64,000 bases of DNA, from the NCBI RefSeq assembly GCF_001548055.1, contig NZ_AP014724.1:930001-994000 (forward strand). Reading direction: 5' to 3'. Position numbers and translations under genes: made by a program. This DNA is from Sulfurospirillum cavolei. GTDB lineage: Bacteria > Campylobacterota > Campylobacteria > Campylobacterales > Sulfurospirillaceae. Under the pieces are notes generated by a model. That model searched no databases, had not been told where the DNA came from, and saw nothing but the letters and a program-made list of their open reading frames with translations. Positions 1 through 64,000 of the stretch are shown one piece after another (position 1 is the stretch's first letter; every line of letters begins with the position of its first letter).

Positions 1-1
1 C

Positions 2-1180
2 GATCTGTATTTGGCACTGCTTCTATGCCGTTTAATCGCAACGAAAGGCATGGAAGATCGCTCCTTTTTAGAGTCGCGTTGTTTACATTACACGGCTTTT
101 TCAGCTCTGATCGAAAAATTCTCACTACCGTATCTTGTAGAAAAATCGGGAGTAAGTCTTGAAGAAGCAAGCGCGTTGCTCTCCTTGATTGCCGGGAAAA
201 AAACTTCCGTTTTGGTCGGCATCGGCGTGCAAAAATACCGTTTCGGACACAGCGTTTTGCGCTCAATCGACGCTTTCGCGGCGATGTTGGGGCTTTTTGG
301 AAAAGAAGGGTGCGGCGTAGGGTACATTAGCGACAGCGGTTTTGGGTTTAGCTCGCCTTTTAAAATTGATGCTACGAAAGTAACGCTACCGACCGTCAAT
401 TTCGGCGATTACGATTTGGTGTTTATTCAAGGCGGCAATCCGTTGAGCCAAATGCCCTGTTCTTCCAAAGTTCAAGAAGGACTCTCCAAGGCAAAGTGCG
501 TCGTTTATTTCGGGCTTCACGAAAACGAGACGTCTGCGAAAGCGCATTTAGTGATTCCCGCCCAATCGTTTTTGGAAAAAAACGACCTCAAACTCAGCTA
601 CGGACACCCGTTTATCGGACGGATGCCCAAACTTGAAGACGCAACCTTTGCGATCAGCGAATATGCATTGACGCAACGGCTCTTAGAAACGTTTAAACAC
701 GCGCCTTTGGAAGAAGATACGGTCATATTAGAGCGTATGATCGCAACGAACAGTGTTGAAAAAGAGGGCTTTTTGATGTCGAAAACGTATGAAACGCTAC
801 CCTACGAAGAGCGTTTTTACACGCCTACCGGTCGTTTTGAATTTATGGACTCTTTTGATGAGGGAGAGGTATTGGAAGAGGGGGGATTTTTTCTGATCGC
901 CGCGAAGCAAAACCGATCGCTCAATTCGCAATTTGTGACCGACGATTATTTGTACGTACCGCAAAGTTTGGGGCTTAAGCAAGAAGAACGCGTGAGGCTT
1001 TCGAGTCGTTACGGCTCTTGTATGTACTCCGTGATGCCCAGTTCCAAGCTTCGAGACGATTGTTTGTTGCTCTACAGCGGTGCGAAAAACGTGAACATGT
1101 TAACGCCTTACGCAACGAGTCAAGAGGGACAATGTGCGGTTTTTCAGGATATGAAAGTGCATTTGGAGCGACTCTCGTGA
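2..1180 (+). CDS. Molybdopterin oxidoreductase, C-terminal part (gene enters from left edge)
   Basis: The reading frame is open to the first base of the window, so the gene begins upstream and only its last ~393 residues are visible. They match the rear half of DMSO-reductase-superfamily molybdoenzymes: a domain-III-like stretch with the run NETSAKAHLVIPAQ, where cofactor-binding subunits usually carry a T-A-x-x-A-D-V-V-L-P-like motif, then a C-terminal beta-barrel-like domain expected to hold the guanine dinucleotide of the molybdenum cofactor. The N-terminal Fe-S cysteines and the Mo-ligand residue lie outside the window, so substrate (formate, nitrate, polysulfide or other) cannot be told. 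Its stop overlaps the next gene by four bases (GTGA), implying co-translation with it. Family assignment is fairly sure; specificity is unknown. Confidence 0.75.
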   Translation, partial: DLYLALLLCRLIATKGMEDRSFLESRCLHYTAFSALIEKFSLPYLVEKSGVSLEEASALLSLIAGKKTSVLVGIGVQKYRFGHSVLRSIDAFAAMLGLFGKEGCGVGYISDSGFGFSSPFKIDATKVTLPTVNFGDYDLVFIQGGNPLSQMPCSSKVQEGLSKAKCVVYFGLHENETSAKAHLVIPAQSFLEKNDLKLSYGHPFIGRMPKLEDATFAISEYALTQRLLETFKHAPLEEDTVILERMIATNSVEKEGFLMSKTYETLPYEERFYTPTGRFEFMDSFDEGEVLEEGGFFLIAAKQNRSLNSQFVTDDYLYVPQSLGLKQEERVRLSSRYGSCMYSVMPSSKLRDDCLLLYSGAKNVNMLTPYATSQEGQCAVFQDMKVHLERLS

Positions 1181-1902
1181 GCGATACGGACGTTTTGTTG
1201 GACGATGCTTTATTGCTTGTCGAGCAAAATTTTTATTTTTTACATATGGGCGAATTTCTCGGCAAATTGACCAAAACGGAAGATTTAAGCGATCGAAGTC
1301 TATTTGTCGTCAAAAAATACGACAACGATCAAGCGTACTATTTTAACGCCGAATTGATTCACGAACTTTTAGTCAATGCAAGAGAGACGCAAAACGAAGC
1401 GATTTCGTTGTTTGAATATTTTGTCGAGTTCAATGCGTTTCGAGGTATTTGTATGGCGATGGTCGAGAGTTTGCGGTTTGAAAGTCCGTTTAAAGTCTTT
1501 ATGCAACGCCTGTGCGGCGAGCAATACGAGAATTTTGTCGATATTCTCTCTTTCGTGCGCAACGTACTTTCGCACAATATCCATTCGGAGATTCGCCTCA
1601 GCGAAAAAGATTACGACGGGACGCTAAAACGCATTCGACGTATGGGGCGCAATCCAAATATCGCCTTTGCGTTTCAATACGCTTTGCGCCTTCCCGAACT
1701 CGGTGCTCCCAACGACGCTTATACCTTTACATGTCAGATCGATTTTGAAAGCCTTGAAGAAGGAATGCCTTTTTTAGAGATTCTCTCTATGTGGGAACTT
1801 CTGATGCTCAGCGAATTGTGTTTTAACCTCGTGATGACCTACCGTAAAAAAGAAGAAAAAGAGTTACAAGAAGAAGCGATGGGAGACGACTCTCTACGAT
1901 AA
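1177..1902 (+). CDS. Unknown protein with HEPN-like motif, coupled to molybdoenzyme gene
   Basis: 241 residues from a GTG start that overlaps the stop of the preceding gene (GTGA). GGAG lies about nine bases upstream of this GTG, whereas the upstream ATG at 1018 would overlap the neighbour by more than 160 bases. I do not recognise a named family. The protein looks mostly helical and ends in a charged Lys/Glu-rich tail. Near residue 125 it has R-N-V-L-S-H, the R-x4-H spacing typical of HEPN ribonucleases, but the following Tyr of HepT-type proteins is replaced by Ile. Alternatively it could be a helical chaperone for the molybdoenzyme, comparable in role to TorD. Translational coupling favours a role linked to that enzyme; neither function is shown. 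Confidence 0.7.
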   Translation: MSDTDVLLDDALLLVEQNFYFLHMGEFLGKLTKTEDLSDRSLFVVKKYDNDQAYYFNAELIHELLVNARETQNEAISLFEYFVEFNAFRGICMAMVESLRFESPFKVFMQRLCGEQYENFVDILSFVRNVLSHNIHSEIRLSEKDYDGTLKRIRRMGRNPNIAFAFQYALRLPELGAPNDAYTFTCQIDFESLEEGMPFLEILSMWELLMLSELCFNLVMTYRKKEEKELQEEAMGDDSLR

Positions 1903-1929
1903 TATCACGATTTGCTTGCGTAAAAATGT

Positions 1930-1939
1930 TTACATGTAA
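1930..1939. repeat. TTACATGTAA palindrome copy
   Basis: Perfect 10-base palindrome just after the HEPN-like gene, one of 16 exact copies in the window. The bases after it (GGCAAATTCATC) resemble those after the copy at 18627 (GGCAAAATCATC), so more than the palindrome is shared. Confidence 0.9.
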
Positions 1940-1981
1940 GGCAAATTCATCTAATGACCTGATGATTTACAAGGAGCCGTA

Positions 1982-2029
1982 ATGCAGATAGTCCTTGAGT
2001 TAAAGAGGGCTATGCTACGTAATTCTTGA
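1982..2029 (+). other. Very short ORF (15 codons) behind a strong Shine-Dalgarno site
   Basis: AAGGAG at 1971-1976 stands five bases before ATG at 1982, and the frame closes after MQIVLELKRAMLRNS. The rest of the 1903-2191 gap holds only the palindrome at 1930 and AT-rich sequence leading to brnT. This may be a truncated gene start or a leader peptide; there is no evidence that it is translated. Confidence 0.25.
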
Positions 2030-2191
2030 GCATTATGCAAGATAAAGAGTACCTTCAAATCTAGCTCAATTTCTACTACAATATATAAAGTATAGGGGTA
2101 AACTTTTAACTTCTTAGAGAAAAATTTTAAGTTTATTGACAATGTACATACAAAAGCGTTATACTTTTTACACTATTCATAAAGGAAACAT

Positions 2192-2476
2192 GTGAAATTT
2201 GAATGGAGTCAAGAAAAAAGTGCTTCAAATCTTCAAAAGCACGGCGTGAGCTTTGAAGAAGCGAGAGAAGTGTTTGATGACCCGTTTCATATCTCAAAGT
2301 GTGACGCAAGGTTTGATTATTGTGAAGAGCGTTGGATAACCCTTGGTGCAACGACAAAAGAGAAAATTTTAGTCGTTGCCAATATGTTTTTTGATGAATT
2401 TGGCGAAGAGATAGTGCGCATCATTAGTGCAAGACATGCCAATAAAACCGAAAAGGAATTTTATGAAAACCATTAA
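2192..2476 (+). CDS. brnT: BrnT family toxin (RNase-like)
   Basis: 94 residues from a GTG start with AAAGGAAAC just upstream. The sequence follows the BrnT family, a RelE-fold ribonuclease toxin: N-terminal FEWSQEKSASNLQKHGVSF, the E-A-x-x-V-F-D-D-P block, then R-x-x-x-L-G, and a C-terminal R-I-I-S-A-R-H-A motif that normally carries active-site residues. In known systems BrnT cleaves RNA and is neutralised by BrnA, and the complex represses its own promoter. The gene overlaps brnA by 14 bases, the usual order. It appears intact. An AT-rich stretch upstream (about 2085-2190) should hold the autoregulated promoter, but I could not fix the operator. Confidence 0.88.
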   Translation: MKFEWSQEKSASNLQKHGVSFEEAREVFDDPFHISKCDARFDYCEERWITLGATTKEKILVVANMFFDEFGEEIVRIISARHANKTEKEFYENH

Positions 2477-2690
2477 AGAAAGAGAACACTACGATAGCTA
2501 TGAGCTTGAAGAGTCGTATGATTTTGAAGGCGGTGTACGAGGGCGATTTTATGAGCCTAAAAAAATCCCAACGACACTCAGACTTGATAATGACATCATT
2601 TTATACTTTAAGAAAAAAGCGAGTGAGCAAAAGGTTTCGTATCAGTCATTGATTAATGCGTTTTTACGGAAAGAGATAGGCTCTTTATAG
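2463..2690 (+). CDS. brnA: BrnA family antitoxin
   Basis: 75 residues from the ATG at 2463, with AAGGAA just upstream inside brnT; an in-frame ATG at 2427 would give an unsupported longer overlap. The first half is acidic and Tyr-rich, suiting toxin binding. The second half has the ribbon-helix-helix-like pattern T-T-L-R-L-D-N-D-I-I-L-Y-F-K-K-K-A and Y-Q-S-L-I-N-A-F-L-R-K, which should dimerise and bind the operator. The pair is the standard type II brnTA module. It stands alone between a molybdoenzyme locus and amtB-glnK, with no transposase nearby. Confidence 0.85.
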   Translation: MKTIKEREHYDSYELEESYDFEGGVRGRFYEPKKIPTTLRLDNDIILYFKKKASEQKVSYQSLINAFLRKEIGSL

Positions 2691-2738
2691 GTTTTGCTAT
2701 AAACTTTTTGCATGGATCGGGGAGATATTCAGAAAAGA

Positions 2739-2757
2739 AGGTGGGGAAGCCCCACCT
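2739..2757 (-). terminator. Intrinsic terminator of amtB-glnK
   Basis: AGGTGGGG-AAG-CCCCACCT forms a perfect 8-bp stem. On the minus strand it is followed by TCTTTTCT, a U-rich tail, and it lies 9 bases past the glnK stop. Confidence 0.8.
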
Positions 2758-2765
2758 CATTAAGA

Positions 2766-3116
<351 letters not shown>

Positions 3117-4433
3117 TTATCTTAAGTTAAAAGCTTTTTCGCCGTGTTCGACTTCATCTAAACCTTGAGATTCGGCTTCGGCACTGACTCTTGCACCGCC
3201 CGTGAGGATCGAAGCGATTTTAAAGACTACCGCCGTTACGATCGCCGTATAGATGATAGTGACGACAACGCCTTCGACTTGTACGAGCACTTGACCTGCA
3301 TTACCGTAAAGTAAACCTGTTCCTAGTTCGTTGACTTCAGGGTTTGCAAAAATACCGGTCGCAATCGCACCCCAGATACCCGCAACACCGTGGATACCGA
3401 ACGCATCGAGCGAATCGTCGTATTTAAGAGCTTTTTTAAGTCCGTTAACACCGTAAAACGCTACGATACCCGCAACAACGCCGATCACTAATGCACCCGC
3501 CGTATCGACAAAACCTGCTGCCGGCGTAATGGCGACAAGACCTGCTACGATACCCGAAGCGATACCCAAAAGTGTGAATTTTTTATACGTAACGTATTCA
3601 ACAAGCATCCATGAAAATGCCGCAACCGCCGCCGCCGTGTTGGTGACCAAGAAAGCACTTGCCGCGATACCGTCTGCTCCAAGTTCGCTACCGGCGTTAA
3701 ACCCGAACCAACCAAACCATAGCATACTTGCACCCAAAACCGTTAGCGTTACGGATGAAGGGAACATCGCTTTACCGTAGTCGCTTCGTTTGCCGAGCAT
3801 TAAAGCCATGACAAGACCCGCAACACCGGCATTGATATGAACAACCGTACCGCCGGCAAAGTCTAAAACACCGTCAGCCGACAAGAAACCGCCGCCCCAT
3901 ACCCAGTGTGCAATCGGTGCGTAGCATGCGATGATCCAAAGTGCCGCAAAAACAATCCACGTCGAAAACTTAAGTCGCTCGATGACCGCACCGCTGGCAA
4001 GTGCTACGGTAATGCCTGCAAACGTCATTTGGAAGGCCGCAAAAAGAAGTACGGGGATATTTCCGGTTGCCCAAAGGTCCGTCACCTTAATACCGCTTAA
4101 AAAGAAGCTATCGAAACCGATAACGCCGCTGATGTCCGTACCGAAAGCTAAGGTATAACCGCAAACGACCCAAACGATAGAGGCGACGATATAGCCCATA
4201 ACGCTCATTGCAATCGTGTTAAGCAAGTTTTTAGAGCGAGCCATACCGCCGTAAAAAAGTGCTAAACCCGCAGGGGTCATAAACATAACGAGCGCCGTCG
4301 CCGTTAAAACCCATGCCGTATTACCGACGTCTAAAGTCGGTGCCGCTTCAGCCGCTTCGGCTGCCGCTTCTTCTGCCGCCCACAATGTTGATAACGGCAA
4401 CATAGTTGCAAGAGCAAGTAGTTTACTTCTCAT
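3117..4433 (-). CDS. amtB: Ammonium transporter
   Basis: 438 residues with an N-terminal signal peptide (MRSKLLALATMLPLSTLWA), an Ala/Glu-rich linker, then eleven predicted membrane helices. Family signatures are present: Y-G-G-M-A-R-S-K-N-L-L-N, G-G-T-V-V-H-I-N-A-G-V-A-G, W-F-G-W-F-G-F-N-A-G-S and D-A-F-G-I-H-G-V-A-G-I-W-G; the last and the V-V-H motif supply the twin pore histidines. It conducts ammonium/ammonia across the inner membrane and is gated by GlnK, encoded directly downstream. AGGAGG precedes the ATG. The linker GAA/GCC repeats (TLWAAEEAAAEAAEAAP) are a low-complexity oddity without known role. Confidence 0.95.
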   Translation of the reverse strand: MRSKLLALATMLPLSTLWAAEEAAAEAAEAAPTLDVGNTAWVLTATALVMFMTPAGLALFYGGMARSKNLLNTIAMSVMGYIVASIVWVVCGYTLAFGTDISGVIGFDSFFLSGIKVTDLWATGNIPVLLFAAFQMTFAGITVALASGAVIERLKFSTWIVFAALWIIACYAPIAHWVWGGGFLSADGVLDFAGGTVVHINAGVAGLVMALMLGKRSDYGKAMFPSSVTLTVLGASMLWFGWFGFNAGSELGADGIAASAFLVTNTAAAVAAFSWMLVEYVTYKKFTLLGIASGIVAGLVAITPAAGFVDTAGALVIGVVAGIVAFYGVNGLKKALKYDDSLDAFGIHGVAGIWGAIATGIFANPEVNELGTGLLYGNAGQVLVQVEGVVVTIIYTAIVTAVVFKIASILTGGARVSAEAESQGLDEVEHGEKAFNLR

Positions 4434-4489
4434 TGATTCCTCCTAGTAGTGTTGAACTGATGAAATTGTATCACTTAGCGGTTTTTAAT

Positions 4490-4720
4490 CTATGCATTAA
4501 AATGATTAAATTTTAACCAGTTAGCTAAAACGAGGCTGAGGTTTCGGTTCGCCATGATGCTATACGTTGCTAGACCTCTTAAAAAACGCAAACCATCCTC
4601 CGTCGCGAAAGAGTCTTCTTGTGAAAAAAACCCCGAGCATAGCTTTCCGCTTTGGCGACTGATCAATTTTCGCCGAAGTTTGTTGTTATTGTAACGCGAA
4701 TACGAAGGTTTTGAAGTACG
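4490..4720 (-). pseudogene. Open 76-codon stretch without start codon, possible gene remnant
   Basis: On the minus strand 76 sense codons run from a stop at 4721 to TAG at 4490. The product includes S-F-A-T-E-D-G-L-R-F-L-R-G-L-A-T-Y-S-I-M-A-N-R-N and ends W-L-K-F-N-H-F-N-A, a protein-like composition. No ATG or GTG precedes the conserved-looking part and there is no ribosome-binding site. The pattern L-R-F-L-R-G-L-A-x-Y-S-I-M-A-N is vaguely like the C-terminus of DDE transposases, but I cannot name a family. A competing frame on the plus strand (ATG 4554, 46 codons) makes an Arg/Lys-rich peptide. It may be a decayed mobile-element end or chance. Confidence 0.3.
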
Positions 4721-4744
4721 CTATTAAAACAAAACGGAAAAAGA

Positions 4745-4750
4745 TATAAT
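4745..4750 (+). promoter_or_regulatory. -10 box (TATAAT) for the opgB-like gene
   Basis: A perfect TATAAT 32 bases before the ATG at 4783. No convincing -35 element is seen, which is common for sigma-70 promoters in Campylobacterota. Confidence 0.55.
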
Positions 4751-4782
4751 GCGCTTTTAAAAAAAGGGGCACATGTAACCGA

Positions 4783-6717
4783 ATGAATACGCTATTGGGG
4801 CTATCGATCGTACTTTTTTTTCTTTCGTTGTTGACGGCAAGGCATAAGGTTTACAAACCGCTACATGCTTTTTTCTCGACGCTGATGATCTTTGTTTATT
4901 TAGTGTTGAGCACCTTTTATATCGTATCCAATTATTTTACGGGCGAGGGTATCAACGACGCCGTTTTATTTCATCTTCGCTACGGGCTAGACGGTTCAGG
5001 ATATGCTGATTATTATTTAATCATGGGTGTCGGCGTCGTCTTGTTTATGAGCAGTTTGGTGTTGTGCATCGTTTATTACAAAGCGTTGCAAAAAGAGTCT
5101 TCGCAACGTTACGTCCGTTTCAAACGCATCGTATCGGCTTTCGCACTTTTCTTGGCATTTGCAATTCATCCGAGCAGTCGCTTCTTAGCCGAAACGTTTT
5201 TGAAAAGCGTCGGCGTGGAAAATCCTTTAAGTATGGTTTACCGTTTTAGCGATTATTATCGGGAGCCGAGTCTGATAGCTTCGAGCGAAGAGCATCTGAA
5301 TTTGGTTTACATTTTTGCGGAGAGTTTCGAGGAGACCTATTTTGACGAAACGATTTTTCCCAATTTGGTCACGAAGCTTCGCTTGTTGCGCGAAAAAGGT
5401 TTAGTTTTCACTCAAATCGAGCAAGCGCACGGAACAAGTTGGACGATCGCCGGAATGACGTCCGTGCTGTGCGGTCTTCCTTTGGTCACGCCGAGCACGA
5501 ATCTCTATTCGCCTCAGGGTAATTCCATGTCGAAAATGAGTTCGTTTTACTCGGGTGCGACGTGTTTAAGCGATATGTTGCATAAAGAAGGGTACAAACT
5601 GATCTATCGAAGCGGATCGCCCTTAGAATTTGCGGGCGTCGACAAACTGTATCGTACGCATCGTTTTGAAGACGTAAAAGGCGATAAAGAGCTCAAACCG
5701 CTCCTAAAAACGCCAAGTTACCAAACGCCTTGGGGTTTGTTTGACGATACGCTGTTGGACATTGCGTTTAACGATTTTAAAAAGTTTTCCAAATCCAAGC
5801 AAAAATTTGCGATGTTCCTTTCGACGATGGATACCCACCATCCCTACGGACACGTATCGAAAAGTTGTGAGGCGCAACGCTATAAAGACGGGAGCAATTC
5901 GATGCTCAATGCGGTGACGTGTTCGGATGAATTGCTGGCACGGTTTATTACGCGCATTCAAGAATCGCCGTACGGGAAAAATACGCTGATCGTCATCGGT
6001 TCGGATCATTTGGCGATGCACAATATGGCAATCGACGACTTGATGAAAGGGACGCGTCGCGATCAATTCGTTATTTTAGATCCTCGTATTACGGAGCCTA
6101 GAACCGTCGATAAAGTCGGATCGACGCTCGACATCGGTGCGACGATTTTACCGTTTTTGGGCTATGACGCGCAGTTGGGACTTTCGCGAAACCTTTTAAG
6201 CGACGAGCCCTCTTTGGAAGCTTCTTTCGAGAGTTTCGATGCCGTTTTAAGCGCATGGTCGCATGAGATCAGCCGCTTTTGGGAGTTTCCTAAAATTGAA
6301 GAAGACCTTGCACTCGGAAGTACGACGCGAGCCGTTAAGATCGGAAAAAGTACCTACAAATATCCCGTCTTGCTTCGTTTGAACGAAACCCTTGAAGTGA
6401 GCCCGTTCTTTGAAGTCAAAATCAAATTTTTCGAAACGATGAAGCTCTTTAAGTATCTGCAAGAGTTTCAAGACAACGATCTTTTTTTATGGATCGATCA
6501 ATGCTCGCGTATCGGGGTTTTGAGCGATGCTAATCAAAGCGTCAAAGGTAAGTATTGTTACGCTCTTGGAAAACTCGGCGGCGAAATGCTCGTTGATGCG
6601 CTCAAAAACGATACGACGATACCTTTAGATACCTTACAAAAGATGCTCGAAACCCCATCCGGCGAACCCTTGGCAAAGCCTAGACGGGAACGATTGGAGC
6701 AAATTAAAGAGAAGTAA
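4783..6717 (+). CDS. OpgB-like phosphoglycerol transferase (alkaline-phosphatase-superfamily membrane enzyme)
   Basis: 644 residues: four or five N-terminal membrane helices (to about residue 130), then a large periplasmic catalytic domain. The order of motifs follows E. coli OpgB/MdoB: N-L-V-Y-I-F-A-E-S-F-E-E-T-Y-F-D (metal site), G-T-S-W-T-I-A-G-M (nucleophilic Thr), D-T-H-H-P-Y-G, and G-S-D-H-L-A-M-H-N (metal-binding Asp-His). E. coli OpgB is about 760 residues and moves phosphoglycerol from phosphatidylglycerol to periplasmic glucans; this protein lacks the long C-terminal extension. Related LtaS and EptA enzymes use the same fold, but the local motif spelling is clearly closer to OpgB. 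No glucan synthesis genes (opgGH) are in the window, so the acceptor is unknown. Its stop abuts that of the convergent eamA gene. Confidence 0.8.
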   Translation: MNTLLGLSIVLFFLSLLTARHKVYKPLHAFFSTLMIFVYLVLSTFYIVSNYFTGEGINDAVLFHLRYGLDGSGYADYYLIMGVGVVLFMSSLVLCIVYYKALQKESSQRYVRFKRIVSAFALFLAFAIHPSSRFLAETFLKSVGVENPLSMVYRFSDYYREPSLIASSEEHLNLVYIFAESFEETYFDETIFPNLVTKLRLLREKGLVFTQIEQAHGTSWTIAGMTSVLCGLPLVTPSTNLYSPQGNSMSKMSSFYSGATCLSDMLHKEGYKLIYRSGSPLEFAGVDKLYRTHRFEDVKGDKELKPLLKTPSYQTPWGLFDDTLLDIAFNDFKKFSKSKQKFAMFLSTMDTHHPYGHVSKSCEAQRYKDGSNSMLNAVTCSDELLARFITRIQESPYGKNTLIVIGSDHLAMHNMAIDDLMKGTRRDQFVILDPRITEPRTVDKVGSTLDIGATILPFLGYDAQLGLSRNLLSDEPSLEASFESFDAVLSAWSHEISRFWEFPKIEEDLALGSTTRAVKIGKSTYKYPVLLRLNETLEVSPFFEVKIKFFETMKLFKYLQEFQDNDLFLWIDQCSRIGVLSDANQSVKGKYCYALGKLGGEMLVDALKNDTTIPLDTLQKMLETPSGEPLAKPRRERLEQIKEK

Positions 6718-7602
6718 TCAAACGCGCTTACGAGAAAAGAACCATCGATCCGCGTAAAGATTGACGACGAGCCCCGTAACGATTAAAGCGGCGGCAAAAA
6801 GTTTCCATAAGGGAAGGGCTTCTTGGAGTAAAAGTGCCGAAGAGGTAAATCCGACGACGGGAACCAAAAGCGTAAACGGCGCGACGGTCGTAGCGGGATA
6901 GCGACTCAGTAACCAACTCCAAATTCCAAAGCCGAAAAACGTAACCGGATAGGCAAGATAGGCAAGGGCGGCGATACTTTTAAACGAGAGGTGCGTAAAC
7001 ATCTCGGTATGCCACAGATGCGATTCGAAACAATAGGCTAGCACTCCTAAAAACGGAAGCGAGATAAAACTTCCCCAAACGACGAGTCCCAACATATCGA
7101 CGTGACCGATGCGCTTGGAAACGAGATTGCCGATCGCCCACGAAAGTGCGGCGCATTCGACGAAGAAAAGCCCTAAAAGATTGACGTCGCCTCCGGTATG
7201 AAAGCCGACGAATACGATACCGAAAAAGGCAATAGCCGCTCCTAGCACTTTTGCGGGCGTCATTTTTTCTTTAAAGACAATAACCGCCAAAGCCGCAGTA
7301 AAAAAGACTTGTGTTTGTAAGGCCAGCGAGGCGATTCCCGAACTGACCCCGACATACATTCCTGAAAATAAAAAAGCAAAATCAAGCACAAACATACTTA
7401 ATGCATATGCTAAAAGCAGTTTCCACGAAGTATTTTGAGGCTTTTTAAAGAAAAATATCCACGGAAAAGCGACGCACGAAAAGCGTAAAAAGGTCAGCAA
7501 TAAAGGAGGAATTTCGCGAAGGGCGACTTGAATAACCACAAAATTCACACCCCAAATGACGACCACGCTTAGCGCTAAAAGGCTCTCTTTAATCGGCATC
7601 AA
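6718..7602 (-). CDS. eamA: EamA-type amino-acid/metabolite exporter (DMT superfamily)
   Basis: 294 residues with ten predicted membrane helices in two EamA repeats. The start MMPIKESLLALSVVVIWGVN, then N-F-V-V-I-Q-V-A-L, and the late block T-V-A-P-F-T-L-L-V-P-V-V-G match E. coli EamA (YdeD), an exporter of O-acetylserine and cysteine. Transport is probably by proton antiport at the inner membrane. It lies 8 bases downstream of a LysE/RhtB-type exporter in the same orientation, so the two likely form a metabolite-efflux operon. The exact substrate is an inference from the E. coli relative. Confidence 0.82.
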   Translation of the reverse strand: MMPIKESLLALSVVVIWGVNFVVIQVALREIPPLLLTFLRFSCVAFPWIFFFKKPQNTSWKLLLAYALSMFVLDFAFLFSGMYVGVSSGIASLALQTQVFFTAALAVIVFKEKMTPAKVLGAAIAFFGIVFVGFHTGGDVNLLGLFFVECAALSWAIGNLVSKRIGHVDMLGLVVWGSFISLPFLGVLAYCFESHLWHTEMFTHLSFKSIAALAYLAYPVTFFGFGIWSWLLSRYPATTVAPFTLLVPVVGFTSSALLLQEALPLWKLFAAALIVTGLVVNLYADRWFFSRKRV

Positions 7603-7610
7603 TCAAACGC

Positions 7611-8231
7611 TTAACGGTTATTGACGGCAAGTTTGACGCCAAAGGCAATGAGCGCAAAACCGGCAAGTTTGGTCGCCAACGTTCGCGCAAAAGGAAAGGC
7701 TTTCAACCGAAGAGCCAACGCGTTACCCAAAAGTACCAAGAGCGTTTGATAGATCAAACTCATCATACTGACGTGAACCATCATCGCGATCAGCGTGACA
7801 TGTGAAGCGTCTGCTTTGAGAAAAAGCGGGAAAAACGCAACGAAAAAGAGCATGACTTTTGGGTTGGTGATGCTGACGAAAAAGGCTTGCTTCAAATAGA
7901 CCCAAGCAGATTTTTTCGGCTCTTGATGTGCTTTTTCCGGCGTTATTTTCGCACGAATCAGCCCCAAGCCGAGCCAACACAAATACAAAGCACCGAAGTA
8001 TTGAAGGCATTCGAATAAGAACGGATTTTGTTGCATCACTGCCGCAAGTCCGGCTAAAGCGGCTACCATAAAAACAAAATCGCCGAGTAAGGTTCCAAAA
8101 ACAGCACCGAGTCCAGCTGAAATGCCGTTGCGTGCCGTTGCGTTTAAGATAGCGATCGTTCCGGCTCCCGGAATCAATTGAAAGACGATGATAGCACCGA
8201 TAAAACCGACGTAGTTTTGAATCTCGAACAT
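7611..8231 (-). CDS. LysE/RhtB family amino-acid exporter
   Basis: 206 residues, the family's usual length, with about six hydrophobic segments. Family hallmarks are the N-terminal I-P-G-A-G-T-I-A-I-L-N-A-T-A-R-N-G-I-S-A-G block followed by G-A-V-F-G-T-L-L-G-D-F, and the mid-protein N-P-K-V-M-L-F-F-V-A-F-F-P-L-F motif. Members export threonine, homoserine, leucine or other small amino acids. It is the first gene of a probable two-gene operon with eamA. The substrate cannot be read from sequence. Confidence 0.88.
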   Translation of the reverse strand: MFEIQNYVGFIGAIIVFQLIPGAGTIAILNATARNGISAGLGAVFGTLLGDFVFMVAALAGLAAVMQQNPFLFECLQYFGALYLCWLGLGLIRAKITPEKAHQEPKKSAWVYLKQAFFVSITNPKVMLFFVAFFPLFLKADASHVTLIAMMVHVSMMSLIYQTLLVLLGNALALRLKAFPFARTLATKLAGFALIAFGVKLAVNNR

Positions 8232-8328
8232 ACTCTAGCCTTTTCTTGGGATGATGGGTACGATTATACACTGATTTTCATCGATCGTTTGATGAATTTT
8301 CGTCCTATTTATATCCCATTGATTGATT

Positions 8329-8334
8329 TATAAT
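8329..8334 (+). promoter_or_regulatory. -10 box (TATAAT) upstream of soluble chemoreceptor gene
   Basis: TATAAT inside ATTGATTTATAATCAAACG, 62 bases before the ATG at 8397. The gap 8232-8396 otherwise serves as the divergent promoter region for the exporter operon. Confidence 0.4.
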
Positions 8335-8396
8335 CAAACGTTCTTGTATTTTTAGGGTAGGCGATACGGTAAATACTTTGTGTTAAAAGGACGGAT

Positions 8397-9587
8397 ATGA
8401 GCGTTAATCTTCTCTTAATCGGGGCAAATGAAGCAACGACGCAAGAGCTAGTGTCTTTGGTCGATGCCACCTTATCGACGACGGCGGTGTATCAAAAAGC
8501 TACATTAAGTAACTATCAAAATTTCGACGTTCAACAATTTGATTTGGTGGTCTGCTTTACCAATCGTTACGACGAAATGGTTAAAAAATACGGCAAAGAG
8601 ATCGTCGTGGCGGTCGAATTTGTTCCTCCGACCGATTTTTTCGTTGCGGTGAGCCGTATCCAAGCGGGCGAAGAGGTCGTGATTTTCAATAACAGCACTT
8701 CCGGAGCGAACGTATTATTAAAATTTTTAAAATTCTACAAACTCGACCACGTCACGTATCGAATCGTTGCGTTTGAAGAGTGCACGGAGAGCGAAACGAA
8801 AGAGGCGTTAAGTCGGGCACGCTACATTATCGGAACGGACGGTTACGTCTCAAGCGGAAAAGCACTTTACAGTAAATACCAACACTACCTTCTTCCTGAC
8901 GTCGTCGTGATTCCGAGTCCTCCGCGTTCGGCGACGGCGGAGAGCGTCAGTGCTTTAGCGCAAGTCGTTACGGCGATCAATAACGATAAAGCGCTTAAAG
9001 AGGCTCGGGATATTTCGCACAAATTGGCGGAGCAGACCAAGGAGATTTCGGGCATTATCCAAAGTGCGTCCCAATCAATCGAAGATACCGCCAATACGAT
9101 CGTCGTCGTCAACGATAAATTGGCGGCCGAAGTCAAAAACGTGCAAGTCACGAACGGCATGGCAAAAGATTTGAGTTCGGCGGTCGAGCAAATCGGTACG
9201 ATTACCACCGCAATCAAATACATCGCGAGCGAAACCAACCTTTTAGCCCTCAATGCCACCATCGAAGCCGCACGCGCGGGAGATCACGGACGCGGTTTTG
9301 CGGTGGTTGCGAGCGAAGTACGCAAGCTTTCCGATCAGAGCAACAAATCGACCGATAATATTCGCGTTTTTATTATGGACGTGCAAAAAGTGGTCGATCA
9401 GATCGTTCCGGCGTTGCAAAAAACCGTGGACGAGATTATTAAGACGCAAGCCGAAGTCGAGCGCATCAGCATCGCCGCGCAAGAAGAGAGCAAAGCGATG
9501 AATGAGATTATTCAAAAACTTCAAGTTATCGTCAACGTTTCGCAAGAGCTCAATACCGCGGAAAATAAAAGTTTTTCGAGAGCTTAA
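8397..9587 (+). CDS. Soluble methyl-accepting chemotaxis-type signalling protein
   Basis: 396 residues without any membrane segment. The C-terminal half (from about residue 200) is a coiled-coil chemoreceptor signalling domain; its hairpin tip is [26 protein letters not shown], the CheA/CheW-contact region. The first ~190 residues form an alpha/beta domain with [23 protein letters not shown] and I-I-G-T-D-G-Y-V. I think this resembles the PrpR N-terminal sensor domain, but the match is weak. It should feed a cytoplasmic signal to CheA. It ends four bases inside the tail of the convergent Cache receptor gene. Confidence 0.85.
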
Positions 9588-11473
9588 CTTTGAAATTTCC
9601 CCAGTTCGTTTTTAAGGCTTTCGGTCATCCCGTGAAGGTGTTCGGAAGCCTGAGAGACGTTTTTGATACTTTGTACGTTTTCGTGTGAAAGCGTGTTGAT
9701 CTTATCGATTTCTTCAACCATCTTCTTGACTTTTTGAGCATTGTCGATAAAGCGTCCGACCGATTCTTTAGTATGGTCGATCGTTTCAGCGATGATAGTA
9801 TCGATATAGCCCATACCTCCTTGAAGCTTTTGGGAAACTTCGGCTAAACGGTGAACTTCTTGCGTGTTGGACGCGATATCGCCGTTGGCGTCCAAGATCG
9901 ACTGAACGACGACGTTAATCGTCGCGTCGATTTCGACAAGGCTTTTTTGCGTACGCTCGGCTAGCTTTCGCACTTCATCGGCAACGACGGCAAAACCGCG
10001 TCCGTGCTCTCCCGCACGTGCGGCTTCGATGGCGGCATTGAGGGCTAAAAGATTGGTTTGATCGGCTATATCTTTGATGATAATCAGCACGTCTTTGATC
10101 TCATGGGTATTTTTACTGACGGCTTCAAGCTTTTGTGCCAAATAGTACTCTTTCTCAACGGTCGTTTTCATCGTCTCTTCGAGTTGTTCGACATGAAGCT
10201 TAACGTCTTGAATGTCGTGTTGCGTTTGCGTCAGCTTCTTTTTCGACTCTTGCGCTAAATCGACGGAATTTTCCAACGTTTTTGAAATGATTTCGCCGTC
10301 GTGTTTCGTTTGCGCGATAATCGACGATTCGGTGGCGACGTTGTGTAAGACGGCTTGTGCGGTGCGTGAGAGTTCCTGCGAAATCGAAGCATTTTCATGG
10401 CTGATGGATTTGGACGTCGTTACGATGTCGTGTAGCTTTTCGATAAACGTATTGATGTGTATCGTTACCTCCGCAAACTCGTCTTTTCCTTTCACTTCCA
10501 GTCGTTGGCGTAAATCCGCATCGTTGCTTGAAAGCGCGGACGCAATCGTTCCCAACCTGCTTAACGGGCGTAAAAGTGCTTGCGTCGTTATCACGATGAT
10601 GACGAGGGAAACGCACAGCATAAGCGTTGCGATGATCAGAAGCTTTTGAACTTGCGCGTTTAAAAAGGTATAGGAGTTGGCTTTGTCGTAAGCGATGCCG
10701 ATACGCCAGCCGCTTTTTTCAGACGTTGCGTAAGCGTACAATTTTTCTTTTCCTTCAAAAGAATAATCGGCGATACCCTCTTTTTGCTCTCCCAATTGTG
10801 CGCTTAACGAAGGTGCGATACTCTCAAGTGCGACGCCTAAATGCTTGGGATTCGGATGTGCCGCGATAATGCCTTTGGTATCTTGCAAAATGCCGTAACC
10901 GCCCTCAAAATCGATATGCGAAAGGGCATGCGTGAGGTTCTCGAGTAAAATATCCGTACCGATGACGCCGACGAATTTTTTCGTATCGTCAAAAATCGGG
11001 CTCATCACGGTGACCATCAAGCGCGTATCGGTTGCACCGCGGTAAACGTCGCTGATAGCGGTTTTTTGCGTCTGTTTGACGTGGAGATACCACGGGCGTT
11101 TTCGAGGGTCGTACCCTTGCGGACGTTGTTTTTCGCTTCCCCAAACCATATCGCCGTTCTCAAAGCCGACGTAGGTGTCAAGCGCACCGATGGTTTTAGT
11201 CGTTTCTTGAAGTTTTTGCACCATTTGATGGTAGCTAATGAGATCAATGTCGTGAAAAAAACGTGCGGCACTTTCGACGTCGTTTTGCTTCGTGGCGATC
11301 AGAAGATCGATATAGTCGGTAAACGAGCGAGCCGTAGAGTGCAGACTCGACGTGATCTGGCGAATACTGTTTTTTTTGGTGTCTTGGTAGCTAAAAAGCC
11401 CGAAAGAAAAGAGACATACGGCTATGAGTAGTGAGACGACAAGCATAATTTTCGTTTTAAATCGCACGGACAA
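9584..11473 (-). CDS. Methyl-accepting chemotaxis protein with periplasmic Cache sensor
   Basis: 629 residues: membrane helix near residues 8-28, a periplasmic dCache-type sensor (about 35-275) with the D-P-R-K-R-P-W-Y motif and I-G-T-D-I, a second helix near 280-300, HAMP, then the signalling coiled coil with [23 protein letters not shown]. dCache receptors bind amino acids, carboxylates or other small molecules; the ligand here is unknown. The start used is TTG at 11473, close behind AAAGGA; GTG at 11467 is an alternative. It is transcribed alone toward the convergent soluble receptor. Confidence 0.9.
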
Positions 11474-11531
11474 CCTATCCTTTGGAAAGCAAAATCGACG
11501 TTCATTGTAACTTCAAACGACTACGATTTTA

Positions 11532-11581
11532 TTACATGTAACAATCTTTTTAGGCGGACGTTAGAGGAGATTTGCTATGAT
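11532..11581 (+). promoter_or_regulatory. TTACATGTAA site plus TATGAT box upstream of metH
   Basis: TTACATGTAA at 11532-11541 is followed after 34 bases by TATGAT at 11576-11581, then metH at 11613. The same palindrome-to--10 spacing (30-31 bases) recurs at 17241 and 18627, which suggests a shared promoter architecture rather than chance. Confidence 0.45.
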
Positions 11582-11612
11582 AGATTGATATTTACCACGA
11601 GGAAACAGAAGC

Positions 11613-14600
11613 GTGTTAGGACTCCAAGAACGCATAAAAGAAAAAATTTTAGTCATCGATGGTGCGATGGGCACACAGATACAAGCTTTACAGATTGCGC
11701 CTGAACTTTGGGAGGGCAAAGAGGGATGTAATGAGCTTTTGAACGTTACATGTAAAGATGCCATTTCAAAAATTCATCGCGGTTATTTGCTTGCAGGCGC
11801 GGACATCATCAAGACCAACACCTTTGGTGCATTGCCGTGGGTTTTGGAGGATTACGGCATCGGTGAGAGAGCCTATGAACTTGTCCGCGCGGGCGTTGCT
11901 ATCGTTAAAGAGGCGTGTGCGGATTTTGAAACGCCCCAAAAACCCCGCTTTACCGCCGCGGCGTTTGGTCCGGGAACCAAGCTTCCCTCTTTAGGGCATA
12001 TCGGTTACGATGAGATGTATCAGGGCTACAAAGAGGCGGCACGCGGAGCCGTGGACGGCGGGGCAGATCTTTTTCTTATCGAAACGGCACAAGATCCGCT
12101 TCAAATCAAAGCCGCCCTTCACGCCATTTTTGATGCTCAAAAATCTTTACATGTAAAGCTTCCCGTGATGGTTTCGGTCACTATTGAACTTAGCGGAACG
12201 ATGCTTATTGGCACCGACGCAACCACGATAGCGGCGATCTTAGAACCCTTTGACATCTTAAGTCTGGGTTTTAACTGCGGTACAGGACCTGAGCAGGTTG
12301 AAAAGCATGTCAAAACGCTGAGTTCCGTTTGGAGCAAACCCATCAGTGTGCATGCCAACGCGGGACTTCCGCAAAACCGCGGAGGGTACACGTTTTATCC
12401 GATGGGACCTCGCGAATTTGCCGAGCTTCAAGAAAAGTTTACCGACATCGCGGGTGTGGCGATCTTGGGAGGGTGTTGCGGTACGACGCCACAACACATT
12501 TTAGAGCTCTCCAAACGCGTGGAGGGCAAAAAACCGCTTCCTCCTACAGGAAGCATGCCTCGCTCCATCGCATCGCTTTTTGAAACCAGAGCACTCAAAC
12601 AAGACCCCGCACCCTTTTTGATCGGTGAGCGAAGCAATGCTACAGGGTCTAAAGCGTTTCGTGAGCTTTTATTGGCGGAAGATTACGATGGAACACTGAG
12701 TGTCGCGCAACAACAAGTACGCAGTGGCGCACATGGCATCGACGTCAGTGTCGGCTTTGCAGGACGTGACGAGATCAAAGATACGAAAGAGGTGATGGGG
12801 CGTTACGTGCAAAAGATTCTTTTGCCCCTCATGCCCGATACCACGCAACTCCCCTCACTGGAATGTGCGCTTAAGCTCATTGGTGGAAAGCCCATCATCA
12901 ACTCAGTCAATCTTGAAGACGGCATCGAAAAGTTTGACAAAGTCTGCTCTCTAGCCAAACGTTTTGGTGCGGCGCTCGTGTGCCTGAGCATCGACGAGCA
13001 AGGTATGGCGAAAAGTAAAGCACAAAAGGTGGCGATCGCCGAGCGTATTTACGAGCTTGCGACCACACGATACGGCATTCACCCTGAAGACTTGGTATTT
13101 GACCTTCTTACCTTTACCGTGGGCAGTGGCGACGCGGAGTACCACACCGCGGCGATTGAGACCATCGAGGCGATTCGCGAGTTTCACGCGATGCATCCCG
13201 AAGTGGGCTTCGTACTCGGCGTTTCAAACATTTCGTTTGGTTTAGCCAAACACGCCCGTGAATACCTAAACTCCGTCTTTTTACACCACTGTGTCGAAGC
13301 CGGTCTTAGCATGGCGATCGTGAACGTTAAAAACACACTTCCGATGCACAAGATCAGCGACGTGGATAAAAAAGTGTGCGAAGACCTGCTCTTCAACTAC
13401 CGTGAAGAGGGCGACCCACTTTTTAAATTTATCGCGCATTTTGAGGGCGTGGTGGAGAACAAAGACGAGAGTGACACGGCGTACCTTGCGATGAGCACGC
13501 ACGAGAAGATTTCGACGCTTTTGATCGATGGCGATAAAGAGCGCATGTTAGCTCTTTTACCCACGGCTAAAGAGGAACTGCCAGCTGAGCTTATCGTCAA
13601 TGAGATTTTGATCGATGCGATGAAAGTGGTCGGCGAGCTTTTTGGAAGCGGGAAAATGCAACTGCCTTTTGTTTTGCAATCGGCGGAAGTGATGAAGGCT
13701 TCGGTCGATTATCTGCAACCTTTTTTACCCAAAACTGAAAAAAACACAACCACAACGCTCATCATCGGAACGGTCAAAGGCGATGTGCATGACGTGGGTA
13801 AAAACTTGGTCGACATCATCTTAAGCAACAACGGTTTTAAAGTCGTCAACATCGGCATCAAAGCCGAGCTTGAACAGTTTTTGCAAGCGCTAAAAGAGCA
13901 TAATGCCGATGCGATCGGTATGAGCGGGCTTTTGGTAAAGTCCACGAATGTCATGAAAGAAAACCTTGAAGCGATGCAAAAAATGGGCATCAAAATTCCC
14001 GTGATCTTAGGCGGCGCGGCACTGACGGACAATTTTGTGGAAGAGTTTTGCCGCCCGATTTACGATGGACCGATTTATTACTGTAAAGACGCATTTGAGG
14101 GCATAACGGCGATGAGCCGCATCGAAGCGAAAAACTACGACACCTCGTTTAGCCGTGTTGTCTTGGAAAACAGCGTCAATCGCGCCACCAAAGAAGCCAA
14201 ACCTATGCCTCCGTTTCATGAGCTTAAAATGCCAAGTCGTGACATCAAAATCCCGACACCACCATTTTGGGGCAGACGGGTTTTAAAGACCGATGTCAAA
14301 GAGTTAGCCTATTCGTGGATCAACCATAAAATCCTTTTCGCACAGCGTTGGGGCTACAGCGGAAAAGGGCAAAGTAAAGAAGCGAAGCAAAAGCAGCTTG
14401 ATGAGGTACTTTACCCGACTTATGAGCGTGTTAAAGCGGACATCGAGCGGCTTGGGCTGTTTGAGCCGACACTCATCTACGGCTATTTTCCTGCACGTTC
14501 ACTGGAGAACAAGCTTTACTTGTTTAATGAGAGCGAGGGCTATTTTAGCGAGGAACAAGTGTGTCGTGAGAGCATCGAAGTAGCGAGCAAGCGTGCCATC

Positions 14601-15083
14601 AAAGTCTTTGACTTTCCGCGCCAAAATCGCACTCCGTACCGTGCTTTAAGCGACTTTATTTCTCCTTCTCGTCACGATGTTTTGGCGTTGACGTGCGTGA
14701 GTGCGGGAGCGAAATTTTCAGCGTATGAAAAAGAGCTTTACGATGCGGGCAATTTTACCGAATACTTTTTCGTACACGGGCTGGGCGTGGAACTCGCCGA
14801 AGCGTTGGCGGAGATCGTGCATAAACAGATACGACTTGATCTTGGCATCGCCGAGCATGAGGGGCATAGCTTGCGTGATGTGCAGATGAAACGCTACCAC
14901 GGATGTCGCTACTCATTTGGCTACCCCGCGTGCCCTGCCTTGGAAGATACCAGAGTCATTTTCGATCTTTTAAAGCCTGAGGAATTTGGCATTGAATTAA
15001 GCGAGACGTACCAAATCCACCCCGAACAAAGTACGACGGCGATCGTGATGCACCATAAAGAAGCACTTTACTTCAACGTGTAA
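11613..15083 (+). CDS. metH: Cobalamin-dependent methionine synthase
   Basis: 1156 residues (E. coli MetH is 1227) with all four modules in order. The homocysteine domain has zinc ligands Cys222 (G-F-N-C-G-T-G-P) and Cys288/Cys289 (G-G-C-C-G-T-T-P). Next are the methyltetrahydrofolate domain (G-E-R-S-N-A-T-G-S-K), the cobalamin domain with the cobalt-ligand His726 in D-V-H-D-V-G-K-N, and the C-terminal reactivation domain with Y-P-A-C-P near residue 1105. It transfers methyl from methyl-THF to homocysteine through cob(I)alamin in the cytoplasm. The GTG start at 11613 has AGGA eight bases upstream and the conserved I-D-G-A-M-G-T follows directly. Two TTACATGTAA palindromes lie inside the gene (11746, 12147). 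npdA follows after 11 bases. Confidence 0.97.
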   Translation: MLGLQERIKEKILVIDGAMGTQIQALQIAPELWEGKEGCNELLNVTCKDAISKIHRGYLLAGADIIKTNTFGALPWVLEDYGIGERAYELVRAGVAIVKEACADFETPQKPRFTAAAFGPGTKLPSLGHIGYDEMYQGYKEAARGAVDGGADLFLIETAQDPLQIKAALHAIFDAQKSLHVKLPVMVSVTIELSGTMLIGTDATTIAAILEPFDILSLGFNCGTGPEQVEKHVKTLSSVWSKPISVHANAGLPQNRGGYTFYPMGPREFAELQEKFTDIAGVAILGGCCGTTPQHILELSKRVEGKKPLPPTGSMPRSIASLFETRALKQDPAPFLIGERSNATGSKAFRELLLAEDYDGTLSVAQQQVRSGAHGIDVSVGFAGRDEIKDTKEVMGRYVQKILLPLMPDTTQLPSLECALKLIGGKPIINSVNLEDGIEKFDKVCSLAKRFGAALVCLSIDEQGMAKSKAQKVAIAERIYELATTRYGIHPEDLVFDLLTFTVGSGDAEYHTAAIETIEAIREFHAMHPEVGFVLGVSNISFGLAKHAREYLNSVFLHHCVEAGLSMAIVNVKNTLPMHKISDVDKKVCEDLLFNYREEGDPLFKFIAHFEGVVENKDESDTAYLAMSTHEKISTLLIDGDKERMLALLPTAKEELPAELIVNEILIDAMKVVGELFGSGKMQLPFVLQSAEVMKASVDYLQPFLPKTEKNTTTTLIIGTVKGDVHDVGKNLVDIILSNNGFKVVNIGIKAELEQFLQALKEHNADAIGMSGLLVKSTNVMKENLEAMQKMGIKIPVILGGAALTDNFVEEFCRPIYDGPIYYCKDAFEGITAMSRIEAKNYDTSFSRVVLENSVNRATKEAKPMPPFHELKMPSRDIKIPTPPFWGRRVLKTDVKELAYSWINHKILFAQRWGYSGKGQSKEAKQKQLDEVLYPTYERVKADIERLGLFEPTLIYGYFPARSLENKLYLFNESEGYFSEEQVCRESIEVASKRAIKVFDFPRQNRTPYRALSDFISPSRHDVLALTCVSAGAKFSAYEKELYDAGNFTEYFFVHGLGVELAEALAEIVHKQIRLDLGIAEHEGHSLRDVQMKRYHGCRYSFGYPACPALEDTRVIFDLLKPEEFGIELSETYQIHPEQSTTAIVMHHKEALYFNV

Positions 15084-15094
15084 GAGGAGTTTTC

Positions 15095-15799
15095 ATGGCA
15101 AAAGTGGTGATATTTTCAGGAGCAGGTATCAGCGCGGAGAGTGGACTCTCCACCTTTCGCGACGCGGATGGGCTGTGGGAAAAGTACCGCATCGAGGAGA
15201 TCTGTACGGCCGGCTGTTTGAGCTGGAACCGTGAAAACACTCTGGCATTTTACGATGCAAGGCGCGAACAATTAAGCGCGGTTGAACCCAATGCCGCGCA
15301 CCATGCCATCGCCAAACTACAAGAAAAATTCCCCAAAGACATCGCCATCATCACCCAAAATGTGGACGATCTGTTCGAGAGAGCAGGGTGCAAAGACGTT
15401 TTGCACTTGCACGGTTTTTTGCCCAGACTTCGCTGTGAAGCATGTGGAGCAACCCAGATTATCGGCTACACCAAGCAAGATCGAACTTTTACATGTAAAA
15501 ACTGTGGAGGCTCCTTTCGCCCCGACATCGTCTTCTTCGGCGAAGCCGCTCCGATGTATGAACACCTTTATGATGCGATGCAAGATTGTGAGTTTTTAGC
15601 CATCATCGGCTCAAGCGGAAACGTCGTCGCGATGGATCATTTCGCTTTACATGTAAAGGTTTCCATTTTGAATAATCTTGAGCGAAGTGATGCGATCAAT
15701 GAGCGGGTTTATAGCAAAGTGTTGTATAAAAAAGCGACTGAAGCGGTGGATGAGATTGTGGCGGATGTGGAGAGGTTTTTAAGGTATGATCAAAACTAA
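15095..15799 (+). CDS. npdA: NAD-dependent protein deacylase (sirtuin)
   Basis: 234 residues, typical for bacterial class III sirtuins. Visible are the NAD-binding G-A-G-I-S-A-E-S-G-L-S-T-F-R, the T-Q-N-V-D-D motif, catalytic His in L-H-L-H-G, and four zinc cysteines (C-E-A-C and C-K-N-C, 'aCGAtq' type spacing). It removes acyl groups from lysines in the cytosol, producing nicotinamide and O-acyl-ADP-ribose. It is 11 bases downstream of metH with its own AAGAGGAG site, so the two are probably co-transcribed. Two TTACATGTAA palindromes lie within the gene; one encodes part of the second zinc knuckle. The metH link has no obvious biochemical reason and may simply be operon economy. Confidence 0.94.
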   Translation: MAKVVIFSGAGISAESGLSTFRDADGLWEKYRIEEICTAGCLSWNRENTLAFYDARREQLSAVEPNAAHHAIAKLQEKFPKDIAIITQNVDDLFERAGCKDVLHLHGFLPRLRCEACGATQIIGYTKQDRTFTCKNCGGSFRPDIVFFGEAAPMYEHLYDAMQDCEFLAIIGSSGNVVAMDHFALHVKVSILNNLERSDAINERVYSKVLYKKATEAVDEIVADVERFLRYDQN

Positions 15800-15834
15800 A
15801 GTTTTATGTGTAAAAGCATAACCGTAAAAAAGAA

Positions 15835-15860
15835 AAGGTATCGGATATTTGCGATACCTT
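15835..15860 (-). terminator. Intrinsic terminator between convergent npdA and the small membrane-protein gene
   Basis: AAGGTATCG-N8-CGATACCTT is a perfect 9-bp stem. On the minus strand it is followed by TTCTTTTTTACGG, a good U-tract, so it mainly ends the minus-strand gene at 15873; on the plus strand it may also stop npdA. Confidence 0.8.
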
Positions 15861-15872
15861 GTTGTGAATTTA

Positions 15873-16229
15873 TCATGAATTTTTTGAATGATAAAAGTAT
15901 AAATAGCCTAATCCCAAAGGTGCAATAAAGATAGCCAGTGTCCAACAAATCATCATGGAAATAATTTTGAGCGTTAATAATAAAATCATGTTAACAAAGA
16001 AGACATTGTTGCCGAATATATAACCGACGACGCTTTCATAGACAAAACGGGCATAAGGGTATAAAAAGGTATTTAATACGGCAGAAAAAATAAATCCGAA
16101 AGAAAAATGTTTAAAACCGTTTGATAATGCAGAAACGAAAACAATTGCGATGACGATACCGAATATAAAATGCCTTACGTAATATGCCGTATTCAAGCCT
16201 TTAAATGTTTTGTTGATAAAATCTTGCAT
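15873..16229 (-). CDS. Small membrane protein of unknown function
   Basis: 118 residues from the ATG at 16229, which has a strong AAGGAAGAAAAGG site just upstream; a TTG 54 bases further out (16283) lacks one. There are three hydrophobic segments: a central pair rich in Phe/Ile/Val separated by S-N-G-F-K-H-F-S-F-G, and a C-terminal one containing M-M-I-C-W-T-L-A-I-F-I-A-P-L-G-L-G-Y-L-Y. I do not recognise the family. It stands alone, with its own terminator and a TTACATGTAA site about 60 bases upstream of its start. Confidence 0.6.
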   Translation of the reverse strand: MQDFINKTFKGLNTAYYVRHFIFGIVIAIVFVSALSNGFKHFSFGFIFSAVLNTFLYPYARFVYESVVGYIFGNNVFFVNMILLLTLKIISMMICWTLAIFIAPLGLGYLYFYHSKNS

Positions 16230-16291
16230 CCTTTTCTTCCTTGTGATAGTATTGGTAACGACAGTGTAATAAAAAATACCCAATAATAATC

Positions 16292-16301
16292 TTACATGTA
16301 A
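16292..16301. repeat. TTACATGTAA palindrome copy
   Basis: Perfect palindrome 62 bases upstream of the small membrane-protein gene (minus strand), in a position that could act on its promoter. Confidence 0.9.
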
Positions 16302-16350
16302 CTCAAGAGAAAATGGAGTATGTACTCAACTTTTACTTTTTTACCAATAT

Positions 16351-16379
16351 TTCCTAAAACTCATACACCTCTTCGAGGA
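16351..16379. repeat. Direct repeat, left copy, flanking HEPN/MNT module 1
   Basis: The stretch CTAAAAC-T-CATACACCTCTTCGAG recurs at 17170 with one change plus small differences at the edges. Read on the minus strand each copy encodes L-E-E-V-Y-(E/A)-F-stop, so both look like the last codons of one gene family. They bracket the minus-strand toxin-antitoxin pair. Confidence 0.65.
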
Positions 16380-16424
16380 TAACAAAGGTGTCAGGCTACT
16401 TTAAATCATTATCTAGCTAAAGTT

Positions 16425-16784
16425 TTATAGTTTTGCCTCAATAATTTTCATACACTGCTCTTTAAACTTCGGCAAAATATGCCTGATAATCCACTCAATA
16501 ATAGCAAGATTCACACCTTCGTAATCATGTGCGATGTAATTTCTCACATCGTAAATGCCTTTGAGATCATCGGTTTCAAAATATTCAAGAAAGGTATTGT
16601 TAGAAGATTTTTTGATTTTGTCGAATTGTTCGGCGATGGACGTAAGGTGCATCAAAATAGCGGGGCGATAAGTCGTTAAGTCGTGTAAAGCGTTGGTAAT
16701 AGAACCAGTATTTGTGACAATTTCTTCAATGTATTCTATTTTTTCAAGAATGAGATAGATTTTGCTAATGCTCTCTTTAGACAT
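16425..16784 (-). CDS. hepT: HepT-like toxin (HEPN ribonuclease, DUF86), module 1
   Basis: 119 residues from the ATG at 16784, which overlaps the MNT gene's end by eight bases (ATGTCTAA). A longer frame back to 16862 would run deep into the partner gene. The protein is all-helical and carries R-N-Y-I-A-H-D-Y, the R-x4-H-x-Y signature of HEPN RNases near residue 82. In characterised pairs the HEPN protein cuts RNA and the MNT partner inactivates it by AMPylating that Tyr. The motif is intact. Module 1 points away from module 2, which starts 230 bases to the right. Confidence 0.85.
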   Translation of the reverse strand: MSKESISKIYLILEKIEYIEEIVTNTGSITNALHDLTTYRPAILMHLTSIAEQFDKIKKSSNNTFLEYFETDDLKGIYDVRNYIAHDYEGVNLAIIEWIIRHILPKFKEQCMKIIEAKL

Positions 16785-17085
16785 AAATCGTTCTATCAAT
16801 AATAAATTTTTGAGCAGTTTTTCCCATGCCTGTTTTATCAGCCAAATCAACGGAAACGCCAAAAATAGAACTCATCTCTTTTTTGATTTCTTCGATGCGC
16901 TCAATTGACTTGATACCGTAACGCTCGACAAAGGAAGGTTTGGCTTCGATGAGAATGTCGATGTCACTTGTCTCATCTGCTTCATCACGAGCGTATGAGC
17001 CAAATAAGCCCTCTATAACGAAGCCCTCAGGTAGATAATGGTTTTTCATGCTTTTAAGCTGTTGAAGAATGGTTTCTTTTTTCAT
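16777..17085 (-). CDS. mntA: MNT-type nucleotidyltransferase antitoxin, module 1
   Basis: 102 residues. The minimal nucleotidyltransferase signature is complete: G-L-F-G-S-Y-A-R-D-E-A followed by S-D-I-D-I-L-I, that is G-S-x10-D-x-D, plus a third acidic residue in V-S-V-D-L-A. Proteins of this type inactivate their HEPN partner by transferring AMP. It is the upstream gene of the module and overlaps the toxin by eight bases. It ends in I-Y-V, exactly as the module 2 antitoxin does, although the two proteins otherwise diverge, arguing for old paralogy rather than a recent duplication. Confidence 0.87.
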   Translation of the reverse strand: MKKETILQQLKSMKNHYLPEGFVIEGLFGSYARDEADETSDIDILIEAKPSFVERYGIKSIERIEEIKKEMSSIFGVSVDLADKTGMGKTAQKFIIDRTIYV

Positions 17086-17167
17086 AAAAAAATTATAGCG
17101 AAGATTGAGCGCTTTGTGAATTGTATATTAAGAAGTACGTGGGTATAGCTTGTTTTGGGATTAACTC

Positions 17168-17195
17168 TTCTAAAACGCATACACCTCTTCGAGTA
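17168..17195. repeat. Direct repeat, right copy, flanking HEPN/MNT module 1
   Basis: Second copy of the repeat at 16351-16379 (CTAAAAC-G-CATACACCTCTTCGAG). It lies between the two divergent toxin-antitoxin modules. Outside the shared ~26 bases the sequences differ. Confidence 0.65.
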
Positions 17196-17240
17196 GAGAC
17201 ATATACCAAAAGAGAGTGCTTCTTTTGAATCTAAGAGATT

Positions 17241-17287
17241 TTACATGTAAAAAGAAAATCATAAATAATTTGACTCTATGTTATAAT
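17241..17287 (+). promoter_or_regulatory. Promoter of HEPN/MNT module 2 with TTACATGTAA element
   Basis: TTACATGTAA at 17241-17250, then AAATCATAAATAAT, then TATAAT at 17282-17287, 31 bases after the palindrome. The order and wording closely match the promoter at 18627-18672. The ATG of the antitoxin follows at 17312. Confidence 0.55.
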
Positions 17288-17311
17288 CACATCAAAACCA
17301 AAGGAGGATGT

Positions 17312-17599
17312 ATGACAAAGCAACACATACTTGATTATCTTTCCATGCATAAACCTGAGTTTCAAAAAAAATACGGTGTGGAAGAGATCGGTTTGTTTGG
17401 CTCGTATGCACGCGATGAAGCCAAAGACGATAGTGATGTCGATATTTTTGTGAGTATGCAAGCAAAATTTGACAACGTGATGGGTTTAAAATATGACCTT
17501 GAAACCTCCTTGCAAAAAAAAGTCGATTTGATGACGAAACATAAATACATGAAACCTTTTTTGCTTCAGATGATTACGAAAGATGTGATATATGTCTGA
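17312..17599 (+). CDS. mntA: MNT-type nucleotidyltransferase antitoxin, module 2
   Basis: 95 residues from the ATG at 17312, with AAGGAGG at 17301-17307; the frame is open further upstream but without a start signal. It has G-L-F-G-S-Y-A-R-D-E-A-K-D-D-S-D-V-D-I-F-V, the G-S-x10-D-x-D core, and V-D-L-M as third acidic position. Expected role: AMPylation of the HEPN partner encoded immediately downstream. It overlaps that gene by eight bases (ATGTCTGA), the same junction as in module 1. Confidence 0.88.
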   Translation: MTKQHILDYLSMHKPEFQKKYGVEEIGLFGSYARDEAKDDSDVDIFVSMQAKFDNVMGLKYDLETSLQKKVDLMTKHKYMKPFLLQMITKDVIYV

Positions 17600-17969
17600 T
17601 CGAACCTTAATGGTATTATCAACGCTTGAAGATATCGACATGTCTATCGATATGGTCATCGAGCGATTTAAAGCCATTAAAACGGTAGATGATTTTCTTT
17701 CCAGCGCCGAGAACATCGAAAAATTAGACAGTATCGCCATGCGTTTATTGGCGATTGGTGAAGGTTTAAAAAACATTGACAAATTGACCGATGGGCAACT
17801 ACTACCACGTTATCCAAGCATTGAATGGAAAAATATCAAAGGACTTAGAGATGTGTTATCGCATCATTATTTTGATATTAACGCTGAAATATTGTTCGAT
17901 GTATGCTCTTCCAAACTCGGTGAATTATCGAGAGTTATCAAACTAATGAGCAAAGATTTAAAGGTTTGA
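17592..17969 (+). CDS. hepT: HepT-like toxin (HEPN ribonuclease, DUF86), module 2
   Basis: 125 residues, all-helical, of the DUF86/HepT family: the I-A-M-R-L-L-A-I-G-E-G-L-K-N-I stretch and P-S-I-E-W-K-N-I-K-G-L-R-D-V-L-S-H-H-Y are family hallmarks, with the R-x4-H-x-Y catalytic and modification site near residue 94. It is the downstream gene of the pair and looks intact. Compared with module 1 the protein is a more canonical DUF86 member (W-x-x-I-x-G-x-R-x-x-L-x-H). Confidence 0.9.
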   Translation: MSDRTLMVLSTLEDIDMSIDMVIERFKAIKTVDDFLSSAENIEKLDSIAMRLLAIGEGLKNIDKLTDGQLLPRYPSIEWKNIKGLRDVLSHHYFDINAEILFDVCSSKLGELSRVIKLMSKDLKV

Positions 17970-18024
17970 ACTCTTTTAAAACACTCAATATCTTAAAATG
18001 CCTTGCCTCGTAAAAAGGGTCAAA

Positions 18025-18038
18025 GTTAAAAGTTTAAC
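18025..18038. promoter_or_regulatory. Inverted repeat GTTAAA-AG-TTTAAC
   Basis: Perfect 6-bp half-sites around a two-base spacer, 14 bases upstream of the -24 element of a sigma-54-like promoter. It could be a regulator site; the binding protein is unknown. Confidence 0.35.
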
Positions 18039-18051
18039 TCTATAAATGCTA

Positions 18052-18065
18052 GGAATAAATTTTGC
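18052..18065 (+). promoter_or_regulatory. Sigma-54-like promoter (GG-N10-GC)
   Basis: TAGGAATAAATTTTGCTTTT has GG at 18052-18053 and GC at 18064-18065 with exactly ten bases between, plus GGAA and TTTGCTT context as in Campylobacterota RpoN promoters. The start codon of the frameshifted gene follows 30 bases later, fitting a short leader. In this phylum RpoN mostly drives middle flagellar genes. Confidence 0.6.
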
Positions 18066-18095
18066 TTTTTTTTACTAAAAAGCAGGAATCATAGC

Positions 18096-18610
18096 ATGAT
18101 TCGTTCTTCGACCAACGCCGTTACTGCTTCATATGCTACACCGTCTAAAAGTGTTAAGGTGACTGACCCTCAAACAGGCGTTGAGCATATTGCGTATTAT
18201 GGATATGCTATCAAGCGAATCATTGAAACCGACATCAACGTATGGGTTTATGCAGGCATTAGCGCAAACGTATGATCCTAGCTCTATGAGTGAAGACGAT
18301 TTATCAGCAATGGCGGACGCTAACTCAGGAAGGTTTTTTGCAAACTTCTGATGCTGAAAAAATGAAACTAAGCTACAACGATTTGTCTCAATCGCTTCAT
18401 TTAACAGATACAAAAATAGAGAGTAATCAAACCGTTGATTTGTTGTCACTTTACAAAGATATGCAGTCAAAACTTAGTGACAATCAAACGACGCAAGCCA
18501 ATATTTTGGCGACGAAGATTGACGCATTGCAAACATTGGAAAATATACAAGCGAATCGTCCAACTGATATTCATGCCGAAAAAGTCTCTTTAACTTCACT
18601 GTGGAGCTAA
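18096..18610 (+). pseudogene. Frameshifted gene of unknown function behind a sigma-54-like promoter
   Basis: ATG at 18096 follows AGGAAT at a good distance. Frame 1 gives MIRSSTNAVTASYATPSKSV and continues to about 18245, then stops at TGA 18273. A second frame carries on (G-F-M-Q-A-L-A-Q-T-Y-D-P-S-S-M-S-E-D-D-L-S-A-M-A-D) to about 18312. A third frame completes it (L-T-Q-E-G-F-L-Q-T-S-D-A-E-K-M) to TAA at 18608. Joined, they form one smooth acidic helical protein of about 170 residues, so two separate indels broke it. I do not recognise the family; the RpoN-like promoter suggests a flagellum-related origin. Sequencing error is the alternative. Confidence 0.7.
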
Positions 18611-18626
18611 AAGAGCGTTTGTGCTT

Positions 18627-18672
18627 TTACATGTAAGGCAAAATCATCAATAATCTTATTTTACGTTATAAT
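18627..18672 (+). promoter_or_regulatory. Promoter of the WG-repeat gene with TTACATGTAA element
   Basis: TTACATGTAA at 18627-18636, AAATCATCAATAAT in between, and TATAAT at 18667-18672 after a 30-base gap. It is near-identical in layout to 17241-17287. Confidence 0.55.
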
Positions 18673-18703
18673 CGTGTGAAATAAAAAAGCAATTTTAAGT
18701 GCG

Positions 18704-18713
18704 TTACATGTAA
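18704..18713. repeat. TTACATGTAA palindrome copy overlapping ribosome-binding region
   Basis: This copy lies in the leader of the WG-repeat gene and runs straight into AAAGGATAGAGA-ATG, so the palindrome is within ten bases of the Shine-Dalgarno site. It could influence translation if it folds or is bound. Confidence 0.8.
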
Positions 18714-18723
18714 AGGATAGAGA

Positions 18724-20229
18724 ATGAAATTTCGAAAAATCATAGTAGCTTTTTTGGCAACACTGAGTGTCGTTTTTGCGTCGGAGGGTTGGAATCTGGA
18801 CGATTTACACCCCAAAACAAATGAAACCGATCGAGCTTTTCGTAGTCGTCTTTTTCTTTTAGATAGAGCAATCATCGGCAGAGCCGTTGTTGAGAGTTAT
18901 AATGAGGCGGAAGGTGTTTTAAATGTCAAAATCGACATTGAAAAGAATCTAGCACAAAACGTATTGGACAGTGATTCGATTGTGAAGAACGTATGGCATA
19001 TCGAAACCTCAAAAGAAGAAGCCAATCGCTTATTAGCCGAAGCAAAGTCTTATGATATTACGGGAAGAGTGCAAGCGGATTCAAGCGGCAATGCGTTGAT
19101 CTACAATATGATGTTACAACACTATCTTATTTACAGACTTTTTCCTTTTGAAAACGACATCAAGAACAGGTTTATTTTTGAAGACGGTATAACCTTAACG
19201 AAAAAAAATAAAGAAATAAAATACGTTAACAAAAACGGCGATCTTATAACGGAGTCTCAATTTGAAGACGGGCATGCTTTTTATAAGGGAACGGCTTTGG
19301 TCAAACAAAACGGCAAATGGGGATTGATCGATAAAAGCGGACATTTTGTTATTCCTGCAAAGTATGAGCAAGCGTATCGTTCGTTTCATGAAGATATAGT
19401 TGCTGTTAAGGAAGAGGGCAAGTGGGGTTTTATTGACCGATCGGCACGGTGGGTGATAGAGCCTAAATTTGAAAACGGCGGTTTTTTTGAATACGGTAGG
19501 GCGTTCATTGAAGAGAATAAAAAAGTCGGTATAATTGATAAACAAGGCAATTGGGTGGTAGAGCCTAAATTCGAGAGAGTTGCTTTTTTTATGGATTCGC
19601 CCATTACCAGCGCACGTGAAAATGGAAAAACCGGACTGATCAATACGGAGGGGCAATGGGTACTTGAGCCTCGTTTTGATGATCTTACGGCAGTTTGTTA
19701 TGTGAATCATACTATTTCGCCGGCAAAAAAAGATGGAAAATACGGGCTGATCGATAAACAAGGCAATTGGGTAATGGAGCCTAAATTTCAATGGATAGGT
19801 TGTTTTAAAAGAGGTTTAGCCTTGGTAAGAGACAATTTAAAAGAGGGTATTATCGATGAAAGCGGTGCATACATTCTCAAACCTATTTTTGATAAGATCG
19901 ATTTTATAACGGACACGACTCCTGAAATTATCGGTGTTGAGAAAGATAAAAAACATGGCTTCATCGATCGAAACGGTCAATGGATCATCGAGCCTAAATT
20001 TAAACGCTTACACTTTTTAACACCCGACGGAATAGCCGTCGCTTCGGAAGACGGAAAACGCTATGGGCTTATTAACCGCAATGCTGAGTGGGTAGTTGAG
20101 CCTAAATTTGATGAAATTAATCCATTTTCAGACGGTATCGCCGAAGCAAAAGTCGATGATAAATGGGGCTATATCGATACAAAAGGACATTGGGTCATTA
20201 CGCCTAAAAAACTCTATATCATTAAATAA
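18724..20229 (+). CDS. Exported WG-repeat protein
   Basis: 501 residues with an N-terminal signal peptide (F-R-K-I-I-V-A-F-L-A-T-L-S-V-V-F-A, cleaved about residue 19), a ~140-residue unique region, then nine consecutive WG (KWG) repeats of about 33-35 residues, e.g. G-K-W-G-L-I-D-K-S-G-H-F-V-I-P and W-V-(I/V)-E-P-K-F. Such repeats are thought to build a beta-propeller or solenoid-like surface; their role is unknown, and they are commonly found in secreted or membrane-linked bacterial proteins. The gene has its own promoter and terminator and no partner gene. The tandem repeats make it prone to copy-number change. Confidence 0.88.
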   Translation: MKFRKIIVAFLATLSVVFASEGWNLDDLHPKTNETDRAFRSRLFLLDRAIIGRAVVESYNEAEGVLNVKIDIEKNLAQNVLDSDSIVKNVWHIETSKEEANRLLAEAKSYDITGRVQADSSGNALIYNMMLQHYLIYRLFPFENDIKNRFIFEDGITLTKKNKEIKYVNKNGDLITESQFEDGHAFYKGTALVKQNGKWGLIDKSGHFVIPAKYEQAYRSFHEDIVAVKEEGKWGFIDRSARWVIEPKFENGGFFEYGRAFIEENKKVGIIDKQGNWVVEPKFERVAFFMDSPITSARENGKTGLINTEGQWVLEPRFDDLTAVCYVNHTISPAKKDGKYGLIDKQGNWVMEPKFQWIGCFKRGLALVRDNLKEGIIDESGAYILKPIFDKIDFITDTTPEIIGVEKDKKHGFIDRNGQWIIEPKFKRLHFLTPDGIAVASEDGKRYGLINRNAEWVVEPKFDEINPFSDGIAEAKVDDKWGYIDTKGHWVITPKKLYIIK

Positions 20230-20235
20230 AAACCT

Positions 20236-20245
20236 TTACATGTAA
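20236..20245. repeat. TTACATGTAA palindrome copy
   Basis: Perfect palindrome six bases after the stop of the WG-repeat gene, i.e. at a 3' end rather than a promoter. This argues that not all copies are transcription-factor sites for a downstream gene. Confidence 0.9.
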
Positions 20246-20323
20246 GCGTTACATCGGAGTTTTGAAGTGATTTTTTGACATGTTCTTCTAACGTTTAAGG
20301 CAATGATCGCCAAGAGTACGATG

Positions 20324-20350
20324 AAGTGCCGATAGGTTGTTTCGGCACTT
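20324..20350 (+). terminator. Terminator between convergent WG-repeat gene and dmeF
   Basis: AAGTGCCGA-N9-TCGGCACTT is a perfect 9-bp stem followed on the plus strand by TTCGAAATTTT. It may serve both directions. Confidence 0.6.
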
Positions 20351-20359
20351 TTCGAAATT

Positions 20360-21274
20360 TTATGATGCGAGTTCGATCGATACGTGTACCAACTCTTCAT
20401 GAATGGAAAGTCCGTGTTTGACCTGCTCGATGCTCAGGGGTGTTTGAGCGCACAGTGTGAGAATGCAGCCGTATTTGCCTTTGCCGACTTGCCATACATG
20501 TAAATCTTTAATCGAGATTTTTTCTTCTAAAGCATTGATAACGTCGATGATTTCTTGAACGATCGGTTCGTCCATCGTTGCGTCTAAGAGTATTTTCCCC
20601 GATTGTTTGATGAGCCCTACCGCCCATATGAAAACCAAGACCGAACCGACGATTCCCATCACCGGATCAAGCCAATTTGCACCCCATAGCATACCGCCTA
20701 AAAGTGCGACAATCGCCAAAACCGACGTCAAGGCATCGGCGAGAACGTGAAGGTAGGCGGCTTTAAGGTTCATATCGTGACGGTGATGATGTTCATGGTG
20801 ATCGTGTCCGTGGTGATGATCGTCTTTGAGCAGCCATGCGCATATAAGATTGACGATCAGCCCGAAAACGGCTATAACGATTGCTTCTTGGTAAGCGATT
20901 TGTACCGGATTGAAAAGACGTTCGATCGAATGGTACGCCATAAAAAAAGCGACGACTAGCAGTAAAATTGCACTGGTATAACCGCCTAGCACTTCTATTT
21001 TATACGTTCCGAAATTGAAGCGAAAATCGTGTGCGTATTTGGTTGCCATAACATATGCCGTAAATGCCATACCGAGTGCTAAGGCATGCGAACTCATATG
21101 CCATCCGTCCGCTAAAAGTGCCATCGAGTTAAAATAAAGGCCGCCGACGATTTCAAAGACCATCATCGTAAACGTCAATAGCGTGGCATAAAGCGTGTTC
21201 TTCTGGGCAATCGGATTTGACGCATCGAAATTGTGTGAATGTGCAAGACTTTTGAGTGATTCTAGCGTGTTCAT
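20360..21274 (-). CDS. dmeF: Cation diffusion facilitator, DmeF-type Co/Ni exporter
   Basis: 304 residues with six membrane helices. The metal-site motif L-A-D-G-W-H-M-S-S-H-A (helix II) and its partner H-V-L-A-D-A-L-T-S (helix V) place paired His/Asp as in CDF exporters, and the F-G-T-Y-K-I-E-V-L-G-G-Y-T-S-A-I block is typical of DmeF. Between helices IV and V lies a His-rich loop (H-H-H-G-H-D-H-H-E-H-H-H-R-H-D) that should bind incoming metal. It pumps divalent metal, most likely cobalt and nickel, out of the cytoplasm using the proton gradient. The divergent RcnR-type regulator and the operator between them support this substrate class. Confidence 0.9.
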   Translation of the reverse strand: MNTLESLKSLAHSHNFDASNPIAQKNTLYATLLTFTMMVFEIVGGLYFNSMALLADGWHMSSHALALGMAFTAYVMATKYAHDFRFNFGTYKIEVLGGYTSAILLLVVAFFMAYHSIERLFNPVQIAYQEAIVIAVFGLIVNLICAWLLKDDHHHGHDHHEHHHRHDMNLKAAYLHVLADALTSVLAIVALLGGMLWGANWLDPVMGIVGSVLVFIWAVGLIKQSGKILLDATMDEPIVQEIIDVINALEEKISIKDLHVWQVGKGKYGCILTLCAQTPLSIEQVKHGLSIHEELVHVSIELAS

Positions 21275-21301
21275 TTTAGACCTTTTTAAAATTCTTTCAG
21301 A

Positions 21302-21316
21302 TACTATACCCCAGTA
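21302..21316. promoter_or_regulatory. RcnR/DmeR-type operator
   Basis: TACT-ATA-CCCC-AGTA on the plus strand reads TACT-GGGG-TAT-AGTA on the minus strand. This is the inverted half-site plus G-tract pattern known for RcnR-family operators. It sits between the starts of dmeF (21274) and dmeR (21344), so one site could repress both genes. Confidence 0.75.
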
Positions 21317-21343
21317 TATCTAATAAAATTCTAAAGGTCAAAA

Positions 21344-21616
21344 ATGTCTCATACGATTGCCGATAAAGAGAAACTGCTTTTGCGGGTTAAAAAAATTAAA
21401 GGTCAATTGAGCAGTCTTGAAAAAGCTTTGGAAGACGAAAAAGAGTGTTTTAAAATACTACAACAAATCAGCGCGGCACGCGGTGCAATACACTCGTTAA
21501 TGAGCGAGGTACTGGACGGGCATATCAAAGAACATCTGGGAAATCACGTCAGCGAAGCCGATAGAGAAAAAGAGATACAAAACCTTGCTTCGCTTTTAAA
21601 AACGTATTTAAAATAA
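21344..21616 (+). CDS. dmeR: RcnR/CsoR-family metal-responsive repressor
   Basis: 90 residues, the usual size. The metal-ligand fingerprint matches RcnR rather than CsoR or FrmR: His3 right behind the start, Cys35, His60 and His64 are all present. CsoR would need a second Cys after the His. Known RcnR/DmeR proteins bind DNA as apo-tetramers and let go when Ni(II) or Co(II) binds, derepressing the exporter. It is divergent from dmeF with a shared operator in between. Because the first ligands include His3 and the N-terminal amine, the ATG at 21344 is well supported. Confidence 0.9.
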   Translation: MSHTIADKEKLLLRVKKIKGQLSSLEKALEDEKECFKILQQISAARGAIHSLMSEVLDGHIKEHLGNHVSEADREKEIQNLASLLKTYLK

Positions 21617-21648
21617 GATTAGGATTGCGTTAAAAGCGTTGATTGCCG

Positions 21649-22317
21649 TTACATCGAAGGCACTTTGACCATATAGCCGATGCCTCGAATATTGACGATA
21701 AAATCTTCTTTTAAGTTGTTTTTGAGGCGGTTGATTTCCGCCCTGATCGTTGCGTCGTCGACGATCGTATCGGAATCTTCCCACACGTTTTCCCTGAACA
21801 TATCGTAGCTACAGACAAATCCTCGATTGTGGGTTAAAAATTTGATGATTTGCAGTTGTCGTTTGGAGAGCACTTGGGGCTCTTCGTGAAAGTAGAGCGT
21901 CATCGCGTCGCAGTCGAAACTGTAAGAGGCGGAGAGTCTTTTATGATGCATCTCTTTTTTGGCGGTTTTGGAGATGCGATCGATTCGAAGATTGAGTTCT
22001 TTGAGGTGAAACGGTTTTTTGAGGTAATCAAAACAGCCCAACTCAAACGCTTTGGAAATATCTTCGATATCGATGAGCGTCGAGATAAAAATGACGGGTG
22101 TGACGTTTTTTTGCGCATGCAATATCTCTAAAATCGTTAATCCGTCAATATTGGGTACGTTAATATCGAAAATGAGCAAGTCGAACTTCTCTTTCTCCAA
22201 AATACCCAAACAAACGTTGCCGTCTCGAACGGCTTTGATCGCGTGTCCGGATGTCGTGAGGTATTGCGTGATCGATTCATTTAGGATAATATCGTCTTCT
22301 AACAGTAAAATTTTCAT
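21649..22317 (-). CDS. OmpR-family response regulator
   Basis: 222 residues: receiver domain with the acidic pair E-D-D near residue 8, phospho-Asp in L-L-I-F-D-I-N-V-P (about 51) and conserved Lys in Y-L-K-K-P-F, then a winged-helix DNA-binding domain (about 130-222) ending G-I-G-Y-M-V. It overlaps the FIST kinase gene upstream by four bases (ATGA), so it is the kinase's partner. Its targets are unknown; the nearest large promoter region is the one in front of the aldehyde oxidoreductase operon, 2.4 kb away, and a link is only a guess. Confidence 0.92.
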   Translation of the reverse strand: MKILLLEDDIILNESITQYLTTSGHAIKAVRDGNVCLGILEKEKFDLLIFDINVPNIDGLTILEILHAQKNVTPVIFISTLIDIEDISKAFELGCFDYLKKPFHLKELNLRIDRISKTAKKEMHHKRLSASYSFDCDAMTLYFHEEPQVLSKRQLQIIKFLTHNRGFVCSYDMFRENVWEDSDTIVDDATIRAEINRLKNNLKEDFIVNIRGIGYMVKVPSM

Positions 22318-24200
22318 GCGTTCTCGATTTTAAATTGGTATGAAAAAGAGGTCACGTTCTCGTCTGAGAGCAACGTGATTTTCACATTTTCTTCCTTACA
22401 GATTCTTTTAACGAGATTGAGTCCGAGCCCAAAACCGTCTTGCGCCTGCTCTTCGCGGTAGTACTCTTCAAAGACTTTTTCGGGTTTTTGGATTTTGCGC
22501 GAATGCGATGCGATGCTGAAAAGATAACCGTCTTCTTTGACATGTACACCGACCGTGATTTTTTCGTTTTCAAACGTATATTTGATAGCATTGGTCAAAT
22601 TATTGTCGATAATACGTTGTAATTTCGTATCGTTAAATAAGATGAGTGCTTGCGCGCAATCGGTTTCAAAACAAAAAACGGATTTGGCTTTATCGGCGAC
22701 TTGGGCGAAAAAATCGATGCGGCAACGAACGTAATCGACTAAATCGATCGGACGTTTGGCGTAGTGAATTTGGTCTTGTTTGATGAGGTAACTGAGATCG
22801 TCGTACATTGAAAAGATGCTTTTGACCGCAACTTCGATATTTTCCAAATAAACGCTTTTGCCAAACTCCATTTCGTGTAGCTCGATACTGCTCATGATGA
22901 TGCTTAGGGGCGTATTCATCTCGTGAACGGTGTAACGCAAAAATTGTCGGTGCGACGCGAGAAGGTTTTTGGAGTAATTCATCTGTTTTTCAAGCCGCTT
23001 GGATTGTTTATCGTAATCGCGCGCGCTTTGTTCGATCAAATGGGTCAGCGACTCAATCGTTTTGGAATAAGGAGCACTTTTTTTGGTCTCTTCTTGATCG
23101 GGGATAGGGATAAAAGCGGGCTCTAAAGATTCGCTCAGCGCCACGACGGTAAGCGTTTGATTGAGCAGTTTGTTGTGACCGTTGTGGTGAAAAAATTCCG
23201 AATAAGTAAAAAACCCCGATGTGGGAGCCGTTTTGGAAAACGATCCAATCCCCATTTTAATTAAAAACGGCATAAATCGTCTGCGTGCCATACAGGAAAA
23301 GACGTAAAACGTTTCGACGTTAATCGTATGTAAATTTTTTAAAACTTCTATGGGGTCTTTCATCAGCGATTCCGCGTCCCCAAAGCCGATTCGCACTTGA
23401 TCGCCTTCTTCTAAATTGCCGCTAAAGCTGAGGCTTTCGTCTTCATGTTTCGCAATCACGGCGCGTGCCATGATAATGCCGTTTTTTTCCATAATAAGGG
23501 GAAATTCGATTCGGGAAAATTTACCTCCGAGGTATTTGTCGTAAAAAAAAGCGGCTTTCATATCGTCTATCTTATAGACGCGGTTGTTGTGAGCCTTTGT
23601 AATAGTATGCTTGAGTCCGACGGGTTTCCAGTCGAATTTATAATCGGTCGCGACATGTAAGCGGTCGGAATTCAACGAAACGCCGACGACGCCTTTGCTT
23701 AAAACGGTCGTTTGCGAGGAGATAAACGTTTGTTCAAACTTACCGTTATCGCCTGCCATACCGCCGCAAATCGGTATTGTCGCATCGTATGCTTCGACGC
23801 CTTTTAGAAACTCTTCGGCGTTCATATGCGTGCCGTCGGAGAAAAGAATCAATAATTTCGTGTTCGGCGTAATTAAATCGGAAGCCAACTTATAACCGCA
23901 TTGAAACGAGTCGTCATCGAGCGAATACGCCGTTTTCAGCAACGTCTGCTCAAAAACGCTGATCGAGATAACGCTTTGTTGCGTCGTAATACGCTCTCCG
24001 TAAATTTCGCCATCAGTCGTCGTTCCGATACAGATCGCCTGCGGCAAAGCAGAGGCAAAGAGATCGACCATCTTTTGCAGGACTTCTTGCCCTTGCCCGC
24101 AAAAGAGCTGTACGAGAATATTCTGTTCGTGACGTAAAGGCGTAAAATCGATAATAGTATCGAGCGAACCCGATTCATAGCAAAAATTGTATGTTTTCAA
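22314..24200 (-). CDS. Cytoplasmic sensor histidine kinase with FIST sensor domains
   Basis: 628 residues and no membrane helix. Residues ~25-370 form FIST_N and FIST_C domains (C-I-G-T-T-T-D-G-E-I, G-G-M-A-G-D-N-G-K-F, F-S-C-M-A-R-R near the end), proposed to sense small ligands such as amino acids. A coiled coil follows, then the dimerisation helix with the phospho-His in Y-T-V-H-E-M-N-T-P-L-S-I-I near residue 427, and the ATPase domain with N-N-L-T-N-A-I-K-Y and G-F-G-L-G-L-N-L-V. The start is TTG at 24200, preceded by AAGGAG at the right distance. It forms a two-component pair with the overlapping response regulator. Confidence 0.9.
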   Translation of the reverse strand: MKTYNFCYESGSLDTIIDFTPLRHEQNILVQLFCGQGQEVLQKMVDLFASALPQAICIGTTTDGEIYGERITTQQSVISISVFEQTLLKTAYSLDDDSFQCGYKLASDLITPNTKLLILFSDGTHMNAEEFLKGVEAYDATIPICGGMAGDNGKFEQTFISSQTTVLSKGVVGVSLNSDRLHVATDYKFDWKPVGLKHTITKAHNNRVYKIDDMKAAFFYDKYLGGKFSRIEFPLIMEKNGIIMARAVIAKHEDESLSFSGNLEEGDQVRIGFGDAESLMKDPIEVLKNLHTINVETFYVFSCMARRRFMPFLIKMGIGSFSKTAPTSGFFTYSEFFHHNGHNKLLNQTLTVVALSESLEPAFIPIPDQEETKKSAPYSKTIESLTHLIEQSARDYDKQSKRLEKQMNYSKNLLASHRQFLRYTVHEMNTPLSIIMSSIELHEMEFGKSVYLENIEVAVKSIFSMYDDLSYLIKQDQIHYAKRPIDLVDYVRCRIDFFAQVADKAKSVFCFETDCAQALILFNDTKLQRIIDNNLTNAIKYTFENEKITVGVHVKEDGYLFSIASHSRKIQKPEKVFEEYYREEQAQDGFGLGLNLVKRICKEENVKITLLSDENVTSFSYQFKIENA

Positions 24201-24669
24201 TCCGTGTCTCCTTATCGTTACCTCATTACCTTAAAATGACCCGATGGCTTTTGGAAGATAAACGCGCTCATTATAAAGTGAAAAAGATAAGGTTTTGCTT
24301 GTCACAATATCACACATCGGTCATTTTTTTATCCGGAAGAGGGTGAAATAGCCCTTTTTGCTATATTCATGCTACAGTCATAGTATATGATCTTTAGTAA
24401 CAAAACTTAATAAACAAGATTAAGAAAAAACATAGCTTACGGGAGGTTAAAAAGTCATCTACATCACATGTACATTGTAAAATGTATATGCATATGGCGG
24501 GTTTAACGCGGGTGAGTTTTTTAATTATCTATCCTATTTAATATGCAAAAAGAGCATGTTAACGTATCGATCGGATTTTTAGAAAACTTATGGATACAAA
24601 TATGTGATTTTTGCATAATTCTTCACATGTAAGGAAAATGCAAAGACTCTATTGACAAGGGGAAACAAC
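24201..24669. promoter_or_regulatory. 469-bp divergent regulatory region before the aldehyde oxidoreductase operon
   Basis: No gene fits here. Between 24466 and 24495 three palindromic elements are packed together: ACATGT, TACATT-GTAA-AATGTA and ATATGCATAT. Directly after comes TGGCGGGTTTAACGC, which has the GG-N10-GC spacing of a sigma-54 promoter (GG at 24496) but a poor -12 box. Another one-sided palindrome copy, TCACATGTAAGG, lies near 24624. The promoter of the operon is probably here, but I cannot fix its start point. Confidence 0.5.
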
Positions 24670-27393
24670 ATGTTAAAGAAAACATTGATTATTAACGGGG
24701 TGAAAACGACGTTGGTTGCGGATATGGAAGAAAAACTATCCGACGTCTTACGAAAACAACTGAAACTTACCGGTACAAAAGTAGGTTGTAACAGCGGCGA
24801 ATGCGGTACGTGTAGTGTTATTCATAACGGTAAGGTCGTCAGATCGTGTCTTTTAAAAATGAAAAAATTGGAAGAGTACGATGAAGTCATTACGATCGAA
24901 GGCGTAGGTACGAAAGACAAACTTCACCCGCTTCAAGTTTCGTGGATGGTTCACGGCGCGGCACAATGCGGTTATTGTACTCCCGGATTTATCGTTTCGG
25001 CTAAAGCACTTCTCGATCAAAACGTCAATCCTACCCGTGAAGAAGTTCGTGATTGGTTCCAAAAAAATAAAAACCTCTGCCGTTGTACGGGATACATTCC
25101 TTTGGTCGATGCGGTTATGGATGCAGCAAAATTAATGCGCGGCGAAATTCAAGTCAAAGATATTTGGAAACAACTCCCAGACGGTGCTTCTTTAGTCGGT
25201 TCTGAATTTATCCGTCCTTCCGCACTTGCCAAAGTTATGGGTACGTGGGATTTCGGTGCGGATTTAGGACTTAAACTTCCTGAAAATACCTTACATGCTA
25301 AAATCGTTCAAGCCGAAGTTTCTCATGCTAATATTCTCTCCATCGATACCGAAGAAGCGAAAAAAGTTCCGGGCGTCGTTGCCGTTTTGACCTATAAAGA
25401 CGTCAAAGGAACAAACCGCATTAACGGTTTGGCGTTCCCTACCAACAAAGGCGACGGTATGGACAGACCGATCTTGAACGATACCAAAATCTTCCAATAC
25501 GGCGATGCGATTGCAATCGTTTTAGCAGAAAACGAGAAAGCAGCACATGCGGGTGTCGATAAAGTCAAAGTTGAATTAGAGGTTTTACCGGCTTATATGA
25601 ATGCTCCTGACGCGATGGCGGACGATGCGATTGAAATTCACCCCGGTACTCCAAACGTCTATTTTACTAACCATATCAGCAAAGGTTCCGAGACGGCTCC
25701 GATCATGGAAAAAGCTCCGTATGTCGTTGAAGACAGTTTCTATACACAACGCCAACCGCACTTACCGCTTGAGCCGGATGTCGGCTTTGCGTACGTTGAC
25801 GATGAGGGTAAACTTATCATCCATTCAAAAAGTATTGCGCTTCACTTCCACGCTTTGATGATTGCCGAGGGTGTGGGTATGAAAGCCGAGAACGTTTATA
25901 TTGTTCAAAACAACACGGGTGCGACGTTCGGTTATAAATTTAGTCCGACGATGGAAGGCTTGCTCGGCGTTGCGACGATGGCGACGGGAAGACCGGTTTA
26001 TCTTGAATTCAATATGAAACAACAAATCACTTATACGGGTAAACGTTCACCTTTCTGGACGACGATGAAAATGGCGGCCGATAAAGAGGGTAAAATCTTG
26101 GCGTTAGAGTCTGATTGGAGCGTCGATCACGGTCCATACTCAGAATTCGGCGACTTGTTAACGCAACGCGGTTTCCAATTCGGCGGTGCGGGTTATATGA
26201 TCCCGAACATTCGCGGTAACGGACGTACCGTTTGTACCAACCACGGTTGGGGTTCAGCATTCCGTGGATACGGCGCACCTGAAATTATGTTCCCTTCTGA
26301 AGTGTTGATTGATGAATTAGCGGAAAAAGTCGGTATGGATCCGTTTGAATTTAGATACAAAAATATCTACAGACCGGGCGATACGACACCGACGGGATGC
26401 CAACCGGACGTTTATTGTTTGGAAGAGCTCTTTGAAAAATCCAAACCGGTTTATGAGTTAGCTAAAAAAACGGCTAAAGAGAAAAATGCGAACGCCGCTC
26501 CTAATAAAAAATACGGCGTGGGCGTTTCCGTGAATATCTACGGATGCGGTTTGGACGGTCCGGACTCTTCTGAAGCATGGGCTGAAATTACGAAAACGGG
26601 TGTAGCGGTAGGTAACTCATGGGAAGATCACGGTCAAGGTGCGGATATCGGAACATTGACGTATGCACATGAAACGCTCAAACCGTTGAACCTTAGACCG
26701 GAACAAATCGATCTTGTGCTTAACGATATGACCAAAACACCTAATAGCGGACCAGCCGGCGGTAGTCGTTCTAACCTTGTCACCGGTAATGCCACGGTTG
26801 TTGCATGCCGCAACTTACTTGAAGCGTTGAAAAAACCGGACGGTACGTATCGAACGTATGATGAAATGGTTGCCGAAGGAAGAGAACTTAAATATATGGG
26901 TAAATGGACGGCTCCATGTACGGATACGCCTCCGACCGACGGACAAGGAAATCCGTTTGCGGGTTACATGTACGGCGTGTGCGTTGCCGAAGTCGAAGTC
27001 GATACGTCAACGGGTAAAACGAACGTTGAGAAAATGATGTTAGCTTCCGACGTCGGAACGATCATCAACAAACTCGTCGTCGACGGACAAATGTACGGCG
27101 GATTGGTACAAGGTATCGGTTTGGCGTTAACGGAAGATTTCGACGATTTGAAAAAACATACGACCTTGACCGGATGCGGTATTCCTAAAATCAAAGACGT
27201 TCCGGACAATATTGAGTTAATGTACACCGAGTATCAACGACCGAACAACTTCTTAGGTGCTTCGGGTGCGGGTGAAATGCCTCTTGCGGCTCCTCACGCG
27301 GCGATTATCAACGCCATTTACAATGCGTGCGGCGCACGGGTAACACACTTACCGGCACGTCCTGAGAAAGTTCTAGCGGCTTTGAAAAAATAG
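24670..27393 (+). CDS. mop: Aldehyde oxidoreductase, molybdenum hydroxylase of the Desulfovibrio Mop type
   Basis: 907 residues, the length I recall for D. gigas Mop, and key positions keep the same numbers: Cys40/45/48/60 and Cys100/103/137/139 bind two [2Fe-2S] clusters, and Glu869 in G-A-S-G-A-G-E-M-P is the catalytic base beside molybdenum. The substrate-channel motifs G-A-T-F-G-Y-K-F-S-P and S-A-F-R-G-Y-G-A-P are intact. It oxidises aldehydes to acids with molybdopterin cytosine dinucleotide, has no FAD domain and no signal peptide, so it acts in the cytoplasm. ATG 24670 has GGGGAAA upstream; an earlier in-frame codon would break the numbering. It heads a ten-gene operon of maturation and electron-transfer genes. 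Confidence 0.95.
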   Translation: MLKKTLIINGVKTTLVADMEEKLSDVLRKQLKLTGTKVGCNSGECGTCSVIHNGKVVRSCLLKMKKLEEYDEVITIEGVGTKDKLHPLQVSWMVHGAAQCGYCTPGFIVSAKALLDQNVNPTREEVRDWFQKNKNLCRCTGYIPLVDAVMDAAKLMRGEIQVKDIWKQLPDGASLVGSEFIRPSALAKVMGTWDFGADLGLKLPENTLHAKIVQAEVSHANILSIDTEEAKKVPGVVAVLTYKDVKGTNRINGLAFPTNKGDGMDRPILNDTKIFQYGDAIAIVLAENEKAAHAGVDKVKVELEVLPAYMNAPDAMADDAIEIHPGTPNVYFTNHISKGSETAPIMEKAPYVVEDSFYTQRQPHLPLEPDVGFAYVDDEGKLIIHSKSIALHFHALMIAEGVGMKAENVYIVQNNTGATFGYKFSPTMEGLLGVATMATGRPVYLEFNMKQQITYTGKRSPFWTTMKMAADKEGKILALESDWSVDHGPYSEFGDLLTQRGFQFGGAGYMIPNIRGNGRTVCTNHGWGSAFRGYGAPEIMFPSEVLIDELAEKVGMDPFEFRYKNIYRPGDTTPTGCQPDVYCLEELFEKSKPVYELAKKTAKEKNANAAPNKKYGVGVSVNIYGCGLDGPDSSEAWAEITKTGVAVGNSWEDHGQGADIGTLTYAHETLKPLNLRPEQIDLVLNDMTKTPNSGPAGGSRSNLVTGNATVVACRNLLEALKKPDGTYRTYDEMVAEGRELKYMGKWTAPCTDTPPTDGQGNPFAGYMYGVCVAEVEVDTSTGKTNVEKMMLASDVGTIINKLVVDGQMYGGLVQGIGLALTEDFDDLKKHTTLTGCGIPKIKDVPDNIELMYTEYQRPNNFLGASGAGEMPLAAPHAAIINAIYNACGARVTHLPARPEKVLAALKK

Positions 27394-27411
27394 TCTATCG
27401 CCGCTAAATTC

Positions 27412-27440
27412 CTCAACAAGGCACACCGTGCCTTGTTGAG
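27412..27440 (+). terminator. Long intercistronic hairpin after mop
   Basis: CTCAACAAGGCAC-ACC-GTGCCTTGTTGAG is a perfect 13-bp stem with a three-base loop, 19 bases past the mop stop. The following sequence CTTTGTGTTT is only moderately U-rich. It probably lowers transcription into the downstream genes or protects the mop mRNA end, giving more enzyme than maturation factors. Confidence 0.7.
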
Positions 27441-27474
27441 CTTTGTGTTTAACGCGATAAAGAGGAGATCAAGA

Positions 27475-29841
27475 ATGGATTTAGATCAATTATTAGAAAT
27501 TAGCAATCAATGTATTCATTCAGAGCCTCCCGTATGCGTTGCATCATGTCCAGTTCATATGGACGTGATCGCATTTGTATCTGAAGTTGAAAAAGGTAAT
27601 TTTTCCGGTGCCTATAAAATGATGGAAAGTAAAATTCCTCTTAGTCGGCTTATCGGAAAGATTTGCGATCATCCCTGTGAAAAAGCATGCGTTAGAAGTC
27701 ATGCGGGCGGAAGTATCCGCATCGGTGAACTTGAAAAAAGCGTGGTTACTTTTGGCTATAGCGCACCTAAAAAACCGTTACTTTTGCCTAAGAACAAAGG
27801 CAATATCGCCGTTATCGGCGGCGGATTAAGCGGATGCGTCGCGGCAATCGAGTTGGATAAAAAGGGCTATAAAGTCGCTCTTTTTGAAAAGTCGAACCGT
27901 TTAGGCGGAAGGTTATGGGAGTATGTTTCCAAGGGTTTGGAAGCGCGCGAAATTGAAGAAGAGCTCGGCATGATCGAGCAAAAAGGCATTGCGGTGCATT
28001 ATGGCGTCGAAGTGCTTGAAGAAGATTTACCTCGTTATTTGGAAACGTACGATGCGATCTATTTAGGTGCACGCACGTGGAGCAAATCCTATACCGTCGA
28101 TCCGCACTCGTTTCAATCGGAAATTTCAGCTCTCTTTATCGGCGGAGGCATTCAAAATCCAAACGCTTTAATGATCGAATCGGCAAGTTCCGGGAAGCGC
28201 GCCGCCGTATCGATCGATCGTTATATAACCCAATCTTCGATGCTGGCTTCAAGGGAGCGCGAAGGCGTTTTCGAGACGAAATTGCACTATGCGACGGATC
28301 AGGTCGCACCGCTTGCAAGCGTGCCTTTAAGCGCGTCGATCTATTCTCAAGACGAAGCGGCGGCAGAGGCGAGTCGTTGTCTTAAATGCCAATGCGACGC
28401 TTGTATTAAAGCGTGCGTTCATATGCAACGATTTTCCATCACTCCCGATAGTTATATCCGCAGTATTTGCCATAACGAACGCATCGTTTTAGGCACGCGT
28501 CGAGCAAATTTGATGATCAATTCTTGTACCGAGTGCGGCTTGTGTAAAGCCGTCTGTCCCGTGGGCATCGGTATGGCGGATATTATCCATGCGACGCGCG
28601 AAAGTATGGTCAAACGCAACAAAATGCCGCTTTCGGCGCATGATTTTGCACTCAAAGACATGGCATTTAGCCAAAGCGACTATTTTTCGTTGGTTCGTAA
28701 ACAGCCGAGCAAAGAGGCGTCAAAAGACCTTTTTTACTACCCGATGATTGCATTTTCGGCGTACGCGAGAGGTTTGTACAAAGGTTCGGGAAAAACGGGC
28801 TATCTTTTTTATCCCGGATGTCAACTCAGCTCGACGCACACCGATTATATCGGCTCGATTTACAAACATCTCGTCGGAGTGATTAAAGAAAAAGATGCTA
28901 TGAGCGACGTCGGGCTCTTTTTAGGATGTTGCGGCGCACCTGCCGATTGGGCGGGAAGAGGGGATTTGATGCACGACAACGTCGAAAAGATACGCCAAAC
29001 ATGGGAAGCAGAGGGTCGTCCGACGTTTATTTTGGCGTGTTCGAGTTGTGCTTCTACGTTTGCCAAGTATTTGCCGATGATTCAAACCGTTTCGTTATGG
29101 GAAATTTTCGATACGTACGGTTTGCCCGAAGTGGATATTAAAAAAGGCAAGCGCGAGCTTTGCATTCACGATGCGTGCGCAATAAGAGATAATCCCAAAA
29201 TTCACGAAAGTATCCGCAATATCGTCAAGACTTTAGGGTACAGCGTTCAAGAACTCGAATACTCCAAGGAGAAGACGAAGTGTTGCGGTTACGGCGGTTT
29301 GGTTGCTTGCGCCAATCCCGAACAAGCCGAGGAGTTTGCGGCGGATCGAATCTGTGAGAGTGATCCGGACGTGTTGGTTTATTGCGCGATGTGTAAAGAT
29401 ATGTTGGTCAAGGGCAACAAGAGGGCCTATCATATTTTAGACATTATCTACGCCAACGAAATCAACCAAGAGACGCCTCAAAAAATGCCTACGCTTTCGG
29501 ATCGTCAAAACAACCGCAAACGTTTGAAACGACAACTCTTAAAAGAGATATGGAATGAAGAAGAGGAGGGTGCGATGGATCCGACGTATGATTTTGCACT
29601 GCATATTTCAGATGAGATCACGGCATTGATGGAGAAACGATTTATCTTGCTCGGCGACGTGGAAAAAGTGGTGGCAAACTCTCTTTCGCATCAAGAGCGA
29701 TTTTTCAATCCGAAGAGTTCGGATTATCTTGCGCGTCTTAGGATTCAAAACGTTACTTATTGGGTTCGTTATGAAGAATCGGGACGCGATATTACGGTTA
29801 AAGACGCGTACATGCACCGCATGGAAGTCGTGGAAGGCTGA
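27475..29841 (+). CDS. Flavin/Fe-S oxidoreductase with CCG domains, partner of the aldehyde oxidoreductase
   Basis: 788 residues from ATG 27475 behind AGAGGAG (an upstream TTG lies inside the hairpin). Order of domains: N-terminal Fe-S module (Cys13, 21, 25, 64, 68, 72) as in GltD/DPYD-like proteins; Rossmann FAD/NAD site A-V-I-G-G-G-L-S-G near residue 120; a 4Fe-4S pair (C-L-K-C-Q-C-D-A-C, then C-T-E-C-G-L-C-K-A-V-C-P); two HdrB/GlpC-type CCG units (G-C-Q ... G-C-C-G-A-P; K-C-C-G-Y-G-G); and a C-terminal ~90-residue domain. It corresponds, from memory, to DVU1558, named as a pyridine nucleotide-disulfide oxidoreductase/dicluster protein. It likely passes electrons from Mop to another carrier. 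Acceptor unknown. Confidence 0.88.
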   Translation: MDLDQLLEISNQCIHSEPPVCVASCPVHMDVIAFVSEVEKGNFSGAYKMMESKIPLSRLIGKICDHPCEKACVRSHAGGSIRIGELEKSVVTFGYSAPKKPLLLPKNKGNIAVIGGGLSGCVAAIELDKKGYKVALFEKSNRLGGRLWEYVSKGLEAREIEEELGMIEQKGIAVHYGVEVLEEDLPRYLETYDAIYLGARTWSKSYTVDPHSFQSEISALFIGGGIQNPNALMIESASSGKRAAVSIDRYITQSSMLASREREGVFETKLHYATDQVAPLASVPLSASIYSQDEAAAEASRCLKCQCDACIKACVHMQRFSITPDSYIRSICHNERIVLGTRRANLMINSCTECGLCKAVCPVGIGMADIIHATRESMVKRNKMPLSAHDFALKDMAFSQSDYFSLVRKQPSKEASKDLFYYPMIAFSAYARGLYKGSGKTGYLFYPGCQLSSTHTDYIGSIYKHLVGVIKEKDAMSDVGLFLGCCGAPADWAGRGDLMHDNVEKIRQTWEAEGRPTFILACSSCASTFAKYLPMIQTVSLWEIFDTYGLPEVDIKKGKRELCIHDACAIRDNPKIHESIRNIVKTLGYSVQELEYSKEKTKCCGYGGLVACANPEQAEEFAADRICESDPDVLVYCAMCKDMLVKGNKRAYHILDIIYANEINQETPQKMPTLSDRQNNRKRLKRQLLKEIWNEEEEGAMDPTYDFALHISDEITALMEKRFILLGDVEKVVANSLSHQERFFNPKSSDYLARLRIQNVTYWVRYEESGRDITVKDAYMHRMEVVEG

Positions 29842-29843
29842 AC

Positions 29844-30050
29844 ATGAACGAGCACATCGATACAACAACCGAGTGGGTATGCGACAAATGCCGCCAAGCG
29901 TTGGTGTCGCAAAAAGTCAAAGTACGTTATCTTGACGGTAATTTTGAAGTCGATCTTCTCAAATGCCCTACATGTCAAATGGTTTTTATTAGCGACGAGT
30001 TGGCAATGGGGAAAATGCTTGAAGTCGAAAAAGGTTTGGAGGATAAGTAG
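29844..30050 (+). CDS. Small two-CxxC zinc-ribbon/redox protein (DVU_1557-like)
   Basis: 68 residues with one C-D-K-C knuckle at Cys13/16 and one C-P-T-C knuckle at Cys41/44, the spacing of a zinc ribbon or rubredoxin-like fold. The tail is charged and helical. It starts two bases after the preceding stop and ends directly against the methyltransferase start. In Desulfovibrio the equivalent gene is, from memory, DVU1557, labelled a redox protein. A role as metal-bound adaptor or electron carrier for the Mop machinery is inferred only from position. Confidence 0.8.
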   Translation: MNEHIDTTTEWVCDKCRQALVSQKVKVRYLDGNFEVDLLKCPTCQMVFISDELAMGKMLEVEKGLEDK

Positions 30051-30770
30051 GTGAACGTCTACGAAAGCCCTTACATGCAAGAAGCCACGGGCGATACGTT
30101 ACGTCCCGGAGGCTTCACGCTTACCGAAGAAGCGGTTCGCTTTTGCGCTTTGAGCAAACGCGATCGTATTTTGGACGTAGGATGCGGTATGGGCGCGACC
30201 GTTTCGTATTTGTATCATGCTTACGGTATCAAGGCGGTCGGCATCGATCCTTCCAAAAAACTGCTCGAAAAAGCTCGCCGAAATAATCCTTTCGCTTCGT
30301 TCGTTCAAGGGTTTGGGCATGATCTACCCTTTGCCGACGAAACGTTCACGTGCGTTTTTGCCGAGTGTACCTTGTCGTTAATGCATGATTTGCAAGGCAG
30401 CTTAGACGAAATCTATCGCGTTTTGGCGCACGGAGGATGGTTCGTGCTAAACGACGTGTATGCAAAAAATCCCGAAGCCCTCAAGGCGATGGATAACTTT
30501 TCCGTTACCTCGTGTATGCGGGGAATGCACGATTTAGCATCGTTGCAACAGGCGTTGCAACGTGCCGGTTTTGATGTGATGTTGGTTGAAGATTGCAGTG
30601 GGTTATTGAAAGAGTTGATGGTAAAAATCATCTTTTCGCATGGCTCGATGAGTGCGTTTTGGAGCAAAACGATGGAAGACAAGACGGCACAAACGTCTTG
30701 TTCGTTTGACCAACGTATTACGCAATGCAAACCGGGCTATTTTAGAATGATCGTGAAAAAAGGAGACTAA
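30051..30770 (+). CDS. trsM: SAM-dependent methyltransferase of the Mop operon (TrsM / DVU_1556-like)
   Basis: 239 residues from a GTG directly after the previous stop, with GGAGG eight to twelve bases upstream. Class I methyltransferase fold: motif I I-L-D-V-G-C-G-M-G, acidic end of strand 2 in V-G-I-D-P-S, motif with H-D-L-P-F-A-D-E-T-F, and E-C-T-L-S-L-M-H-D. Closest by wording are ubiE/arsM-like enzymes. The C-terminal third (F-W-S-K-T-M-E-D-K, then Q-C-K-P-G-Y-F) is peculiar to the family. Always-neighbouring radical SAM TrsS suggests joint modification of one substrate, unknown to me. Symbol from family naming I recall, not verified. Confidence 0.82.
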   Translation: MNVYESPYMQEATGDTLRPGGFTLTEEAVRFCALSKRDRILDVGCGMGATVSYLYHAYGIKAVGIDPSKKLLEKARRNNPFASFVQGFGHDLPFADETFTCVFAECTLSLMHDLQGSLDEIYRVLAHGGWFVLNDVYAKNPEALKAMDNFSVTSCMRGMHDLASLQQALQRAGFDVMLVEDCSGLLKELMVKIIFSHGSMSAFWSKTMEDKTAQTSCSFDQRITQCKPGYFRMIVKKGD

Positions 30771-30774
30771 AGCA

Positions 30775-31230
30775 ATGGATGATTTATCGCTACGATTATT
30801 TCGCCTTTCCTCGGCATGGTTTTGCTGTGCGCAAATCATGTATAAGCTTGCGCTTGAAGACGAGGGCATCGAAAACGACGATTTGATACGCGCCGCACAA
30901 GGGTTGTGCCGAGGAATCGCCGATACGCAACAAACATGCGGCGTTTTAAGCGGCGGTATCGGCGTTTTGGGATTGTACGGCGCTAAGGGCAAAGAAGAAG
31001 AGAGCACCCAAGAGAATTTCAAAGCAATGTTAGACGAATTTCATACGTGGTTTACGACGGAATTTGGCTCAAGCCAATGTGCGGTGCTTATCGGAGAGAG
31101 GGATTTTCACGGTCTCGATCAAAGCTACAAGCCCATTTGCGCGGGAATGATCCAAAAAGCGTACGTCAAAGTATACGAAATTTTACAAGAGCACGGTTAC
31201 GAATACGGCAATAGGGAGTCGATGCCATGA
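30775..31230 (+). CDS. C-GCAxxG-C-C family protein (DVU_1555-like)
   Basis: 151 residues, mainly helical. Cysteines at 17/18, 45, 55 and two more in the second half (S-S-Q-C-A and P-I-C-A-G-M) follow the spaced-cysteine plan of the C_GCAxxG_C_C family; the central motif here reads T-C-G-V-L-S-G-G. Such proteins often sit beside molybdenum or redox enzymes and probably bind a metal or cluster. It starts four bases after the methyltransferase and overlaps the radical SAM gene by four. Function unknown. Confidence 0.8.
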   Translation: MDDLSLRLFRLSSAWFCCAQIMYKLALEDEGIENDDLIRAAQGLCRGIADTQQTCGVLSGGIGVLGLYGAKGKEEESTQENFKAMLDEFHTWFTTEFGSSQCAVLIGERDFHGLDQSYKPICAGMIQKAYVKVYEILQEHGYEYGNRESMP

Positions 31231-32570
31231 CGTTAAGCCCTTTGGTGCATACGCAAAGTTTATGTCCTATCTGCTTACGCTCGGTGGAGGCTTTTATCGT
31301 TCAAGAAGACGATAAAGCGTTCATGCTCAAAACTTGTTTGGAGCACGGAGCGTTTGAGACGATCGTGTGGCGCGGTAAAACACCGATGCACGAGTGGGTA
31401 CGTACCAAAGAGCGAGCTTTTATCAACCATCCGATCACGCCGATCGAAAAAGGATGCCCGTTTGATTGCGGGCTGTGCAGTGCACACCGACAACATACAT
31501 GTACGGCACTGATCGAAGTGACGAAACGCTGCAATTTAAAGTGCCGTTTTTGCTTTGCCGATGCCTTGGACGCGCCTAACGAAGATCCGAGCTTAGAGCA
31601 GTTGCGCTTTCAGTTTGAGAGTATTTTCAAAGTTTCCGGTGCGTGCAATATCCAACTCTCGGGAGGCGAGCCTAGCGTACGGAACGATTTGGACGTGATT
31701 GTTCGCATGGGGCGGGAAGCGGGTTTTTCGTTTATTCAACTCAATACCAACGGTATCCGCTTGGCGCAAGACGAGGCTTACGTCAAAGCTCTTAAAGAGG
31801 CGGGGCTAAGCTCCGTCTTTTTACAATTTGACGGCGTCGACGATGCGATTTACCGACATTTGCGAGGACGTGCGCTTTTTGAGGTGAAATGCCAAGCCAT
31901 CGAAAATTGCAAAAAATACGGTATCGGCGTCGTGTTGGTTCCGACGATCGTACCGAAAATCAATGATCACCATATCGGTGAAATTGTTCGTTTTGCGATA
32001 GGTCGTTCTCCGGCCGTCAGAGGCGTGCATTTTCAGCCCGTGAGTTATTTCGGACGGATTCCTAATCCTCCCAAAGACGAAGATCGTATCACTCTACCCG
32101 AAGTGATGGATGCCCTTTGCGAACAAACCGACGGTATGATCTCTTTGGCGAGCCTACAGCCTCCCGGATGTGAAAATGCGCTTTGTTCGTTTAACGGCAA
32201 TTTTCTGATCGAAGAGGGAGTGTTAAAACCCGTAACGAAACGCGCGGCATGTTGTTCGCCAGAGAGCGAAAAAGCCGAAGTCGGAGCCGCGAAAGCTAAA
32301 GCGTTCGTGGCACGAAATTGGTCGTATCAAAAACAGACGCCAAGCGAAACGTTCTCCGATTGGGACAAAATTCTTAGTGCCATTCAAAACAACTCTTTTA
32401 GCCTTTCGGGTATGGCGTTTCAAGACGTGTGGAACGTCAATTTAGAGCGTATTCGGGATTGTTGCATTCACGTCTCCACCGCGGAGGGAAAGTTGATTCC
32501 TTTTTGCATGTACAATCTGACCAATACCCGAGGCGAATCTTTATATCGCGACGTAAAGAGGCTTTCATGA
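31227..32570 (+). CDS. trsS: Radical SAM protein of the Mop operon (TrsS-like)
   Basis: 447 residues. The radical SAM cluster motif is C-N-L-K-C-R-F-C (Cys102/106/109), followed by L-S-G-G-E-P for SAM binding. Before it stand C-P-I-C-L (Cys13/16) and G-C-P-F-D-C-G-L-C (Cys77/81/84) with Cys92, which could hold an extra cluster or zinc. The P-F-D-C-G-L-C to C-N-L-x-C layout resembles MJ0619/Tes-type enzymes. The C-terminal part has C-E-N-A-L-C-S-F and R-A-A-C-C. From memory, family members in other species are selenoproteins; here the frame holds no in-frame TGA, so this is an all-Cys form. It makes a 5'-deoxyadenosyl radical; the substrate is unknown. Confidence 0.85.
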   Translation: MTLSPLVHTQSLCPICLRSVEAFIVQEDDKAFMLKTCLEHGAFETIVWRGKTPMHEWVRTKERAFINHPITPIEKGCPFDCGLCSAHRQHTCTALIEVTKRCNLKCRFCFADALDAPNEDPSLEQLRFQFESIFKVSGACNIQLSGGEPSVRNDLDVIVRMGREAGFSFIQLNTNGIRLAQDEAYVKALKEAGLSSVFLQFDGVDDAIYRHLRGRALFEVKCQAIENCKKYGIGVVLVPTIVPKINDHHIGEIVRFAIGRSPAVRGVHFQPVSYFGRIPNPPKDEDRITLPEVMDALCEQTDGMISLASLQPPGCENALCSFNGNFLIEEGVLKPVTKRAACCSPESEKAEVGAAKAKAFVARNWSYQKQTPSETFSDWDKILSAIQNNSFSLSGMAFQDVWNVNLERIRDCCIHVSTAEGKLIPFCMYNLTNTRGESLYRDVKRLS

Positions 32571-33868
32571 ACGTTACGCCGCTTGAATCTTGGATCCAAG
32601 AACGCATGCATCTTGCACGGCCGAGTCAAGAAGCCCTTCGTGCGTACCAGCTCGAAAAAGTGCAAACAACGCTTCGGTACGCCCAAAGTAAGAGCCGTTT
32701 TTATCGCGAACGTTTGGGCGAAATCGATTTAGATGCGATCGATTCTTTCAAAGCGTTCGAAACGATCGCTTTTACGACGCCTGATGATATTCGGCGCAAC
32801 GCTTACGATTTTTTGTGCGTTCCTACGCATGAGATCGAACGCATCGTGACCTTAAATACGTCGGGTACGACCGGCGATGAAAAGCGTCTTTTTTTTACGC
32901 ACGAAGATTTGGAAACGACGATCAATTTTTTTCATTACGGCATGCGTTGTTTGGTCGACGAGCGCGATAAAGTGATGGTTTTGCTTCCAGGCCCTTCGTT
33001 TGCAAGTATCGGCGATTTGTTGAAAAAAGCACTTCAACGAAGCGGTATCGAGTGCATCGTTCACGGCGTTTTAGACGATGTCGAAGCCGCTGCGGCATGC
33101 ATTTTTCAAAACGGCATTACCGCAATCGTGGGAATTCCGATGCAAGTATCGTATCTTGCGCGCATGAAAAAAGAACTGTTTGACACGCACATCAAAAAAG
33201 TGCTTTTAAGTACGGATTACGTTGCCGACGCGCTTGTAAAAAGCCTTTCTCGTAACGGTACATGTCAGGTTTTTAACCATTACGGTATGACGGAGATGGG
33301 GTATGGCGGAGGCGTCGAGTGCGCTTGTTTGAGCGGTTATCATTTACGGGAAAACGATCTTTATTTTGAAATCGTCGATCCGATGACGGGCAAAGTCGTT
33401 GAAGACGGCACGTACGGGGAAGTCGTTTTTACAACCTTAAACCGCCAAGCAATGCCGCTTATTCGCTACAAAACGGGCGATAGGGCGCGTTTTTTGGTTG
33501 AGCCTTGTGCGTGCGGTACGTTTTTGCGTCGAATGGAAAAAGTGCGCGGACGTATCGAAAATACCTTAAGCGTTGAAGGGCACGAGATAACGCTCAGAGA
33601 TTTGGACGAAATCTTTTTGGCATACAAATCGCTCATGGATTATCGCGTCGAATGTTATGATCCTAACCGCTTACATGTGCGTTTGGTTTTGGATAAAAAC
33701 ACGGATGCAAAGGCCTTTCAAAATGCCCTCAAACAAGAGTTACATGTACGTTTTCAATCGAAGTTCGATTTTGAGATCGAAATCGAAGAAGACGATAGAT
33801 CTTCTAAAATAACCCGAAGTATGATTAAACGAAAAATACACGATTGCAGACAAGGAGCGAAGCGATGA
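32567..33868 (+). CDS. PaaK-like adenylate-forming enzyme (DVU_1553-like CoA ligase)
   Basis: 433 residues from the ATG that overlaps the previous stop (ATGA). Similar in length and layout to phenylacetate-CoA ligases: phosphate loop T-S-G-T-T-G-D-E-K-R, the H-Y-G-M-T-E-M-G-Y-G-G-G block, Y-K-T-G-D-R-A-R hinge Asp, and a small C-terminal domain that could carry the usual catalytic Lys (K-I-T-R-S-M-I-K-R). It should activate a carboxylate as acyl-AMP and possibly move it to CoA or a carrier. Since the enzyme at the head of the operon makes carboxylic acids from aldehydes, the product acid is a candidate; activating a cofactor precursor is the other. Confidence 0.82.
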   Translation: MNVTPLESWIQERMHLARPSQEALRAYQLEKVQTTLRYAQSKSRFYRERLGEIDLDAIDSFKAFETIAFTTPDDIRRNAYDFLCVPTHEIERIVTLNTSGTTGDEKRLFFTHEDLETTINFFHYGMRCLVDERDKVMVLLPGPSFASIGDLLKKALQRSGIECIVHGVLDDVEAAAACIFQNGITAIVGIPMQVSYLARMKKELFDTHIKKVLLSTDYVADALVKSLSRNGTCQVFNHYGMTEMGYGGGVECACLSGYHLRENDLYFEIVDPMTGKVVEDGTYGEVVFTTLNRQAMPLIRYKTGDRARFLVEPCACGTFLRRMEKVRGRIENTLSVEGHEITLRDLDEIFLAYKSLMDYRVECYDPNRLHVRLVLDKNTDAKAFQNALKQELHVRFQSKFDFEIEIEEDDRSSKITRSMIKRKIHDCRQGAKR

Positions 33869-34899
33869 AAACGATTGTCGAACATATAATAGAGAGCTTA
33901 AACGAACAACACGAAATCGTTACGGCAACCATTTTACACAAAAGCGGATCGGCCCCTAGAGAAGCGGGCACGAAGATGGTTATTCGCAAAGATTCCTCGA
34001 TTGAAGGGACGATAGGCGGAGGAACGCTCGAAGCGATGGCGATACGATTGGCTCCGGAAATTTTTCAAAGTAAGCGCAGTGCGATCGAAGACATCGAATT
34101 GACCGATGAAGACGCAAAAGCCGCCGGCATGGTGTGCGGAGGAGAGGTTAGCGTGCTTTTGGAACATATCGACGCTTTGGATATTCCGCAGTTCAATATT
34201 TACCATAAAGCCCAAGAGCTTAAGGCTTCGGGCATTGATTTTATCATGATCACGAATATTACGCAAAGCAGTAAACGCATCGGCGGAAAGCACAAATGGA
34301 TATGCACGCAAAACGAGCTTTTCGGTGCGGACGATAACGAAGTTCAAAGCATCGCAAAAGAACTTCGCGAACACTTTTACCGGATTAAATTTCACCTTTA
34401 CGTCGGTAAAAGCCGTTATATGATCGAACCTTTTTACGCGATGGATCGGCTCTACATTATCGGTGCGGGGCACGTTTCCCAACAAATCGCGTTGCTTTCC
34501 AAAAGTTTGGGTTTTTACACCGTCGTGCTGGACGATCGAGAAGCATTTGCCAATAAAGAGCGCTTTGCGAGTGCCGACGAAATTCACGTCGTCTCCTCTA
34601 GCTATGAAGATTTAGCGCAAACAGTGGGCATTCCGCCGAACAGTTACATCGTTATCGTAACGCGCGGCGTCGATAAAGTCGTGTTGGAGCAAGCGTTACG
34701 CATGAATGCGAAGTACATCGGTATGATCGGTAGCAAGACCAAACGCAATTACGTGTACGATTTGCTCTTGCACGAAGGCTTTTCGCAACAAGAACTCGAT
34801 GCGGTACATTGTCCGATCGGCGTGAGCATCAATGCACAAACGCCCGAAGAGATCGCCATTAGTATCGTTGCCGAATTAACGCTAGTCAAAAGGGCGTAA
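33865..34899 (+). CDS. xdhC: XdhC/CoxI-type molybdenum hydroxylase maturation factor
   Basis: 344 residues from ATG 33865, again overlapping the previous stop (ATGA). It has the N-terminal XdhC motifs S-G-S-A-P-R-E-A-G-T-K-M and G-T-I-G-G-G-T-L-E, G-M-V-C-G-G-E-V, then a Rossmann domain with Y-I-I-G-A-G-H-V-S and the C-terminal Y-I-G-M-I-G-S-K-T-K-R. XdhC binds molybdenum cofactor and, with a sulfurase, gives it the terminal sulfido ligand before insertion into the hydroxylase. It is therefore the part of this operon with the best-understood job: finishing Mop. No sulfurase gene is in the operon. Confidence 0.92.
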   Translation: MKTIVEHIIESLNEQHEIVTATILHKSGSAPREAGTKMVIRKDSSIEGTIGGGTLEAMAIRLAPEIFQSKRSAIEDIELTDEDAKAAGMVCGGEVSVLLEHIDALDIPQFNIYHKAQELKASGIDFIMITNITQSSKRIGGKHKWICTQNELFGADDNEVQSIAKELREHFYRIKFHLYVGKSRYMIEPFYAMDRLYIIGAGHVSQQIALLSKSLGFYTVVLDDREAFANKERFASADEIHVVSSSYEDLAQTVGIPPNSYIVIVTRGVDKVVLEQALRMNAKYIGMIGSKTKRNYVYDLLLHEGFSQQELDAVHCPIGVSINAQTPEEIAISIVAELTLVKRA

Positions 34900-34901
34900 C
34901 C

Positions 34902-36008
34902 ATGGCAAAAGATACCGTTGCCGCTTTAATTATCGCGGCGGGATACTCTTCGAGAATGCACGATTTTAAACCCTTACTCTCTTTTGAAAAAACCAATGCG
35001 ATCAAGCGTCTCGTTCAAACCTATGAAACGTTTGGGATCGAGCATATTTACGTGGTAGTAGGATATTTAAAAGAAGAAATTATCGCAACGCTTAGGGGCT
35101 ATAACGTTCATATCGTCTACAATGAGGCGTTCGATCAAGGGATGTTTAGCTCGATTCAAAAGGGCATAAAAGCGATGGACGAAACCGTAGAAGCGTTTTA
35201 CATGAATCCCGTGGATATTCCGCTCATTAAAACGCAAACGCTGGAGCGTTTATACGAGGCGTACGTTCGTGAAAAAAAAGGGGTTGTCTATCCGGTCTTT
35301 TTAGGGCGTAAAGGTCATCCGCCTTTGATCGATCGAAAGTATCAAAATGCGATTCTTTCAAGCAAAGGCGAGGGCGGTTTGAAAAACGTTTTGGAAACGT
35401 TGGAGCACGATGCTTTACATGTCGACGTATGCGACCAATCGATTTTGATGGATATGGACGAAAAAGAGGATTATTTTGCTCTTTTACGTTACGATGCGAT
35501 GAACGTTCCTACCAAAGAGGAGTGCTTGGCGATCATGCGTTTAAACGACGTTCCCGAACCTATTATCAAACATTGCGAAGCGGTCGGTAAAACGGTATTG
35601 GCACTGTTGAACGAAATTTCACTATGCCATCTCGTGTTTGACAAAAACGCACTTTTAGCGGCGGCGTATTTGCACGACATCGCACGGCAAGAAAAAGATC
35701 ATGCCAAGGTCGGTGCGGAAAAGCTGTGTGCCATGGGCTATGAAACGATCGGCGATATGATCGCGACACATATGGACATTACGGTGGATCGCAAAGCACC
35801 GTTAAGCGCGAACGAGTTATTGTTTTTAGCCGATAAACTGGTGTGCGAAACAGAAGTGTGCGGGTATGAAAAACGTTTTGAAAAGGCACTGAAAAAATGC
35901 GAAGGAAATCTCGAAGCACAACGCCATATCGCCCAACGTTTGGAAGCCGTTAAAATGATTATCGCTAAGATCGAACAATGTACATGTAAGGTTTTTGCTT
36001 ATGGTTGA
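34902..36008 (+). CDS. MobA/MocA-like nucleotidyltransferase fused to an HD domain (DVU_1551-like)
   Basis: 368 residues in two parts. Residues 1-~195 are a MobA-like nucleotidyltransferase with L-I-I-A-A-G-Y-S-S-R-M and K-P-L-L, then N-P-V-D-I-P-L-I and G-R-K-G-H-P-P-L, as in MocA, which adds CMP to molybdopterin to make the cytosine dinucleotide form that Mop needs. Residues ~205-368 are an HD hydrolase domain with A-Y-L-H-D-I-A-R and a downstream H-M-D-I. The same fusion is, from memory, in DVU1551. It could both make and trim the dinucleotide cofactor. It begins two bases after xdhC. Confidence 0.87.
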   Translation: MAKDTVAALIIAAGYSSRMHDFKPLLSFEKTNAIKRLVQTYETFGIEHIYVVVGYLKEEIIATLRGYNVHIVYNEAFDQGMFSSIQKGIKAMDETVEAFYMNPVDIPLIKTQTLERLYEAYVREKKGVVYPVFLGRKGHPPLIDRKYQNAILSSKGEGGLKNVLETLEHDALHVDVCDQSILMDMDEKEDYFALLRYDAMNVPTKEECLAIMRLNDVPEPIIKHCEAVGKTVLALLNEISLCHLVFDKNALLAAAYLHDIARQEKDHAKVGAEKLCAMGYETIGDMIATHMDITVDRKAPLSANELLFLADKLVCETEVCGYEKRFEKALKKCEGNLEAQRHIAQRLEAVKMIIAKIEQCTCKVFAYG

Positions 36009-36579
36009 CACGGTGTATCTCTTGCGTCACGGGCATATCGATAACGGAGACGAAAAGCGGTATTTGGGGCAAACCGACCTTGGACTCGATGCTTTAGGTA
36101 TCGAGCAAGCGTACGCTTTACGCGAGGCGTTTCAATCGATTCGTATCGACGCCGTCTATACCAGCCCTCTTAAACGTTGCGTCAAAACGGCGCACATTAT
36201 TTCGCAAGAGTATCGTATCGTCGAAGCGTTTCGCGAGATCGATATGGGAGCGTGGGAAAATAAGACGATGGCGGAGATTCGATCACACGATCCGGAATCG
36301 TATGCGAAAAGAGGGGAAGATTTGGAATATTTTACGCCGCCTTGCGGCGAAAATTTTCACGCCGTGGCTCTGAGGGCAAAAGAAGCTTTCGACGCAATTA
36401 CCTACGAAGCGATTCATTCGAGCGTGATTATCGTTGCGCATGCGGGGGTCAATCGCGTGCTGCTTTCAACGCTCTTAAACCTTCCGATTCAAGAGATGAT
36501 GCGCATCGATCAACCCTATGCCTGCGTCAATCGTTTAACGAGGCATCAGGGAACGTGGCGGTACGCAAGAGGTTTTTAA
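36001..36579 (+). CDS. Histidine phosphatase superfamily protein, last gene of the Mop operon
   Basis: 192 residues from ATG 36001. The R-H-G motif with the phospho-acceptor His is Y-L-L-R-H-G-H-I, then Y-T-S-P-L-K-R-C, E-I-D-M-G-A-W-E and the second catalytic His in V-A-H-A-G-V-N-R. This is the CobC/phosphoglycerate-mutase type of small phosphatase. It overlaps the preceding gene by eight bases, and its ribosome-binding site TAAGG is the end of a near-palindrome copy (GTACATGTAAGG). Substrate is unknown; a phosphorylated intermediate made by the operon is likely. A hairpin at its stop ends the operon. Confidence 0.85.
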   Translation: MVDTVYLLRHGHIDNGDEKRYLGQTDLGLDALGIEQAYALREAFQSIRIDAVYTSPLKRCVKTAHIISQEYRIVEAFREIDMGAWENKTMAEIRSHDPESYAKRGEDLEYFTPPCGENFHAVALRAKEAFDAITYEAIHSSVIIVAHAGVNRVLLSTLLNLPIQEMMRIDQPYACVNRLTRHQGTWRYARGF

Positions 36580-36588
36580 AAAACCTCT
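36568..36588. terminator. Bidirectional terminator ending the Mop operon
   Basis: AGAGGTTTTT-A-AAAAACCTCT is an inverted repeat across the stop of the phosphatase gene. It has A/T tracts on both sides of the stem and lies before the convergent CNNM-type gene, so it can serve both strands. Confidence 0.6.
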
Positions 36589-36592
36589 CGGT

Positions 36593-37669
36593 TTAGCCGA
36601 CTTTGGCTTTTTCGAGCTTTTTTCGCTCAACTTTCATGCGGTCTTGGAACTTTTTACTGCGATCTTTGGCAAAAAGCTGCATATCTTCAACCTCGTCCAT
36701 CTCGTCCACGATTTCAACACCCAAAAGTGTCTCGATCGCATCTTCAAGCGTAACGACGCCCGCGGTTTGACCGTAGCTGTCGAATACCACGAAAAGGTGG
36801 GTTTTACGTTTGACGAATTGGTCGATCAGGTTGGGAACGGGTAAATTCTCGGAAACCATATGCACTTCATACGAGATTTGCTCCAAGGTCGTCGAGTCGT
36901 GGTCTTCCACGCTCTCTTCTAAAATACGTTGATTAAAGACGATACCCACGACATCGTCAAGCGTTTCGCCGAAGATGGGAATACGCGAGTGAATGTACAT
37001 GCGATCGTCTTCGATCGCATCTTCGATGGTGGTGGTCGCAGGCAGTGCAAACACGACGCTTCTTGGCGTCATAATGTCTTTGGCTTTAATGTTTTTCAGT
37101 TTTAAAAGATTTTCGATCAAATCGCTCTCTTTACTTAAGATCGATCCCTCTTTTTCGCCCATGGCGACAACCGCCATAATCTCGTCGCGCGAATAATTGC
37201 TTTGATGTTTTTTATTGCGGGAAATATAGTTCGTCAAAAGCGAAGAAACCCATGTAAAAGGCGTCGTAATCGTGATCAAAAACGAGATCATATACGCAGA
37301 AGGAATGAGTAATTTTTTCCAGTATAAAGCACCGAAGGTTTTAGGGATAATTTCGGAAACGTATAAAATCAGTAACGTTACGGCAAAAGCAACCGCCGTT
37401 TGCCACTCCTCTCCGAATAAAATTTGTGCTTGCGCTCCTACGCCCGCCGCACCCATCGTATGGGCAAAGGTATTGAACGTTAAAATCGAAGAGATAGGCT
37501 TATCGATGTTGTTTTTAAGCTCTTTGAGCAACACAATAGCGTTTTCGTTGGTCTCTTTAGGAAGCGTCTCGATATAAGAGTTGGTGCTTGAGAGCAGAAC
37601 CGCTTCAAGGACGGAGCAAAGAAAGGAGATGAAAAGAGCAAGGGAGAGATACACAATCAGTAGCGTCAT
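36593..37669 (-). CDS. CNNM/CorC-type (DUF21-CBS) membrane transporter
   Basis: 358 residues: an N-terminal DUF21 domain with four membrane helices (to about 175; L-C-S-V-L-E-A-V-L-L-S-S and Y-V-S-E-I-I-P-K), a linker with I-M-T-P-R, then a CBS pair (about 195-325) with D-V-V-G-I-V and V-V-F-D-S-Y-G. There is no CorC_HlyC C-terminal domain, so the protein is shorter than the usual ~430. Members transport magnesium or other cations, or excrete them, controlled by nucleotides on the CBS pair. It stands alone. Confidence 0.88.
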   Translation of the reverse strand: MTLLIVYLSLALFISFLCSVLEAVLLSSTNSYIETLPKETNENAIVLLKELKNNIDKPISSILTFNTFAHTMGAAGVGAQAQILFGEEWQTAVAFAVTLLILYVSEIIPKTFGALYWKKLLIPSAYMISFLITITTPFTWVSSLLTNYISRNKKHQSNYSRDEIMAVVAMGEKEGSILSKESDLIENLLKLKNIKAKDIMTPRSVVFALPATTTIEDAIEDDRMYIHSRIPIFGETLDDVVGIVFNQRILEESVEDHDSTTLEQISYEVHMVSENLPVPNLIDQFVKRKTHLFVVFDSYGQTAGVVTLEDAIETLLGVEIVDEMDEVEDMQLFAKDRSKKFQDRMKVERKKLEKAKVG

Positions 37670-37781
37670 AGGATTGCTCCTAGAACAAAAAACGTTAAGC
37701 TACACGAGTCCGGGTCGCTTGGGGTCATACGAAATTCCTTTATGAAATAATTGATGGAAGTATTATAGCATAAACTGGATG

Positions 37782-38147
37782 CTACTTCTTTTGGGCTTGG
37801 AAGACGAGCGCGATCGAATTGACGCAATGGCGCGTGTTTTTGGGCGTAAAACCTTCGTCTTCGAAAACATGTCCCAAGTGCGCCTTACAGGCGTTGCAGA
37901 GGATTTCCGTGCGCCTGCCGTCGCGGTCTTTTTCACGTTGGATCGCTTGAGGGATTTCATCGTCGAAACTCGGCCAACCGCAACCGGAACGGAACTTGTC
38001 TTGTGAGCGAAAAAGCGGCGTAAGGCAACGTTTGCACAGGTAAACGCCTTCGTCGTAAAAGTCGTTGTATGCTCCCGAATAGGGCATTTCCGTGCCTTTA
38101 TGAACGATGACGCGTTCTTCTTCGGGTGTGAGAGGCATAAGGTTCAT
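37782..38147 (-). CDS. msrB: Peptide-methionine (R)-S-oxide reductase
   Basis: 121 residues from ATG 38147; the GTG at 38153 lies inside the AAAGGAG site. MsrB motifs in order: Y-L-C-K-R-C (zinc), [22 protein letters not shown] (zinc and active-site His), and R-H-C-V-N-S with the catalytic Cys near the end. It reduces the R form of methionine sulfoxide in proteins in the cytoplasm. It is single, with no msrA attached. The variant C-x-x-C at both knuckles supports a zinc-bound form. Confidence 0.94.
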
Positions 38148-38236
38148 CGTCACTCCTTTCTATGATGAAAAATTGGGCAATGCGTTTTTTACCGTACGTC
38201 GTTTATAGCGTAGATCGGATAAAAAAACCGTTAGAA

Positions 38237-38902
38237 TTAGGCGCTTTCATGTTTGGCTAAGCTTCTTAGCTTTTCGATGAACGCTTTTTTCCCGATAAAC
38301 GACAACATGTCGCCTTCGCGAATTTTATAACTTTTTTCGAGGGAAAATTGCCAATTATCGCGTGTTTTGCAGGCGATGAGGTGAATTTCGTTTTCAAACT
38401 CCGTTTCGATTTCGCCGATCGTTTTGCCGATGAGCGAACGGGTTGCGATCAGTTTGGCGATTTTAATCGTACTGCTAAAATCGATTTGGTCGATGACGAC
38501 GTTTCCCACAAGGTTTTCGACGAGTTTTTTGGCGGATTCGCGCTCGGGATAGATGACTTTAAAGGCTCCGAGCCTTGCTAAAATCTCCCCGTGCGTCAAC
38601 GTAATCGCTTTGGCGATAATCGTTTTGTTTTCAAGCTCTTTAAGTGCCATCAGGGTCAAAATACTCGCTTCGATATTTTCGCCGATGCTGATAATGACCG
38701 TATCGAGTCCGACGACGCCGGCTTCTTTTAAAGCACGAATATCGGTACTGTCTAAAACGACGGCATCTTCGATAAATTCGCTGATATCTTGGATTTTATG
38801 CGCATCGTTGTCGATGGCGATAATGTCCATACCTTGCTCCGCCAAACCTTTGGCGATGTGAAAACCGAATTTTCCTAGTCCGATGACGGCATACGTTTTC
38901 AT
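38237..38902 (-). CDS. TrkA/KtrA-type potassium uptake regulatory subunit
   Basis: 221 residues, a single TrkA_N plus TrkA_C unit as in KtrA. The Rossmann motif is Y-A-V-I-G-L-G-K-F-G-F-H-I-A and the acidic end of strand 2 is I-D-N-D; the C-terminal half has the G-D-M-L-S-F-I-G-K motif of RCK-C domains. It binds NAD(H) or ATP/ADP on the cytoplasmic side and gates the membrane subunit encoded just upstream, which it overlaps by four bases. E. coli TrkA has two such units; one per protein fits the Ktr type. Confidence 0.9.
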   Translation of the reverse strand: MKTYAVIGLGKFGFHIAKGLAEQGMDIIAIDNDAHKIQDISEFIEDAVVLDSTDIRALKEAGVVGLDTVIISIGENIEASILTLMALKELENKTIIAKAITLTHGEILARLGAFKVIYPERESAKKLVENLVGNVVIDQIDFSSTIKIAKLIATRSLIGKTIGEIETEFENEIHLIACKTRDNWQFSLEKSYKIREGDMLSFIGKKAFIEKLRSLAKHESA

Positions 38903-40227
38903 AAAATAATCCTTCCTTCAGGGTACTGTACATGTTTGATTTTTTCTTTTCCGACGATCAAAAAGCCGACGGCAAAAATACCCATACGTCCGATGAGCAT
39001 CAGTGCGATGACAAGCGATTTTCCTACAAGATCAAACGTTTGCGAAAGACTCAATACGTCGCCGTTTCCGACCGATACGCCCACGGTACAAAATGCGGAG
39101 ACGACTTCAAAAAGCGTCGGCAAAAAAGTGCTGTGTTGCGTTTGCACCAAGACAACGGTCGCAAGGATGACGATAAACGAAGCAACGAAAATAATCGCGG
39201 AAGAGCGATGAATCACTTCGGCGGAAATCGTGCGTTTAAACGCATGCGGAGGTTGGTTGCTGATTTTGATCGTGTGCAATGTTGCGATAATCAAAACGGC
39301 GACGGTGGTGATTTTGATACCGCCCGCCGTACTTCCGGCACCGCCTCCGATCATCATAAAAATCGTCGAACAAAAAAGCGACGTATCGCTGAGTTGCGAT
39401 AAATCCAGACTGTTAAAACCCGAAGTTCGAAAATTGACCGAGAGAAAAAAGCTGTTTAAAAAGCGATGCTCGAGCGAAAGATGACCGAAAAAGCTCGGAT
39501 TGTTCCATTCGATCGCCCCTAAAAGAAGCATTCCTAAAAGCAGCAAAAGCACCGTACCGACCAACGTGATTTTGGTGTGAGCAGAGAGCATAAAACGTTG
39601 GTGCATAAGTTTTGCGTGAAGCTCAACCAAGACCAAGTAGCCAAGTCCTCCTAAAATAATTAATGCACCGATCGTCAAGAGAATCGTCGCGTCGGTTTGG
39701 TAGCCCATCAAATTGTCTCTAAAAAGCGAAAAACCGGCATTGTTAAACGCTGCGACGCTGTGAAAAAATCCTTGCCATAAAGCTTTAGGAATCGACATGT
39801 GCGTTGAAAAGCGTAAGGCCAAAATGAGTGTGCCCGCAAGTTCGATAATGAAGGTAAAGAGAAAGACCTTACGTAAAAAAATAGGAATATCGTGGTTGGC
39901 GTAGTTGAGCGACTCTTTGGCAAGATTTTTTTCGTGGATATTGAGGCTTTTTCGCATAAAAAGGTAAAAAAGCGAAACGATACTCATGTAACCCACGCCT
40001 CCGATTTGCATTAAAAGCACCAAGATCGCTTGTCCGAAGATGCTAAAACTTTCCGGCGTTATTTTCACGATCAGTCCCGTCACGCACGTTGCGGACGTCG
40101 CCGTAAAAAGGGCGTCGATAAAAGCGAGCTTGCCGTGATGCGCAAAGGGAAGCATCAATGCGATCGCGCCGGCCAAAACGACCAAGAGGTAGCTTAAAAA
40201 GATGATCTTAAGCGTCTTTTGATTCAT
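38899..40227 (-). CDS. TrkH/KtrB-type potassium channel-like transporter subunit
   Basis: 442 residues with the fourfold M1-P-M2 repeat. Selectivity-filter segments are recognisable: T-A-T-S-A-T-C-V-T-G-L, N-N-A-G-F-S-L, N-F-R-T-S-G-F-N and T-V-G-V-S-V-G, each placing the key glycine. At 442 residues it is nearer KtrB than TrkH. It moves potassium into the cell, probably with sodium or driven by membrane potential. It overlaps the regulator kdpE-like gene upstream and trkA-like gene downstream by four bases each. Confidence 0.92.
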   Translation of the reverse strand: MNQKTLKIIFLSYLLVVLAGAIALMLPFAHHGKLAFIDALFTATSATCVTGLIVKITPESFSIFGQAILVLLMQIGGVGYMSIVSLFYLFMRKSLNIHEKNLAKESLNYANHDIPIFLRKVFLFTFIIELAGTLILALRFSTHMSIPKALWQGFFHSVAAFNNAGFSLFRDNLMGYQTDATILLTIGALIILGGLGYLVLVELHAKLMHQRFMLSAHTKITLVGTVLLLLLGMLLLGAIEWNNPSFFGHLSLEHRFLNSFFLSVNFRTSGFNSLDLSQLSDTSLFCSTIFMMIGGGAGSTAGGIKITTVAVLIIATLHTIKISNQPPHAFKRTISAEVIHRSSAIIFVASFIVILATVVLVQTQHSTFLPTLFEVVSAFCTVGVSVGNGDVLSLSQTFDLVGKSLVIALMLIGRMGIFAVGFLIVGKEKIKHVQYPEGRIIL

Positions 40228-40925
40228 TCGGACTCCTTTGTACCGTGGCTTGAAAAACGGTACCCGATACTCGATTCGGTAGAAATATATTCGGGATAGG
40301 TCGAATTTTTTTCGATTTTTTTGCGCAACGAGTTGATATAGGTGCGAAGGTATTGCATCTCGTTTTGATAACCCACGCCCCAGACTTCTTTTAAAATTTG
40401 GCGATGCGGTAGCACTTTGTCGGCGTTTTTCATCATATAGGAAAGCAGGGCGTATTCGGTCGGCGTCAGTTTCAGCAATGCGCCTTGAAGCGTGACTTGT
40501 TTTTGATTGAAATCGATCGTTAATTCCTTACATGTAAGAATGGCATGCGGCGGTTCGGGATGGATTCGACGCAAGGTCGAGCGAATACGCGCCAAAAGTT
40601 CGCTGGTGGAAAAAGGCTTCGTCACGTAGTCGTCCGCGCCCAAATCCAACGCCGCGATAATCTCTTTTTCGTCGTTACGCGCCGAAAGCACGATGATGGG
40701 TATTTTACTTTGTTTACGTATCTTGGCGATGAGGTGTTTTCCGTCGCCGTCGGGTAGTCCTAAATCCAAAATGACCAAAAGCGGATTGAGGCTTAAAACG
40801 TCGCGTTTGGCAGACGCAAGATCGTGGGCGTGTTTGCTTTTAAAACCGTATTCTTGGAGTGAAATCGTCAAAAGTTTTGCGATGGCTTCGTCGTCTTCGA
40901 CGATGAGGATGCATTCGTTTGCCAT
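40224..40925 (-). CDS. kdpE: KdpE-like response regulator
   Basis: 233 residues, OmpR family. Receiver: V-E-D-D-E-A at the start, phospho-Asp in L-V-I-L-D-L-G-L-P-D-G-D-G (about 53), and Y-V-T-K-P-F. The C-terminal winged helix has L-T-P-T-E-Y-A-L-L and ends S-S-I-G-Y-R-F. The G-L-P-D-G-D-G and T-P-T-E-Y motifs are as in KdpE. Its kinase gene lies directly upstream (one-base overlap, TAATG), and trkH/trkA types follow, so it is expected to control potassium uptake. One TTACATGTAA lies inside (40528). Confidence 0.88.
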   Translation of the reverse strand: MANECILIVEDDEAIAKLLTISLQEYGFKSKHAHDLASAKRDVLSLNPLLVILDLGLPDGDGKHLIAKIRKQSKIPIIVLSARNDEKEIIAALDLGADDYVTKPFSTSELLARIRSTLRRIHPEPPHAILTCKELTIDFNQKQVTLQGALLKLTPTEYALLSYMMKNADKVLPHRQILKEVWGVGYQNEMQYLRTYINSLRKKIEKNSTYPEYISTESSIGYRFSSHGTKESE

Positions 40926-41944
40926 TATTCCGCCTCGTTATGCAATTGGGTAGGGTATTTGAGAATCGGCAAGGTGATTTCAAAGCAGATACCGTTGTCT
41001 TTGTTGTACGCTCGAATCTCTCCGCGATGGGCTTGGACGATACTTTGGCAAATAAATAAGCCGATGCCGCTGCCTGAAATTTCTTGATTGTCCTCGGCAC
41101 GGTAAAATTTATCGAAAATCGTCTCAAGCGTACGCTCGTTGAGAGGATTGCTCTCGTTGAAAAAGAGGATGCGAATGCGATCGTCTTCTTGTTTGAGTTT
41201 GATGTAAATTTGTTTGTTTTGGTTGGAATATTTAAAAGCGTTATCCAATAAGTTGGCAAAAAGCCTTCCCAAAAGGTTGTAATCGCCCCAGTAAAGTGGT
41301 AGCGTCGGATCGATGAAAATGTGCAACGAGCGTTTGATATGCGCATCGTCAAAGTCTTTAAGCGCGACGCCGAGCAAATCTTCAAGATCGCACCACTCCA
41401 TTTTAAGTTCGAGTTTTTTATCTTTCAGTCTGGCATTGTCTAAAAGGTTGTTGATGAGGCGATTCATCTTGTCGGAGCTGTTTTTGATGTCGTTGAGCAA
41501 CGTTTTTTGGGTTTCGGGACTTAATTTCTGATCTTCCAAGAGGAGGGTAATCGAGCCTAAGATCGAAGATAGAGGCGTTTTAAGATCGTGTGAAATCGTA
41601 TTGAGCAAGATCTCTTTCATCTCGTTGCGTTTAATTTTTTTGGCTTGCCACGTAATGACGTATCCGAAAAAGAGGAAAATCGCAAAGGTCCATACGTGAA
41701 TAATGTCATACACGTTAAACGTAAAAACGGGAGGGACGTAAAGGTAGTTAAAGAGCAAAACGCTGATCGAAGCGATAAGCGTGGTACGTGCATAATTTCC
41801 CTCTAACGCAATGACGATAATCGGAATAAAATGAATCAACGCAATGTTGATCAGTTCCAAAGAATCGTAAAAAAGCAGACAAATGCTCGTCACGAAAGCC
41901 AGAGCCGCGAGTGTCGGAAGCGTGTAACGCGAGTCAAAAAACAT
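40925..41944 (-). CDS. kdpD: KdpD-like sensor histidine kinase lacking the KdpD/USP front part
   Basis: 339 residues from ATG 41944 behind AAAGGAG; the frame continues upstream into repeat sequence (to 42061) but without a start signal. Residues ~5-95 are the four-helix DUF4118 membrane block typical of KdpD, followed by H-D-L-K-T-P-L-S-S-I-L-G (phospho-His near 137), N-rich box and G-S-G-I-G-L-F-I. The cytoplasmic KdpD and universal-stress domains of full KdpD (~900 residues) are absent. It likely senses potassium or turgor through the membrane block alone. Alternative starts do not change this picture. Confidence 0.86.
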   Translation of the reverse strand: MFFDSRYTLPTLAALAFVTSICLLFYDSLELINIALIHFIPIIVIALEGNYARTTLIASISVLLFNYLYVPPVFTFNVYDIIHVWTFAIFLFFGYVITWQAKKIKRNEMKEILLNTISHDLKTPLSSILGSITLLLEDQKLSPETQKTLLNDIKNSSDKMNRLINNLLDNARLKDKKLELKMEWCDLEDLLGVALKDFDDAHIKRSLHIFIDPTLPLYWGDYNLLGRLFANLLDNAFKYSNQNKQIYIKLKQEDDRIRILFFNESNPLNERTLETIFDKFYRAEDNQEISGSGIGLFICQSIVQAHRGEIRAYNKDNGICFEITLPILKYPTQLHNEAE

Positions 41945-41961
41945 ACCGGCTCCTTTTTTAT

Positions 41962-42126
41962 CTTTGTCACGCCTTTGAAGCAAAGCTCCAAAGACTACGC
42001 TAACGCTGAGTTTTGCTCGGCGCAACGCCCGCGCACCTTCGGTGCTTTGTGCCTTTGTCACGCCTTTAGAGCAAAGCTCTAAAGACTACGCTAACGCTGA
42101 GTTTTGCAAGACGCAACGCCTGCGCA
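41962..42126. repeat. Two tandem 74-bp direct repeats upstream of the kdpD-like gene
   Basis: Copies at 41962-42035 and 42053-42126 agree at about 67 of 74 positions. Each contains a near-perfect inverted repeat GCAAAGCTC ... GAGTTTTGC and the run ACTACGCTAACGCTGAG. The spacing is 91 bases start to start. The unit looks like a small non-coding repeat element; no other copy was seen in the window. Confidence 0.8.
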
Positions 42127-42134
42127 TTTTTACC

Positions 42135-42144
42135 TTACATGTAA
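42135..42144. repeat. TTACATGTAA palindrome copy
   Basis: Perfect palindrome in the divergent region between the kdpD-like gene and a TonB receptor gene, 101 bases before the latter's ATG. Confidence 0.9.
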
Positions 42145-42244
42145 AAGATTGTAAAGCATTTATTATAAAGCACAATTCATCAAAAAAGTATCAAAATAAC
42201 GCCATTTAAGATAAAATAAGCTTCTCAATTTTTAAGGAGAATAG

Positions 42245-44209
42245 ATGAAAAAACTCAAAGGTTTCCGCGGGAAGTATTTTAGCCTAGCGGCGATACTGGC
42301 TTTAAACGCGACGATTGCGCTTGCCCAAGAAGGACAAAGCGTCGTCGATAACGAAAAGCAACTCAGTACGTCTAAAGCCGAAGCTTCCTCCGAGACGACG
42401 GAACTGCTTGAAGAGACAAGCGCACCCGTTTTGGTCGTCTCAAAAAAGATCAAAGCTCAAAAGTCTGAAGTCTACACCGCTTCTAAATCCTTGGTCAGTG
42501 CGACCAACGTCACCGATAATGTCAGCATTATCACCTCCGAAGAACTCTCTTTAAAAGGCATTTCTACTGTTGTTGAAGCGCTCAATACCATTCCGGGCAT
42601 CAGCTTTACCGCAAACGGGGGGCAAGGCAAGTCTTCAAGCCTCTTTATACAAGGCATGGGCAATAAATACACACTTCTTATGGTAGACGGCGTACGTTAC
42701 AATGATCCAAGCAATACTTCCGGTGCCGATTTTAGCCATCTTCTCATTCAAGATATTGAGCGTATCGAAGTGATTAAGGGAGCGCAAAGCGGTATTTGGG
42801 GAGCAGATGCGGCGGCGGGCGTCGTCAATATTATTACGAAAAAAGCGCAAAGCGGAACGCATGCGAGTGCAGGCGTTGAAATCGGAAGCTACGGGTATCA
42901 AAACGTTCATACTTCCGTGTCTCATAAAACCGATAAATTTGATGTCATGCTTACGGTTCAACGGGTGCTTGAAGACGGTTTTAGCGCATATGCGCCTCAC
43001 GGAGAAGACATCGATCGTTTTGAAGACGATCCTTACCGCAATACGACGATTAACCTAAAAGCGGGTTATTGGATTGATGAGCGTAACCGCATTGAAGCTG
43101 GGTATCACGACATTAACGCATTTAATCACTATGACGGTTCAGATCCTTTGACGTATGCGATGGATCCAAATTCGATAGAGCGAAGCGATTTTCGCCAACG
43201 CTCAGGTTATGTTAGCTATCACTATTTGATTGCCGATCATACGATCGAGACAACGCTTTCCCAAAGCAATTTTACAAAGAAAAATTTAGATGCGACGTGG
43301 GGATTGAACGACTATGAGGGCAAAGTTCCTTCCATAGAGATCAAGGATACGTGGAAATACGCCGATAACGCCAATATGGTTTTAGGAACGTCGTACGAAA
43401 AACGAGAACTCAATTATACTTCTATCGGCGATAGCGAAAAAGAACGCGACGAGCATTCTAAAGCCTTATTTTGTAATAATACCAATCGATTTGGAAATAT
43501 TGTACTTAACGAAGCGTTACGTTACGATAGTTTTAGCGCGTTTGACGATAAAGCAACCGGAAAAATCGGCGCAAAATACCTTGTGAACGATCAATGCGAC
43601 GTTTATGCCAATTATGCGACAGCCTATAAAACGCCTTCGATGCTGGATATGATTAATCCGTGGGGAACGGCGAATTTTACCCTAAAGCCGGAGACGATTC
43701 AAAGTTTTAATGCCGGAATTCGCTATGCCGGTTTTAATATGAATTTTTTTAGAAATGAAATTGAAGATTTGATCAGTTGGGTCGGATACGGAAACGTCAA
43801 TATCGACGGTACGTCAGTGTTTAAAGGTGTCGAGCTTTCTTATGAACACCAGCTTTTTCAAACCTTGCTGGCGGGAGCGAATTATACGTACGTAGATGCA
43901 AAAGATAAAAACGATGCACGGCTCCCTAACGTTCCACGATACCAAACAACGTTTTATACCACGTATATGCCTGTTAAACAGGTGGCTTGGACGTTGAACG
44001 GAACTTACGTCGGATCGCGTCAAGACGGTTTTACGACACATGAAACCGGCAATTATTTTGTCGCTAATACCAAAATGACGTACCATATCGATAAAACATG
44101 GGACGTGTACGTAAAAGTCAACAACCTCTTCGATCGTTACTATCAAACGGTATACGGATACGCATCGGCGGAACGAAGTTATTATGCCGGTGTTGAGGCG
44201 AAATTCTAA
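42245..44209 (+). CDS. TonB-dependent outer-membrane receptor (BtuB/CirA-like)
   Basis: 654 residues. A signal peptide ends about residue 28 (A-L-A). Residues ~55-190 form the plug with V-S-I-I-T-S-E-E-L, I-P-G-I-S-F, I-Q-G-M-G-N-K-Y-T-L-L-M-V-D-G-V-R and I-E-R-I-E-V-I-K-G-A-Q-S; the barrel follows and ends in Y-Y-A-G-V-E-A-K-F with the terminal aromatic residue. It imports a scarce ligand (siderophore, haem, cobalamin or other) using TonB energy. The length and the L-M-V-D-G-V-R wording favour the BtuB/Cir group. TTTTTAAGGAG precedes ATG. The next gene overlaps by one base. Confidence 0.88.
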   Translation: MKKLKGFRGKYFSLAAILALNATIALAQEGQSVVDNEKQLSTSKAEASSETTELLEETSAPVLVVSKKIKAQKSEVYTASKSLVSATNVTDNVSIITSEELSLKGISTVVEALNTIPGISFTANGGQGKSSSLFIQGMGNKYTLLMVDGVRYNDPSNTSGADFSHLLIQDIERIEVIKGAQSGIWGADAAAGVVNIITKKAQSGTHASAGVEIGSYGYQNVHTSVSHKTDKFDVMLTVQRVLEDGFSAYAPHGEDIDRFEDDPYRNTTINLKAGYWIDERNRIEAGYHDINAFNHYDGSDPLTYAMDPNSIERSDFRQRSGYVSYHYLIADHTIETTLSQSNFTKKNLDATWGLNDYEGKVPSIEIKDTWKYADNANMVLGTSYEKRELNYTSIGDSEKERDEHSKALFCNNTNRFGNIVLNEALRYDSFSAFDDKATGKIGAKYLVNDQCDVYANYATAYKTPSMLDMINPWGTANFTLKPETIQSFNAGIRYAGFNMNFFRNEIEDLISWVGYGNVNIDGTSVFKGVELSYEHQLFQTLLAGANYTYVDAKDKNDARLPNVPRYQTTFYTTYMPVKQVAWTLNGTYVGSRQDGFTTHETGNYFVANTKMTYHIDKTWDVYVKVNNLFDRYYQTVYGYASAERSYYAGVEAKF

Positions 44210-44769
44210 TGAAACTAAACCTACGACCTTACTTATGGTATAAACTGCTCAATTCCCTCTTTTTCGGCGTAACGGTCGGGAGTGTTTTTGTGTTGTATAC
44301 GCCGCTTGAGCCTTCGGTGTTTTCTTTGGGCGGTATCGCTTTGGCGATCGGGTTGTTGGTTGTGGCAAAATTTTACGAGAAGATGATGAATCTTCTCGTA
44401 TTTTACCGCGTTTCGCTGCTCGTCGAAGTCGTAACGCTGTGGAGTGTTTTGGCGTTTTTAGCGTTTAAGATGAGTTATCTCAACGCTTTATTTATCTACC
44501 TTTCGTACCAAACGATTTTCGTCTTCGGCGGCTATCTCATCCGTATCGAAACCTTGGCGTTAAAGCGTACCTCATTGCTCTCTCTTGCCGACGTTATGAA
44601 ACAAAAAGGCTACCTGATCGGTATGATCGTTGCCTATCTTTTTTACAAAGCCCTCGAATGGTGCGGTACGACGCAGAAAATAGAACAAGTTTACGCATTG
44701 CATGTTTTGCTTTTAGTGCTCCAAATCGCTATTATCGTATCGGTTTTGAAATCCTTTCGCCAAAGATAA
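44209..44769 (+). CDS. Small multi-pass membrane protein coupled to the TonB receptor
   Basis: 186 residues starting in the last base of the receptor's stop (TAATG), so co-translated. Five or six hydrophobic helices with little between them; the N-terminus L-W-Y-K-L-L-N-S-L-F-F-G-V-T-V-G-S and the long helix pair resemble half of a major-facilitator-type permease, but it is too short for a complete one. I do not recognise the family. Its coupling suggests it helps carry the receptor's ligand over the inner membrane. Confidence 0.7.
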   Translation: MKLNLRPYLWYKLLNSLFFGVTVGSVFVLYTPLEPSVFSLGGIALAIGLLVVAKFYEKMMNLLVFYRVSLLVEVVTLWSVLAFLAFKMSYLNALFIYLSYQTIFVFGGYLIRIETLALKRTSLLSLADVMKQKGYLIGMIVAYLFYKALEWCGTTQKIEQVYALHVLLLVLQIAIIVSVLKSFRQR

Positions 44770-44828
44770 GCTTCCCTTTTACAAAGATAGATTACAATCA
44801 AAGTAATTTTTTCATTTAAGGATTATGC

Positions 44829-46721
44829 TTGCATCGCGCGGACAATACGCTTTTTCACCTTTTCCTGAGCGTCTGTGAACGCTATAAAGATCACAAAGCC
44901 TTTATTTACAACGTTGCCGATCAGGAGTTTGAAGTCACGTACGCTAAACTCTTTGACGACGTTTTAGTGCTCTCTCGGGCTTTTAAAGCCAAAAAAATCG
45001 ACAAAAATTCTAAAGTTATGTTGCTTTGCGACAATCGTTACGAGTGGATCGTAACCGATATGGCGTTGCTTTCGCTCGGTGCGATCAGTATTCCCAGAGG
45101 GTGCGACACGCCTACGCAGGAGTTGGCGTTTATCCTTTCGCACTCCGAAGCCGATTTTTTGATCGTCGAAAACGAAAAAACGTATACTCAACACGAAGCT
45201 ATGCTCAAAAATCAAGAACTCAAAGCGATTTTCATCGTCGAAGCACCCAAAGTGCATTCGCTTCTTAATCATCTTTATTCTTACAATGACCTTTTAAAAG
45301 ACAAAACCGTTTATCAAGACGACATCGACGCGTTCAAGAAGCAAAAAGAGCGTTTGAGCGAGACGGATACCTTGACGCTGATTTATACGTCCGGAACGAC
45401 CGGTACGCCCAAAGGCGTCGTATTGAGCCACCAAAACGTGATGTACAACGTTCGCGAACTTCCTCCGCTCATTGCGTTGCAAAGCGAAGACGTATGGGTT
45501 TCGATCTTACCTTCGTGGCATATTTTCGAGCGTGCCGCCGAGTACGTCGCGATGTCGCACGGGTGTTGCATCGTTTACTCGACGCTAAAGACGTTTGCGG
45601 CGGATTTGGAACGCTATAAACCGACGATCGTCGCGACGGTTCCGAGGCTTTGGGAGTCGATGTATACGAAAATCAATACGACCTTAGAGAAAAAAGACCC
45701 CAAAAAAGCAAACATTTTTAAAAAACTCGTTGCGATTTCATCGGCGTACAATCGTGCGGATCGCATTCTCAAAGATCAATTGCCCTGTTTTAAAAAGCCT
45801 TCTTTTTGGTTGACATGTCGTACGAAAATACCTGCTTTTTTCCAACGTCTTTTGCTAGCACTCCCCAATCGCTTTGCCAAAAAAAAGCTCTCTTTGGTGC
45901 AAGAAAAATTCGGCGGAAGACTACGCCTTGCCGTGAGCGGCGGCGGTACTTTGTCCGATTTTCTCGATGAATGGATCGATGCGATCGGCATTCGTATCGT
46001 TAACGCCTACGGTATGAGCGAATGTGCGCCGACGATTGCGGGACGTTCGGTCTTGTGCGACACTTTTTCGACGCTAGGTCCTGTCGTACCTCGAACGCAA
46101 ATTCGCATCGTCTCAAAAGACGGGGTATATTTAGGTGCGGGTGAAGTCGGCGAAATATGGGTCAAAGGCGAGCAGGTCATGAGCGGTTATTATAAAAACC
46201 CCGAAGAAAATGCCAAAAGTTTTAGCGAAGAAGGCTTTTTCAAAACGGGTGATTTGGGAAAACTGACGCTAAAAAATGAACTCGTCATTACGGGACGTTC
46301 CAAAGAGATTATCGTGCTTGCCAACGGCGAAAACGTCGATCCGAGCCGTATCGAGTCGACGCTTTCGATGTTGCCCTTCATTACCGATACGATTTTGGTC
46401 GGACATGCCAAAAAAGGTTTGGGTGCGCTGATCGTACCCGATTTTGAAAAACTCAAAGTCTATGTGGCGGAGCATTTCGATAAAGCGGTTCAAACGATCG
46501 AGCAGGTGATGGAAGACAAGCAAATCGTCGCGAAACTGAAAGGCGAAATGAACGAACTTTTACACCATACCAAAGGATTTAAACCTTTTGAAACGCTGCA
46601 AAATATCCACTTTCTGGACAAAGAATTTACCGTGGGAGAAGAGTTGACCAATACGCTTAAAAAGAAGCGACATGTGATCGAGAAAAAGTATCAAGAAATT
46701 ATTGATAAGTTTATACATTAA
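44829..46721 (+). CDS. AMP-dependent synthetase, long-chain acyl-CoA ligase type
   Basis: 630 residues from TTG 44829, with AAGGA seven bases upstream; the ATG at 44825 is in another frame. Adenylation motifs: L-I-Y-T-S-G-T-T-G-T-P-K-G-V (phosphate loop), I-L-P-S-W-H-I-F-E-R, Y-G-M-S-E-C-A-P, F-K-T-G-D-L-G and the late G-R-S-K-E-I-I-V-L-A-N-G-E-N. The insert of about 70 residues in the middle (K-K-P-S-F-W-L-T) fits FadD15/FAA1-like 'big' ligases. It activates a fatty acid to acyl-AMP and then acyl-CoA or acyl-ACP. With no beta-oxidation genes nearby, recycling of membrane fatty acids is likelier than degradation. Confidence 0.87.
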   Translation: MHRADNTLFHLFLSVCERYKDHKAFIYNVADQEFEVTYAKLFDDVLVLSRAFKAKKIDKNSKVMLLCDNRYEWIVTDMALLSLGAISIPRGCDTPTQELAFILSHSEADFLIVENEKTYTQHEAMLKNQELKAIFIVEAPKVHSLLNHLYSYNDLLKDKTVYQDDIDAFKKQKERLSETDTLTLIYTSGTTGTPKGVVLSHQNVMYNVRELPPLIALQSEDVWVSILPSWHIFERAAEYVAMSHGCCIVYSTLKTFAADLERYKPTIVATVPRLWESMYTKINTTLEKKDPKKANIFKKLVAISSAYNRADRILKDQLPCFKKPSFWLTCRTKIPAFFQRLLLALPNRFAKKKLSLVQEKFGGRLRLAVSGGGTLSDFLDEWIDAIGIRIVNAYGMSECAPTIAGRSVLCDTFSTLGPVVPRTQIRIVSKDGVYLGAGEVGEIWVKGEQVMSGYYKNPEENAKSFSEEGFFKTGDLGKLTLKNELVITGRSKEIIVLANGENVDPSRIESTLSMLPFITDTILVGHAKKGLGALIVPDFEKLKVYVAEHFDKAVQTIEQVMEDKQIVAKLKGEMNELLHHTKGFKPFETLQNIHFLDKEFTVGEELTNTLKKKRHVIEKKYQEIIDKFIH

Positions 46722-46722
46722 C

Positions 46723-46749
46723 CCTCTTGTAAACGTATTTTGCAAGAGG
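46723..46749 (+). terminator. Hairpin after the acyl-CoA ligase gene
   Basis: CCTCTTG-N13-CAAGAGG directly after the stop; inner A/T bases may extend the stem. There is no U-tract, so termination would be weak. Confidence 0.4.
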
Positions 46750-46838
46750 TAAAGGCACCAAAGGCGTGTGGATTTTTAAGATGATCCGGTGTGCGTCGTC
46801 TTTAGCGTTTGGCAAAAATCGTATTCAAAGGATAAACG

Positions 46839-48233
46839 ATGGCAAAAGTGACGAGTTACGGTGCGGCCTCTACGGTCACGGGTTCGTGTCATTTATTGGA
46901 TGTAAGTTCGGTACGGATTTTAATCGATTGCGGTATGATCCAAGGAGCGCAATGGAGGGATAATTATGCCCCTTTGGGGTTTGATGCCGCGAGTATCGAT
47001 TATCTGATCTTGACCCATGCGCATAACGACCATATCGGGCGCGTTCCCAAATTGGTCAAAGAGGGCTTTCGCGGCGAGATCATTGCCACGGAAGCAACCT
47101 TGGATATTGCGTATATTATGTTGCTCGACAGTGCCGCGCTTTTGGAAGAAGAGTACCAAACCCAACTTAAAAAAGCGTTGCGCAGAGGCGAAGAAAACAG
47201 CGTGCAAGAGCCGCTTTACACCAAAGAACATGTCGAAATGGTTTTTGCGCGAAAAATGCGTCGAGTCGCGTACGAGCAGACCATAGCCCTTGCACCGTTT
47301 CTAAAGATCACGTTGCACAATGCGGGGCACATTATGGGGAGTGCTTACGTGAACGTCGAATACGAAGAAGAAGATGTGCGCAAAAGCATTATTTTTTCAG
47401 GCGATTTGGGCAGTAAAAACAGGCTTTTACTCAATGCGCTTACGCCTGCATCGCATGCGCAAACCCTTTACCTCGAATCAACCTACGGCGATCGCGAACA
47501 CCGCTCCTTGGAAGAGAGCATTCGCGAATTTAAAGAGGCGATCACGCAAACTTTAGATGATGGCGGATGCGTCGTCATTCCTTCGTTTGCGCTTGAACGC
47601 ACCCAAGAGATTTTATGGCTATTGCATCAGATGCATCAAGAGGGTTCTTTGCGCAATTGCCGCGTCTTTTTAGACAGCCCTTTGGCAATCGAAGCCACGA
47701 AAATTTACCGCAAATATCCCGCACAGCTCAATCAGCCCGTAGGCTTACATGTCAGTCTCGGCGACGATCCGTTTTCGTTTCCCGAACTTGCTTTAACGCC
47801 GAAGAAAAAAGATTCGATCGAGATTAACGACGTGCAAAAACGTGCGATTATTATTGCCGGAAGCGGTATGTGTACGGGCGGACGCGTGTTACACCATCTT
47901 AAACAGCGTATTTGGAATCCGAAAAATGCCGTAATCTTCGTCGGTTTTCAAGTCCAAGGAACGCTGGGCAGAGAGATTATCGATCACGAACCGTTCGTGC
48001 GTATTTACGGCGAAGATATTAAAGTGCGAGCTAAAATTCATACGATCAACGGCTTTTCCGCGCATGCGGATCGTGCCGACATGTCGGCGTGGATTGCTCC
48101 GATGGAGGGCTTGCATACGATCTATTTAATTCACGGCGAAATCGACAAAATGGAGCTTTTCAAAGCCTATCTTCACGAACGTACGCAGGCAAAAATTCAT
48201 ATCGTGAAACCCGCCGAAACGATTTATATTTAG
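46839..48233 (+). CDS. Metallo-beta-lactamase/beta-CASP RNA-processing exonuclease-like protein
   Basis: 464 residues. Zinc motif 2 is T-H-A-H-N-D-H-I-G-R, with further ligands in N-A-G-H-I-M-G-S-A and S-G-D-L-G; the beta-CASP region has F-A-L-E-R-T-Q-E and I-I-A-G-S-G-M-C-T-G-G-R, and the RMMBL end contains G-F-S-A-H-A-D-R. Size and layout match the Ysh1/CPSF-73-like bacterial group rather than the larger RNase J. It should cut or trim RNA in the cytoplasm. AAAGGA stands before ATG. It has no operon partner. Confidence 0.9.
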   Translation: MAKVTSYGAASTVTGSCHLLDVSSVRILIDCGMIQGAQWRDNYAPLGFDAASIDYLILTHAHNDHIGRVPKLVKEGFRGEIIATEATLDIAYIMLLDSAALLEEEYQTQLKKALRRGEENSVQEPLYTKEHVEMVFARKMRRVAYEQTIALAPFLKITLHNAGHIMGSAYVNVEYEEEDVRKSIIFSGDLGSKNRLLLNALTPASHAQTLYLESTYGDREHRSLEESIREFKEAITQTLDDGGCVVIPSFALERTQEILWLLHQMHQEGSLRNCRVFLDSPLAIEATKIYRKYPAQLNQPVGLHVSLGDDPFSFPELALTPKKKDSIEINDVQKRAIIIAGSGMCTGGRVLHHLKQRIWNPKNAVIFVGFQVQGTLGREIIDHEPFVRIYGEDIKVRAKIHTINGFSAHADRADMSAWIAPMEGLHTIYLIHGEIDKMELFKAYLHERTQAKIHIVKPAETIYI

Positions 48234-48327
48234 GCGGCTTTAGGTCGATTTTGCTCGAAGTTTAGTAAAAAGAGGGTACAATAGTAAAATCTTAGAGTGA
48301 ATTTTTATTGAATAAAATGGGCGTCTT

Positions 48328-51231
48328 ATGAAAACGTTTTTACACAAAGTCTCTTTACTCCAATCTTTGATCGTGATGATCGTGATTGCGCTCATCGTGC
48401 CGATACCGGTTGCGACCTTGATTTACGTGAACAGTACGTTTCCTTCCAAGCAAGAAGAACAAAATACGCTCAACACGAAAAAATTCGACTTCTCCTCGGC
48501 GATTTTCGCCGAGTCGCTTTGGAACTACTATCCCGAACTCGGTCAAACGATGCTCGATCAACTTCTTTTGGATCAAAATATCCAATTTGTTCGAGTCCGC
48601 GATAACGACGAAAAACTGTTTTTGATGTGGGAGTTGCCTCAACAAAACCCTGCCGATACGCTGGTTTTACGCAAAGTGTTGAAAAAAGACGACGTCGCGA
48701 TCGGAACTTTGGAGATGGGTTTTAAACGCATCGATCTGATCGAGTCGATCGTTAAAGATATGCGGTTGTTCGGCTCTATGATTTTGCTTCAGATTCTTTT
48801 TCTCGTGAGCGTGATTTCACTGATTTACTACTACAAGGTCTTAAAACCGATCAAGCGGTTGGTCGCGCATTCGCATCTTTTGGCGGCACAAAAGTTGGAC
48901 GAGCCCTTTGAGTGGGAGGAAAACGACGAAATCGGTTTGCTAGGACATTCGCTCGATCAAACGCGCATCAAGCTTCAACATCTTTTTAAGGTACTTCAAA
49001 AAGAGAACGAACGTTTGGATGAGAAGGTCAAGCAACGCACGCAAGAGTTAGAAGACGCCAGTCGTTATAAATCGGAATTTTTAGCCAATATGAGCCATGA
49101 AATCCGAACGCCGATGAACGCCGTCATGGGAATGTCGCATCTGCTCGGTAAAACGGCAATGAGCCCCGTACAGCAAAACTACGTTTCAAAGATCAAAGAG
49201 GCTTCTTCGTTACTGCTTCGTATTATTAACGATATTTTAGATTTTTCGAAAATCGAAGCGGGAAAGATGGACGTCGAAGTCGTCGCGTTTGATTTGCATA
49301 AAGAGCTTAAAAAGAGTTGCTCTATCTTTTCGGTGCTCGCCAAAGAAAAAAACATCGACTTTCAATGTGATTTTATCGAGACCAATCGTTTTTTTAGGGG
49401 CGATCCGCATAAGATTATGCAAATCGTCAATAACTTTTTAAGCAACGCGATCAAGTTTACGTCCGAAGGCGGCGTGTTTTTAAGCGTTTGCGAAAACGTA
49501 CTCGACGAAGAGCGATCTTCTTTGAGTTTTAGCGTCAAAGATAGCGGTATCGGTATTGCCAAAGAGAAACAAAACCTTTTGTTTCAAGCCTTCTCGCAAG
49601 TCGACGCCTCGGTAACACGCAAACACGGCGGAACGGGTTTGGGACTTTACATTTGCGCGCAACTGGCTCAGATGATGCATGCAAAGATTGCTTTTACGAG
49701 TGAAGAGGGAAGGGGAAGCCTCTTTGCGTTCACGATTCCTTTAGGTGTTGCCAAAGGGATCGATCTTCATTCGGATAGTTCCAACGAACGCTCTTCTCCG
49801 CTTCACATTTTGTTGATCGAGGATTATAAGAAAACGGCGGATTATTTTAACGAGCTCGTGCGATCTTTCGGCTTTTTCATGAGCGTGATGAAAAGTAAAG
49901 ACGCTATTATTGAAGCGCTGCAACGTGCGCAAAGTCCCTATGACGTTTTAGTGATCGATCACGAACTTTCCCGCGGTAAAAACGGACTTGCGCTTTATGC
50001 TTCTTTGCTCAAAGAAACGCCTGTTGCATTGCCTCCGACGATTATGTTTTCGATGAACGACGATGCGGCGTTTCAAACAAACGTCAAGGCTTCGGGGATT
50101 CACGTCCTTTTGAAAAAACCGATTAATGCGTCGATGTTGTACGACGAACTGGTATCGCTTTGTACGATGCATACGAAAACGCCGCTTTTCGATCCTTCCA
50201 AAATCGATCTTTCCAAAAAACGTATTTTAGTCGTTGAAGACAATGAGATTAATTTGGACGTTGCCGTCTATCTTTTAAAAGAGACGCACGCTCAAGTCGA
50301 CACCGCCCGCAATGGACTCGAGGCGGTTGAAAAACTCCAAGAGTGCTCAACCGCTTACGATCTGATTTTAATGGATGTTCAGATGCCTATTATGGACGGG
50401 TTTGAAGCAACGCGTATGATTCGAAAAGAGCTCGATATTTTAACGCCGATCGTGGCGATGACGGCAAACGTAATGGTTCAAGATATTGAAAAATGTTTGA
50501 AGGCGGGTATGGACGCGCATATCGGTAAACCGTTCGAAGTCGAAGATTTTTACGGTACGCTTTTGGAAACCTTACATGTCAGCAGTACGGTTTCGCCCAA
50601 ACACCAAACGGCGGGCAAAGCCAAATACGAACACGTCTTCGATCCCAAAGAGGCAATTGCAAGACTTGGAGGCAACGAGACGTTATGGCGCAAAATTTTG
50701 AGTCGCTTTTACGAAACGTTTACGCATATGCCGCAAAAAATAGCTTCACTCTCTTCCGGCAACGATCGTGCCATGTTCGTCGATTACCTGCATACGCAAA
50801 AAGGATTGTGCGGGTCGTTGGGACTTTTTGCCTTAGAACATGCGCTTTTGGAAGCCGAAACGTTAGTGAAAACCGACCGACCGATCGAGCCTTCTTGTTT
50901 TGATAACATTATTGTAGCGCACCGTAACGCCGCACCCTTCGTAAACAAAGAGTATGAAAAGTTTGTCAACAATACGGCGTTACGCAACCCTTCATCGATC
51001 GAAAATGAGGCAGGGATTTTAGAACAAAAACAACACTTACAAGCGTTGCACGAAGCATTGGAGCAATCCAACGTTTCTAAAGTGCATGCGCTTCTTGAAA
51101 CGCTAACGCTCGATGCGGACTTAAAAGAAGATGAACGGTTTACGAAACTCTCTTTAGCCTGCAAACAATTTGATTTTGATGCGGCATTAGCGTATTTGCA
51201 AGAGCTTCGTCAGGAGAAAGAACATGGCTAA
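48328..51231 (+). CDS. Hybrid sensor histidine kinase with two receivers and HPt (BarA-like)
   Basis: 967 residues. Membrane helices near 12-32 and 145-165 enclose a periplasmic sensor of ~110 residues; HAMP and coiled coil follow; kinase core has phospho-His in M-S-H-E-I-R-T-P-M-N-A (about 262) and G-G-T-G-L-G-L-Y-I. Receiver 1 (about 490-610) is degenerate, keeping V-I-D-H-E-L as phospho-site; receiver 2 (about 630-745) is canonical (V-V-E-D-N-E, M-D-V-Q-M-P-I-M-D-G, H-I-G-K-P-F). An HPt domain with L-H-T-Q-K-G-L-C-G-S ends the protein. Phosphate should flow His-Asp-His-Asp to a separate regulator, most likely the overlapping HD-GYP response regulator. Confidence 0.9.
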   Translation: MKTFLHKVSLLQSLIVMIVIALIVPIPVATLIYVNSTFPSKQEEQNTLNTKKFDFSSAIFAESLWNYYPELGQTMLDQLLLDQNIQFVRVRDNDEKLFLMWELPQQNPADTLVLRKVLKKDDVAIGTLEMGFKRIDLIESIVKDMRLFGSMILLQILFLVSVISLIYYYKVLKPIKRLVAHSHLLAAQKLDEPFEWEENDEIGLLGHSLDQTRIKLQHLFKVLQKENERLDEKVKQRTQELEDASRYKSEFLANMSHEIRTPMNAVMGMSHLLGKTAMSPVQQNYVSKIKEASSLLLRIINDILDFSKIEAGKMDVEVVAFDLHKELKKSCSIFSVLAKEKNIDFQCDFIETNRFFRGDPHKIMQIVNNFLSNAIKFTSEGGVFLSVCENVLDEERSSLSFSVKDSGIGIAKEKQNLLFQAFSQVDASVTRKHGGTGLGLYICAQLAQMMHAKIAFTSEEGRGSLFAFTIPLGVAKGIDLHSDSSNERSSPLHILLIEDYKKTADYFNELVRSFGFFMSVMKSKDAIIEALQRAQSPYDVLVIDHELSRGKNGLALYASLLKETPVALPPTIMFSMNDDAAFQTNVKASGIHVLLKKPINASMLYDELVSLCTMHTKTPLFDPSKIDLSKKRILVVEDNEINLDVAVYLLKETHAQVDTARNGLEAVEKLQECSTAYDLILMDVQMPIMDGFEATRMIRKELDILTPIVAMTANVMVQDIEKCLKAGMDAHIGKPFEVEDFYGTLLETLHVSSTVSPKHQTAGKAKYEHVFDPKEAIARLGGNETLWRKILSRFYETFTHMPQKIASLSSGNDRAMFVDYLHTQKGLCGSLGLFALEHALLEAETLVKTDRPIEPSCFDNIIVAHRNAAPFVNKEYEKFVNNTALRNPSSIENEAGILEQKQHLQALHEALEQSNVSKVHALLETLTLDADLKEDERFTKLSLACKQFDFDAALAYLQELRQEKEHG

Positions 51232-52243
51232 AGTATTGGTAATCGAAGATACGCCCGAATATATCGAAATGTTGACGTCGCTTTTGAGCGATTATGAAGT
51301 TTATGCCGCCAAAGAGGGAAAAAAAGGCTTGGCGTTGGCGGAATCTATCGAACCCGATTTGATCTTACTCGACATCAATATGCCTCTCATGACTGGATAC
51401 GAAGTGTGCCGACGGTTGAAGCAAATGCAAAAAACCCGTGCAATTCCCGTGATTTTTTTAACCGCCAACGAAGGGTTGGAGTATGAAGAGATCGGTTTTA
51501 ACGTCGGTGCGGTGGATTATATATCCAAACCGTTCAATACCGCAATTTTAAGAGCACGGGTTAAAACCCATGTCGACCTTTACCGGTTACAGTCTTCCTT
51601 ACAACAGCAAGTCGACGAGCAAACCAAAGAGATTCAAAAACTGAACCATGAAATTACCTATATTTCGGCGTCTATCGCCGAATTAAAGTCAAAAGAGACG
51701 GGACAGCATTTAAGGCGGGTTGCCGAGTTTTGTTATCTTTTTTGCAAGTTTTTGGGTAAAGACGAAGCCGAATGTGAAAAAATTAAAATGGCGGCCGTGT
51801 TGCACGATATCGGCAAGGTCGGCATTAGCGACGAAATTTTAAACAAACCTTCCAAACTGGACGAGGACGAATGGGTTGTGATGAAAACCCACTCGATGTT
51901 GGGTTACGAGATGCTTGCGGATTCGGAATTTGAGATGATGCGCTTGGCGGCGGTTATCGCTTTGGAACACCATGAGCGATGGGACGGAGAGGGGTATCCT
52001 TACGGTAAAAAGGGCGAAGAAATTTCTTTAGTCGGACGTATTTGCGCCGTTGCGGACGTATTTGATTCATTGTTAGATAAACGCGTTTACAAAGAGCCGT
52101 GGGAAGAGAAAGCCGTCAAAGAGTATTTTGAGATGGCAAGCGGAACACAGTTCGATCCTAAAATCGCAACGCTTTTACTCGAAAATTTCGACATGTTCAT
52201 CTATACGTGGAAAGCACTTCAAACGGGAAAAATAGCATTATGA
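51224..52243 (+). CDS. Response regulator with HD-GYP cyclic-di-GMP phosphodiesterase domain
   Basis: 339 residues, overlapping the hybrid kinase by eight bases. Receiver (1-~120): I-E-D-T-P near the start, phospho-Asp in L-I-L-L-D-I-N-M-P-L-M-T-G, I-S-K-P-F. A coiled coil leads to the HD-GYP domain: V-L-H-D-I-G-K-V-G, then H-H-E-R-W-D-G-E-G-Y-P, so the GYP motif is intact. These enzymes break cyclic-di-GMP when phosphorylated. It most likely receives phosphate from the preceding kinase. Confidence 0.92.
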   Translation: MAKVLVIEDTPEYIEMLTSLLSDYEVYAAKEGKKGLALAESIEPDLILLDINMPLMTGYEVCRRLKQMQKTRAIPVIFLTANEGLEYEEIGFNVGAVDYISKPFNTAILRARVKTHVDLYRLQSSLQQQVDEQTKEIQKLNHEITYISASIAELKSKETGQHLRRVAEFCYLFCKFLGKDEAECEKIKMAAVLHDIGKVGISDEILNKPSKLDEDEWVVMKTHSMLGYEMLADSEFEMMRLAAVIALEHHERWDGEGYPYGKKGEEISLVGRICAVADVFDSLLDKRVYKEPWEEKAVKEYFEMASGTQFDPKIATLLLENFDMFIYTWKALQTGKIAL

Positions 52244-52932
52244 TGCGTTGGATAGTGCTTTTATGCACACTATTTTTAACCCTCAATGCCGAGAGTTTTC
52301 GCGTTTACAGCGAGTACAATCCACCGTTTAACTATAAAAATGCCGACGGCAACGTTGAAGGTCCGTCCGTTTGGCTACTCCAAGAACTCTTTCGCAAAAC
52401 GGGGCAAACGATTGTCGACGGACAAATCAACGTCGTTCCGTGGTCGCGCGGTTATCACGAAGTGCTTGAACACCCCCGTACGGTTTTGTTCAGTGCCGCC
52501 CGTACGCAAGAGCGCGAAGCGTTGTTTGCCTGGGTCGGACCTATCGGAAAATTACGCATCGGCGTCATTGCCAAAAAAGAACGACATGTCAATCTTCAAG
52601 CTTTGCGCGGTCACAATTTAGGTAAAATCGGTACGGTTCACGATAGCGGAGCCGAACAGCTTTTGCTCAAAGAAGGATTTACGTTGGAAGATTTTGACCG
52701 CTTTAGTAACATCGATTCGCAATTGCGCAAATTAAGAGAAGATCGTTTGGACGCGGTCGCTTTTAGCGTCGATGCGATGTTTTATACCTTACAAGCAACC
52801 GGTTGTTCGTTAGACGCCTATGAAATCGTGAGCTTATTGCGCGAAAACGACCTCTATTTTGCATTTCACAAAGACACCGATCCGGCACTCATTGAGAGAT
52901 TAAACCAAACGCTTAAAGCAATTCGTCCGTAA
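52240..52932 (+). CDS. Periplasmic solute-binding protein, family 3
   Basis: 230 residues from ATG 52240, which overlaps the response regulator stop (ATGA). A signal peptide (M-M-R-W-I-V-L-L-C-T-L-F-L-T-L-N-A) precedes a bilobed SBP_bac_3-type domain: Y-N-P-P-F-N-Y at the binding site, P-W-S-R-G-Y near 78, and I-G-T-V-H-D-S-G in lobe 2. No ABC permease or ATPase genes adjoin, so it may act as a ligand sensor for the hybrid kinase rather than in transport. Confidence 0.85.
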   Translation: MMRWIVLLCTLFLTLNAESFRVYSEYNPPFNYKNADGNVEGPSVWLLQELFRKTGQTIVDGQINVVPWSRGYHEVLEHPRTVLFSAARTQEREALFAWVGPIGKLRIGVIAKKERHVNLQALRGHNLGKIGTVHDSGAEQLLLKEGFTLEDFDRFSNIDSQLRKLREDRLDAVAFSVDAMFYTLQATGCSLDAYEIVSLLRENDLYFAFHKDTDPALIERLNQTLKAIRP

Positions 52933-53000
52933 TTTTTTTAGTTTCTTTTCAAGCCCTAAAGAGTATAGTGTCATCGTAATTAACTATCAAAGGAGTGCGT

Positions 53001-53282
53001 ATGCAAGTCAATGCCAACGCTATGAATGCGATGTCGACATGGATGAATAACAGTGCGAACAACGTCGCCAACGTCAATACGCAAACTTATCAAGCCACGC
53101 AAACGACTTTGAGCGAAGAAGCAAATAGCGTCGTAGCGAACAGTAGCAAAACCGAGAATAACACCGATCTTACGACCGAATTTACCGATCAAATTGCGCT
53201 CGAAGCGGGGTTTGAAGCCAACACAAAACCGATTCAAACCGAAGACGAGATGATCGGCAGTTTGTTGGATATGAAGGCGTAA
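53001..53282 (+). CDS. Small flagellar rod/hook-like protein
   Basis: 93 residues from ATG 53001, five bases behind AAAGGAG. Its N-terminus carries a degenerate basal-body-rod motif, M-N-N-S-A-N-N-V-A-N-V-N-T-Q-T-Y-Q-A-T, the stretch by which FlgB/C/E/F/G proteins assemble, and its C-terminus E-D-E-M-I-G-S-L-L-D-M-K-A resembles the helical end of the same proteins. The middle is very short, so it is not a complete FlgB or FlgC. It stands alone, away from flagellar clusters. It may be a minor rod part or an orphan of unknown role. Confidence 0.75.
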   Translation: MQVNANAMNAMSTWMNNSANNVANVNTQTYQATQTTLSEEANSVVANSSKTENNTDLTTEFTDQIALEAGFEANTKPIQTEDEMIGSLLDMKA

Positions 53283-53307
53283 AAAAAGACGTCTCTATTT
53301 TTTACGC
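53277..53307. terminator. Bidirectional terminator
   Basis: GCGTAAAAAA-N11-TTTTTTACGC joins a short GC clamp to A/T tracts, functional on both strands between the convergent flagellar-like and binding-protein genes. Confidence 0.75.
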
Positions 53308-53316
53308 TTTGCGAAA

Positions 53317-54354
53317 TTACTCTCTATGTCTTTCAAAAAAGTCGGCATACTCTTCATCAGATAATCGATAGCCGTAAAATGTTGCATAAAAATACAATGT
53401 TTCTTGTTTAAGGTCAATATCCGCCGTTTCTTCAGGATAGAGAATTTTAGCTAACCAGATAATTCCTAAAATAGACTCAGGAGAAGGTCTATCCCACCAT
53501 GACGTTCCGACAGGTCCTTCATACACATGGTGTGTGCGTACGGCATTGACATGTTGAAGTGCAGCGTTCTTGCGCAAAGCTTCCGCATTGTTTTTATTGG
53601 AGGGACTTCGCGTTGTTATGATTACGTCCGGATTCCATACGATTAACGATTCTAACGAAGTTTCTCCTTTGATCAAAACTTCGGTTGTAACGTTAATACC
53701 TCCTGCCGCCTCAATAAATTCATCGTTCCAGTTACGTTTAGCTTCTAAATTTGATTTTCCGTTACTGACGCCGTATAAAATACGTTTTTTATCTTTCGGT
53801 TCTACGTTTTTAATATGTTGTGAAATCATCGATAACGATTTTTGCCAATAATCGACGAGCATTTTCGCTTTTTGTTCCTCATGGAAAATCGAACCTAAAT
53901 GCAAAAGCTCTTCAAGGAGCGATGCAATATCGTGTCTACCGATGCCGAGCGTATAAACGCTAAAACCTATTTCGGCAATATTTTCGTTGGTATGTAACGA
54001 TGTTGCACCGACAAAGACGATGGAAGGATTAATTTTTATCAGTTCTTCAATATTAACGTCGCTAAAAGAGCCGACACTAGGGATTTCTTTTAAAGTAGGA
54101 AAAAGGCGTAGAAATTGAGGAAAGTGGCTTACGCTAGGCTGAGCGGCGATAAGGTGCGCATTGTTAAACAGAGTAATTTCCTGCGAAGCACCACCGTAAC
54201 ATGTAATGACTATTTTGTCTATGGTCTCGGGAATACAAATCTCTTTGCCAAGATAGTCTTTAAGCGGTTTTGCGCATTCGAGAGCTTTTTCGCTCCCAAA
54301 TGCGACGATTGAAACGGCATGTAAAAATAGCAAAGTAACGTAAAGTTTTTTCAT
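53317..54354 (-). CDS. Periplasmic iron-complex/cobalamin-type binding protein (BtuF/FecB family)
   Basis: 345 residues from ATG 54354, which gives a signal peptide (K-K-L-Y-V-T-L-L-F-L-H-A-V-S-I-V-A-F-G); the frame runs on into the receptor gene. Two lobes are joined by a long helix: lobe 1 has T-C-Y-G-G-A-S-Q-E and P-S-V-G-S-F-S-D-V-N-I-E, lobe 2 has W-N-P-D-V-I-I-T-T and Y-E-G-P-V-G-T-S-W-W-D-R-P-S-P-E, typical of type III binding proteins. It lies four bases after the TonB receptor gene, so it takes over the receptor's ligand. No permease/ATPase genes (BtuCD type) follow. Confidence 0.87.
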   Translation of the reverse strand: MKKLYVTLLFLHAVSIVAFGSEKALECAKPLKDYLGKEICIPETIDKIVITCYGGASQEITLFNNAHLIAAQPSVSHFPQFLRLFPTLKEIPSVGSFSDVNIEELIKINPSIVFVGATSLHTNENIAEIGFSVYTLGIGRHDIASLLEELLHLGSIFHEEQKAKMLVDYWQKSLSMISQHIKNVEPKDKKRILYGVSNGKSNLEAKRNWNDEFIEAAGGINVTTEVLIKGETSLESLIVWNPDVIITTRSPSNKNNAEALRKNAALQHVNAVRTHHVYEGPVGTSWWDRPSPESILGIIWLAKILYPEETADIDLKQETLYFYATFYGYRLSDEEYADFFERHRE

Positions 54355-54358
54355 TGCT

Positions 54359-56602
54359 TTAATACTTATATCCGATTGAGAAAAAAACACTTCGAGGTGC
54401 ACCAACGATATACGTAGCATTGGACGTACTATCACTCGTATCTTCCGTCGAAATCGTCGAAATATACTCTTTGTTCAACACGTTAATAGCCGAAAGAGAG
54501 AACTCAAGCTTGTTTTTACCGCCGAGCGCGTACTCTTTGTTGATCGAAAAGTCCAAAAGCCAATAAGGATCGACACTGTATTTATTTTCAATTTCGGCGT
54601 ATCGCTTACCTAAATAACGTAAAATAGGTGATAATTTATAACCGTAGAGATCGTATACGGCGGAGATATTTCCAAACCATTGTGGAACGTCAGGAATTTG
54701 CTTTCCTTTCGAATGAATGATTTTTGAAGCGGCAGTTTGCACATCTTCGGTAAACTCATATTGGTTATACGTTAATGCCATCGTAAGATCCAAATTTTCC
54801 AGTAGATGATAACTAGAAGCAAGTTCTGCACCGAAAGAACGAGCCTTTGCGATATTTTGAGAGTAAACCAAATTAATATCGGGGTCATAAAAATTACCGG
54901 CAACGTTTTTAACGGAAGAGAAAAAGAGTGTCGTGTCTATTTTCCAAGCCCCTGTAGCATAGCCGTAGCCGACATCGAAATTATCAGACTCTTCCGGTTT
55001 TAAATCACTCCACATTTGTTGTACGAGTGCTTTATTGTGTGTTGAATTATAGATATTGAGGATACTTCCTCCTAAACCGTATTGCGGAGTATTGTAGTTG
55101 CGTCCGTAATTAGCTCTAAGGTAAGAATGATCATCCAAATAGTGCGTAGCTCCGATATTGGGTAGAAAAATACCGTATGTTTCTGAATTAAGCGTAAAGA
55201 GCTTATTGGTCGCTTTAGAAAATGCTTCATCGGCACTTACGTCTCCGATTCCAGTCGTATTATAAGCTGTTAAAGTCGGTGTACTCCACCATAGGTATTT
55301 GACTCCGGCCTCAACGATCGTATTGTCGAATGCTTTTTCGACGGCAATATAGGGTGCGTGAAAAAGACTATTGTCCTCTGGATCTACCAGTCGACTCCAT
55401 TTATTAAACGCGTTTGTCCCGAGGTATCGTAATTTTTGCGTCGTCGGAGGTCCTGGAGGTTCATCTTCTTGAAACCAATAGCCTACTTTTATTTTTCCGT
55501 CTTCAATTTTATGGGCGTATTCCAGAATCATACCGTAAGTATCGTGGTCGACTAGCCATTGGGTAATTCCAGACGTATTTGACGACCATGATGTTCCTTT
55601 ATCGTTTAAGAAATAAGGGCGAAAATTTAGTGAGTCATCGTTGCTAAGCGGAATTTCTACCTTTCCGAAAATGGCATACGTTTCATAATCGAGTCGATTA
55701 TAATCGTAATATGAACTCGATAAAGGATGCGTCGTATCGTAATCTAATTTTTTATAAAGGGAAAGATTTTTGCTTTGTTCATATGTCAAACCTTTATAGT
55801 TGTGACTTTGTTGATCGTTGTAAATACCGTAAAGTTCCCATTTAACGGCTTGATCTGAAGCACTTGCAGCACCAAATTCGAAATTTTGACGATCAAGACC
55901 TTTTCCTTCGCCTTTCCATTTGTCGGCATCAGACGTTGAAGCTGAAAAGAAAAATTTGGCAGTATCGGCAATCTCTCCGCTATCGATGCGCATATACGTT
56001 TTTCGAAAGTCGTCGCTTCCAAATGACTGTTTGAGCGCAACGCCAAGTTCATTGGAAGGTGCTTTCATATGCATATCAACCATACCGTTATCGCTACCGT
56101 AACCAAATCCGCTATCGGCCTTTACGGCACCTTTTTCAACGGTAATAGATTCGATATTTTCGATGTCCATCATAGAGGAAAGACCACCTCCTGGACCGAT
56201 ACCTTTTAAAGGAAGCCCTTCTAAAGTTTCTCCGATATTACGATCCGATTTACCGCGGATTTTGTGGGTAATGTCCATGCCGAAAGGGTCATTAAAACGA
56301 ATATCTACTCCCGGTTCGCGTGAAATTGCTTTGTATGGACTGATTAACTCGGCACTGTCGAAGAGTTGAATATCCGACGAGGTTGTGACGTTTTTAGTTC
56401 CGATGACGGTATCCGTCGTTTTATCGACAGGTTGTTTTCCTTCGACGTTGACTTCAGGCAAGACGTATTCTGCCGCTTCTAAAGTACATGAGCTCACTGC
56501 TAAGACGATTATCGCATAGACCGAGAGTTTCCATGGCAATTGCTTGATCACTTCGTTTTGAGAAGTTATCGCATATGTATTGCCCGATACATATTCAGAC
56601 AT
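54359..56602 (-). CDS. TonB-dependent receptor of an uptake operon
   Basis: 747 residues with AAAAGGAGCCTTA before the ATG. The N-terminus has an unusual 25-residue extension before a signal-like helix (W-K-L-S-V-Y-A-I-I-V-L-A-V-S-S-C-T-L-E-A-A), so the real start could be later. The plug has E-P-G-V-D-I-R-F-N-D, K-I-R-G-K-S-D-R-N-I-G-E-T-L-E-G-L-P and I-E-S-I-T-V-E-K-G-A-V-K; the barrel ends in S-I-G-Y-K-Y. The plug lacks the usual long TonB box but V-L-P-E-V-N-V-E-G may serve. It should import a siderophore-like or other complex for the next gene's binding protein. Confidence 0.85.
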   Translation of the reverse strand: MSEYVSGNTYAITSQNEVIKQLPWKLSVYAIIVLAVSSCTLEAAEYVLPEVNVEGKQPVDKTTDTVIGTKNVTTSSDIQLFDSAELISPYKAISREPGVDIRFNDPFGMDITHKIRGKSDRNIGETLEGLPLKGIGPGGGLSSMMDIENIESITVEKGAVKADSGFGYGSDNGMVDMHMKAPSNELGVALKQSFGSDDFRKTYMRIDSGEIADTAKFFFSASTSDADKWKGEGKGLDRQNFEFGAASASDQAVKWELYGIYNDQQSHNYKGLTYEQSKNLSLYKKLDYDTTHPLSSSYYDYNRLDYETYAIFGKVEIPLSNDDSLNFRPYFLNDKGTSWSSNTSGITQWLVDHDTYGMILEYAHKIEDGKIKVGYWFQEDEPPGPPTTQKLRYLGTNAFNKWSRLVDPEDNSLFHAPYIAVEKAFDNTIVEAGVKYLWWSTPTLTAYNTTGIGDVSADEAFSKATNKLFTLNSETYGIFLPNIGATHYLDDHSYLRANYGRNYNTPQYGLGGSILNIYNSTHNKALVQQMWSDLKPEESDNFDVGYGYATGAWKIDTTLFFSSVKNVAGNFYDPDINLVYSQNIAKARSFGAELASSYHLLENLDLTMALTYNQYEFTEDVQTAASKIIHSKGKQIPDVPQWFGNISAVYDLYGYKLSPILRYLGKRYAEIENKYSVDPYWLLDFSINKEYALGGKNKLEFSLSAINVLNKEYISTISTEDTSDSTSNATYIVGAPRSVFFSIGYKY

Positions 56603-56742
56603 TAAGGCTCCTTTTTATTATATATTTAAAAGTATAACGATATATAAACTAAATTTTATACATAAATGTGATTCATTTTTAAGCAAAGTGTATTGTGGCG
56701 ATTGAAATAAATGCTATTTTTAAAGGACCGGTAGCAAGGCGA

Positions 56743-57240
56743 TTATACGAGAAACATTAGTTTCGCCAAGATGACGACGGTGACGCCGATTGCAAAAATA
56801 TAATAGTAGGCGGAACTTCGGACGGGATTGGGATCTTGCGAATCTGCATTTACGGATCTTGAACAGGCACAAGATGCGTGTGAGCCGTTACTTTTGCAAA
56901 AGAGTCGTTTTGAGATCGAATAAGCGACCCTAATACCGATAACGTAAGCAAGTGAGGCTTTTACAATTAGTAAGGTTTGAAACGTCGTCGGGAAGAGTCC
57001 TTCACTAAGCGTAATGTATTTTGTAAAAAGAATACTTCCCGTAAAAATAAGCAGCATCATATTTGCGGGATAAATCTTCCAAACTTTTTTGGATAATGCA
57101 GTTTGAACGTTTTCATAAGCACTACGGCCGATGACATGTTGAATAGGAGCAACGACAAACAGTTTTGCAAAACCCCAACCGATGAATAACATTGCACAAC
57201 CAAGATGTACGAAGAGCGTTATTGTGTAGACGAATTCCAT
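56743..57240 (-). CDS. CopD-like membrane protein with a cysteine-rich loop
   Basis: 165 residues with four membrane helices. L-F-V-H-L-G-C-A-M-L-F-I-G-W and the paired K-V-W-K-I-Y-P-A-N-M-M-L resemble CopD/DUF2269-type proteins. Between helices 3 and 4 lies F-C-K-S-N-G-S-H-A-S-C-A-C-S, a loop with three Cys and one His that could bind metal. It precedes the TonB receptor gene by 140 bases on the same strand and may be its inner-membrane partner. Function unknown. Confidence 0.7.
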   Translation of the reverse strand: MEFVYTITLFVHLGCAMLFIGWGFAKLFVVAPIQHVIGRSAYENVQTALSKKVWKIYPANMMLLIFTGSILFTKYITLSEGLFPTTFQTLLIVKASLAYVIGIRVAYSISKRLFCKSNGSHASCACSRSVNADSQDPNPVRSSAYYYIFAIGVTVVILAKLMFLV

Positions 57241-57368
57241 AAAAGATTCCTTTGAGAGTAGATTTTAGAATGACAATTGCAAAAATTTAGTTAAAAAAAC
57301 TTTACCTTAATAATGCTTATATAAAAATAAATATAACGAAATATTAATATTTTCTTGAGCTTTATTCA

Positions 57369-57382
57369 TTGACTTAGATCAA
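57369..57382. promoter_or_regulatory. FNR/CRP-family-type site TTGAC-TTAG-ATCAA
   Basis: Matches the FNR/DNR pattern TTGAT-N4-ATCAA except one base. It lies 129 bases before the CopD-like gene start on the minus strand, within the 57241-57455 gap. The rest of that gap is very AT-rich and could hold the promoter; no clear Fur box was fixed. Confidence 0.45.
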
Positions 57383-57455
57383 GATTAATTGAGTAAAAGT
57401 AATGAAGTTTTTAGTGGAATAGAGTTGACCGAAAGAATGATGCTAAGGGAAAAGC

Positions 57456-58475
57456 CTAAAGAATCAGCATCGCATCGCCGTAAGAGAAAAAGCGGTATTT
57501 TTCTTTTACGGCGATGGAGTAGAGTTTGAGCGTCTCTTCGATACCGATAAACGAAGCGACCAGCATAATGAGCGTGGATTGGGGTAAGTGAAAATTCGTT
57601 AAAAGATAATTTACCCGAATCGGCGGGTTTTTAGGATGCAAAAAAAGATTGCATGCGCCTTGTTGATGATGTGTTCTTGCGTAATATTCAATGGTTCGCG
57701 TGACGGTCGTACCGACGGCTAAAAGCGGCTTAGGCGAATCGATGAGGCGACATGTCGCTTCCGGAATAGCGTAAATTTCCGAATGCATCACGTGGTCTTG
57801 GATATGCTCCGCTTCGACGGGCTTAAAGGTTCCCGCTCCTACATGTAAGGTTAAAAAATGGGTTTCATAGCGTTGTTTAAGTGTCTCGAACATCGTGTCG
57901 GAAAAATGCAACGACGCGGTCGGCGCGGCGACGGCACCTTGTTCTTTGGCAAAAACGCTTTGATAATCGATGCGGTCCTCGTGCGTGTCGCTTCGTTTGA
58001 TGTACGGAGGTAAAGGAATATGCCCGATACGCTCTAAAATCGCGAAAAGCTCTTGCGTATCGACGGCTTTTCCTTCGTGAAAAAAGGCAACGACGCGTAG
58101 ACCTTCTTCTTTGAGCTCAACCACTTCCGCGTGCAGGTTTTCGTCGAAAAAAAGCAGACTTCCGACCTTGACGCGCCCTTTAATATAGACGCTATAAAGG
58201 TTGTCTTGTAGCGGTGCGTTTAAAAGGATTTCAACGGCACCGCCGCTCTCTTTTTTCCCGAAAACGCGTGCTTTGATAACTTTCGTATCGTTCAAAACGA
58301 CCGCGGTGCCGCTGGGAAGGAATTCAAATAAACGATCAAACGTTGTATGCGTGAGGGTTTGACCGGCACGCTCGAAGACCAACAATCTTGCGGCATCGCG
58401 TGGTTCGACGGGATGCGTAGCAATCAGTTCTTCGGGCAGTGCGTAGTCGTACGTCGATTTTAAGAGCGGATCGAT
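57456..58475 (-). CDS. queA: S-adenosylmethionine:tRNA ribosyltransferase-isomerase, probable ATC start
   Basis: 339 residues if read from ATC at 58475, or 309 from TTG at 58385. Homologues begin with a Y-D-Y-x-L-P-x-E-L-I-A-x-x-P motif followed by R-x-x-x-R-L-L-V; here that motif is encoded in frame upstream of the TTG, back to the tatC stop. No ATG, GTG or TTG precedes it, but AAAAGGA lies seven bases before ATC. The remaining sequence is complete (L-N-D-T-K-V-I-K-A-R, G-A-V-A-A-P-T-A-S-L-H-F, H-V-G-A-G-T-F, N-Y-L-L-T-N-F-H-L-P-Q-S-T). QueA makes epoxyqueuosine in tRNA. The gene follows tatC after three bases. Confidence 0.9.
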   Translation of the reverse strand: MDPLLKSTYDYALPEELIATHPVEPRDAARLLVFERAGQTLTHTTFDRLFEFLPSGTAVVLNDTKVIKARVFGKKESGGAVEILLNAPLQDNLYSVYIKGRVKVGSLLFFDENLHAEVVELKEEGLRVVAFFHEGKAVDTQELFAILERIGHIPLPPYIKRSDTHEDRIDYQSVFAKEQGAVAAPTASLHFSDTMFETLKQRYETHFLTLHVGAGTFKPVEAEHIQDHVMHSEIYAIPEATCRLIDSPKPLLAVGTTVTRTIEYYARTHHQQGACNLFLHPKNPPIRVNYLLTNFHLPQSTLIMLVASFIGIEETLKLYSIAVKEKYRFFSYGDAMLIL

Positions 58476-58478
58476 GGA

Positions 58479-59243
58479 TTAATCCTTTTGTGCTTCATCG
58501 TCGTCATCGGTTTGTGTTTCGTCCTCTTCGGGCGGAACATAAGGATTGACGATTTTGGCGATCCAAATGGAAATACCGTATAAAAGCGTGAGCGGTGCCG
58601 CCATGAGAAGTTGCGATAAAACATCGGGCGGCGTTAAAATCGCCGCTATTGTAAAAATGATGACGATTGCGTATCGAAAAAACTCTTTAAGTGTTTGGTC
58701 GGTTACTAAACCTAATTTGGCAAAAAAGAAAATCACGACGGGCATTTCAAACGAGAGCCCGAATCCAAAAAGGATTTTGCTAAAAAAGCCGACGTATTCG
58801 CCGATGCTGGGAAGGGCGGTAAAAAGGGTGCTACCGAAGGCAACCAAAAATGCAAATGCCAAGGGTACGACGACGTAGTAACAAAAAGCCGCTCCCATTA
58901 AAAACATACCCGTCGCCGCGGTGACGAAAGGAATGACCAAACGTTTTTCGTTATCGTAAAGTCCGGGTGCGACAAAAAGCCAAAACTGCCAAAAAATAAT
59001 CGGAAGCGCACCGATAAAGCCGGCAAAAAAGGCAACTTTCATTGCGGTAAAAAAAGGTTCTTGCACACCGGTAAAGATCACGTTGCTTCCCTCGGGAAGA
59101 ACGGCTTTTAAAGGGGCGATCATCCAGCTTAAGATGGGTTGCCAAAATGAAAAACAGATCAGAAACATCGCGATAACGACCACTAAAGAAATCGTAAGAC
59201 GTTTACGTAATTCGGCAATATGCGGTCTTAACTCCTCGAACAT
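58479..59243 (-). CDS. tatC: Twin-arginine translocase subunit TatC
   Basis: 254 residues with six membrane helices: F-E-E-L-R-P-H-I-A-E-L-R-K-R at the N-terminus (signal-peptide contact), G-F-I-G-A-L-P-I-I-F-W-Q-F-W, F-G-L-S-F-E-M-P-V, and L-T-P-P-D-V-L-S-Q. It is the core receptor of the Tat export channel for folded proteins such as molybdoenzymes with twin-arginine signals. An acidic tail (E-D-E-T-Q-T-D-D-D-D-E) follows the last helix. It starts in the last base of the tatB stop (TAATG). Confidence 0.96.
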   Translation of the reverse strand: MFEELRPHIAELRKRLTISLVVVIAMFLICFSFWQPILSWMIAPLKAVLPEGSNVIFTGVQEPFFTAMKVAFFAGFIGALPIIFWQFWLFVAPGLYDNEKRLVIPFVTAATGMFLMGAAFCYYVVVPLAFAFLVAFGSTLFTALPSIGEYVGFFSKILFGFGLSFEMPVVIFFFAKLGLVTDQTLKEFFRYAIVIIFTIAAILTPPDVLSQLLMAAPLTLLYGISIWIAKIVNPYVPPEEDETQTDDDDEAQKD

Positions 59244-59659
59244 TAGGCTTTTTCCTCTTTGTTGGTTTGGGTGACGGCTGTGAGCGCAGGTGAGGGTGCG
59301 GTTTCCGCTTGAGGCGTTTCGGAGACGACGTCGTTTTTCACGCTGTTTTCGAGCTCTTTGAAAGAGTCGCTAACGTTTTGCGTACTTTTTTTAATCTCTT
59401 CGAGCTCATCAAACGTAATTGTTTTGCGAGCACTGGTCGCCATTTCGTCTAGCTTTTTTTTGTACGTAAGTGCTTCGTCTTTGAGCTCTTGAATCTTCAT
59501 CTCTTGTTCAAAGGTACTTTTAACGTCATTGACGCTGTTTTTGACGGATTTAAAAAATTTGGCTACTTTCACCATGGCTTCGGGGAGTTTTTCCGGTCCG
59601 AGGAAGATAACAGCAACAAGGGCTATGACGATAATTTCTCCAAAATCGAGTCCAAACAT
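59243..59659 (-). CDS. tatB: Twin-arginine translocase subunit TatB
   Basis: 138 residues from ATG 59659; the six upstream codons to 59677 have no better start signal. An N-terminal membrane helix (F-G-E-I-I-V-I-A-L-V-A-V-I-F-L-G-P-E-K-L-P) is followed by the amphipathic A-M-V-K-V-A-K-F-F-K-S-V-K and a long charged coiled coil. The G-P-E-K-L-P hinge and length favour TatB over TatA. It docks with TatC at the membrane. A TatA gene is not in the window. Confidence 0.9.
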   Translation of the reverse strand: MFGLDFGEIIVIALVAVIFLGPEKLPEAMVKVAKFFKSVKNSVNDVKSTFEQEMKIQELKDEALTYKKKLDEMATSARKTITFDELEEIKKSTQNVSDSFKELENSVKNDVVSETPQAETAPSPALTAVTQTNKEEKA

Positions 59660-59788
59660 ACCAACGACCGCCTTCAATCTAAAATAGAGGATTGGATTTT
59701 ATCTGAATTTTCATCAAAATTCTATAAATGTCTTTTTGCATAAGGTATAATAGAATCCAACGGAAGTTTCGTGAAAAGGAGTTTGTCG

Positions 59789-61675
59789 ATGCGTCTTTAC
59801 ATTAGTCCGTTTCCTATTGTTTTGATGTATGCGGTATTCGCGACCTTGTGGATCTATTTTTCCGATCATGCCGTTGAATATTTCGTCGATAACGTAACGC
59901 TCTTTGCCACGCTCTCTACCTACAAAGGTTTCTTTTTTATCGCGATTACGTCGTTGTTTCTTTATGCACTCATTAAAGCAAAAATTTTTCAGATCGAACA
60001 AATGCAGAAAAAACTGAATGAACATGAGCAGCGTTTAGAGTATGTTATTCAAGGCGCAAATCTTGGTTATTGGGATTGGGATTACGTGCATCAAAAACAC
60101 GTCGTGAACGATACGTGGCTCTCTTTTTTAGGGCTCAAACGTGAGGATATTGATGAAAATATCGAAGATTGGTCCAAACGTATTCATCCCGAAGATAAAA
60201 TCGTCACGGAAAAGGCCATCGCATATACGATCGAGCATCGCCGACCTTACGTCATCGAGTTTCGTATGCTTCATCGCGACGGGCATTGGGTTTGGATCGA
60301 AGGTTCAGGTGCAGTGGTGGAACGTGATGAAAAAACGGGGGAGCCTTTAAGACTTGCAGGAACACACCGTGACATCAGTGAGCGCAAAAATGCGCAAAAA
60401 GAGATGCTGTTTTTAGCGTTGAATGACCCTTTGACCAAGCTTCCCAATCGTTTCTACTTGAAGCAAGAGCTTGAAAAACGTTTGAGCGCGGAGTCAAGGG
60501 TATGTTTCCTTTTTTTAGACTTGGATCGTTTTAAAACCATTAACGATATGCACGGGCATACGATAGGCGATAAAGTGATTCAGATCGTGGGGGAACGCTT
60601 GAAATCGCTCCTTCAACCGTGCGATTTTATCGCACGCGTAGGCGGCGACGAGTTCGTTATTTTAAGTGTCGAGCCTTTACATGTAGAAGTTTTATGCCAA
60701 AACTTGCTTGAAGGTTTGGAAGAGCCTATCGCCGTCGGTAAAGAACGTTTTAAACTGAGTGCCAGCATCGGAATAGCTTGCTCTCCAGAGCACGGCAAAA
60801 GTTTTGAGGCTTTGTTTAAAAATGCCGACACTGCGATGTACGAAGCCAAAAAGAATGCGCATGCGCATTACCTTTTTTACGCCGCTTCAATGACGGAGCA
60901 ACTGCTCCATACGTCCAAATTCGATACCGATTTGAAGCGTGCCATCGACAGTGACGAATTTGTCATCTATTATCAACCGCAAGTGCATTTTACAAGCGGC
61001 GAGATGATCGGCATTGAAGCACTCGTGCGTTGGCAACATCCCGTCCAAGGGTTTTTATTGCCGTCTTATTTTATTGCCAGAGCGGAAGAGACGAGGCTGA
61101 TTATCCCTCTTGGTTTGTTGATTATTGAAAAAACGTTGAAGCAAATGCAAGTCTGGCAAGCGCACAATTTTGCTTATCGTAAAGTGGCGATTAATATTTC
61201 AAGTATTCAGATTGAAGAAGAGGATTTTAGCGAGCGTCTTGAAGCGATTCGTCATGCAAGCACGATTGATGCTAAGTATATTGAGCTTGAAATCACCGAG
61301 AGCAGTTTCATGAATAACCCCAAACATGTCTCTCAAACATTGCAAAAATTGGAAAATTTAGGCTATAAAATCTCAATCGATGATTTTGGTACGGGGTATT
61401 CGTCACTCAGTTACCTCAAACAATTGCCGTTGCATAAGCTCAAAATCGACCGCTCGTTTGTGCAAGATTTACCGCACGATACGGACGACCAAGCGATCTC
61501 TAAAGCGATCATTGCCCTTGGAAAAACTTTAGAGCTTGAAGTGATGGCAGAGGGCGTTGAAACGGAAGAACAGAAACGCTTTTTGATGCAAAACGGATGT
61601 GATAGCATGCAAGGCTTTTTATATGCCAAACCCATGAGTGCCGAAATGCTCGAAAACTTCGTACGACACAACTAA
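59789..61675 (+). CDS. Membrane PAS-GGDEF-EAL cyclic-di-GMP protein
   Basis: 628 residues from ATG 59789, eight bases behind AAAGGAG; GTG 59771 is weaker. Two N-terminal helices (to about 75), a PAS/PAC domain (about 85-205; W-D-W-D and H-R-D-I-S-E-R), GGDEF domain with R-V-G-G-D-E-F at about 283, and EAL domain with E-A-L-V-R-W at about 409, D-D-F-G-T-G-Y-S-S and K-I-D-R-S-F-V. Both catalytic motifs look intact, so it could either make or break cyclic-di-GMP depending on the signal. It is divergent from tatB and stands alone. Confidence 0.93.
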   Translation: MRLYISPFPIVLMYAVFATLWIYFSDHAVEYFVDNVTLFATLSTYKGFFFIAITSLFLYALIKAKIFQIEQMQKKLNEHEQRLEYVIQGANLGYWDWDYVHQKHVVNDTWLSFLGLKREDIDENIEDWSKRIHPEDKIVTEKAIAYTIEHRRPYVIEFRMLHRDGHWVWIEGSGAVVERDEKTGEPLRLAGTHRDISERKNAQKEMLFLALNDPLTKLPNRFYLKQELEKRLSAESRVCFLFLDLDRFKTINDMHGHTIGDKVIQIVGERLKSLLQPCDFIARVGGDEFVILSVEPLHVEVLCQNLLEGLEEPIAVGKERFKLSASIGIACSPEHGKSFEALFKNADTAMYEAKKNAHAHYLFYAASMTEQLLHTSKFDTDLKRAIDSDEFVIYYQPQVHFTSGEMIGIEALVRWQHPVQGFLLPSYFIARAEETRLIIPLGLLIIEKTLKQMQVWQAHNFAYRKVAINISSIQIEEEDFSERLEAIRHASTIDAKYIELEITESSFMNNPKHVSQTLQKLENLGYKISIDDFGTGYSSLSYLKQLPLHKLKIDRSFVQDLPHDTDDQAISKAIIALGKTLELEVMAEGVETEEQKRFLMQNGCDSMQGFLYAKPMSAEMLENFVRHN

Positions 61676-61738
61676 CTTTTAGCTCCTTTTTTGTACAATA
61701 AGCCCATCTTAAATTACATCAGATAGGGCGAAATATCC

Positions 61739-63940
61739 ATGGAAAATTTAGAAGCGGTGTTAAAAAAACATAAGTTGTCCAAAGAAGAGTATGCAAATAT
61801 TTTAACGATTTTGGGGCGTGAGCCGAACATGCTAGAGATCGGCATCTTTTCCGCGATGTGGAGTGAGCACTGCTCGTATAAATCCAGTAAAAAATACCTC
61901 AATGGCTTCCCAACCAAAGCACCATGGGTGATTCAAGGACCGGGTGAAAATGCGGGTGTTATCGACGTAGGCGATGGCATGGCGGCAGTCTTTAAGATGG
62001 AATCCCACAACCACCCAAGTTTCATCGAACCGTACCAAGGTGCAGCAACAGGTGTGGGTGGTATCTTAAGAGACGTTTTTACGATGGGTGCGCGCCCGGT
62101 TGCAAATATGAACTCCCTTCGTTTTGGCAATGTTACCAATAACGATGACACGTCACGTCACCAACGTTTTCTTGTCCGTGGTGTCGTTGCGGGTATCGGT
62201 GGATACGGTAATTGTATGGGTGTTCCAACCATCGGTGGGGAGACTTTCTTTGATGAGAGTTACAATGGAAACATTTTGGTCAATGCGTTCACACTCGGTC
62301 TTGCAAAAAGCGATGAAATTTTTTATGGACGTGCTGAAGGCATCGGCAATCCTGTTGTCTATGTCGGCTCTAAAACCGGTCGTGATGGTCTGGGTGGTGC
62401 TGTTATGGCAAGCGATAGCTTCACGGAAGCCAATAAAAGCCTTCGCCCAACGGTTCAAGTAGGCGATCCATTTGCGGAAAAACTGCTTTTAGAAGCATGT
62501 TTAGAGCTCTTTAAAACAGACTACATCGTCGGTATCCAAGATATGGGAGCGGCTGGGCTTACTTCAAGTTCCTTCGAGATGGCAGGACGTAGTGGTAGCG
62601 GCATGATCATGCACTTGGACAAAGTTCCAGCGCGCGAAGAGGGGATGCAACCCTTTGAATTTATGCTCTCCGAGTCGCAAGAGCGTATGCTCATCTGTGC
62701 AAAAAAAGGGTATGAAGATAAAGTCGTTGAGATCTTTAGAAAATGGGATCTTAACGCTGAAATCATCGGTGAAGTAACAGCCACGGGCAATATGGAACTC
62801 TTCTGGCATGGCGAGAGAGTGGCAAATATGCCAGTCCAACCCGTCAGTGAGCAAGCACCGATTTATGATAGACCTGTGAAAGAGCCTGCTTACCTTGCAA
62901 GCATTCAAAATACAACGATCAATGATTTCGCAAAGATTGAGAACCAAAAAGCGTTTGATGCGCTTTTGAACTCCGTTGAAGTGTCTGATAAAACATGGAT
63001 TTTCAACCAATACGACTCAACCGTCCAAACCAATACGATCAAAGCACCGGGCAGCCTTGATGCGAGCGTGATTCGCATCAAAGAAAACGGTAAAGCCCTC
63101 TCCATGAGCAGTGACTGTAACCCACGTTACAACTACATCGACCCTAAAATGGGCGCGGCGGCGGCTGTGGCGGAGAGTGGACGAAACGTAGCGATGAGTG
63201 GCGCACGTCCTTTAGCGATTACAGACTGTCTAAACTACGGAAATCCTGAGAACCCCGAAGTCATGTGGCAATTTGCACAGGGCTGTTACGGCATCAAAGA
63301 GGCGTGCGCGAAACTGAACACGCCGGTTGTCAGTGGTAACGTATCGCTTTACAATGAAACCAATGGCGTTGGTGTTTTCCCAACGCCTGCGATTGTGATG
63401 GTTGGTCTAAATGACGATGCAAACAAAACGCTTCCATCCAGTTTCCAAAAAGAGGGCGCTTCGATTTACCTTATCGGTGAGACCAAAAGCGACTTTGGCG
63501 GTAGCTTATACATGAAAGAGTTGTACGGCAAAGTTGAGGGAACGCTTGCAGAGCTAGATTATGACAAAGAGTTGAAACTCTGGGAATTGGTCATCGAAGC
63601 GAATAAAAAAGGTTTCCTCAATGCGGCAAAAGATGTGAATGTGGGCGGTATTGCCATCGCACTGGCTAAGATGGTCGCTAAAAGCAAAAAAGGTGTTACA
63701 TGTAAGCTTACATGTAACGATGCACGAGATATTTTTGCAGAGAGTTTCTCCCGCGCACTCGTTGAAGTGAGTGATGAAGCAGGCTTTGAAGCCATGGCAA
63801 AAACCATCGGTTTAAATGTCGTTAAAATCGGAACCGTGGGTGGAAACATGTTTACATGTAACGATGTTTCAAAATCGGTCGAAGCGATTTGCGAGCGTTA
63901 CTTTAACCGTTTTGCCGAAGTGATCGAACAAGACATCTAA
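61739..63940 (+). CDS. purL: Phosphoribosylformylglycinamidine synthase subunit PurL
   Basis: 733 residues, the size of the small PurL that works with PurQ and PurS. Motifs: [18 protein letters not shown] (ATP/Mg site), [24 protein letters not shown] and G-N-V-S-L-Y-N-E-T. It performs the amidation step of FGAR to FGAM in purine synthesis. Three TTACATGTAA copies lie near its 3' end (63696, 63708, 63852). The gene starts 63 bases after the GGDEF/EAL gene and is probably expressed from its own promoter. Confidence 0.96.
63696..63717. repeat. Double TTACATGTAA within purL
   Basis: Two perfect palindromes separated by two bases (GC), forming TTACATGTAA-GC-TTACATGTAA; they encode T-C-K-L-T-C-N. 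A third copy follows at 63852-63861. This is the tightest cluster of the motif in the window. Confidence 0.9.
63852..63861. repeat. TTACATGTAA palindrome copy in purL
   Basis: Third perfect copy at the 3' end of purL, encoding F-T-C-N-D, nearly the same peptide as the copy at 63708. Confidence 0.9.
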
Positions 63941-63947
63941 TCATTTG

Positions 63948-63971
63948 CAAGAGGTGTGAAAGCACCTCTTG
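63948..63971 (+). terminator. Hairpin after purL
   Basis: CAAGAGGTG-TGAAAG-CACCTCTTG, a perfect 9-bp stem seven bases after the purL stop. The tail AAGATTTAATAG is only weakly U-rich. Confidence 0.65.
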
Positions 63972-64000
63972 AAGATTTAATAGCTTATATAAACAATTCA

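Follow-up and report, generated by a model that had tools for sequence, protein, structure and literature searches.

A TrsM/TrsS methyltransferase and radical SAM pair in an aldehyde oxidoreductase cluster of Sulfurospirillum cavolei and its possible role beside an Hdr-like protein

Gene content and order of the cluster

The window analyzed here (64,000 nucleotides of Sulfurospirillum cavolei contig NZ_AP014724.1) contains a nine-gene cluster that opens with the gene of a molybdopterin-dependent aldehyde oxidoreductase (AOR), and the same cluster is found in many anaerobic bacteria (Table 1). Eight of the nine genes exceed curated NCBIfam cut-offs, while the histidine phosphatase, the usual final gene, recurs across loci and scores just under its own. 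The gene order is that of most loci with a DVU_1551-1559-type cluster (NCBIfam NF045646 and NF045663-NF045669), with no essential difference in the window, where the DVU_1557-like part is fused to the Hdr-like electron-transfer protein DIC. The gene set is shared by most of the 80 loci compared, which belong to Campylobacterota, Bacillota, Thermodesulfobacteriota, Fusobacteriota and Chloroflexota.

Table 1 Features of the cluster, with positions counted from the first nucleotide of the window
Feature	Family	Coordinates	Strand	Score (cut-off), bits	Remarks
AOR, molybdopterin-dependent aldehyde oxidoreductase	NF045668	24652..27393	+	1610 (1100)	
Hairpin		27412..27440	+		13 pairs, between AOR and DIC; consensus scan only
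DIC	NF045663	27433..29841	+	972 (530)	Fer4_20, FAD domain, 4Fe-4S dicluster, two CCG (HdrB-type) motifs
DIC C-terminal piece		29575..29841	+		Start approximate; resembles the separate ~90 aa DVU_1557-like protein of AOR-free loci
TrsM, class I methyltransferase	NF045667 (DVU_1556)	30051..30770	+	257 (155)	
C-GCAxxG-C-C redox protein	NF045669 (DVU_1555)	30775..31230	+	153 (103)	
TrsS, Tes-type radical SAM enzyme	NF045646	31227..32570	+	677 (490)	
PaaK-like AMP-dependent ligase	NF045666 (DVU_1553)	32567..33868	+	474 (300)	
XdhC-type AOR maturation factor	NF045664	33844..34899	+	417 (350)	
MocA-like molybdenum cofactor nucleotidyltransferase	NF045665 (DVU_1551)	34902..36008	+	427 (315)	Fused HD domain
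Histidine phosphatase (CobC/alpha-ribazole phosphatase-like)	ribazole_cobC	35995..36579	+	152 (163)	

The genes of TrsM, the C-GCAxxG-C-C protein and TrsS are consecutive and translationally coupled, as the first-pass annotation had described: the TrsM gene, with a GTG start and GGAGG upstream, is separated by 4 nt from that of the C-GCAxxG-C-C protein, which overlaps the TrsS gene by 4 nt (ATGA), and an identical overlap joins TrsS to the ligase. As each of the three exceeds its curated cut-off and the gene set recurs across loci, their arrangement is not due to chance, and the two SAM enzymes are rightly treated as one unit. The families were already known to NCBIfam, on which the annotation was silent; new here are the cluster membership of the Desulfovibrio gigas AOR, the co-occurrence of TrsS and DIC, the ten DIC cysteines and the ArsM-type cysteines of TrsM. 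In the portions of the literature covered, TrsS appears in a table, AOR in lists and DVU1558 in a single mention, none of them with a function, and no described reaction was found for these families, in agreement with what had been stated.

For DIC, the listed TTG start was set aside in favor of an ATG at about 27475, which is the likely start. The strong hairpin between AOR and DIC is the longest stem and could possibly act as an attenuator or RNA-processing element, although the number of such sites in the region is at chance level. Rfam and tRNA scans of the whole window gave no matches, while sigma-54 promoter patterns, sigma-70 promoter-like sites and terminator-like sites occurred at chance level. 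Several recurrent 'neighbour clusters' at the loci were discarded as antisense or wrong-frame ORFs.

Metal sites and cysteines of TrsS and TrsM

The match of TrsS to its family covers positions 2-441 of the 441 in the profile. Exactly seven cysteines lie between residues 77 and 109 (C77, C81, C84, C92, C102, C106, and C109), the number counted earlier, with no substitution at any of them across an alignment of 81 TrsS proteins. The predicted model (pLDDT 90) superimposes on 7TOM with a Z score of 45.4, 39% identity and an rmsd of 2.1 Å over ~400 residues, GDGT-MAS being the nearest solved structure, so that on the evidence of the model TrsS is a relative of Tes/GDGT-MAS (MJ0619; 7TOL, 7TOM), as had been proposed. 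The metal ligands described for GDGT-MAS (PMC9433317) are kept: a CX3CX2C radical SAM motif (C102/C106/C109), a rubredoxin-like site (C13/C16/C37/H40) with the identical CX2C-X20-CX2H spacing, and the C,C,C,H ligands of [4Fe-4S]N (C77/C81/C84/H87). The ligands of [4Fe-4S]C would be C320/C412/C427, assigned by conservation only, plus Met396 at the position of the labile Met ligand (Met439 in GDGT-MAS), which is found in 80/80 proteins of the main set, with Val in locus L134 as the one exception.

Cys92 is an additional invariant residue of TrsS, replaced by Ile in MJ0619. Its use as a marker for methyltransferase pairing was dropped, because Tes-like proteins that lack a neighboring TrsM have it too (L130, L144, and L147). 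At another position, the TrsS of the window has Cys where that of L081 probably has Sec (TGA). Sec/Cys315 was rejected as a catalytic residue, as the position varies (Ala, Ser or Arg elsewhere).

Given this nearest structure, and since bacterial Tes homologues have been proposed for brGDGTs (PMC8941075), TrsS might couple lipid tails of bacterial membrane-spanning lipids. We consider this highly improbable, as TrsS falls below the GDGT-MAS cut-off (NF045702, 370.7 vs. 450 bits), sequence alignment gives it a shorter C-terminal region, and its gene partners, unlike those of GDGT-MAS, encode redox proteins such as the Hdr-like DIC, along with a ligase and a methyltransferase, and include no lipid genes. 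Where the long hydrophobic lipid pockets of GDGT-MAS are concerned, the stretch between the two aligned blocks has about 70 residues in TrsS vs. 115. The Tyr459 that archaeal GDGT-MAS proteins strictly conserve is replaced by Val416 in the window and is Tyr in none of the tabulated TrsS rows, yet mutagenesis shows that the activity does not depend on Tyr459.

The predicted model of TrsM (pLDDT 94.7) has the fold of generic small-molecule methyltransferases, which make up the best 50 matches listed; ArsM is not among these, which excludes nothing. After its own family, the best sequence matches of TrsM are the ArsM families. Its C106 (kept in 74/74 aligned relatives) and C155 (61/65) align, in equal sequence context, with the arsenite-binding cysteines of four annotated ArsM, as is the case in every TrsM relative compared; in CmArsM these are C174 and C224. 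Pairs of a radical SAM enzyme and ArsM are known for organoarsenicals, and TrsM could, by analogy with ArsM/ArsS in the synthesis of arsenosugars, methylate arsenic, selenium or tellurium bound by its two cysteines, after which TrsS would link the product to carbon. Such metalloid or chalcogen chemistry is quite improbable here: Glu replaces the ArsM Asn ahead of C106, TrsM reaches 64 bits against an arsenite methyltransferase cut-off of 263 (NF008823), the ArsS family is not among the best 25 NCBIfam matches of TrsS, and no arsenic genes were found in the operon. In the C-GCAxxG-C-C protein encoded between the two enzymes, C18, C55, C102 and C122 are invariant among aligned relatives.

DIC is the strictest partner of TrsS

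Co-occurrence was followed in 198 Desulfobacterota genomes, 27 of which were TrsS-positive. DIC or its CCG half was present in all 27, while AOR was present in 21 of them and broken off at a contig end in one further genome (L121). The first-pass annotation had placed the molybdoenzyme at the center of the locus, but the strictest partner of TrsS is DIC. Five AOR-free loci form a single clade (support 100/100) and retain TrsM, TrsS and the CCG protein, together with the ligase in four of the five. The DVU_1557-like small protein, separate or fused, accompanies TrsS even where AOR is missing.

DIC (Pfam matches Fer4_20, Fer4_17, and CCG) resembles HdrABC and EtfD in its combination of flavin domain, dicluster and paired CCG motifs, here in one protein. 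All ten CCG cysteines, five in each motif, are invariant in 87/87 DIC proteins. Thr and His changes in the CCG motif mark the non-catalytic EtfD (PMC13083937); the Thr occurs in none of the 87 and the His in only one (L122), an HdrB-like and not an EtfD-like pattern. The hosts of DIC are bacteria, unlike in the HdrABC comparison, and disulfide reduction by DIC is putative.

All 21 AOR-positive Desulfobacterota genomes have TrsS, and the XdhC and MocA maturation genes share the operon, as would be expected if TrsM and TrsS served AOR maturation or modified its pterin. We regard this as very improbable, since the module is retained at the five AOR-free loci and the D. gigas enzyme points elsewhere. 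The AOR of the window is a homologue of the D. gigas/D. desulfuricans Mop proteins (1319 bits to 1dgj and 1226 bits to 1sij), and the gene of the crystallized D. gigas AOR lies within a cluster of this same type. Its pterin is an ordinary, unmodified MCD at 1.28 Å (PMC10223205). The earlier annotation of MJ0619 as a Class D radical SAM pterin methylase acting on C7/C9 of the pterin could not be corroborated, lipid coupling being found instead (PMC9433317). Of the two products suggested before, a small molecule therefore stays plausible, whereas a modified pterin is unlikely.

A possible redox cofactor for DIC

TrsM, TrsS, the C-GCAxxG-C-C protein and the PaaK-like ligase could together constitute a biosynthetic module with a single dedicated small-molecule product. 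This would most likely be a redox cofactor bearing a thiol or another soft atom and acting together with DIC. Our tentative reading, to which we give somewhat less than an even chance, is that the TrsM/TrsS pair makes such a dedicated, perhaps sulfur-containing cofactor for DIC, which would itself be fed electrons by AOR. It is favored because TrsS always occurs with DIC or its CCG half but can occur without AOR, and because the ten CCG cysteines are invariant with EtfD-type changes absent save for the single His. The ArsM-type cysteines of TrsM and the GDGT-MAS metal sites of TrsS, together with the carbon-sulfur intermediate formed on a cluster of GDGT-MAS (PMC9433317), argue for the same reading, as do the iron alcohol dehydrogenases often found near AOR-type loci and a published list that places the D. 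vulgaris AOR under ethanol metabolism.

In the order of steps that we infer, TrsS would open by abstracting hydrogen from an unactivated carbon, and the carbon radical may be kept as a C-S bond on the C-terminal [4Fe-4S] cluster, as in GDGT-MAS. For TrsM we envisage methylation of an acceptor atom bound at C106/C155, and for the PaaK-like ligase the activation of a carboxylate. AOR would oxidize the aldehyde, its two [2Fe-2S] clusters carrying the electrons on to DIC. The two noncubane-type clusters of DIC could then reduce (or form) a disulfide of the cofactor. In a bolder form of the proposal, which we hold to be unlikely, the product would be a new redox cofactor of bacteria, a low-molecular-weight thiol (or other soft-atom) compound with a function like that of coenzymes M and B in methanogens. 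It would be the disulfide on which the HdrB-type clusters of DIC act and would serve as the actual electron acceptor system for molybdenum AOR of the Desulfovibrio type.

Several observations count against a cofactor for DIC. CCG proteins may pass electrons without disulfide chemistry, as EtfD does (PMC13083937). The DIC to TrsS ratio is nearly always 1:1 per genome and gives no sign of one cofactor serving several DIC proteins. This ratio, and the persistence of the DVU_1557-like protein beside TrsS in AOR-free loci, would also be expected if TrsS, TrsM and the ligase modified a cluster protein post-translationally (DIC, the DVU_1557-like part or the C-GCAxxG-C-C protein), an improbable role, as the ligase suggests a free acid as substrate and TrsS aligns with GDGT-MAS and not with SPASM peptide maturases.

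The gene partners of AOR-free loci, variously a 2-hydroxyacyl-CoA dehydratase (HgdBC-type), a MaoC-like protein, corrinoid proteins/activases or TRAP transporters, suit a catabolic pathway equally well. After oxidation of an alcohol, aldehyde or imported acid by AOR or another enzyme, the PaaK-like ligase might form the CoA ester, on which TrsS and TrsM would then act by rearrangement or methylation, with no cofactor made. Such a substrate-specific pathway, which we rate as rather unlikely, is consistent with the presence of the ligase at nearly all loci and with the genes near AOR-type loci, which include an iron alcohol dehydrogenase and a DhaR-like sigma-54 activator. The catabolic partners differ between loci around a constant core of TrsM, TrsS and the CCG protein, unlike in a single fixed pathway, and no TRAP-type transporter lies beside the cluster in the window. 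To our knowledge, no Tes-type radical SAM enzyme acts as a bulk catabolic enzyme.

A cofactor for DIC must also be weighed against the in vitro electron transfer from D. gigas AOR to flavodoxin, which was used as the putative partner in an account whose covered passages do not include DIC (PMC10223205). The cluster is widespread in anaerobes, its radical SAM enzyme is of a type able to join inert carbons, and the questions of its product and of the AOR partner become testable in laboratory strains of Desulfovibrio. For the long-studied D. gigas AOR, whose flavoprotein partner was sought and, in the parts of the literature covered, modeled as flavodoxin, the shared gene cluster now provides a tie to a flavin- and Hdr-type protein encoded directly downstream.

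Gene cluster and its distribution

The genes for the methyltransferase of the DVU_1556 family (TrsM), the C-GCAxxG-C-C protein and the Tes/GDGT-MAS (MJ0619)-related radical SAM enzyme (TrsS), which the first-pass annotation had read as a coupled set making a small molecule or a modified pterin, are real neighbours, spaced as tabulated below. They belong to a nine-gene series that runs from a molybdenum aldehyde oxidoreductase (AOR) and an Hdr-like flavin/4Fe-4S/CCG protein (DIC) through TrsM, the C-GCAxxG-C-C protein, TrsS and a PaaK-like AMP-ligase to XdhC, MocA-HD and a histidine phosphatase, in near-constant order in most of 80 loci. In a profile search 8/9 cluster proteins passed their own curated NCBIfam cut-offs, so the families are already catalogued; in the papers searched, TrsS was found only as a selenoprotein-table entry, and no function was found for the other cluster names. 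The window copy is an ordinary member of this catalogued, uncharacterised cluster, and the interest lies in the system rather than in the copy itself.

TrsS scored above cut-off in 20 of the 23 other genomes sampled from the genus, in 2/20 further genomes of the family and in 0/56 further genomes of the order. In the TrsS tree, the Campylobacterota sequences are nested in Bacillota (100/98 for the set with loci L014 and L022), suggesting that they were acquired from a clostridial donor. The hairpin behind AOR could reduce expression of the downstream genes relative to AOR, and the two-component pair may regulate the cluster.

Coordinates of the cluster genes and of associated features in the window and in compared loci (L-numbers)
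Feature	Sequence	Position	Strand	Remark
FIST-domain sensor histidine kinase and response regulator	window	21649-24200		divergent, directly upstream of AOR cluster
Hairpin, 13 pairs	window	27412-27440		then T-rich stretch; between AOR and likely DIC start
DVU_1557-like small protein	window	29575-29841		C-terminal fusion on DIC
TrsM	window	30051-30770	+	4-nt gap to C-GCAxxG-C-C gene
C-GCAxxG-C-C protein	window	30775-31230	+	overlaps TrsS by 4 nt (ATGA)
TrsS	window	31227-32570	+	radical SAM gene
PaaK-like ligase	window	32567-33868	+	4-nt overlap with TrsS
TrsS with in-frame TGA	L081	10001-11410		at window Cys315 position (PPG-TGA-ENALCSF)
238-residue hydrophobic protein	L123	2010-2726		between CCG protein and TrsM
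238-residue hydrophobic protein	L125	11468-12184		between CCG protein and TrsM
Tes-like radical SAM gene adjoining TrsM-like methyltransferase	L131, Mycolicibacterium plasmid	3959-6327
Tes-like radical SAM gene adjoining TrsM-like methyltransferase	L132, haloarchaeal plasmid	3902-6180
Trs cluster with Desulfovibrio gigas AOR gene	L150 (likewise L151)	10918-19901

TrsS and TrsM

As annotated, TrsS has exactly seven cysteines between residues 77 and 109 (C77, C81, C84, C92, C102, C106, C109), and its proposed MJ0619/Tes likeness was borne out: GDGT-MAS/MJ0619 (7TOL) is the nearest solved structure by sequence, and the predicted model (pLDDT 90) superimposes on 7TOM with Z 45.4 and rmsd 2.1 Å over 398 residues at 39% identity, MoaA being the second-best protein in the fold search (Z 21.7). 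The published GDGT-MAS metal ligands (PMC9433317) correspond one-to-one with TrsS residues, mapping a rubredoxin-like site to C13-X2-C16-X20-C37-X2-H40, the [4Fe-4S]N ligands to C77/C81/C84/H87 and the radical SAM cluster ligands to C102/C106/C109. The labile Met439 of GDGT-MAS corresponds to Met396. C320, C412 and C427, invariant across the TrsS set, are likely the cysteines of the C-terminal cluster, an assignment made by conservation alone. Tyr459 is strictly conserved in archaeal Tes, whereas the window TrsS has Val there; conversely, MJ0619 has Ile in place of the invariant Cys92 of TrsS proteins. The in-frame TGA of L081 probably encodes selenocysteine, and position 315 is not conserved in the TrsS alignment. 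MJ0619 was formerly named a pterin methylase, but its later investigators could not corroborate that role and found lipid coupling via a carbon-sulfur cluster intermediate (PMC9433317); lipid coupling is a less likely role for the module studied here.

TrsM belongs to the class I methyltransferases, and its model (pLDDT 94.7) shows the fold of generic small-molecule methyltransferases. Among its relatives C106 is conserved in 74/74 and C155 in 61/65, and both line up with the pair of internal cysteines in proteins annotated as ArsM; this alignment holds for the window, D. gigas, the AOR-free loci, a haloarchaeon and Mycolicibacterium. By score TrsM is not an ArsM (64 bits against a cut-off of 263), and metalloid chemistry is among the less likely readings. 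The plasmid-borne neighbours in L131 and L132 indicate that the radical SAM/methyltransferase pairing reaches beyond the AOR cluster.

Association with DIC and a possible cofactor

In DIC, an N-terminal cluster domain resembling that of GltD is combined with a FAD domain, a 4Fe-4S dicluster and two CCG motifs. By the diagnostic that a recent EtfD structure provides, catalytic HdrB retains the CCG cysteines, whereas non-catalytic EtfD has Thr for one and uses His (PMC13083937). Since all ten CCG cysteines are retained in 87/87 DIC proteins, with Thr in 0/87 and His in one (L122), DIC is by its sequence of the HdrB type; a disulfide is its putative substrate.

TrsS exceeded the cut-off in 27/198 sampled Desulfobacterota genomes. 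All 21 genomes with AOR were TrsS-positive, and DIC or its CCG half occurred in 27/27 TrsS-positive genomes and in only three others, below the family cut-off. Six TrsS-positive genomes were AOR-negative, one (L121) with AOR cut by a contig end and the other five being L122-L126. Separately, at loci L088 and L090 AOR is absent near TrsS but present elsewhere in the genome. Among 348 Bacillota genomes (four candidates scored per genome), AOR accompanied TrsS in 21/22, the 22nd having AOR at a contig end. Four had AOR but not TrsS above cut-off, two of them with TrsS at 456-470 bits and one with a partial AOR; in G497, with AOR above cut-off, no TrsS was found among the four candidates.

Loci L122-L126, a single clade (support 100/100), have no AOR near TrsS and retain TrsM, TrsS and a CCG protein with both motifs, along with the ligase in 4/5 and a DVU_1557-like open frame in L122, L123 and L126. 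We found no description of this second layout. The hydrophobic protein of L123 and L125 had no Pfam match. AOR maturation is a less likely function of the module, as is protein modification.

Our tentative, best-supported reading is that TrsS and TrsM make a dedicated cofactor for DIC, probably bearing a thiol or other soft atom; three independent hints point to it, namely the HdrB-type clusters of DIC, the ArsM-type cysteines of TrsM and the carbon-sulfur cluster intermediate of the homologue of TrsS. Rated somewhat lower, a catabolic pathway dedicated to a particular substrate would accommodate the ligase and the alcohol dehydrogenases adjoining many AOR loci, and is consistent with the varied neighbours of the AOR-free loci (corrinoid activase or corrinoid protein, and TRAP transporters; an HgdBC-type 2-hydroxyacyl-CoA dehydratase pair with ATPase; a MaoC-like protein).

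The D. gigas AOR

Genome G697 matches the crystallised D. gigas AOR at 100% over 254 residues, and DIC, TrsM, the C-GCAxxG-C-C protein, TrsS, ligase and XdhC follow downstream of the gene. The D. gigas enzyme carries an ordinary molybdopterin cytosine dinucleotide, seen at 1.28 Å (PMC10223205), which speaks against the modified pterin proposed earlier; the Trs genes of the same cluster therefore do not modify the AOR pterin, unless they were silent during AOR production. That paper also describes a search for the missing flavin partner of the enzyme, for which it puts forward flavodoxin as putative candidate (PMC10223205); from the gene order, DIC is a direct candidate.
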